DNA of 24,721 nt. Source: Gammaproteobacteria bacterium. Its GTDB lineage: Bacteria; Pseudomonadota; Gammaproteobacteria; Steroidobacterales; Steroidobacteraceae. Below are positions 1-24,721 of this stretch, piece by piece (positions within the stretch are counted from its first letter, which is position 1; each line of letters begins with the position of its first letter). Both the position numbers and the translations under genes were made by a program. The stretch lies in assembly GCA_020846815.1 (NCBI GenBank), contig JADLDF010000419.1, forward strand, positions 1 to 24,721, written 5' to 3'. The notes under the pieces are model-generated. The model worked only from the letters and a program-made list of their open reading frames with translations. It did no database searches and was not told where the DNA came from.

Positions 1-497
1 TTCCCGGCGTGCCGCTGGCGGAGTTCCGCCGCCGCTGCGCGATCGTCGCGCCGCATCTGCATGCCGACTACCCGCGCGAGACGCGCGTGCTCGACGTGGT
101 CGTCTCGGGCCTGCATTCGAGCATCGGTCTGGACGAGCCGCCGAGCGCCGCGGAGGCGGCCGCGGCACGCGCCGCACTGCGCGTCTTCGGCATCGCGGGC
201 CTCGCGCGGCGCAGTCTCGCGACCCTGTCCTACGGGCAGGTGCGCCGCGCGCTGTTCGCGCGCGCCGCGGTGCGCCTGCCTGAGCTGCTGCTGCTCGACG
301 AACCGTTTTCCGGCGTCGATGCGCCCAGCCGGCGGGCCCTGCGCCGCGGCATCGAGCGCATGGTCGCGGCGGGCACAGCCGTGGTGCTGGCGAGCCACCA
401 CGAGGACGAATGGCCGGCGAATGCGACCCACGAGCTGGAGCTGGACCGAGGCCGGGCGCGCCGCTGCGTTCCAGTGCGCGGCCGTCGCAGCCGATAG
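1..497 (+). CDS. ABC transporter ATP-binding protein, ModF-like (5' partial)
   Basis: This is the C-terminal part of an ABC ATPase; the reading frame is open to the left edge, so the start and the Walker A motif lie outside the window. Numbering from the GTG at 9, it shows the signature LSYGQ (residues 73-77), Walker B LLLLDE (93-98), a D-loop SGVD and an H-loop histidine in ASHH (130-131). The order of motifs and the ending ASHHEDEWP...THELEL resemble the second ATPase domain of ModF/PhrA-type proteins, soluble twin-cassette ATPases linked to molybdate genes. That assignment rests on recalled family patterns; no molybdate permease is visible here. The stop at 495-497 lies directly beside the breakpoint that opens the MFS fragment, so the last 10-15 residues (Arg-rich) may not be native. 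Confidence 0.75.
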   Translation, partial: PGVPLAEFRRRCAIVAPHLHADYPRETRVLDVVVSGLHSSIGLDEPPSAAEAAAARAALRVFGIAGLARRSLATLSYGQVRRALFARAAVRLPELLLLDEPFSGVDAPSRRALRRGIERMVAAGTAVVLASHHEDEWPANATHELELDRGRARRCVPVRGRRSR

Positions 498-501
498 GTC
501 G

Positions 502-1254
502 CGGGCCGGGCTGTTGCTGCTGGCCGTGATCGGCACGGTGTTTCTGCTGCACGAGAGCCTCGCGCCGGAGCTGCGCCGGCCGCTGCGGCGCGGTGCGGCT
601 GCGGCCGTCGCCACGGATCGCCGTGCCTCGCCGCTGGCTGCGCTGGGCGCGCGACCGGTGCTCGCCGGGCTGATCGCTGCGACGCTGATGGTGTCGATCG
701 GCGGTGGTGCGATGCAGTCGGTGTTCCAGTTCTGGGGGCGCGACCTGTTCCAGTTGACGCTGCGCGACGTCGGCCTGCAGTTCATGGTGTTCGCACTGCT
801 GTCGGCCGTCGGCCAGGCCGCACTGATCGGGCCGCTGGCGCGGCGCTTCGGCGAGAAGCCCGTGGCGATCGCCTCGATCGTGGGTGTCACGCTCGGCCTG
901 CTGCTGTTCGCAGCCGCGTCGCACGTGGCCATGGTCTGGTTCGGCATCCTGATCTTCGGTCTCGCGAACGGCCTGTTCCTGCCCGCCGTGACCAGCCTGG
1001 TTTCGTTCGAGGCGGACGCGAACAACCGCGGTGCGGTGATGGGCCTGTTCAACGCTGCGAGCAGCGCCGGCCGCATCATCGGTCCGGCCGTCTCGGGGCC
1101 GATCTATTTCAATGTCGGCGCGGTCGCGCCTTTCGTCGTCTCCGCGGTGCTGACCGCCCTCGGTGCGCTGCTGCTGCTGCGGGCCCGCGCGCGAGCGACC
1201 ACCGCGGCGGCTGCGCCGGATGCCGCATCGCCGCCGGGGGGTGCGATCGGCTAG
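502..1254 (+). pseudogene. MFS transporter, C-terminal half only
   Basis: The frame encodes about 250 residues that look like the second half of a 12-helix major facilitator permease. It begins inside a helix resembling TM6 (GLLLLAVIGTVFLLHESL), followed by a charged central loop and six hydrophobic segments. A short basic loop (RRFGEK) lies between the second and third of these, where the C-half counterpart of MFS motif A is expected. The usual N-terminal half of about 180-200 residues, including TM1-TM5 and the first motif A, is absent. Upstream DNA in this frame encodes only Arg/Ala-rich antisense-like sequence out of frame with the ABC ATPase, and there is no convincing start codon or ribosome-binding site near 500. 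The closest overall resemblance is to TetA/Bcr-type drug efflux pumps. A half-MFS would not be expected to transport. The substrate cannot be deduced. Confidence 0.75.
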
Positions 1255-1264
1255 TCTGCGGACC

Positions 1265-2938
1265 ATGCAGTCCCGTGTGCGCAGACGTTTGCTCGCGACC
1301 TCGCTGGTGGCGCTGGCGGCCGGCGCCTCGAACCGGCTGGCCGCGGCGCTCGCGGCGCCGGGTGTGCCAGGTGCGTCAAGTGTGCCGGCGCGCGATCAGG
1401 GCGCGGAGCCGCGCGGAGCACGCGCGGCCGGCAGCGGCGTGCTGCGCCGCGCGCGCAGCGGCAACCTCACGAGCCTCGATCCGCACCGGCCGATCTCGGC
1501 GGCGGACATGGAGATCGCCGCCGACCTGTTCGTCGGGCTGACCGCCGTCGACGCACGCGGCGCGATCGTGCCCGGTTGCGCGCAGCGCTGGTCGGTGTCG
1601 GTGGACGGGCTGCGCTACGAGTTCCGTCTGCATCCCGGGCTGCGCTGGTCGGACGGCCGGCCGCTGACCGCCGCCGACTTCGTCGGCTCGTTCCAGCGGC
1701 TCCTGACGCCGGCGACCGGTGCGCTGCTCGGCTATCGCTACGACGCGATCCGCGGCGCGCGGGCGCTGCGCAGCGGCCGCGGCGAGGCGGGCGCGCTCGG
1801 CGTGACGGCAGCTGCAGCCGACCGCGTCGTCATCGAGCTCGAACACCCCGACACCGACCTGCTGAAGCTCGCCGCGGTCGCCTACGTCGTGCCGATGCAT
1901 CTCGTGACGCGTATCGGCCGTGATTGGGCGAAGCCGCCCGCGATCGTCGTCAACGGTGCCTACCTGCCGCGCAGCTGGGCGCAGAACGGCGCCCTCGTGC
2001 TCGAGCGCAATGCGGCTTTCCATGCCGCCGCGCATTTCCCGCGTGCGCCGTCGCGGCTGGAATGGGTCATGGGCATCGACGATGCGACGCGACTGCGGCT
2101 GTGCCGCGCCGGCGGGCTCGACGTCGCGCAGCTCAGCGAGGGTTCACAGCTCTCGATCGCGCGCCGCACGCTGCCGGGCCAGCTGCACTCGGTGCCGTTC
2201 TACGGCGGTGGCTGGGTGGGGCTCAACACGCGGCGCGGCGTGCTGCGCGATCCGCGCGTGCGTCTCGCACTGGCGCTGGCGGTCGACCGCGAGGCCCTGG
2301 TCGACAAGGTGCGCGCGCGCGGCGAGCGATCGAGCGAAAGCCTGGTGCCCGAAGCGGTCGCCGACTATCCGCGGCGCGCCTCGCCCGCGCACGCCGCCTG
2401 GCCCATGCCGCGGCGTCTCGCGGCCGCGCGTGAGCTGCTGGCGCAGGCCGGCATCGAGCGCGAACGCCCGGTGCGGCTGGTGGCGATCTTCTCGGCCAAT
2501 CCGTTGTCGCAGCGTCACTTCCTGGCGCTCGGCGCGATGTGGTCGCCGCTCGGCGTCACCGTCGACGCGCGCGGGCTCGAGTCTCGTGCCTACAACGTCG
2601 CGCTGTCGCAGCGCGACTTCGATCTCATGGGCTACGAGCCCTTCTCGGTCGTGCAGAGCGCGACCAGCTTCATCGGCCGCTTCCGCAGCGATTCGTTCCT
2701 GAACTACATGGGCTATGCCGATCCCGAGGTCGACCGGCTGATCGACCTCGCGGAACGCCAGCTCGAGCCGGCGGCACGCGCTGCGAACTACCTCTCGGCC
2801 GAACAGCGCCTGCTGCGCGACTACCCGGTGATCCCGCTGTATTCTGGCGTCGCGCATCACCTGGTCGCGGCGCGGGTCCGCGGCTGGGTCGAGAATCCGG
2901 GCCTCGCGCTGCCCTCGGTCCATCTTTCACTGGGCTGA
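1265..2938 (+). CDS. Peptide ABC transporter substrate-binding protein (OppA/SBP_bac_5 family)
   Basis: This 557-residue exported protein matches family 5 extracellular solute-binding proteins, which deliver oligopeptides or similar solutes to ABC permeases. The chosen ATG is followed by an n-region MQSRVRRR and a hydrophobic Ala/Leu stretch typical of a signal peptide. Family landmarks include GNLTSLDPHRP near the mature N-terminus, the early block WSVSVDGLRYEFRLHPGLRW (domain-I signature) and DGRPLTAADFVGSF. Later blocks are LALALAVDREALV and, near the end, YPVIPLYSGVAHHLV. The length is normal for the family. No permease or ATPase of the Opp/Dpp type is adjacent, so it is an orphan receptor here; such orphans usually share a permease encoded elsewhere. 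Only a weak ribosome-binding site precedes the ATG, which lies 10 nt after the MFS fragment's stop. Confidence 0.88.
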   Translation: MQSRVRRRLLATSLVALAAGASNRLAAALAAPGVPGASSVPARDQGAEPRGARAAGSGVLRRARSGNLTSLDPHRPISAADMEIAADLFVGLTAVDARGAIVPGCAQRWSVSVDGLRYEFRLHPGLRWSDGRPLTAADFVGSFQRLLTPATGALLGYRYDAIRGARALRSGRGEAGALGVTAAAADRVVIELEHPDTDLLKLAAVAYVVPMHLVTRIGRDWAKPPAIVVNGAYLPRSWAQNGALVLERNAAFHAAAHFPRAPSRLEWVMGIDDATRLRLCRAGGLDVAQLSEGSQLSIARRTLPGQLHSVPFYGGGWVGLNTRRGVLRDPRVRLALALAVDREALVDKVRARGERSSESLVPEAVADYPRRASPAHAAWPMPRRLAAARELLAQAGIERERPVRLVAIFSANPLSQRHFLALGAMWSPLGVTVDARGLESRAYNVALSQRDFDLMGYEPFSVVQSATSFIGRFRSDSFLNYMGYADPEVDRLIDLAERQLEPAARAANYLSAEQRLLRDYPVIPLYSGVAHHLVAARVRGWVENPGLALPSVHLSLG

Positions 2939-2956
2939 ATGCCCCAGGAGTCGACG

Positions 2957-3091
2957 ATGCCCTCATTGCGCCGCGCGTGTCTCGCCCCGATGCTCGCCGC
3001 CGCGTTCGCGCTCGCCGGCTCTTTCGGTGCCAAAGGCGGGGCATGCCCGGCGGCTACAGGTACAAGGCGAGCAAGGCCGCGCTCAACATGA
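2957..3091 (+). pseudogene. Orphan signal peptide, remnant of an exported protein
   Basis: A good ribosome-binding site (CAGGAG, 2945-2950) precedes this ATG. The first 25 or so residues form a textbook Sec signal peptide: MPSLRRACLAPMLAAAFALA followed by GSFGAK. After about position 3034 the frame enters DNA that, in another frame, encodes the C-terminus of a short-chain dehydrogenase; it continues only as Arg-rich nonsense to a TGA at 3089-3091. The most direct reading is that the 5' end of a gene for a secreted protein has been joined to the interior of an unrelated gene. The identity of the lost mature protein cannot be told. Confidence 0.6.
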
Positions 3092-3315
3092 TCATGGTGT
3101 CGCTCGCCCAGGACCTGAAGCCGCGCGGTATGACCGTCGCCTGCCTCTCGCCGAGCCAGGTGGACACCCAGGGCTACGCGGCCCGCGGCATCACGATACC
3201 GGGCATGGTCGACCTCGAGGTCAGCGTCGGCGGCATGCGCAAGGTCATCGACAAGCTCACGCCGGAGCGCTCCGGCAGCTTCATTCGCTACGGCGGCGAA
3301 GTGCAGCCATGGTGA
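3034..3315 (+). pseudogene. Short-chain dehydrogenase (SDR), C-terminal fragment with YxxxK
   Basis: The fragment keeps the SDR active-site element YKASK, reading GGYRYKASKAALNM, and then the usual downstream helix and strand (SLAQDLKPRGMTVACLSPSQV). It ends naturally with SGSFIRYGGEVQPW. This pattern resembles C-factor/CsgA-like SDRs, which are about 230-250 residues long. Missing are the first 150 or so residues, including the TGxxxGIG dinucleotide-binding motif, the NAG motif and the catalytic Ser, so it cannot be an active enzyme. No start with a ribosome-binding site serves this frame; the ATG at 3043 lies within conserved SDR sequence. It begins exactly where the orphan signal peptide loses sense. 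Confidence 0.75.
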
Positions 3316-3325
3316 GGTGACGACG

Positions 3326-3526
3326 ATGATGCTTCTGGTGCTCGGCCTGCTGGCCTGGGCGGTCGCCGACCGCATCTCGCTGAAGCGGCGCAGGCCGTGG
3401 CCGCTGCCCGGCGCGCCGCCGGCCGATCGCAACCACTGGCTCGCTGCAGGGCTCGGGCTGCTGCTCTACGTTGCGTTCGTCGCGCTGTTGCACGAGACGC
3501 TGTTCGGCGTCTCGCCGTTGCCGTGA
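3326..3526 (+). pseudogene. NnrU-family membrane protein, C-terminal fragment
   Basis: This 66-residue frame (69 if the GTG at 3317 is used) contains two hydrophobic helices separated by a basic loop: LLVLGLLAWAVADRISLKRR and HWLAAGLGLLLYVAFVALLH. This matches my memory of the last 65-70 residues of NnrU family membrane proteins, which are normally about 190 residues with five or six helices. The region before it is the end of an SDR fragment, so the N-terminal two thirds appear to be lost. The ATG at 3326 has GAGGTGA upstream, so a short two-helix protein could still be made. Its stop overlaps the GTG of the gamma-glutamyltransferase gene, implying translational coupling. It could instead be an independent small membrane protein. 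Confidence 0.5.
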
Positions 3527-5397
3527 CCCGCCTGCGTCCTTGGCCCGCCGCGCAGCGCCGGTGTGCGCGTCTCGCGCGGATCTTCGCGACGCTGTTCGTG
3601 TTCGCGGTGATCACGGGCTGCACCGCGACCGGCGTCGGCAGTGTGCCGCGGGCCGAAGATGCGGCGGTGGACGATGCGGGCGCGGTGCGGTCATTGCCTG
3701 CGCCTGGGCCGGCGCCGCGCGACACAGCGGCCGATGCCGGCGCGGCTCCCGAGGCGGCGCCGGCGCGCGACTGGCGGGCCGGTGCGATGGTCGCGGCCGC
3801 CAACCCGCTGGCGGTCGATGCCGGGCTGCGTGTGCTGCAGGCCGGAGGTTCGGCCGTCGATGCCGCGATCGCGGTGCAGGCGATGCTCGGCCTCGTGGAG
3901 CCGCAGAGCTCGGGGCTCGGTGGCGGTGCCTTCATGCTGTATTACGACGCCGCGAGCGGCGACGTGATCGCCTACGACGGGCGCGAGGTCGCGCCGCGCG
4001 GGGCGTCGGCGACGATGTTCCTGGGCGAGGACGGCGCACCGCTGGGTTTTTTCGAGGCGGTACGCAGCGGACGCTCGATCGGCGTGCCCGGCGTCGTCGC
4101 GATGCTGGCGCTCGCGCATCGCGAGCAGGGTCGGTTGCCCTGGGCGCAAGCCTGGGAGCCGGCGATCGAGCACGCCGAAGCGGGCTTCGCGGTCTCGCCG
4201 CGCCTCAGCACGCTGATCGGCTTCGGCGGCGGCCGGCTCGCACCGGATGCGGCGCGTTACCTCACGCGCGATGGCCGCACGCCGCTGCGGCCCGGCGAGA
4301 TCCTGCGCAATCCCGACTATGCCGCGACGCTGCGGCGCATCGCGGTGCAGGGCGAGCGCGGCTTCTACGAAGGACCGGTGGCGCAGGCGATCGTCGCCGC
4401 CGCGGCACGCGCGCCGCTGCCCGGCTCACTCAGTCTCGACGACCTGCGCGACTACCGTCCGCAGCGCCTCGAACCGGTCTGCCGCGGCTATCGCGTCTAC
4501 CTGGTCTGCGGCATGCGCCCGCCGTCCTCGGGCGGCATCGCCGTACTCGCGATCCTCGGCATTCTCGAGCACTTCGACATGGCGGCGAGCGGCCCCGGCA
4601 CGGCGCTCGGCTGGCACCGCTTCATCGAGGCACAGCGGCTGGCGTACGCCGACCGCGATCTCTACGTCGCCGACGAGCGTTTCGTGCAGGTGCCGATCGC
4701 GGGACTGCTTGATCGTGGCTATCTCGCCGGGCGCGCCGCGCTGATCGACGACGCCCGGGCGATGGTCCGGGTCAGCGCGGGCAGGCCGCCCGGCGCGGCG
4801 CGGCGCGGCGCCGATGCGACCGGACCGGAGCGGGGGACCAGCCACTTCGTCGTCGTCGACGCGCGCGGCGACGTCGTCTCGATGACCACGACCGTCGAGG
4901 CGCCTTTCGGCTCGCAGCGCATGGCGGCCGGGTTCTTCCTCAACAACCAGCTCACCGATTTCTCGTTCCGCGCAGTCGACGAGCGCGGCCAGTCGATCGC
5001 CAACGCCCCGGCACCGCTGAAGAAGCCGCGCTCCTCGATGTCGCCGACGATCGTGTTCCAGGACGGTGGCTTCCGGCTCGCCGTCGGTTCGCCGGGCGGC
5101 AACGCGATCATCGGCTACGTCGCCAAGGCGATCGTCGGCGTGCTCGACTGGGGTCTCGATCCGCAGCAGGCCATCGAGCTGCCGAACGTGGTCGCGCGCG
5201 GTGCCGTGACCGCCGAAGGCACGCGGTTCGACCCGGCGATCGCCGCGGCGCTGCAGGCCATGGGACACGAGTTCGACTCGGGCCGCGGCGGCGAAGGCTC
5301 GGGTCTGCACGCCGTGCTGCTGACTCCCGACGGTCGGCTGGTCGGCGGTGCCGACAGCCGCCGCGAGGGCGTGGCGCGCTCGCCGCCGCAGCCCTAG
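3523..5397 (+). CDS. ggt: Gamma-glutamyltransferase (gamma-glutamyltranspeptidase), lipoprotein
   Basis: This 624-residue Ntn-hydrolase proenzyme cleaves gamma-glutamyl bonds such as glutathione and transfers the glutamyl group to water or amino acids. The GTG start was chosen because it overlaps the preceding stop and gives a clean lipoprotein signal peptide ending in a lipobox ITGC; the long Ala/Pro-rich linker after it fits a tethered periplasmic enzyme. Family blocks are MVAAANPLAVDAGLRVLQAG, SSGLGGGAFM, the nucleophile in GTSHFVVVD (Thr439, where autocleavage would create a small subunit of about 186 residues), and later PRSSMSPTIVF and the glycine loop GSPGGNAII. The Thr, the following block MTTTVEAPFGS and the glycine loop are all present, so it should be active. 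Lipid anchoring is less common than a soluble periplasmic form. Confidence 0.92.
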   Translation: MTRLRPWPAAQRRCARLARIFATLFVFAVITGCTATGVGSVPRAEDAAVDDAGAVRSLPAPGPAPRDTAADAGAAPEAAPARDWRAGAMVAAANPLAVDAGLRVLQAGGSAVDAAIAVQAMLGLVEPQSSGLGGGAFMLYYDAASGDVIAYDGREVAPRGASATMFLGEDGAPLGFFEAVRSGRSIGVPGVVAMLALAHREQGRLPWAQAWEPAIEHAEAGFAVSPRLSTLIGFGGGRLAPDAARYLTRDGRTPLRPGEILRNPDYAATLRRIAVQGERGFYEGPVAQAIVAAAARAPLPGSLSLDDLRDYRPQRLEPVCRGYRVYLVCGMRPPSSGGIAVLAILGILEHFDMAASGPGTALGWHRFIEAQRLAYADRDLYVADERFVQVPIAGLLDRGYLAGRAALIDDARAMVRVSAGRPPGAARRGADATGPERGTSHFVVVDARGDVVSMTTTVEAPFGSQRMAAGFFLNNQLTDFSFRAVDERGQSIANAPAPLKKPRSSMSPTIVFQDGGFRLAVGSPGGNAIIGYVAKAIVGVLDWGLDPQQAIELPNVVARGAVTAEGTRFDPAIAAALQAMGHEFDSGRGGEGSGLHAVLLTPDGRLVGGADSRREGVARSPPQP

Positions 5398-5464
5398 CGC
5401 AGCGAGGTCCGCGACGCCGCGGGTCCGGTGTGCCCGCCGCGGAGCGGCCTGCGCCGACCGCCGG

Positions 5465-7621
5465 CTAGGCGCTCAACGACTCGAGCTGCGCGGCGTGCCA
5501 GCGCGGCGGCACCCAGCGCTCGAAGTCCGCGGCGGGCATGGGCCGGGCGATCAGGTAGCCCTGCACCTCCTGGCAGCGGTTCACGCCGAGGAAGGCAAGC
5601 TGGTCCTCGGTCTCCAGGCCTTCCGCGACGCAGGTGAGGCCCAGCGCGGCGGCCATCGAGACGATCGCGTTGATCAGCGAGTTGCCGTGGCGGCTGACGC
5701 CGATCTCCGAGACGAAGCTGCGGTCGATCTTCAGTACGTCGAGCGGCAGGCGGCGCAGATAGCTCAGCGACGAGTAGCCGGTGCCGAAGTCGTCGAGCGC
5801 GAGCCGCATGCCGCGGCTGCGGAAGGCCTCGAGGGCCGCGATCACCTTCTCCGGCTCGGCGAGCATGGCGCTCTCGGTGATCTCGGCCTCGAGCGAGTGG
5901 TGGCTCGCGCCGGCACGCGCCACCGCGCGGTCGATTTCGGCTACCAGGTCGGTGGCGGCGAACTGCATCGGCGAGATGTTGAACGAGATGCGGAACTCCG
6001 CGCCGAAGCGCTGCTGCCAGCGTGCCGCCTGCTGCGCGACCAGCTCGATGACGAGGTTGCCGAGCGGCACGATCAGCCCGATCTCCTCCATCAGCGGGAT
6101 GAAATGGCCCGGCATGACCAGTCCGCGCGTCGGGTGACGCCAGCGGATCAGCGCCTCGGCACCGCTCAGGTGGTTTTCCAGCAGCGACATGCGCGGCTGG
6201 AAGAACAGCTCGAACTGCCGTTCCTGCAGCGCCTGGCGCAGCTCGGCTTCGAGCGCGAGCCGCTCGCGCGCACGGTCGCTGATCTCGTTGGCGAAGAACT
6301 GGCAGGCGGCCTTCTGACCCTTGGTGTGCAGCAGGGCCGCGAATGCGTTGTCGATCAGCTCGACCGCGCTGGCGCCGTCGCCGGGGAAGAGGCTGATGCC
6401 GACCGAGGCGCTGAGCGTGACCTCGGTGTCGCCCATCGCCAGCGGATTCGCGACCGTGCGCTGCAGGCGTTCGGCCACGCCGAGCACAGCGTCGCTGCGC
6501 GGCAGGTTGCCGATCACGCAGAGGAAGGCGTCGCCGCCGGAGCGCGCGACCACGCAGCCGAACTCCTCGTCGCGCGAGGAGCCCTGAGCGAGGCCGTCCA
6601 GGGCGCGCAGCTGCGCACGCATGCGGCCGCCGAGCGTCTTGAGCACCGCGTCGCCGACCGCACGGCCCATCGAGCTCGTCACGCGGTCGAAGTCGTCGAG
6701 CGACAGCGCCAGCACGGCCATGTGCGTGCCGTTGGATTCGGCGCGGCGGATCGACTGCTCGATCATGCGGGTCGCCGATTCGCGGGTGGGTAGTGCGGTC
6801 AGGGGATCGTGGAACGCGAGGAGGCGGATCCGGTCCTCCTGCGCGCGCACGTCGGTGACGTCCTGCACGGTGCTGCGGATCACCACCGGGCCGCCTTCGC
6901 CGGCGGGCGCGATCTCGCCCTGGTGGCGCAGCACCCGCCGCGCGCCGCGTCGCCCCGTCAGCCGGTGCTCGAACTGGAACGGCCCGCCATGCTCGATCGC
7001 CTGCACCATCGTGTCGCGGACCGGGGTGGTGTCCTCCGGGTGGACCATCGCGCAGAGCGTCTCCCACGACAGCTCGTCGTCGGCACCGACCTCGAGCAGC
7101 TCGCGCACGACCGGCGAGACGGCGATGGTGCGACCATCGAGGTGACGCTCCCAGTGGCCGAGCGATGCGAGTCGCTGCGCATACGTCAGCCGCCGCTCGC
7201 TCAGACGCAGGTCGTCCTGCGCCTGCTTGGCGCGCAGCAGGAAGCGCACGCGCTCGAGCAGCAGCAGCGGATTGATCTGCTTGTGCGAGAAGTCGTTGGC
7301 GCCGGCCTCGTAGGGTCGCTGGATCGATTCGTAGTCGTTCAGGCCCGTCAGGAGCAGCACCTGCACGCGCTCGCCACCGGGCAGCGCCCGCACGCGCGAG
7401 CAGAGCTCGAAGCCGTTCACGTTCGGCATGTTGACGTCGGTGACGATGCAGTCGACCGGGTTCGCGGTCCAGGCGGCGAGTGCCTCCGCGCCGTCACGGG
7501 CCGTCTGCACGCGGTAGCCGGCATCCTCCAGGACGCCGCTGATCAGCAGCCGCACCGTGTCGTCGTCGTCGACGACGAGCACGGAGTACCAGGAGGGATT
7601 GGGGGTGGCGGCGGGAGTCAT
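5465..7621 (-). CDS. Response regulator REC-PAS-GGDEF-EAL, probable c-di-GMP phosphodiesterase
   Basis: This 718-residue protein has four domains. A receiver (about 12-130) carries acidic DDDD (18-21), phospho-acceptor Asp62 in VTDVNMP, Thr92 and Lys114. A PAS/PAC segment spans about 150-262. A GGDEF domain (265-445) has a signature reading SGGDAF (361-366): the catalytic Glu is replaced by Ala, so diguanylate cyclase activity is unlikely. An EAL domain (455-705) keeps Glu489 of EALIRW, Asn548, Glu580, the DDFGTG pair Asp610/Asp611, Lys631, Glu667 and Gln684, so c-di-GMP hydrolysis is expected. No membrane segment is present, so it should be cytosolic. Its ATG overlaps the stop of the HPt gene (ATGA at 7618-7621), pointing to translational coupling and to the HPt protein as phosphodonor. 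Confidence 0.92.
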   Translation of the reverse strand: MTPAATPNPSWYSVLVVDDDDTVRLLISGVLEDAGYRVQTARDGAEALAAWTANPVDCIVTDVNMPNVNGFELCSRVRALPGGERVQVLLLTGLNDYESIQRPYEAGANDFSHKQINPLLLLERVRFLLRAKQAQDDLRLSERRLTYAQRLASLGHWERHLDGRTIAVSPVVRELLEVGADDELSWETLCAMVHPEDTTPVRDTMVQAIEHGGPFQFEHRLTGRRGARRVLRHQGEIAPAGEGGPVVIRSTVQDVTDVRAQEDRIRLLAFHDPLTALPTRESATRMIEQSIRRAESNGTHMAVLALSLDDFDRVTSSMGRAVGDAVLKTLGGRMRAQLRALDGLAQGSSRDEEFGCVVARSGGDAFLCVIGNLPRSDAVLGVAERLQRTVANPLAMGDTEVTLSASVGISLFPGDGASAVELIDNAFAALLHTKGQKAACQFFANEISDRARERLALEAELRQALQERQFELFFQPRMSLLENHLSGAEALIRWRHPTRGLVMPGHFIPLMEEIGLIVPLGNLVIELVAQQAARWQQRFGAEFRISFNISPMQFAATDLVAEIDRAVARAGASHHSLEAEITESAMLAEPEKVIAALEAFRSRGMRLALDDFGTGYSSLSYLRRLPLDVLKIDRSFVSEIGVSRHGNSLINAIVSMAAALGLTCVAEGLETEDQLAFLGVNRCQEVQGYLIARPMPAADFERWVPPRWHAAQLESLSA

Positions 7622-7986
7622 GATGCGAGATGACCCTCGAGTTCGGGCTGCAGGCGCGCCCAGGCATCGGCGAGCAGGCCGCAGTGCTGCGTCGCCTCGC
7701 CGGCCTCGCCGCGGCGCACTGCCGTCTCGATCGCCGCGCACAGGTCGCCGATGCGCTTCGCGCCGATGCTGTAGCTCGCCGACTTCAGCGAGTGAGCCAC
7801 GCCCCCGAGCGTGGCGACGTCGCCCGCGGCGTGCGCAGCATCCTTCGCGGCGAGCTGCTGCGGCGCCTGGTCGCGGTAGGTGCGCAGCAGCTGGGGCAGC
7901 AGCGCGCCCTTGCGCAGGCCGCGCAGCATCGCGATCTGTTCCGGGTCGAGCTCCGGTGCGCCCGCGTCTGGCGTAGAAGTGCTCAT
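7618..7986 (-). CDS. HPt (histidine phosphotransfer) domain protein
   Basis: This 122-residue protein is a four-helix HPt module. The phospho-accepting histidine is His65 in GGVAHSLKSAS, matching the HPt consensus HxLKGxA/S, followed by a Gly-containing turn (IGAKRIGDLC). Its stop overlaps the start of the REC-EAL response regulator, the natural recipient of its phosphate. The N-terminal 15 residues are a low-complexity linker (STSTPDAGAPELD). HPt modules are often the last domain of hybrid histidine kinases, and the DNA just upstream is a truncated FIST gene. The present reading frame may therefore be the surviving tail of a larger sensor kinase, started at an internal ATG, rather than a free HPt protein. 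No kinase is found in the window. Confidence 0.82.
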   Translation of the reverse strand: MSTSTPDAGAPELDPEQIAMLRGLRKGALLPQLLRTYRDQAPQQLAAKDAAHAAGDVATLGGVAHSLKSASYSIGAKRIGDLCAAIETAVRRGEAGEATQHCGLLADAWARLQPELEGHLAS

Positions 7987-8012
7987 GGTGCCGTGGGTGC
8001 GCCGCCCTGGGA

Positions 8013-8267
8013 TCAGGCGCCGCCGATCGCGATGCCGGTGAGATAGCCCTGCGGGGTGATCTCGCCGGCCGTGGTGCAGCCGATGAGATTGACGTCGCCG
8101 AAGCGGCGGTGGAGCGCGGCGGCGAGCGCCGGCAGGTCGAAGTCCGCGGCGCAGTAGAAGACCGCGAGTCCGATGTCCGGCTGCCAGATCGCCTCGTGGA
8201 GCTGCTGCGCGGCCAGTTCGGGGTCGCGGTGCCGGGACGTGCCCTTGCGGATCGACAGCTTCGACAT
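8013..8267 (-). pseudogene. FIST sensory domain protein, N-terminal fragment
   Basis: The frame encodes 84 residues matching the start of FIST_N ligand-sensing proteins: a lead-in with LAVFYCAADFDLPALAAAL, then LIGCTTAGEI, the hallmark of the family, and YLTGIAIGGA. FIST proteins are usually about 370-400 residues with a FIST_C domain. Here translation ends at TGA directly after GGA, where the family would continue with a Ser-rich loop, and no other frame restores the remainder before the HPt gene begins 26 nt later. The ATG at 8267 looks native. FIST proteins are commonly encoded beside signalling proteins, which fits the HPt and REC-EAL genes that follow. As it stands the fold would be incomplete. 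Confidence 0.7.
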
Positions 8268-8424
8268 AATTCCGGTGCCTCGTTCGGCCGTGGCGCGCTG
8301 CCACGGGTCCCCGCGCCACGACGGCGGGGCTCAACCGGATATCGGATTGCGGACGCCGGGCTGTAGCGGTCCGTCCGCGGCCGCGGCGGGAATCGGTGAT
8401 GCGTCACAGGCCGGGCAGGGCATT

Positions 8425-8448
8425 GCCGCCGCCGTCCGTGGCGGCGGC
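8425..8448 (-). terminator. GC hairpin after the cytochrome c gene
   Basis: A perfect 9-bp inverted repeat (GCCGCCGCC / GGCGGCGGC, loop of 6) starts 5 nt past the stop of the cytochrome c gene on the minus strand. There is no T-run after it, so intrinsic termination is uncertain; mRNA 3'-end protection or Rho-aided release is equally possible. Confidence 0.4.
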
Positions 8449-8453
8449 TTCGT

Positions 8454-9032
8454 TCAGCGTGCGGCCACGGTACCGACCGGCATCTGCGGCACGAAGTCGA
8501 TGACCGGAGTCGCCACGGGCGCGCCGGGAGCCGCCGCCGCCGGAGTGGCCTCGCCGGCCGGACCGAGCGAGCGAATGTAGCGGTACAGGTCGCGCAGGTC
8601 AGCGTCGCTCATGTCGCGCAGCGCGAACCATGGCATCGGCGGCAGCCGCTGTGCGCGGGCGAACGGCAGCCACTGTTCCTCGGTCAGCGGTTGCAGGGAG
8701 CGGCGCAGGTTCGCGGGGTAGGAGACGCCCCAGGGACCGCGGAAGCCGACCGGCACGCCGGTCAGCCAGGCCGACTCCTCGACCTCGCCGCTGCGCTCGG
8801 CATAGCCGGCGGTATGGCAGTCGTTGCAGCCGGTGATCTGCACCAGATAACGGCCGCGGGCGATCGAGGCTGCCGCGGTGTCGCGGGCGGTGGCGACGGC
8901 CGGCGCAGATACCGCGTCCGCCGCGGCTGCCGGCCGGGCGGCAGCCACGGGTCGCGACGCCGACGCGGCGAGCGCGGCGAAACCGAGGGTCGAGATCACG
9001 ATCGCGCCGGAGGCGGAGATCCACTTGCGCAT
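8454..9032 (-). CDS. Monohaem cytochrome c
   Basis: This 192-residue secreted protein has a signal peptide (MRKWISASGAIVISTLGFAA...) and a long Ala-rich linker, then one haem-binding motif CNDCH (Cys69, Cys72, His73). Met133 in LPPMPWF is the likely sixth ligand. The remaining helix LRDLYRYIRSLGP is the typical C-terminal helix of class I and alcohol-dehydrogenase-type cytochromes c. It would act as a periplasmic electron carrier. The ATG at 9032 is preceded by GGGGAG, a good ribosome-binding site. No partner dehydrogenase is adjacent, so its redox partner is unknown. The C-terminal tail (about 30 residues, Ala/Pro-rich) continues beyond the haem domain. Confidence 0.88.
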   Translation of the reverse strand: MRKWISASGAIVISTLGFAALAASASRPVAAARPAAAADAVSAPAVATARDTAAASIARGRYLVQITGCNDCHTAGYAERSGEVEESAWLTGVPVGFRGPWGVSYPANLRRSLQPLTEEQWLPFARAQRLPPMPWFALRDMSDADLRDLYRYIRSLGPAGEATPAAAAPGAPVATPVIDFVPQMPVGTVAAR

Positions 9033-9104
9033 GCTGGGCTCCCCGGGACGAAGTCCCGTCAAAGGTCGGTGAGTGGCGTGGACGCGAGGTCCGATGGCGC
9101 GCAT

Positions 9105-9140
9105 CTTCGGGCGACGCGCGGTTCGCGACATCGCCCGAAG
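9105..9140 (-). terminator. Strong hairpin downstream of the LuxR/LAL gene
   Basis: A perfect 10-bp inverted repeat (CTTCGGGCGA / TCGCCCGAAG) surrounds a 16-nt loop that holds a further CGCG/CGCG pair. It begins 7 nt after the regulator's stop (9148-9150) and lies upstream of the cytochrome c gene. It lacks a T-run, so it may be a terminator, or an operator for the cytochrome promoter. Confidence 0.45.
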
Positions 9141-9147
9141 GAGCCAT

Positions 9148-11976
9148 TCACCGCGGTGGCGGAGAGCCACACGCGCCGGGCGGGGCGCGCCGGAAGAGGT
9201 CGGCCGCCTGGCCGCGCGAGTCGCACTCGAGCTTGTCGAGGATGTTGCAGAGATGGCGCTTGATGGTGTGCAGGCTCAGCGCAAGATCGCGCGCGATGTG
9301 CTTGTTGCCGTCGCCGGCGGCGACCCGCTCGAGGACCTCGAGCTCGCGCGACGTCAGCCGCTGCAGCAGCGCGACCTGTCGGTCGCGTACGGCGACCGGC
9401 GCGACCCGGGGCTCGCGCGCCGTGCCGCGCCCGGCCGTGGCCACGACCGCGGTCGTGGCGGACGCCGCGGTCGCGGGACGCGGCTGCCACCAGGCGTCCA
9501 GCACGCGTCGCAGCGCCTGCAGCGCTGCGCTGCGCTGCAGCGGCTGCGGCACGACCTCCGACAGCAGCGCGTCGACGTGCCGGCGTGAGTCCAGCAGCAG
9601 GATGCCGTAGGCGCGATGGCGCGCGATCTCGGCGAGCACCGGCTCGAAGGCCTGCCAGGCCGCCGTGCGATCGCCCCGACACGACAGTGCCCAGGCGAGG
9701 CCGACGCGCGGATCGCAGTAGATCGCCGGCATCCGCTGACGGTGGTAGCGCGCGCAGGCGTGGCCGAGCACCTCGATCGCCGCCGTCCAGTCGCCGTCGG
9801 CGAGCGCGGCCTGGCCACGGGCCACCTGCGCGGCGAGCTCGACGAACGGCCACTCCTCGGGGCGCCGTGGCTCGAGCAGCGCCGGCAGGTACTCGCGCCA
9901 GGCGTCGAGCTCGCCCGTGATCCAGTGGAAGCGCGCCGCGGCGTGCCGGTAGGCGCGGCCCCAGGCGGCGCGGTGCCGGGCCACTTCGGGTGCTTCGAGG
10001 CCGCGGATGTGCATGCGCGCGAGCTCGCCGGCCGCGGCCGTGTCGCCGCTGGCGGCGAGCAGCATGCAGCGCAGCTGCCCGATGCGCTCGGCCATGAGCC
10101 GTATGCCGCCGAACCGCTGATAGAGACTCTCGGCCCGTGCGAGCGCCGCCTCGGCACCGGCGCGGTCGCCGTGCCACAGGCGCGTCCAGCCGTCGATCGC
10201 ATGGTGCGCGAGGTGCCAGGGCGCACCGGCCGCGCCGCGGATCGCATCGGCCAGGGTGACGAAGCGCTCGAAGCGCGCCGCCACGCCGGGAATGCCGACC
10301 AGCATGCAGTGCACGCCGCCCGCGGTCAGCGGGCAGACCCGCACCGGATCGCGCTCGACGTTGCGGATGAAGATTTCGAGCTGCTCGACGATGGCCGCGG
10401 TGTCGCCGTCCGGCGCTTCGCACCACGCGCGCTGCAGGCCCAGCGCGGCCCGGCCGCGCGCATCGAGCGGCAGTCGCGCGACCTCTTCGAGCATCGCGCG
10501 CGCCTCTTCCCGCTCGCCGGAGGAAGCGAGCGCGTCGACGAGCTGGAAGCCGGCGCTGATGCGTCGCGGCAGCTGCTCGGCCCGGTCCATGCCGCGCACC
10601 GCGGTGCGCAGGCCTCGCCGCGCGCGTTCCCAGTCCCAGCGCAGCCAGCCGCAGAAGCCGTCGAGATAGGCCGCTTCGGCGCTGCCGGCGCGCACGGCCC
10701 GGGGCAGCTGCTCGAGCCAGCGCTCCACCGTGGTCACGGCGCCCTGGGCGAGCAGCTCGTCGCCGCAGCGCGCGAGCAGGGTGAGCGCCTCGTCCCAGAG
10801 GCCGGCGCGCAGACAGTGCTGGATCGCGCGCGTCGGCTGGCGCTCGGCGCGGGCCGCGGCCGCATGCAGCGCCGGCCCGGCGCCGGGCTCGCGCCGCTCG
10901 AGCTCGGCGAGCAGGAATTCGCGGAACAGGTCGTGATAGCGCAGCACCGGCAGGTACTCGTCGACCGCGGTCACGAACAGGTTGCCGCGCAGCAGCGCGG
11001 ACAGCAGTGCTGCGGCATCGTCCGCGCCCGACACGGCGCGGCAGGTCGCGGGTTCCAGCTCCTCGAGGATCGCGCAGCGCGTGACGAAGCGCTGCAGGTC
11101 CTGCGGCAGCTGCGCGAGGATCTCGCGCGCGAGATAGCCGAACAGGCGTGGGTCGGCGCTGCTGCCCCGCGGCTGTTCGGCCATCTCGGCGTCCTCTGCC
11201 GGTGCGGCGGCCGCGCCTCCGTCCGCGGCCGACTGCAGCAGCATCGACAGACCGACGGCCCAGCCGGCGGAGCGTGCCAGTGCCGCGCTCACCACGGTGG
11301 CATCGGGGCCCGGCGCGCCGCGTGGCGCCTTGGCGCCGGCCAGGGCGAGCGCCTCGTGCGCGTCGAAGCGCAGCATGTCGAGCGCGAACTCGCCGAGCTC
11401 GCCGTGGGCCTGCCAGCGCTCGAGCGGCAGCGGTGGGCGCGTGCGGCTGCCGAGCACCACGGCGACGTGTTCCGGCAGGCGCTCGAGCAGCGACTCCAGC
11501 AGCCGGTACACGCCGGAATCCGTGAGGCGGTGCAGGTCGTCGAGGATCAGCGCCAGCGGCGTCTGCTCGGCCGTACACAGCGCGTTGACCAGCGCCGCGA
11601 CCGCCGCGCGGCTGCGCGACGGATCCGAGTCGACGCCCGCGGCCAGACCGCGCGGGTCGACTTCCCAGGCGAGCTCGAGCTTTGCCACGGCCGTCACCAG
11701 CGCGGCATAGAAGCGGTTCGGGTCGTCATCGTCCGCATCGAGCGCGATCCACAGCACCGTGTGGGAGTCGCGCAGCGCCGCGGCGAGCTGCAGCAGCGCC
11801 GTGGTCTTGCCCGAGCCGCCGGGCGCGACCACGAGCGTCAGCGGATTCGCCGTGACCGAGTCGCGCAGCGCCTGCAGCACGCGGGCGCGCGTCACGGTGT
11901 CGCCGCGTTCGCGCGGGACGCGGAACTTGGTCAGCGGCGCGAGGCCGGCGCGTTCGAGATCGTGGATTGCCGCCAC
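9148..11976 (-). CDS. LuxR-family transcriptional regulator, MalT/LAL type
   Basis: This 942-residue ATP-dependent activator has an N-terminal STAND NTPase. Walker A is PGGSGKTT (residues 52-59) and Walker B LALILDDLH (141-149). A long helical TPR-like sensor region follows (about 400-850), and the protein ends with a LuxR helix-turn-helix (about 874-930: LTSRELEVLERVAAG, then NKHIARDLALSLHTIKRHL). Proteins of this class usually bind an inducer and ATP, oligomerise, and activate nearby genes. The GTG at 11976 is the only plausible start in front of the conserved opening LAPLTKFRVPR. A TACAAT box ends 6 nt before it and there is no ribosome-binding site, so the mRNA may be leaderless. Candidate targets are the cytochrome c gene downstream and the nitrilase-like gene upstream, both on the same strand. 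The inducer cannot be predicted. Confidence 0.9.
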   Translation of the reverse strand: MAAIHDLERAGLAPLTKFRVPRERGDTVTRARVLQALRDSVTANPLTLVVAPGGSGKTTALLQLAAALRDSHTVLWIALDADDDDPNRFYAALVTAVAKLELAWEVDPRGLAAGVDSDPSRSRAAVAALVNALCTAEQTPLALILDDLHRLTDSGVYRLLESLLERLPEHVAVVLGSRTRPPLPLERWQAHGELGEFALDMLRFDAHEALALAGAKAPRGAPGPDATVVSAALARSAGWAVGLSMLLQSAADGGAAAAPAEDAEMAEQPRGSSADPRLFGYLAREILAQLPQDLQRFVTRCAILEELEPATCRAVSGADDAAALLSALLRGNLFVTAVDEYLPVLRYHDLFREFLLAELERREPGAGPALHAAAARAERQPTRAIQHCLRAGLWDEALTLLARCGDELLAQGAVTTVERWLEQLPRAVRAGSAEAAYLDGFCGWLRWDWERARRGLRTAVRGMDRAEQLPRRISAGFQLVDALASSGEREEARAMLEEVARLPLDARGRAALGLQRAWCEAPDGDTAAIVEQLEIFIRNVERDPVRVCPLTAGGVHCMLVGIPGVAARFERFVTLADAIRGAAGAPWHLAHHAIDGWTRLWHGDRAGAEAALARAESLYQRFGGIRLMAERIGQLRCMLLAASGDTAAAGELARMHIRGLEAPEVARHRAAWGRAYRHAAARFHWITGELDAWREYLPALLEPRRPEEWPFVELAAQVARGQAALADGDWTAAIEVLGHACARYHRQRMPAIYCDPRVGLAWALSCRGDRTAAWQAFEPVLAEIARHRAYGILLLDSRRHVDALLSEVVPQPLQRSAALQALRRVLDAWWQPRPATAASATTAVVATAGRGTAREPRVAPVAVRDRQVALLQRLTSRELEVLERVAAGDGNKHIARDLALSLHTIKRHLCNILDKLECDSRGQAADLFRRAPPGACGSPPPR

Positions 11977-11982
11977 CGCGCG

Positions 11983-11988
11983 ATTGTA
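11983..11988 (-). promoter_or_regulatory. -10-like box of the LAL regulator, possibly leaderless
   Basis: TACAAT on the minus strand matches a sigma70 -10 element and lies 6 nt before the GTG start. Transcription would begin at or within the start codon. No good -35 hexamer is visible (the position at 17-nt spacing reads ACGGTC). Confidence 0.35.
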
Positions 11989-12106
11989 GCCAAAGCTGCC
12001 GCACGGACCGTCGTTCGCTGCGCGTGCCGCCGCACGTACGGGCCCGCACGGAAATCCTGGGCTCCGTCTGCGACCGCCCGTCGATCGTCGCCGCGGGCTG
12101 CCGCGT

Positions 12107-13141
12107 TCACTTCCAGCGGCGCTTGTCGGCGAGATAGCGCGCCGAGTCGAAGCCGTCGCTCGGCTGGTAGGCCGAGAACAGGTTCGGCGGATAGGGTTCG
12201 ACGTACTGCGCATAGAGGTCGCGGTACAGCGCTGCGTGCACGTTCGGGATGCGGCGCTTGTCGCGGAACGCGCGGATCGGGATGCGCGCCAGCACCGGGC
12301 CTTCGTTCACGCTGTTGGCCTGGCCGAGCTGCTCGCCGTTGGGGCCGTAGATTGCGCTGCCGCCGGAGCGCACGTCCTCGAACGAGCCCGGGTTGTCGCG
12401 CGAGATCGACTGGTTGACGATCGCGGTGTACATGTTGTTGTAGCGCGCGTTGGCGCGGATGTCGTACTCGTCGAAGCCGCCGGTCGCGGTGCGCAGCATG
12501 ATCTCGCCGCCCTTGAGCGCGAACGCGCGGATGATCTCCGGCTCGAGCTGGGTCGAGGTCGTGCAGAGGTTGCCGACCGGCGTGCGCGTCACCGGCACGA
12601 CCTCGTCGCGGCCGTACTTCTCGACGTATTCGTCGAGCACGTCGTAGATCGTCGTCGTGAACACCTCGAAGCGGCCGAAAAGGCCCTTGATGTTGCGCGC
12701 CTTCCAGTGGCGGCCGACGATCGCGCCGCTCGGGTCGATGATCGTGGTGATCGACAGGATGTGGTTCGGCCAGTCCGGGTCCCTGGCATAGGAGCCGAAC
12801 ACCACGTAGCAGCCGTAGCGCTTGGCCCGCGCGCCGATCGCCTCGGTCTCGGGGCCGGGGATCTCGATCGCCACCTGCAGCAGCTCGGCGCGCTTCCAGC
12901 CGGCGTTGAAGCCGGTGAGCGGAAACTCGTGGAAGAAGACGATGTCCTTCGGCCCGAGCCAGCCGTTGGCCGCGTCGATCAGGCCGAGCATGTGATCGAG
13001 GTTGGCCTTGAGGGAGGCGTCGCGGTTCGAGACGTCGACCGCGCGCACGCGCGACTGCACGACGCAGAGGGAGATCTCGTCCTTGGCGAGCGGGACGCAG
13101 GCATAGGTGCCGTCGGGTCGGACGAGTGGTTCGCTGGACAT
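12107..13141 (-). CDS. Nitrilase-superfamily (carbon-nitrogen hydrolase) protein with atypical nucleophile site
   Basis: This 344-residue protein has the nitrilase alpha-beta-beta-alpha fold pattern. The catalytic Glu is Glu72 in FFHEFPLTGF and the Lys is Lys147 in GRHWKARN. The region that normally holds Cys, as CYDxxxPE, reads LCTTSTQLEPE (192-202). Cys193 lies eight residues before Pro201 rather than the usual six, and the canonical position is occupied by Thr195. The rest of the fold is well kept (RAFALKGGEIML, then GGSAIYGPNGEQLGQA). Either Cys193 is a shifted nucleophile, or this belongs to a nitrilase-related subgroup without the standard triad. I recall related proteins with the same opening (PLVRPDGTY...) that also lack the normal Cys. 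The substrate is unknown; the protein is cytosolic, with no signal peptide. Confidence 0.85.
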   Translation of the reverse strand: MSSEPLVRPDGTYACVPLAKDEISLCVVQSRVRAVDVSNRDASLKANLDHMLGLIDAANGWLGPKDIVFFHEFPLTGFNAGWKRAELLQVAIEIPGPETEAIGARAKRYGCYVVFGSYARDPDWPNHILSITTIIDPSGAIVGRHWKARNIKGLFGRFEVFTTTIYDVLDEYVEKYGRDEVVPVTRTPVGNLCTTSTQLEPEIIRAFALKGGEIMLRTATGGFDEYDIRANARYNNMYTAIVNQSISRDNPGSFEDVRSGGSAIYGPNGEQLGQANSVNEGPVLARIPIRAFRDKRRIPNVHAALYRDLYAQYVEPYPPNLFSAYQPSDGFDSARYLADKRRWK

Positions 13142-13210
13142 GGTGACCCCGTGTGGTTGCCGGAAGCGGTACGGGACAGCGCCGCTGCCGTCCCCGGGGC
13201 GATGATGCCG

Positions 13211-13274
13211 CGCCGCGCCGTGCGGGCAGAGGGCGGCTGCCGGCGCCGCCGCGTGGAGGACGCCGCGCCGTGCG
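13211..13274. repeat. 14-bp direct repeat in the divergent intergenic region
   Basis: CGCCGCGCCGTGCG occurs at 13211-13224 and again at 13261-13274, exactly 50 nt apart. It lies in the 240-nt space between the divergent nitrilase-like and small Cys-protein genes. It may be a pair of operator sites on the same helix face, but such GC-only words are common in this DNA. Confidence 0.3.
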
Positions 13275-13381
13275 AGCCGGAGCGCGGCGGAATCATCGGC
13301 TTCGGTGGGGTGGCGGACGCTAGGGCATCGTGCTTCGTAGTACCATGACGACGTTCGAGCGCCGACTCGGGAGACGATGCC

Positions 13382-13774
13382 ATGGCTGGATCCTGGTTGT
13401 CGCGGCTGCTGGGGCGCAACGCCGATCCGCCCGGTCGCGCACGGCGCACGCCACCGGCCGTGACACCGGCAGCCGATCCGGCCCGCCCGTCGACGACGTC
13501 GCGCACCAATCCCTACCAGGCCGTCAGCGTACTCGCGTGTCCACGGGCCTGCGCCGCCGCCGGCGAGGTGCAGGGGCAGCGCTTTCTCGCGCGCCAGGCG
13601 CCGCGCCTGCCGCTGCTCGGCTGCGACCGGCCCGCCTCCTGTCGCTGCCGTTTCGAGAAATTCACCGATCGCCGTACCGTGCAGCAGCGCTCGCCGTACA
13701 ACAGCCTGCATGGGCTGGGCTATGGTGGTGTCGAGAAGCGTCGCAACCGCGGTCGCCGCGGCAGCGACCGCTGA
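13382..13774 (+). CDS. Conserved small protein with Cys-containing motif, function unknown
   Basis: This 130-residue protein has no signal peptide or membrane segment. Its core (residues about 40-105) runs NPYQAVSVLACPRAC, then RFLARQAPRLPLLGC, DRPASCRCRF and a basic DRRTVQQRSP. The five cysteines in this core, particularly the C-x6-C-x-C cluster, suggest metal binding or redox sensitivity. I have a recollection of similar uncharacterised proteobacterial proteins with the pattern YrAVSi...AC...RFL...APxLPL..C....C.CrY..H.DRR, which supports it being a real gene; no function is known to me. The ribosome-binding site GGGAGA at 13369-13374 is well placed for the ATG. It is transcribed divergently from the nitrilase-like gene. 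Confidence 0.65.
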   Translation: MAGSWLSRLLGRNADPPGRARRTPPAVTPAADPARPSTTSRTNPYQAVSVLACPRACAAAGEVQGQRFLARQAPRLPLLGCDRPASCRCRFEKFTDRRTVQQRSPYNSLHGLGYGGVEKRRNRGRRGSDR

Positions 13775-13827
13775 GGCGGCCGCTCCCATTGCGGCTCTTG
13801 CGGATCGGGCGCCAGCGTGAACGAGCG

Positions 13828-14160
13828 TCAGGGAGCGAGGTCGGCGTCGGTGAGCAGCCGGCGCTTGCGGAACAGGGACATGAAGAACCGGCGCGCCGCC
13901 TTGCCGCGGGTCAGCCAGGCGACGCGCGCGCCGGCTTTCTGGTCGCGCAGGATGCCTTCGGCCAGGAACGGCGTCACCGTCTCGACACGGTCGGCGAGGA
14001 TGTCGTAGACGCGGCGGGTGCGCTCCCGCTCCCGCGGGGCGTTGCTGCTCACGTCGCGCTTCAGCAGATCGGTGAGCACGATGCCCGGGCTCAGGTAGCA
14101 GACCTTCACCGGACCGTCGCGCGTCTCGGCGAGCAGGGCCTCATTGAAATAGGTGAGCCC
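13828..14160 (-). pseudogene. Short-chain dehydrogenase A, C-terminal fragment
   Basis: The minus-strand frame encodes the last 110 or so residues of an SDR. It starts abruptly at GLTYFNEALLAE, the helix just after the catalytic YxxxK. It goes on through VKVCYLSPGIVLTDLL (the family's PG...T strand and loop) to a basic C-terminus (RRFFMSLFRKRR). The Rossmann motif, catalytic Ser, Tyr and Lys are all missing and there is no start codon near the break. In the plus direction, the DNA immediately past 14160 belongs to a second SDR of the same subfamily on the opposite strand. It is a gene remnant, or one side of an assembly join. Confidence 0.75.
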
Positions 14161-14676
14161 GAGATAGAGACGATGGTGCGCGGCAACGTCATCGGCTCGA
14201 TGAATGCCGCCCAGGTCGCGATCGCCGGCATGCAGCGCCAGGGCGGCGGCAAGCTCTACCTCACGCTCGGCGGCGGTGGCGCTTCCGGCCGCGTGGTTTC
14301 GGGCATGGCCGTCTATTCGACGACCAAGCGCGCGGTGAAGTATTTCGCCGACTCGCTCGTTCAGGAGCGACGCGAGGCCGGCGACGAGTCGATCCTGATC
14401 GGCACGATCAGCCCCGGGGTCAACATCACCGAAGGCATGCTGCGCGAGTTCGCCGCGCCTTCGCCCGAGGAACGGACGAAAGCGCGGCGACAGCTGAACT
14501 TCATCGGCGAGCACGTCGAGACCACGACACCGTGGATCGTCGAGCGTATCCTCGCCGACACCCGGCAGGGCAACGACATCACCTGGCTGACCACGGGTCG
14601 CCTGCTGGGCCGCGGCCTGTCGATGCTCTTCGGCAGCAAGCGCGACATCACTTCCCGCTACCGATTCGAGACCTGA
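14161..14676 (+). pseudogene. Short-chain dehydrogenase B, N-terminally truncated
   Basis: About 171 residues of an SDR remain. The frame opens at EIETMVRGNVIGSMNAAQVA (the N-x-x-G helix at mid-protein). It keeps the serine-region strand, the active-site YSTTK (in MAVYSTTKRAVKYF), the SPG loop (GTISPGVNITEGML) and a full C-terminus. The N-terminal 90 or so residues with the TGxxxGIG cofactor motif are lost. An internal ATG at 14173 exists but no ribosome-binding site serves it. The sequence is a paralogue of SDR A, with matching blocks VETxTPxxxExIL and WLTxGxxxxxxxSxLF. The propeller gene starts 3 nt after its stop, so the two were probably one operon. Confidence 0.78.
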
Positions 14677-14679
14677 ACC

Positions 14680-15633
14680 ATGAGCAGCTTCCAGCCCTGG
14701 ACCCGCGGCGACGTATTCGTCGCCGTCACCGATCTCGACGACCCGCGGGACGACCACGCGGGGCGCGGCCGCATCGTCCAGTACGGTGCCGACTTCGCGA
14801 AAAAGGGCGAGATCGCGCTCGCCGAGACCGGGCACCTGGTCGGCGGCCTGAAGTTCGACCGCGGCGGCGTGCTGTGGGCGTTCGACAGCCAGGACTTCGT
14901 CGTGCTGAACGTGCATCGCGACGGCCGCGTGGTGCGCCGCGGCGAGTTCGGCCCGCGGCCGTTCTCGCACGTCAATTTCATGCGCGACGGCTCGCTGCTG
15001 TTCGGCGAGCACGTCGTCGGTGCGACCATCAAGCCCGAGATCGCGGCGCGCATGCACACCACGATCGCGTTCATGCCCGGCACTTCGCGCTTCGGCGACG
15101 GCCACGTCTGGCGCTACCGGTCCGACGGCACGCTCGTGAAGGAATACGCGACCGCCGTGCACGGCGGCATGGGCGGTTTCCTCGGCGTGACCATGTCGGC
15201 ACTGTCGCCCGACGAGTCGACGCTGGTCTACTGCTCCGAGACCGGGCCGCGGCTGATGCGCTACGACCTGGTCGGCGACGCCCAGCTTCCGGACCTGCAG
15301 TCCTTCGCGCCGCCGTTCCCGCCCGGTCCGCCGCCGATGTTCTTCGGCATGGACTACGGCCCCGACGGCACGCTCTACGTGCTGCGCGGCGCGAGCATCC
15401 ACGTCGTGGATGCGCAGGGGCAGACGACGCGGCAGATTCCCCTCGAGGGCTTCGGCTGGGCGCTGCTCGACGTCGCGGCCGATGGGCGCAGCGCGCTGGT
15501 TGCGAGCTTCTTCTCCGGCGAAGTGGCGCGCATCGATCTGGCGAGCGGCACGAAGCTCGGTAGCCTGCAGACCGGCGCCGTCAAGGCGATCGCCGGCCTG
15601 GTCGAGTACCAGGGCGAGGGCGCCAAGGGCTGA
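14680..15633 (+). CDS. Six-bladed beta-propeller (SMP-30/gluconolactonase-like) protein
   Basis: This 317-residue protein is made of repeated blade-like units ending in G-x-L/V-W or D-G-x-L/V patterns: FDRGGVLWAFD, HVWRYRSDGTLVKEY, LSPDESTLVYCSETG, YGPDGTLYVLRGASIHVV and VAADGRSALVASFFSGEVARI. This repeat rhythm is that of SMP-30/gluconolactonase/NHL-type propellers. The metal ligands of true SMP-30 lactonases cannot be assigned with confidence, so it may be a lactonase or a binding protein. There is no signal peptide, so it should be cytosolic. It lies 3 nt after the stop of SDR B with GAACC before the ATG, so it was probably expressed with that dehydrogenase; a dehydrogenase plus lactonase-like pair would fit stepwise oxidation of a small alcohol or hydroxyketone, which is inference. 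Confidence 0.72.
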   Translation: MSSFQPWTRGDVFVAVTDLDDPRDDHAGRGRIVQYGADFAKKGEIALAETGHLVGGLKFDRGGVLWAFDSQDFVVLNVHRDGRVVRRGEFGPRPFSHVNFMRDGSLLFGEHVVGATIKPEIAARMHTTIAFMPGTSRFGDGHVWRYRSDGTLVKEYATAVHGGMGGFLGVTMSALSPDESTLVYCSETGPRLMRYDLVGDAQLPDLQSFAPPFPPGPPPMFFGMDYGPDGTLYVLRGASIHVVDAQGQTTRQIPLEGFGWALLDVAADGRSALVASFFSGEVARIDLASGTKLGSLQTGAVKAIAGLVEYQGEGAKG

Positions 15634-15720
15634 GCGCGGAGCGCCGCGCCGCGCGCCAGGGAGGGTGCGCCGGTAGTACAGTGCTCCCCCGGCGGCGAGG
15701 TTCGTCCGGAGGAGCATTGC

Positions 15721-16293
15721 ATGGAACCGGCGAGACCGGTATCGCCGCAGACCAGACCGCTGCATGCCTGGGCGCGTCCGGCGATCGCCGCGCGGTTCGA
15801 AGCCGCCGTCGTCGCGCGCGACGGCGAGGCCGGCGCGCATTGCATCCACGAGCTGTGGATGCGCGGCGAGTTCGCGGTCGTGGTCGAGTCGTGGCTGCAG
15901 CGTCTCTGGGCCGACTGCGCTGCGACGGTTCCCGAGTGGCTGCCGATGCAATACATCGACTGGTTGCCGCGCGTCTATGACCTGGCGGCGCGGTTCCGCC
16001 CGGCCGCGCGCGGCCGCCACAACGTCTATCTCGTACTGCTCGATTTCGGCGACCGGCGCGGCGATCCACAGGGTGTCTACGTCGGCATGAGCCATTATGC
16101 TCCCGCGCAGCGCTTCGACCAGCATAAGGCGGGCATCCGCGCCTCCGGCAGTGTGCTCAAGCGCGGCCTCGAGGTGCTGACCGGCCCGGTGCTGCATCTG
16201 CAGCGCATCTCGCGCGCCGAAGCGTCGCGGATCGAGGCCGGCCTCGCGGCGGCGCTCGCGGCTGCGGGCCTGCAGGTGGAAGGTGGGCACTGA
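15721..16293 (+). CDS. GIY-YIG-like domain protein
   Basis: This 190-residue protein has an N-terminal helical region (1-95) of no recognised family. A C-terminal part follows that resembles the GIY-YIG nuclease core: VYLVLLDFGD, then GVYVGMSHYAPAQRFDQHK, with the YVG strand, the Arg (in QRF) and the downstream His (QHK) at the spacing of the GIY-YIG helix. The last third (SRAEASRIEAGLAAAL) could hold the Glu used for metal binding in that fold. The first GIY strand is degenerate (VYLVLL). It could cut DNA or be an inactive relative. Ribosome-binding site CGGAGGAG (15708-15715) sits before the ATG; a TACAGT box (15677-15682) may be its -10. It is a single gene between the propeller and gamma-carbonic anhydrase genes. 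Confidence 0.55.
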   Translation: MEPARPVSPQTRPLHAWARPAIAARFEAAVVARDGEAGAHCIHELWMRGEFAVVVESWLQRLWADCAATVPEWLPMQYIDWLPRVYDLAARFRPAARGRHNVYLVLLDFGDRRGDPQGVYVGMSHYAPAQRFDQHKAGIRASGSVLKRGLEVLTGPVLHLQRISRAEASRIEAGLAAALAAAGLQVEGGH

Positions 16294-16338
16294 GCGCGCG
16301 CATGGCCGGCGCGACCATGGGATTTCGGGGAGGATGAC

Positions 16339-16878
16339 ATGATCTACACCATCGGCGAGCGCCGTGCCGACGTCGCAGCGGGCTGCTACGTCGCGCCGTC
16401 GGCGCAGCTCATCGGCAGCGTGCGGCTCGCGGCCGGTGCCAGCGTTTGGTTCAACGTCGTGATCCGCGGCGACACGGACTGGATCGAGATCGGCGAGGGC
16501 AGCAACATCCAGGACGGCACGGTCATCCACACCGACCCCGGTGTGCCCGTGCACATCGGTGCGAACGTGACGGTCGGTCACATGGCCTTCCTGCACGGCT
16601 GCAGCGTCGGTGACGGCAGCATGATCGCCAACGGCGCGATGGTGCTCGACGGCGCACGCATCGGCCGCCGCTGCCTGATCGCCGCGGGTGCGCTGGTGCC
16701 GCCTGGGAAGCAGATCCCGGACGGCTCGGTCGTCATGGGCGCGCCCGGCAGGATCGTGCGCGAGACGACCGAGCGCGACCTGCAGATGCTGGAGCGCGCC
16801 GCGGCCGCATACCGTTCGCGAATCGCAGATTACGCGACGCAGCTGCGGCCCGATCCGCGTTTCCCGAGCCCGGAGTGA
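16339..16878 (+). CDS. Gamma-class carbonic anhydrase-like hexapeptide-repeat protein
   Basis: This 179-residue left-handed beta-helix protein consists of hexapeptide repeats (GSVRLA, GASVWF, GEGSNI, GANVTV, GHMAFL, GDGSMI, GARIGR). The likely zinc ligands are His in VIHTD and two His in VGHMAFLHGC, the arrangement of YrdA/PaaY/CamH-type gamma-carbonic anhydrases. A C-terminal helix (about 140-179) is typical and promotes trimer formation. It would act as a cytosolic trimer. Many relatives are weak or unproven carbonic anhydrases; PaaY relatives are found near phenylacetate genes and a PaaG-like isomerase lies 6 kb away, but that link is weak. A strong ribosome-binding site (GGGGAGGA) precedes the ATG. 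Confidence 0.88.
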   Translation: MIYTIGERRADVAAGCYVAPSAQLIGSVRLAAGASVWFNVVIRGDTDWIEIGEGSNIQDGTVIHTDPGVPVHIGANVTVGHMAFLHGCSVGDGSMIANGAMVLDGARIGRRCLIAAGALVPPGKQIPDGSVVMGAPGRIVRETTERDLQMLERAAAAYRSRIADYATQLRPDPRFPSPE

Positions 16879-16929
16879 ATGCGCCGCCGGCGCGTCGCGG
16901 CCGCGTGCGGGATCGTCCCCGCGCACCCT

Positions 16930-16952
16930 CGCTCGCGCCGCTCCCGCGAGCG
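16930..16952. terminator. Hairpin between convergent genes
   Basis: A perfect 8-bp inverted repeat (CGCTCGCG / CGCGAGCG, loop of 7) lies between the ends of the gamma-carbonic anhydrase gene (plus) and the Rieske gene (minus). The position suits a bidirectional terminator, although no T-run is present on either side. Confidence 0.4.
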
Positions 16953-16995
16953 TCAGGGCAGCGGTCTGTGCGGCAGCGCTCGTGCGCCGCGAGGC

Positions 16996-17346
16996 TCAGC
17001 CGGCGTCGGGCGGGGGCGGTGCGGCCGGGTCCAGCGCGACCTCGATGCGGCCATCGACGATGCGCAGCGGGTGAGTGGGAAGCGGCCGCGTCGCCGGGCC
17101 CGCGAGCACGCGGCCGTCGCGCGCGTCGAACGCGGCGCCGTGCAGCGGGCAGACGAGCCGGGCGCCGCGCAGGCGCCCGTCGCTCATGCGCGCCTCGGCA
17201 TGCGTGCAGACGTCGTCGAGCGCGAACACACCCTCGCGACTGCGGCAGAGCACGATGGCGCGACCCTCGATCGTGCAGGAGAGCATCCGCCCCTCGCGCA
17301 AGCTCGCGAGCTCGCCCACGACGTGGAAATGCAGTGCGTCGCTCAC
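16996..17346 (-). CDS. Rieske [2Fe-2S] ferredoxin-like protein
   Basis: This 116-residue protein contains both halves of the Rieske cluster site: CTH (in DDVCTHAEA) and CPLH (in LVCPLHGAAFD), 18 residues apart. It has no membrane segment, so it is a small soluble ferredoxin of the bacterial dioxygenase/NirD-like type, carrying electrons in the cytosol. The start is the GTG at 17346, giving VSDALHFHVVGEL, 11 nt after the stop of the PhzF gene; the two are therefore one transcript. No oxygenase or reductase gene is adjacent, so its partner is unknown. The Pro-rich tail (PAAPPPPDAG) is probably disordered. Confidence 0.85.
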   Translation of the reverse strand: MSDALHFHVVGELASLREGRMLSCTIEGRAIVLCRSREGVFALDDVCTHAEARMSDGRLRGARLVCPLHGAAFDARDGRVLAGPATRPLPTHPLRIVDGRIEVALDPAAPPPPDAG

Positions 17347-17357
17347 GTCGTGCCGCT

Positions 17358-18266
17358 TCAGAGCTCGAGCGTCGTCTCGAAGACCAGCACGGCCTGGCCG
17401 ACGATCCAGACCGCACCGGATGCGCCGCCGTCGGCCGGCTCGAGCTCGACGTCGACCCGGCCGGGGCGGTGCAGCGACTGGCCCTGGGCGCCGCAGAAGC
17501 GCACGCGACCCGCGGCCACCGGCGGCAGCAGGCCGTAGCGCGCCAGGTAGGCGCCGAGCAGGCCGTGTGCATTGCCGCTGACCGGGTCCTCGGGAATGCC
17601 GAGAGCCGGGCAGAACATGCGTGACTCGGTCAGGCAGCCCTCGACCTGCGCGTTCAGTGTGAAGACGAAGTGGCCGGCTGCGCCGAGTTGCGCGGAGAGC
17701 GTGTTCAGCCGGTTGAAGTCCGGCTTCAGGTGCCACAGCTGCTCGGTGCCGCGCACGCCGATCATCAGCCGCGTGCTGCCGCTGCCGACGATCTGGATCG
17801 GGCAGCGCGGATCGAGATCGCCGCTCGACAGCGCCAGCGCGTCGAGCACGGCCAGCCGCTCGCGCTCGCTGATCTCGCGGCCGAGCGGTGGCGTGGGCTG
17901 GCGGATCGCGATACGCCGCTGCGGACCCTGGCCGCGGACGTCGATCTCGACCACGCCGCTCTTCTGCCGCTGACGCAGCCGCGTCGGCGTGCCGTCGCGC
18001 CGCGACAGCACGTAGTGCGCCGCGATGGTCGCATGGCCCACGAAGCTCGCCTCGGTGCGCGGCGTGAAGAAGCGCACGCGCAGGTCGTGGTCGGGCCCGT
18101 CGGCCTTCAGCACGAAGGCCGTGTCGGCGTTGTTCAGCTCGCGGGCGATCGCGAGCATCTCGTCGTCGGCGAGCACGTCGGCGCCGAGCACGACGCCGGC
18201 GGGGTTGCCGGTGAAGCGGCGGTCGGTGAAGGCATCGACCTGGAAGACATGGACGCTGCGGGTCAT
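17358..18266 (-). CDS. PhzF-family isomerase/epimerase-like protein
   Basis: This 302-residue protein belongs to the PhzF/DAPF-like fold. It opens with VHVFQVDAFTDRRFTGNPAGVVL, then has the family's acid-base Glu in NNADTAFVL-type context, FFTPRTEASFVGHATIAAHYVL (first half) and PEDPVSGNAHGLLGAYLA (second half). These are the mirrored active-site elements of the two-domain fold. PhzF itself isomerises a phenazine precursor; most family members, including this one with no phenazine genes nearby, have unknown substrates. Length is typical. It is co-transcribed with the Rieske gene. A TACAAT box at 18300-18305 (minus strand) may be its promoter, and it is divergent from the thiamine operon. Confidence 0.88.
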   Translation of the reverse strand: MTRSVHVFQVDAFTDRRFTGNPAGVVLGADVLADDEMLAIARELNNADTAFVLKADGPDHDLRVRFFTPRTEASFVGHATIAAHYVLSRRDGTPTRLRQRQKSGVVEIDVRGQGPQRRIAIRQPTPPLGREISERERLAVLDALALSSGDLDPRCPIQIVGSGSTRLMIGVRGTEQLWHLKPDFNRLNTLSAQLGAAGHFVFTLNAQVEGCLTESRMFCPALGIPEDPVSGNAHGLLGAYLARYGLLPPVAAGRVRFCGAQGQSLHRPGRVDVELEPADGGASGAVWIVGQAVLVFETTLEL

Positions 18267-18299
18267 CGAGCGAACCTCGGTTGGCGCGTCGGGGCCGCG

Positions 18300-18305
18300 A
18301 TTGTA
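18300..18305 (-). promoter_or_regulatory. -10-like box of the PhzF-Rieske transcript
   Basis: TACAAT on the minus strand lies about 34 nt before the PhzF ATG. No convincing -35 is seen at the expected spacing, so this is a tentative promoter. Confidence 0.3.
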
Positions 18306-18346
18306 TTTAACCCGCTCCCGGTGCGCATCCCCGTCGCCGGCGGCAC

Positions 18347-18374
18347 TTGCAAATCGGCCCCGCCGGCCTAACAT
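18347..18374 (+). promoter_or_regulatory. Sigma70-like promoter of the thiamine operon
   Basis: TTGCAA (18347-18352) and TAACAT (18369-18374) are separated by 16 nt. The expected start of transcription, about 18381-18382, coincides with the 5' base of the riboswitch P1 stem. Two independent signals agreeing makes this promoter more credible than the others listed here. Confidence 0.55.
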
Positions 18375-18381
18375 GTCCGTC

Positions 18382-18471
18382 ACCTTGGGGTGGCCCCGTG
18401 GGGCCTGAGATGCCGGTGTACCGGCGAACCCGTCGAACCTGATCCGGTTAGTACCGGCGTAGGGAGCAGGT
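18382..18471 (+). ncRNA. TPP riboswitch (THI element)
   Basis: All hallmark pieces of the thiamine pyrophosphate aptamer are present in order. GGGGTGGCC is followed by a short stem (GGCCCC/GGGGCC) and the pyrimidine-sensing CTGAGATG. An optional hairpin (CCGGTGTACCGG) comes next, then ACCCGT and GAACCTGATCCGG. The last parts are a stem with TTAGTA and the conserved GCGTAGGGAG. ACCT at 18382-18385 pairs with AGGT at 18468-18471 to close P1. The 3' end overlaps the purine-rich Shine-Dalgarno sequence (GGGAG, 18462-18466) and the start codon follows at 18474. There is therefore no separate expression platform: TPP binding would directly hide the ribosome-binding site. High TPP should turn the operon off at translation. 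Confidence 0.96.
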
Positions 18472-18473
18472 CC

Positions 18474-20654
18474 ATGTCCAGCTTTCACCATTGCCGCGGC
18501 AACGTGCTTGCGGCCGTTTCCGCGATCCCCGTCGTCACAGGCTCCGTGCGAGCCTTCGCCGCGGCTCGTGCAGCGCGCGGCCTGGCGTGCGTTGCACTCC
18601 TGGCCATCGCCGTGCCGGCCGGCGCCGGCGCAGCCACGGCTCCCGGCAGTGGCATGGGCGCCGGCGTGGACGAGCCGCTGCAGGAGGTCATCGTCACCGC
18701 GAGCCTGCGGCGTGACCGGCTGGCCGAGCTGCCGGCGAGCGTCACCGTGCTCGACGCGGCGACGGTGCGCGGCGCCGGCGTGCAGCATCTGCAGGACCTG
18801 CTGCCGCTGGTGCCGAACCTCAACTGGGCCTCGGGCAGCTCACGCCCGCGCTATTTCCAGCTGCGCGGTATCGGCGAGACCGACCAGTGGCAGGGCGCGC
18901 CGAACCCTTCGGTCGGTTTCCTGATCGACGGCATGGATTTCTCCGGCATCGGCATGCCGGCGACACTGTTCGACGTCGAGCAGGTCGAGGTCCTGCGCGG
19001 CCCGCAGGGCACGACCTATGGCGCGAACGCCCTCGCGGGCCTGATCAACGTCGGCACGCGGCGCGCGAGCCGCAAGGATCAGGCGCGGCTGGAGCTCACC
19101 GGTGGCGACTACGGCAGCCGTGGCGCCGGTGCGGTGTTCGGCGGCGCGCTCGGCGAGCACTCGGCAGGAAGACTGGTCGCGCAGCGCTACCGCAGCGACG
19201 GCTTCCGCGAGAACCTCTTCCTCGGCCGCGACGACACCGGCCGTTTCGACGAGACCACGCTGCGCGCGCGGCTCGCGCTTGCACCGTGGGACGGGCTCGA
19301 CGTCGACGTCTCGGCGCTCTGGGTCGACCTCGACAATGGCTACGACGCATTCGCGCTCGACAACTCGCGGCGCACGTACTCGGACCAGCCCGGGCGCGAC
19401 GCGCAGCGCTCGCGCGGCCTGTCGGCGGCGCTCGACTGGCGCGCGACCGAGAACGTGACGCTGCGCAGCGTCAGCGCCGTCACCGAATCCGACATCGTCT
19501 ATTCGTTCGATGGCGACTGGGGCTTCGATCCCGGCTACGACTTTACCCAGCGTTTCCTGCGCCGGCACCGCACGGTCAGCCAGGATCTGCGCCTGATGTC
19601 GGACGCCGCGGCGCGCGCGGCGGGCGGCTTCGCCTGGCTCGGCGGTCTCTATGTGCTCGACGTGCGCGAGACCAACGACCAGCTCGACCTCTATGACGGC
19701 GACGTGTTCCGTGCGCTGCAGAGCCGCTACGACGCGACCAACGTCGCGGCCTACGGGCAGCTCGAGTGGCGGCCGCGCGCGCGCTGGCGCCTGACCGCGG
19801 GCCTGCGCGCCGAGCAGCGTGATGCACGCTACCGCGACAGCGACGGCAGTGACTTCGTACCCCGCGACCGCATGCTCGGCGGGCACCTCGCGGCCGAGTA
19901 CGCGCTGTCCGGCGGCAGCACCGCCTATGTCACGCTGTCGCGCGGCTACAAGGCCGGCGGCTTCAACATCGGGCCGCTGATCCCCGACGATCGCCGGCTG
20001 TTCGACCCGGAGTTCCTGCGCAGTGTCGAGCTCGGCTGGCGGCTGCGCGGCGCCGAGGGTCGTGCCGCGCTCGATGCCGCGCTGTTCTTCATGCGGCGCA
20101 GCGACCTGCAGGTCGGCACCTCGGCACAGCTCGATCCCGGCGATCCGCTGTCGTTCGTCTTCGTGACCGACAATGCCGCCGAGGGCGAGAACTGGGGTGC
20201 GGAGCTCACGGCCTCCTGGCGCGCCACCGAGGCGCTGCGCGTCGGTGCGACGCTCGGCCTGCTGCGCAGCCGCTACCTCGGCTACCGCATCGGTGCGCGC
20301 GATCTCGACGGCCGCGACCAGGCCCATGCCCCGCGCACGCAGTACACGCTGAGCCTGGAGTACCGCGACCCGCGCGGCCCGTATGCGCGCGCCGACCTGC
20401 AGGGCGTCGACGCGTTCTACTTCTCCGAGAGCCACGACCAGCGCTCGCGGCCCTATCGGCTGCTCAATCTGCGCGCCGGCTGGGCGGGCGAGCGCTGGGA
20501 CGCGAGCCTCTGGGTGCGCAACGCGCTCGATGCCGACTGGGCGCAGCGCGGCTTCTTTTTCGGCAACGAGCCGCCGGATTTTCCCGACCGCCTCTACGTG
20601 CAGCCCGGCGATCCGCGCCAGGCCGGCGTGACCGTCACCTTCGATCTGCGCTGA
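18474..20654 (+). CDS. TonB-dependent receptor, probable thiamine transporter
   Basis: This 726-residue protein is an outer-membrane beta-barrel receptor. After a signal region it shows a TonB-box-like EVIVTAS, then a plug domain (about 75-190: LPASVTVLDAATV, RGIGETDQWQG, DVEQVEVLRGPQGTTYGANALAGLINV). A barrel of amphipathic strands with typical blocks follows (SRGYKAGGFN, DPEFLRSVELGW, LLNLRAGWAGERWDASLWVRNALD). The N-terminus is long before its hydrophobic core (about residues 38-52); the riboswitch-embedded ribosome-binding site supports the ATG at 18474, though a later GTG would give a more usual signal peptide. The end, VTVTFDLR, lacks the usual terminal aromatic. Family members carry siderophores, vitamins or glycans; the TPP riboswitch and the downstream genes point to thiamine or a thiamine precursor. 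Confidence 0.93.
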   Translation: MSSFHHCRGNVLAAVSAIPVVTGSVRAFAAARAARGLACVALLAIAVPAGAGAATAPGSGMGAGVDEPLQEVIVTASLRRDRLAELPASVTVLDAATVRGAGVQHLQDLLPLVPNLNWASGSSRPRYFQLRGIGETDQWQGAPNPSVGFLIDGMDFSGIGMPATLFDVEQVEVLRGPQGTTYGANALAGLINVGTRRASRKDQARLELTGGDYGSRGAGAVFGGALGEHSAGRLVAQRYRSDGFRENLFLGRDDTGRFDETTLRARLALAPWDGLDVDVSALWVDLDNGYDAFALDNSRRTYSDQPGRDAQRSRGLSAALDWRATENVTLRSVSAVTESDIVYSFDGDWGFDPGYDFTQRFLRRHRTVSQDLRLMSDAAARAAGGFAWLGGLYVLDVRETNDQLDLYDGDVFRALQSRYDATNVAAYGQLEWRPRARWRLTAGLRAEQRDARYRDSDGSDFVPRDRMLGGHLAAEYALSGGSTAYVTLSRGYKAGGFNIGPLIPDDRRLFDPEFLRSVELGWRLRGAEGRAALDAALFFMRRSDLQVGTSAQLDPGDPLSFVFVTDNAAEGENWGAELTASWRATEALRVGATLGLLRSRYLGYRIGARDLDGRDQAHAPRTQYTLSLEYRDPRGPYARADLQGVDAFYFSESHDQRSRPYRLLNLRAGWAGERWDASLWVRNALDADWAQRGFFFGNEPPDFPDRLYVQPGDPRQAGVTVTFDLR

Positions 20655-20661
20655 GGATCTC

Positions 20662-20910
20662 ATGGACATCGCCGTGGACATCAGTCTCTATCCGCTGGAG
20701 CGCGACTTCGTGCCGCCGATCCAGGACTTCATCGATCGCCTCGGCGCCGATCCGCGCCTCAAGGTCGTGACCAACAGCCTCAGCACGCAACTGACCGGCC
20801 CCTACGACGCGGTCATGACGGCGCTGACACGCGAGCTGCGCCCGAGCTTCGAGCGCGAGGCGCGGGCCGTGTTCGTGCTCAAGGTGCTCGGCCCGCTGCC
20901 GGCGTACTGA
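20662..20910 (+). CDS. YkoF-like thiamine-binding domain protein
   Basis: This 82-residue protein is a single domain of the YkoF/MTH1187 thiamine-binding (ferredoxin-like) fold. Family landmarks are DISLYPLERDFVPPI, FIDRLGADPRLKVVTNSLST, QLTGPYDAVM and a C-terminal VFVLKVLG strand. YkoF of Bacillus binds thiamine and its pyrimidine; it has two such domains, so this is about half-length, as in single-domain homologues that assemble as oligomers. It has no signal peptide, so it should be cytosolic. It begins 7 nt after the receptor's stop with GAGGATC before the ATG, and the permease gene starts 10 nt later. It probably buffers or hands on imported thiamine, or senses it; which of these is not shown. 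Confidence 0.82.
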   Translation: MDIAVDISLYPLERDFVPPIQDFIDRLGADPRLKVVTNSLSTQLTGPYDAVMTALTRELRPSFEREARAVFVLKVLGPLPAY

Positions 20911-20920
20911 CGCCGGCGCA

Positions 20921-21538
20921 ATGTTCGAACGCATCGTCGAGGGTCTGCGCGCGAGCTCCCCGGCCGAGCTCCTCGCCGTGCTCGCCGGCTTGATCTACGG
21001 CGTGCTGGCGGTGCGCCAGGACCGGCGCTGCTGGCTGTTCGGCGGGCTCTCCTCGGCGATCCTCGCCGTGCTCGCCGCAAGGGCGCGCCTGCCGATGCAG
21101 GCGCTGCTGCAGCTCGTCTACGTCGCGATGTCGGTCTACGGCTTCCGCCACTGGGGGCGCGGGGTGCGCGTCGCCGCGGCGGTGACGCCGATGCCGATCG
21201 GCATCTGGCCGCTGCGCGTGCATCTGGCCATCGGTCTCGGCGTCGCGGCCGGCACCTGGCTGCTGGTGCCGGCGGTCGCGGCCTGGAGCGCGGCGGCCTG
21301 GCCCCGGCTCGACACCGCGACCATGCTCGCGAGCCTGTTCGCGACCTGGATGGTCGCGCGGCTGCGGCTCGAGAACTGGCTCTACTGGATCGCGATCGAC
21401 GCCGTGTCGCTGTATCTCTATGCGGCGCAGGGTCTGGCCTTCGTCGCGTTCCTTTATCTGGTCTATCTGCTGATCGCGGTATTCGGCTGGTTCGAGTGGC
21501 GCGCGCGCTGGCGGCGGCAGCGGGCGGCCGGAGCATGA
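20921..21538 (+). CDS. pnuT: PnuC-family transporter, probable thiamine permease PnuT
   Basis: This 205-residue inner-membrane protein has about seven hydrophobic helices and the PnuC-family pattern. Examples are LLAVLAGLIYGVLAVRQDRRCWLFGGLSSAILAV in the first third, LVYVAMSVYGFRHW in the middle and RLRLENWLYWIAIDAVSLYLY plus FLYLVYLLIAVFGWFEWR near the end. PnuC carries nicotinamide riboside; the PnuT branch carries thiamine. The sequence alone does not separate them, but the TPP riboswitch and thiamine genes around it make PnuT the better call. PnuC-type carriers work by facilitated diffusion with metabolic trapping, which fits the kinase gene overlapping its stop (ATGA at 21535-21538). Confidence 0.85.
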   Translation: MFERIVEGLRASSPAELLAVLAGLIYGVLAVRQDRRCWLFGGLSSAILAVLAARARLPMQALLQLVYVAMSVYGFRHWGRGVRVAAAVTPMPIGIWPLRVHLAIGLGVAAGTWLLVPAVAAWSAAAWPRLDTATMLASLFATWMVARLRLENWLYWIAIDAVSLYLYAAQGLAFVAFLYLVYLLIAVFGWFEWRARWRRQRAAGA

Positions 21539-22404
21539 CGCCGGGCAGCGCGATCCCGCCGCAGGCGCTGGCGGCCGTGCCGGGGCTGCAGGACGGCGAG
21601 CCGCCGCTGCGGGTCGAGGCGTTGCCCGGCGGCGTGGTCAACCGCACGTTCCGCATCGCGACGCGCGTCGGCGACTACGTGCTGCGGCTGCATCCCGACG
21701 CGGCCCGCTCGGCCGGGCTCGGCATCGATCGTGCGGCCGAGGTCGAGGCGCAGCGCCTCGCGGCCGCGGCCGGCCTCGCGCCGCGCGTGGTCGCCGTCGC
21801 AGCCGATCACGCCTTCCTGGTGAGCGAGTACGTCGCGGGCCAGCGGGCCGATGCGGCGCGGCTGGCCGCGCCGTCCGGCATGGCACGCTTCGGCGCGACG
21901 CTGGCGCGGCTGCGCGGGCTGGTGCCCGTCGGAGCGTCGCGGGCACTGTCGGCGCAACCTTCGCTGATCGAGCGCACGCGCCGCCTGGTGGCGGCTGCGC
22001 GCGCTGGCGCCGATCCGCGCACGGCCGGCGCGCTCGACCGCGCGTTGCAGGCCGCCGAGGCCGGCTGGCAGGCCGCGGACGGCGGGCGGCGACCCTGCTG
22101 CCTCGTCCACAGCGATCCGAATCCGGACAACGTGCTCTGGGTGCCGGGCGAGGGGCCGCTGCCGCTGCTCGACTGGGAGTACGCCCATCTCGGCGATCCT
22201 CTGCAGGATCCGGCGGTCTGGCTGCAGGCCTCGCCGGCGCTGCGCGGCGCGGAGGCACGGCTGCTGCGCGCCTGCGGGCTCGAGGGCGAGGCGGACATCG
22301 GCATGCTCGCGGGCATGGCGGCGGTCTACGACGCGCTCGGCCGTGCATGGAGCGGTCTTGCGGAAACTGCGGCTGGTATCCCCCCGGGCGGGCGGGCAAA
22401 CTAG
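21535..22404 (+). CDS. Phosphotransferase of the aminoglycoside/choline-kinase fold, probable thiamine kinase (ThiK-like)
   Basis: This 289-residue cytosolic kinase has a Gly-rich N-lobe (LPGGVVNRTFRIA), a Lys-less VLRLHP strand, the Brenner motif LVHSDPNPDNVLW (catalytic Asp plus Asn) and the metal-binding Asp in LLDWEYAHLGDPLQD. This is the APH/ThiK/choline kinase layout. Enzymes of this fold phosphorylate thiamine (ThiK, forming thiamine monophosphate), choline or sugars; the operon context makes thiamine the best substrate. The start overlaps the permease stop, so the two are translationally coupled and the kinase can trap the imported vitamin. Thiamine monophosphate would then need ThiL, which is not in this window. 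It ends near a normal length with a Gly/Pro-rich tail. Confidence 0.82.
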   Translation: MTPGSAIPPQALAAVPGLQDGEPPLRVEALPGGVVNRTFRIATRVGDYVLRLHPDAARSAGLGIDRAAEVEAQRLAAAAGLAPRVVAVAADHAFLVSEYVAGQRADAARLAAPSGMARFGATLARLRGLVPVGASRALSAQPSLIERTRRLVAAARAGADPRTAGALDRALQAAEAGWQAADGGRRPCCLVHSDPNPDNVLWVPGEGPLPLLDWEYAHLGDPLQDPAVWLQASPALRGAEARLLRACGLEGEADIGMLAGMAAVYDALGRAWSGLAETAAGIPPGGRAN

Positions 22405-22472
22405 CCGCCTTCCGCTGCGCCCGCTCCGGGCAGGACGGCGGTTCATCGGTCCGATCGCATCAGGGAGCCAGC

Positions 22473-22787
22473 ATGCCCGTGTTGAAGGTGGTCGATAGAG
22501 ACGGCAGGGAGCACGACGTCGAGGCCAAGTCCGGTCTGAAACTCATGGAGACGCTGCGCGAGCTCGATTACGGCATCGCCGCGATCTGCGGCGGCATGTG
22601 CTCCTGCGCCACTTGCCATATCTACGTCGATGCCGACTGGGCCGCGAAGCTGCCGCCGGCGATGTCCGACGAGCGCGAGCTGCTGTCGGAGCTCTCCCAC
22701 CACGGGGACACCTCGCGGTTGTCCTGCCAGGTCGAGATGACCGAGACACTCGCGGGCATGCGCGTCACGATCGCACCCGACGAATAA
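22473..22787 (+). CDS. Adrenodoxin-type [2Fe-2S] ferredoxin
   Basis: This 104-residue ferredoxin carries the cluster ligands in AICGGMCSCATCHIYV: the Cys at positions 1, 7 and 10 of CGGMCSCATC, spaced C-x5-C-x2-C, plus the distant Cys in LSCQVEM. An extra Cys sits inside the loop at position 5. The spacing and the following HIYV are typical of ferredoxins of bacterial P450 and ring-hydroxylation systems (putidaredoxin, terpredoxin). It donates electrons in the cytosol. Start ATG with AGGGAG upstream. It lies 68 nt after the ThiK-like gene and has its own ribosome-binding site; whether it shares the thiamine transcript is unclear. No P450 or reductase is nearby. Confidence 0.92.
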   Translation: MPVLKVVDRDGREHDVEAKSGLKLMETLRELDYGIAAICGGMCSCATCHIYVDADWAAKLPPAMSDERELLSELSHHGDTSRLSCQVEMTETLAGMRVTIAPDE

Positions 22788-22831
22788 CGCGTCCGCCGGG
22801 CCGGCGCCTGCCGGTGCCTCCCGTCGGCGCC

Positions 22832-22851
22832 GCCGGGCGCTCGAGCCCGGC
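22832..22851 (+). terminator. Hairpin after the ferredoxin gene
   Basis: A perfect 7-bp inverted repeat (GCCGGGC / GCCCGGC, loop GCTCGA) lies 44 nt past the ferredoxin stop and just upstream of the isomerase gene. Only a short T-rich stretch follows (CCGGTCTT), so termination would be weak. Confidence 0.35.
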
Positions 22852-22881
22852 CACCGGTCTTCCGCACAGGAGATAGACGGC

Positions 22882-23664
22882 ATGACCCAGGGATCGACCG
22901 TCCTCGTCGAAGCACGCGGCGCGGTGCGCTTGCTCACGCTCAATCGCCCCGACAACGCCAACGTCCTCGACATGCAGATGGGCCGCGACCTGCTCGCGGC
23001 CGCCAGGGCCGTGGCCTCCGATGCCGCGGTGCGCGCAGTCGTGCTGACCGGAGCCGGCAAGCATTTCTGCTTTGGTGGCGACCTGCGCGGCATGATCGCC
23101 GGCGGTGTGCCGAGCGACCAGTACCTGCGTGAGCTGACCGCGGACCTGCACCGCGCGATCATGACGCTGGTGCGCATGGATGCCCCGCTGATCGCGGCCG
23201 TCAACGGCACCGCCGCGGGCGCTGGTGTCGGCCTGGTCGCGATGGCGGATCTGGCCGTCTGTGGCGAGGGCACGAAGTTCTCGCTGGCCTATACCGGAGT
23301 CGCGCTGACGCCCGACGGCAGCACCTCGTTCTTCCTGCCGCAGACCCTCGGCAACAAGCGCGCACTCGAGCTGATGCTGACCAACCGGCCGCTCGGTGCC
23401 GCCGAGGCGTTGCAGTGGGGCCTGGTGAACCAGATCGTGCCCGACGGCGAAGTGCTTGCCGTGGCGCTGGCGCTCGCCGAGCGGCTCGCCGCCGGGCCGC
23501 GCGCGGCGCAGGCCGCGGTCAAGCGGCTCGTGGCGCTCGCCGGTGGCGCGCTCGAGGCGCATCTGGCGGTCGAGAGCGAGACCATCGCGCGCCAGTCGAT
23601 CACGCCCGAGGGTCAGGAAGGCATCAAGGCCTTCCTCGAGAAGCGCAGGCCGAAGTTCGACTGA
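22882..23664 (+). CDS. Enoyl-CoA hydratase/isomerase family protein, PaaG-like
   Basis: This 260-residue crotonase-fold enzyme has the oxyanion-hole strand VLTGAGKHFCFGGDLRGM and the second loop (AAVNGTAAGAGVGLVAMADLAV). The C-terminal helical region is also typical (KAFLEKRRPKF). In classical enoyl-CoA hydratases two Glu residues act in the sites GGGCELA and E-x-x-LG-x-x-P. Here these read GAGVGLV and YTGVALTPDGSTSFFLP, so both Glu are missing, while an Asp (in TPDG) remains. This is the pattern of PaaG/isomerase-type members, so an isomerase (double-bond shift or epoxide ring change) is more likely than a hydratase. A good ribosome-binding site (CAGGAG) precedes the ATG. No other catabolic cluster is visible, so its pathway is open. 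Confidence 0.88.
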   Translation: MTQGSTVLVEARGAVRLLTLNRPDNANVLDMQMGRDLLAAARAVASDAAVRAVVLTGAGKHFCFGGDLRGMIAGGVPSDQYLRELTADLHRAIMTLVRMDAPLIAAVNGTAAGAGVGLVAMADLAVCGEGTKFSLAYTGVALTPDGSTSFFLPQTLGNKRALELMLTNRPLGAAEALQWGLVNQIVPDGEVLAVALALAERLAAGPRAAQAAVKRLVALAGGALEAHLAVESETIARQSITPEGQEGIKAFLEKRRPKFD

Positions 23665-23692
23665 AGCAGCGGCGCCACGGAGGGACCCGAAG

Positions 23693-24109
23693 GTGTCATG
23701 GCTCTACGTATTCCTGCTGTTCGGCGCGGCGCTGGCCATCGGCCGCATCTGGTTCCAGCTCAAGAAGCTGCGCGAGCGGCCCGTCGATGACTGGGACGCC
23801 AAGCTGATCGAGCGACTGCGTCGCGGCGGCGCCGATCCGTTCCGGCCGATCGACGTCGATTTCTTCCTGGCGCTGCCGTCCGAGGCAGCCGCTGCCGGCG
23901 TCGCGCAGCGCCTCACCGCCGAAGGGTTCCGCGTCGACGTGCGCCCGGTCAGCGAGAGCACCGATCATCCCTGGAGCGTGCACGCGATCAAGTCGATGCA
24001 GCTCAACGTCGACGGCATCCGCGCGATTTCGGCGCGGCTGCGCGAGATGGCGAGCGCGCAGGGTGGGCGCTACGACGGCTGGACGGCCAGCCAGACGGGT
24101 CAGGGCTGA
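23693..24109 (+). CDS. RraB-like protein with N-terminal membrane anchor
   Basis: This 138-residue protein starts with a membrane segment (GTG start; VSWLYVFLLFGAALAIGRIW) and a basic stop-transfer stretch (KKLRERP). A domain follows with the RraB pattern: DVDFFLALPSEAAAAGVAQRLTAEGF, then VHAIKSMQLNVDGIRAISARLREMA and a final GGRYDGW. RraB is a soluble inhibitor of RNase E in gammaproteobacteria. RNase E itself is tethered to the inner membrane, so an anchored RraB-like protein could meet it there; that is inference. The start was chosen for its ribosome-binding site GGAGGG (23679-23684). The neighbouring genes do not bear on its role. Confidence 0.7.
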   Translation: MSWLYVFLLFGAALAIGRIWFQLKKLRERPVDDWDAKLIERLRRGGADPFRPIDVDFFLALPSEAAAAGVAQRLTAEGFRVDVRPVSESTDHPWSVHAIKSMQLNVDGIRAISARLREMASAQGGRYDGWTASQTGQG

Positions 24110-24119
24110 CGCGTCGGCC

Positions 24120-24721
24120 GTGACCGCGACCGCTGCCGGCGGGCGTCCACGCCGCAAGCTCGACCGCGAGGAGACGGAGCGCCGCCTGGTCGCCGCGTTC
24201 GACCGCGTCTGGACGCGCGATGGCATCCAGGGGCTCGGCGTCAATGCAGTGCTGAAGGAAGCCGGCGTCGGCAAGGCGCTGCTCTACCGTTATTTCGGCG
24301 ACTTCGTCGGGCTCGCCCGCGCCTGGGCGGAGGGCGAGAGTTTTCTGCCGCGCCCGCCTTTGCTCGCCGGCGATGGCGGCGAAGTCGCGGGGCGCCGGCG
24401 CTCGCAGGTCGCCGCGGCAATTGCCTATGCACAGGCGCTGCGCGCCCGGCCGAAGACGCGCGAGCTGCTGATCGTCGAGCTGTTGCGCAGCTCACCGATG
24501 ACCGACGCGCTCGACGACATGCGCGCGCGCTTCGGCCGCGAGATGCGCGGCTTCGTGTCCGCAGGCGGCGCGCCGGAAGGCGAGGACGTGTTCGCGTTCA
24601 GCTTCTTCGTCACCGCGGCGATGACCTACCTCGCGCTGCGCGCGGAGGCGGTGCCGGACTACTACGGCATGAGGCTCGACCGCGACGAGACCTGGCAGCG
24701 CATCGAACAGATGCTGGAGAA
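24120..24721 (+). CDS. TetR-family transcriptional regulator (3' partial)
   Basis: Translation from the GTG at 24120 gives 200 residues with no stop before the window ends. The N-terminal helix-turn-helix (about 15-60) reads ETERRLVAAFDRVWTRDGIQGL, then VNAVLKEAGVGKALLYRYFGD, which matches the TetR consensus (A..AGVSKGTLYHYF). The rest is a helical ligand-binding domain with a Leu/Met/Phe-rich interface (FAFSFFVTAAMTYLAL). A few more residues probably lie beyond the edge. The start overlaps no other gene; it lies 10 nt after the RraB-like stop. No operator half-sites were found nearby, so its targets are unknown. Confidence 0.85.
   Translation, partial: MTATAAGGRPRRKLDREETERRLVAAFDRVWTRDGIQGLGVNAVLKEAGVGKALLYRYFGDFVGLARAWAEGESFLPRPPLLAGDGGEVAGRRRSQVAAAIAYAQALRARPKTRELLIVELLRSSPMTDALDDMRARFGREMRGFVSAGGAPEGEDVFAFSFFVTAAMTYLALRAEAVPDYYGMRLDRDETWQRIEQMLE

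Follow-up and report, generated by a model that had tools for sequence, protein, structure and literature searches.

A probable TPP-riboswitch operon for thiamine import and trapping in Gammaproteobacteria, with a single-domain YkoF protein that also occurs alone

In the window, by which is meant the whole stretch of 24,721 nucleotides analysed here, from a gammaproteobacterium of the Steroidobacteraceae, four genes on the forward strand follow a TPP riboswitch, and two further genes serve as markers of the chromosomal site. The features, with their coordinates and strands, are the following:

17358..18266, minus strand: PhzC-PhzF family gene, left-hand site marker (PF02567, 210.9 bits)
18347..18374, plus strand: candidate sigma-70-type promoter, TTGCAA-16 nt-TAACAT (8/12 consensus bases)
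18376..18484, plus strand: TPP riboswitch aptamer (RF00059, 74.5 bits, full length 1-105)
18459..18470, plus strand: GTAGGGAGCAGG, last aptamer strand, which is also the likely ribosome-binding site for the receptor (aptamer alignment)
18474..20654, plus strand: TonB-dependent outer-membrane receptor, plug and barrel (Pfam)
20662..20910, plus strand: YkoF-like protein, single domain, 82 aa (Pfam PF07615, 20.5 bits)
20921..21538, plus strand: PnuC-family permease, read as PnuT (PF04973, 141.5 bits)
21535..22404, plus strand: APH-fold kinase, read as a thiamine kinase, ThiK-like (PF01636, 81.2 bits)
22473..22787, plus strand: 2Fe-2S ferredoxin, right-hand site marker (PF00111, 35.9 bits)

The initial annotation had placed riboswitch, receptor, YkoF, permease and kinase in one unit, and this is borne out by Rfam cmscan and Pfam; the tight packing that it described, with 7 and 10 nt separating genes and one overlap of the ATGA type, can be read from the sequence itself. 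Relatives of these proteins go by other names in the databases, namely Fe-transport receptor, nicotinamide riboside transporter and choline kinase, while the ykoF gene is called YqgV.

RF00059 is the single match over the gathering threshold in the whole window (cmscan; E 3.1e-13), its score of 74.5 bits lying above the gathering score of 54.3. In 33 of 38 relatives a start codon in frame is found 4-13 nt past the conserved GGGA, a distance of 8 nt in the window, where the in-frame GTG codons at 18504 and 18546 provide alternative receptor starts. Folded alone, the leader is not unusually stable (z 0.67), and its minimum-energy fold differs from the aptamer. The promoter claimed earlier stands in part: a candidate pair is present, but it carries only 8 of the 12 consensus bases, and a sigma-70-type scan with a 9-of-12 limit found no match. 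Ahead of the aptamer, a TTGCA/TAnnnT pair does occur in the window and eight relatives, that is, in 9 of 36 sequences (a count that excludes L010, L045 and L068) versus 11 of 3600 single-base shuffles.

The receptor scores well above the Pfam cut-offs for both the plug (PF07715, 61.2 bits, cut-off 23.9) and the TonB barrel (PF00593, 106.7 bits, cut-off 27), with no STN domain reported by Pfam; among solved structures, only the pesticin receptor is related to it at E <= 1e-10. The permease exceeds the PF04973 cut-off of 27.3 and also passes the NCBI model for the nicotinamide riboside transporter PnuC (TIGR01528, 65.2 bits, cut-off 42.45). The kinase reaches 44.1 bits against the thiK model TIGR02721, far below the cut-off of 299.45, and scores higher against GntI, where the cut-off is also missed; its relatives score 92 (L047), 85 (L038), 78 (L080), 74 (L003) and 40 bits (L001) against TIGR02721, with no match for L141. 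Despite the missed cut-off, the kinase might function like ThiK.

The YkoF-like protein lies slightly below the gathering score of PF07615 (20.5 against 21 bits). A profile built from 38 sequences nevertheless matches the solved YkoF 1s7h with an E-value of 2.6e-6 over the chain, mainly through the first domain; the second domain aligns weakly, at 6.1 bits, which alone is non-significant. The tandem two-domain architecture is absent from this 82-residue protein, and the 120 homologues listed span 78-93 aa. All 80 loci share residues S8, Y10 and P11; the conserved core starts within the first 10 residues, and no signal peptide is apparent by eye. These features together indicate that YkoF is probably cytosolic rather than a periplasmic step, which tells against the path first drawn for this locus, in which YkoF acted between receptor and permease.

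The distribution of the genes was followed in relatives whose loci were located via ykoF alone, 80 of 101 confirmed loci being kept; units without ykoF are therefore missed by this approach, and one such unit, consisting of receptor, permease and kinase, was seen in G034. The receptor adjoins ykoF in 40 of the 80 loci, which is beyond chance, and a PnuC-family permease lies alongside in 38 of those 40; the same gene order thus recurs in related genomes, as the initial annotation had proposed to check. Its view that the arrangement is unusual does not hold, given that in the class, sampled by 369 genomes, receptor and permease adjoin ykoF in 19 of the 20 genomes that carry it. The relative nearest to the window (L001/G001), a MAG of the Steroidobacteraceae with flanking proteins 87% identical, has the operon. 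In 35 relatives, ykoF stands alone at the same chromosomal spot, between the PhzF and ferredoxin neighbours, and receptor and permease were not found there; the PhzC-PhzF neighbour is common to all 35 of these loci and the ferredoxin to 34, the sequence of the 35th (L032) stopping shortly past ykoF. A receptor relative at E <= 1e-60, scored among the best 13 candidates per genome, is present in 40/40 operon genomes versus 0/35 ykoF-only genomes, and a permease over the cut-off, in one copy each, shows the same 40/40 versus 0/35 (two ykoF-only genomes, G035 and G073, have matches below it). A TPP riboswitch scan of 40 of the 80 genomes placed one beside the operon in 20 of 20 operon genomes, while 13 of 16 ykoF-only genomes had one, each directly before thiC.

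Genes of thiamine biosynthesis follow the opposite pattern. The check for thiC and thiG that the initial annotation had proposed was made in the relatives: at the thresholds used, thiC was not found in 37 of the 40 operon genomes, nor thiG, thiE and thiD in 38 each, although these absences rest on assemblies of unstated completeness. The ykoF-only genomes mostly carry these genes: for operon versus ykoF-only genomes the counts are 3/40 versus 26/35 for thiC, 2/40 versus 28/35 for thiG, 2/40 versus 29/35 for thiE, and 2/40 versus 27/35 for thiD. Biosynthesis genes were seen in 29 of the 35 ykoF-only genomes, and in the other six neither a biosynthesis nor an import route was seen. None of the four genes was detected in the closest relative at these thresholds. 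For thiC and thiE, matches over the Pfam cut-off were counted, while thiG and thiD had to reach E below 1e-40, and partial matches weaker than this were taken as paralogues; in this manner 30 of 36 thiG matches over the cut-off among the 80 genomes were counted (those left uncounted in operon genomes are in G005, G008, G014 and G049), as were 29 of 52 for thiD, where PF08543 spans other kinases of the same fold. Operon and biosynthesis occur together in G002 and G009, and G015 holds a piece of thiC at a contig edge. In the class sample, of which 2 of the 19 operon genomes overlap the first set, thiC is present in 7/19 operon genomes versus 262/350 others (Fisher p 8e-4, in a test that counts related genomes as independent); a sign test of operon against biosynthesis on independent pairs, of which there were only 3-4, was not significant. 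ThiL is over its cut-off in 72 of the 80 genomes, including 37 of the 40 with the operon, whereas thiamine pyrophosphokinase (PF04263) has no match in any of the 80 and matches 7 of 14 control genomes. With ThiE and ThiD mostly missing, no pyrophosphokinase found and ThiL mostly kept, the route that remains would run from intact thiamine to TMP, by way of the kinase, and on to TPP through ThiL.

As judged from sequence, the four genes very probably form an operon for thiamine import and trapping under the control of the TPP riboswitch, and the finding that few thiamine synthesis genes were seen in the lineage supports the earlier proposal of a unit that takes up and traps thiamine and brings a receptor of its own. 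Since the likely ribosome-binding site and start overlap its 3' strand, the aptamer presumably acts on translation: when TPP is low, the aptamer would be open and the site free, allowing the receptor and the three downstream genes to be translated, while bound TPP would hold the strand bearing the site within the aptamer and stop translation. The receptor would carry intact thiamine over the outer membrane with energy from TonB, and the permease, by analogy with PnuT of other bacteria, would pass it over the inner membrane. The kinase may then convert thiamine to TMP, thus trapping it, and ThiL, encoded elsewhere, would turn TMP into TPP. Cytosolic YkoF could bind thiamine by its pyrimidine half, either to keep it ready for the kinase or to act as a thiamine buffer.

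The cargo had been described as thiamine or a precursor, and only the first half of this description fares well, intact thiamine being the most likely cargo. A less probable variant is that the receptor takes up phosphorylated or complexed thiamine (TMP, TPP or another form), which would be freed in the periplasm before reaching the permease. TonB-dependent uptake is typically reserved for large or scarce cargo, a preference that favours this variant; none of the four genes of the operon, however, matches a phosphatase family in Pfam. That the operon imports HMP or a thiamine breakdown product is improbable, even though YkoF offers a clue in this direction: in Bacilli the protein binds the HMP moiety, and the operon encoding it has been put forward as a putative system for HMP uptake (PMC5627462). 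Such precursors could hardly be used, there being little means of converting HMP to thiamine where ThiE was not found in 38 of 40 operon genomes, nor ThiD in 38 of 40, while ThiL is retained in 37 of 40; precursor salvage was rejected on the grounds of the missing ThiE and ThiD, and intact thiamine or its phosphate is left as the likely cargo. A role for YkoF as a periplasmic shuttle from receptor to permease is slightly less probable still; it would fit the position of ykoF between the two genes, where in 36 of 40 loci no more than 60 nt part it from the receptor gene, but not the lack of a signal peptide by eye, the conserved core beginning in the first 10 residues, or the retention of ykoF in the 35 genomes that yielded neither receptor nor permease. 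Finally, uptake of nicotinamide riboside by permease and kinase, with an iron-type receptor there by chance, accords with the PnuC equivalog score and the database names of the relatives, yet is very improbable and was rejected in view of the TPP riboswitch beside the operon and the joint presence or absence of receptor and permease, their presence falling for the most part in genomes that show no thiamine biosynthesis genes (permease 40/40 versus 0/35); the co-location of an iron receptor by chance was rejected on the matching receptor counts.

Thiamine import leaves the orphan copies of ykoF to be accounted for, and these are the interesting part of the system. Estimated by counting, dN/dS of ykoF stays under 1 in every pair used (dS 0.15-1.2), so that the orphan gene is without visible decay; the median is 0.39 in 308 operon pairs and 0.34 in 454 ykoF-only pairs, although the pairs are non-independent and 82 codons are few. 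Import alone is unlikely to explain the role of YkoF, because ykoF occurs without the importer in relatives equipped with biosynthesis genes. Single-domain YkoF is perhaps, though with somewhat less than even confidence, a cytosolic protein that handles thiamine in a task distinct from import.

Related systems have been described elsewhere. The thiamine uptake system of Bacteroidetes, studied by experiment in B. thetaiotaomicron as OMthi (BT2390) and pnuT-tnr3 (BT2396-2397), combines a TPP riboswitch, a TonB-dependent receptor and PnuT, which most genomes unite in a single operon; receptor and permease mattered for thiamine use when deleted jointly or with the biosynthesis operon, single transporter deletions alone had no effect, and the transport operons gave no significant thiamine response in RNA-seq (PMC5613172). 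The present unit likewise sets a receptor and a PnuC-family permease under a TPP riboswitch. Its kinase differs, however, the OMthi system employing tnr3, whose product we take to be a thiamine pyrophosphokinase, where an APH-fold kinase is found here, with ThiL elsewhere and the pyrophosphokinase in 0/80 relatives. YkoF is built into the unit here, whereas the word ykoF is absent from PMC5613172.

The predicted TonB-dependent vitamin B1 receptor omr1 of marine bacteria has a TDP riboswitch nearby in clusters of SAR86 and of Flavobacteriales, two each, and serves there as a marker of potential B1 transport separate from ykoF (PMC10881298); it is expressed by Cellvibrionales and Sphingomonadales, its specificity being called unclear and ykoF going unmentioned in the parts seen (PMC12442306). 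The locus described here resembles omr1 in its TonB-dependent receptor with a nearby thiamine-phosphate riboswitch, but neither its four-gene unit nor the orphan ykoF of relatives appears in the portions of those accounts consulted (PMC10881298, PMC12442306). In Bacilli, YkoF belongs to a TPP-riboswitch transport operon and is a soluble thiamine-binding protein of function "currently unclear" (PMC5037267); YkoFEDC pairs a two-domain YkoF (1s7h, 200 aa) with an ECF-type transporter, in contrast to the single domain, receptor and PnuT found here. In Variovorax, a TPP-riboswitch thiamine biosynthesis operon includes a TonB-dependent receptor and a permease (PMC10409787), and is thus similar in having a receptor inside a TPP-regulated proteobacterial operon; there, however, the receptor is joined to biosynthesis genes, and the same source reports none of ykoFEDC (PMC10409787).

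On the reading proposed here, proteins that databases list as Fe-transport receptor, nicotinamide riboside transporter, choline kinase and YqgV would all belong to a single vitamin pathway, and presence of the operon would predict which Gammaproteobacteria rely on the thiamine of their neighbours. YkoF occurs with the importer where synthesis genes are missing and without it where they are present, and operon and ykoF-only genomes, which share the same site, may therefore be regarded as a natural experiment on the function of YkoF.

The operon in the window comprises four genes reading in the same direction 3' of a complete TPP aptamer, which is the sole Rfam match at gathering threshold in the entire window. 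Its elements are the following:

18347-18374, promoter-like pair, weak (8 of 12 consensus bases)
18376-18484, + strand, complete TPP aptamer (Rfam, 74.5 bits against a gathering threshold of 54.3)
18474-20654, + strand, TonB-dependent receptor gene
20662-20910, + strand, YkoF-like gene (82 aa)
20921-21538, + strand, PnuC-family permease gene
21535-22404, + strand, APH-fold kinase gene

The tight spacing described in the initial annotation, with gaps of 7 and 10 nt and one ATGA overlap, is borne out. The promoter that it also proposed is harder to judge: the match is weak and a scan with a 9-of-12 limit reported none, but a TTGCA/TAnnnT pair 5' of the aptamer recurs in 9 of 36 sequences (the window and eight relatives, with L010, L045 and L068 left out of the count) versus 11 of 3600 shuffles. 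Elsewhere in the window, the - strand encodes a response regulator-PAS-GGDEF-EAL protein (5465-8407) and a large LuxR-type regulator with a STAND-like ATPase (9148-12213; AAA_16 and GerE matches). A 1032-aa open frame without Pfam match (13828-16926, -) is probably a shadow frame, as occurs in GC-rich DNA; smaller frames opposite it on the + strand include one that matches a short-chain dehydrogenase and another bearing hexapeptide repeats.

A search with the YkoF-like protein found 160 homologues, and an alignment of 38 rows (the window and 37 homologues) was employed to scan 84,980 species genomes. Of the 101 loci that this confirmed, 80 were retained, and each of these 80 genomes has exactly one ykoF (E <= 1e-5). 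These loci fall into three classes: a receptor adjoining ykoF (class A, 40 loci), a lone ykoF between the PhzF and ferredoxin neighbours (class B, 35), and a lone ykoF at other sites (class C, 5). The gene order, which the initial annotation had proposed to seek in relatives, thus recurs, the permease following receptor and ykoF in 38 of the 40 class A loci; in the remaining two the contig ends (L062) or the permease lies on a separate contig of the genome (L058). The kinase was detected in 33/40 by tblastn and in three more by Pfam (L047, L054, L080), while of the four others L062 and L070 are cut off by the contig end, L058 is split, and L048 was left out of the check. A TPP core lies 5' of the operon in 36/40 by pattern, with L010 and L068 added by eye; the contigs of L030 and L078 start inside the receptor. 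In 18 of the 40, the operon sits between the PhzF gene and the ferredoxin, just as it does in the window, the ferredoxin being inverted in one; in class B, the PhzF gene lies left of ykoF in 35/35 and the ferredoxin right of it in 34/35.

The classes differ sharply in thiamine genes. The importer is present throughout classes A and C and was not found in class B, both for the permease above cut-off (40/40, 5/5 and 0/35; the G080 copy is a fragment, and two class B genomes have sub-cut-off matches) and for the receptor at E <= 1e-60 (40/40, 5/5 and 0/35, scoring the best 13 candidates per genome). Biosynthesis genes show the opposite distribution, in classes A, B and C respectively: thiC above cut-off in 3/40, 26/35 and 0/5 (G015 contributing a fragment at the edge of a contig), thiG at E < 1e-40 in 2/40, 28/35 and 0/5, thiE above cut-off in 2/40, 29/35 and 0/5 (the match in G045, of class A, is weak, at 63 bits), and thiD at E < 1e-40 in 2/40, 27/35 and 0/5. 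At these thresholds, none of the four is found in 36/40 class A genomes, and in class B at least two are found in 29/35 and none in 6/35. Fisher tests on these tallies count related genomes as independent; moreover, the assemblies come without completeness figures, so that a gene missing from one genome means little and it is the contrast between classes that constitutes the evidence. In six ykoF-only genomes (G024, G059, G063, G066, G072, G073), importer and all four genes alike went undetected at the applied thresholds; these may be incomplete assemblies or have a different thiamine source. TPP riboswitches, searched for in 40 of the 80 genomes, were found in 37: beside the operon in 20/20 class A genomes (G002 and G009 have a second, before thiC), immediately 5' of thiC in each of the 13 of 16 class B genomes that have one, and 5' of a receptor in 4/4 of class C.

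These data bear on the cargo, for which the initial annotation had offered thiamine or a precursor. ThiE and ThiD were not found in 38/40 class A genomes, so these genomes could do little with HMP or thiazole, which favours thiamine over a precursor and makes intact thiamine or thiamine phosphate the likely cargo. Thiamine pyrophosphokinase was found in 0/80 genomes by a search that matches 7 of 14 control genomes, and ThiL scores above cut-off in 37/40 class A genomes (72/80 overall). Thiamine must hence be converted to TMP and then, via ThiL, to TPP, a route that requires a thiamine kinase, for which the operon's APH-fold kinase is the candidate. Sequence does not identify this enzyme: against the ThiK and GntI models it reaches 44.1 and 73.2 bits, where the cut-offs are 299.45 and 357. 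The kinases of L047, L038, L080, L003 and L001 (92, 85, 78, 74 and 40 bits on ThiK) all score higher on GntI, and miss both cut-offs.

Of 38 relatives, 33 have an in-frame start codon 4-13 nt 3' of the aptamer's conserved GGGA, and the window has one 8 nt from it; the exceptions are L023, L057, L065, L076 and L010, at 65-84 nt. Given this proximity, the 3' strand of the aptamer itself, GTAGGGAGCAGG, probably serves as the ribosome-binding site, and the TPP-bound aptamer would directly mask the receptor start site; folding of the leader alone gave no support for such masking. For nine class B genomes, the thiC leader puts the start of the longest frame 46-125 nt past the CCTGAT landmark, versus a distance of 30 nt in the window. 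Among 12 leaders of the wider class viewed by eye the start is close only in L139, and a close start may therefore be a feature of the window's lineage. In L010 (2600-3000), whose receptor start is 66 nt away, the aptamer core appears by eye to be altered pairwise (CCTG/TAGG to CGTG/AACG, one C-G now G-C); its genome, G009, also carries thiC and thiG.

Beyond the family, an even sample of 369 genomes from the class of G001, the Gammaproteobacteria, contains this YkoF in 20 (22 matches), with receptor and permease beside it in 19, L143 having an extra gene between. Pattern search places a TPP core ahead of the receptor in 17 of these 19, the other two contigs starting inside the receptor, and a kinase adjoins in at least 7/19 by tblastn, plus one by Pfam on the opposite strand (L141) that matches neither the ThiK nor the GntI model. 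The thiC gene is present in 7/19 operon genomes versus 262/350 others (p 8e-4; G001 and G050 were already in the first set, giving 7/17 among new ones), and the link to auxotrophy outside the window's lineage is thus looser, yet visible. Single genomes vary: G444 (L156:4304-4564) has a lone ykoF without receptor or permease alongside, plus thiC; G226 (L145:4544-4774) has a second, lone ykoF, thiC, and the full unit elsewhere; and G272 (L146:4129-5267) has two ykoF matches separated by ~0.9 kb, both lying between receptor and permease. In Sulfurovum mangrovi (Campylobacterota; L116, NZ_CP087125.1, a 395-kb replicon), the matching gene order follows a 71.6-bit TPP riboswitch, and a second, of 68.7 bits, lies past the operon, ~3 kb 5' of thiS and a thiazole synthase; several frames are broken as annotated, including receptor and permease.

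The YkoF profile matches the solved YkoF 1s7h (E 2.6e-6), chiefly in its first domain, the second reaching only 6.1 bits, and also UPF0045 protein MJ1052 (E 4.3e-4). Residues S8, Y10, P11, T42, Q43 and G46 are invariant in 80/80 loci and S41 in 79/80, and lengths are 78-93 aa among the 120 of 160 homologues listed; accordingly, and by eye, no signal peptide is apparent. Since the invariant residues are retained in class B, those proteins may bind the same ligand; 30/35 carry a 2-4-residue insert seen in 0/40 of class A. A tree of flanking proteins (53 rows, midpoint root) requires four changes between classes A and B, with class A on deeper branches; L042 (class B, all four biosynthesis genes) is placed among class A, and class A loci L002 (all four) and L004 (none) among class B. 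This would fit loss of the importer after biosynthesis was gained, plus one return, although change counts do not separate gain from loss, and the independent A/B pairs do not suffice for a test.

Riboswitch-controlled receptors with PnuT are known and tested in Bacteroidetes, where removing one transporter at a time was without effect and the RNA-seq response of transport operons to thiamine was not significant (PMC5613172). Riboswitch, receptor and a PnuC-family permease are common to that system and the window. Other sources mention predicted thiamin receptors adjoining PnuT (PMC2771747), list omr1 as a predicted TonB-dependent B1 receptor for SAR86 and others (PMC10881298; PMC12442306, where omr1 specificity is called unclear) and, in 2016, call YkoF function unclear (PMC5037267). 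The open literature searched, as far as its text was accessible, yielded no account of a four-gene unit with single-domain YkoF, nor of an orphan ykoF.
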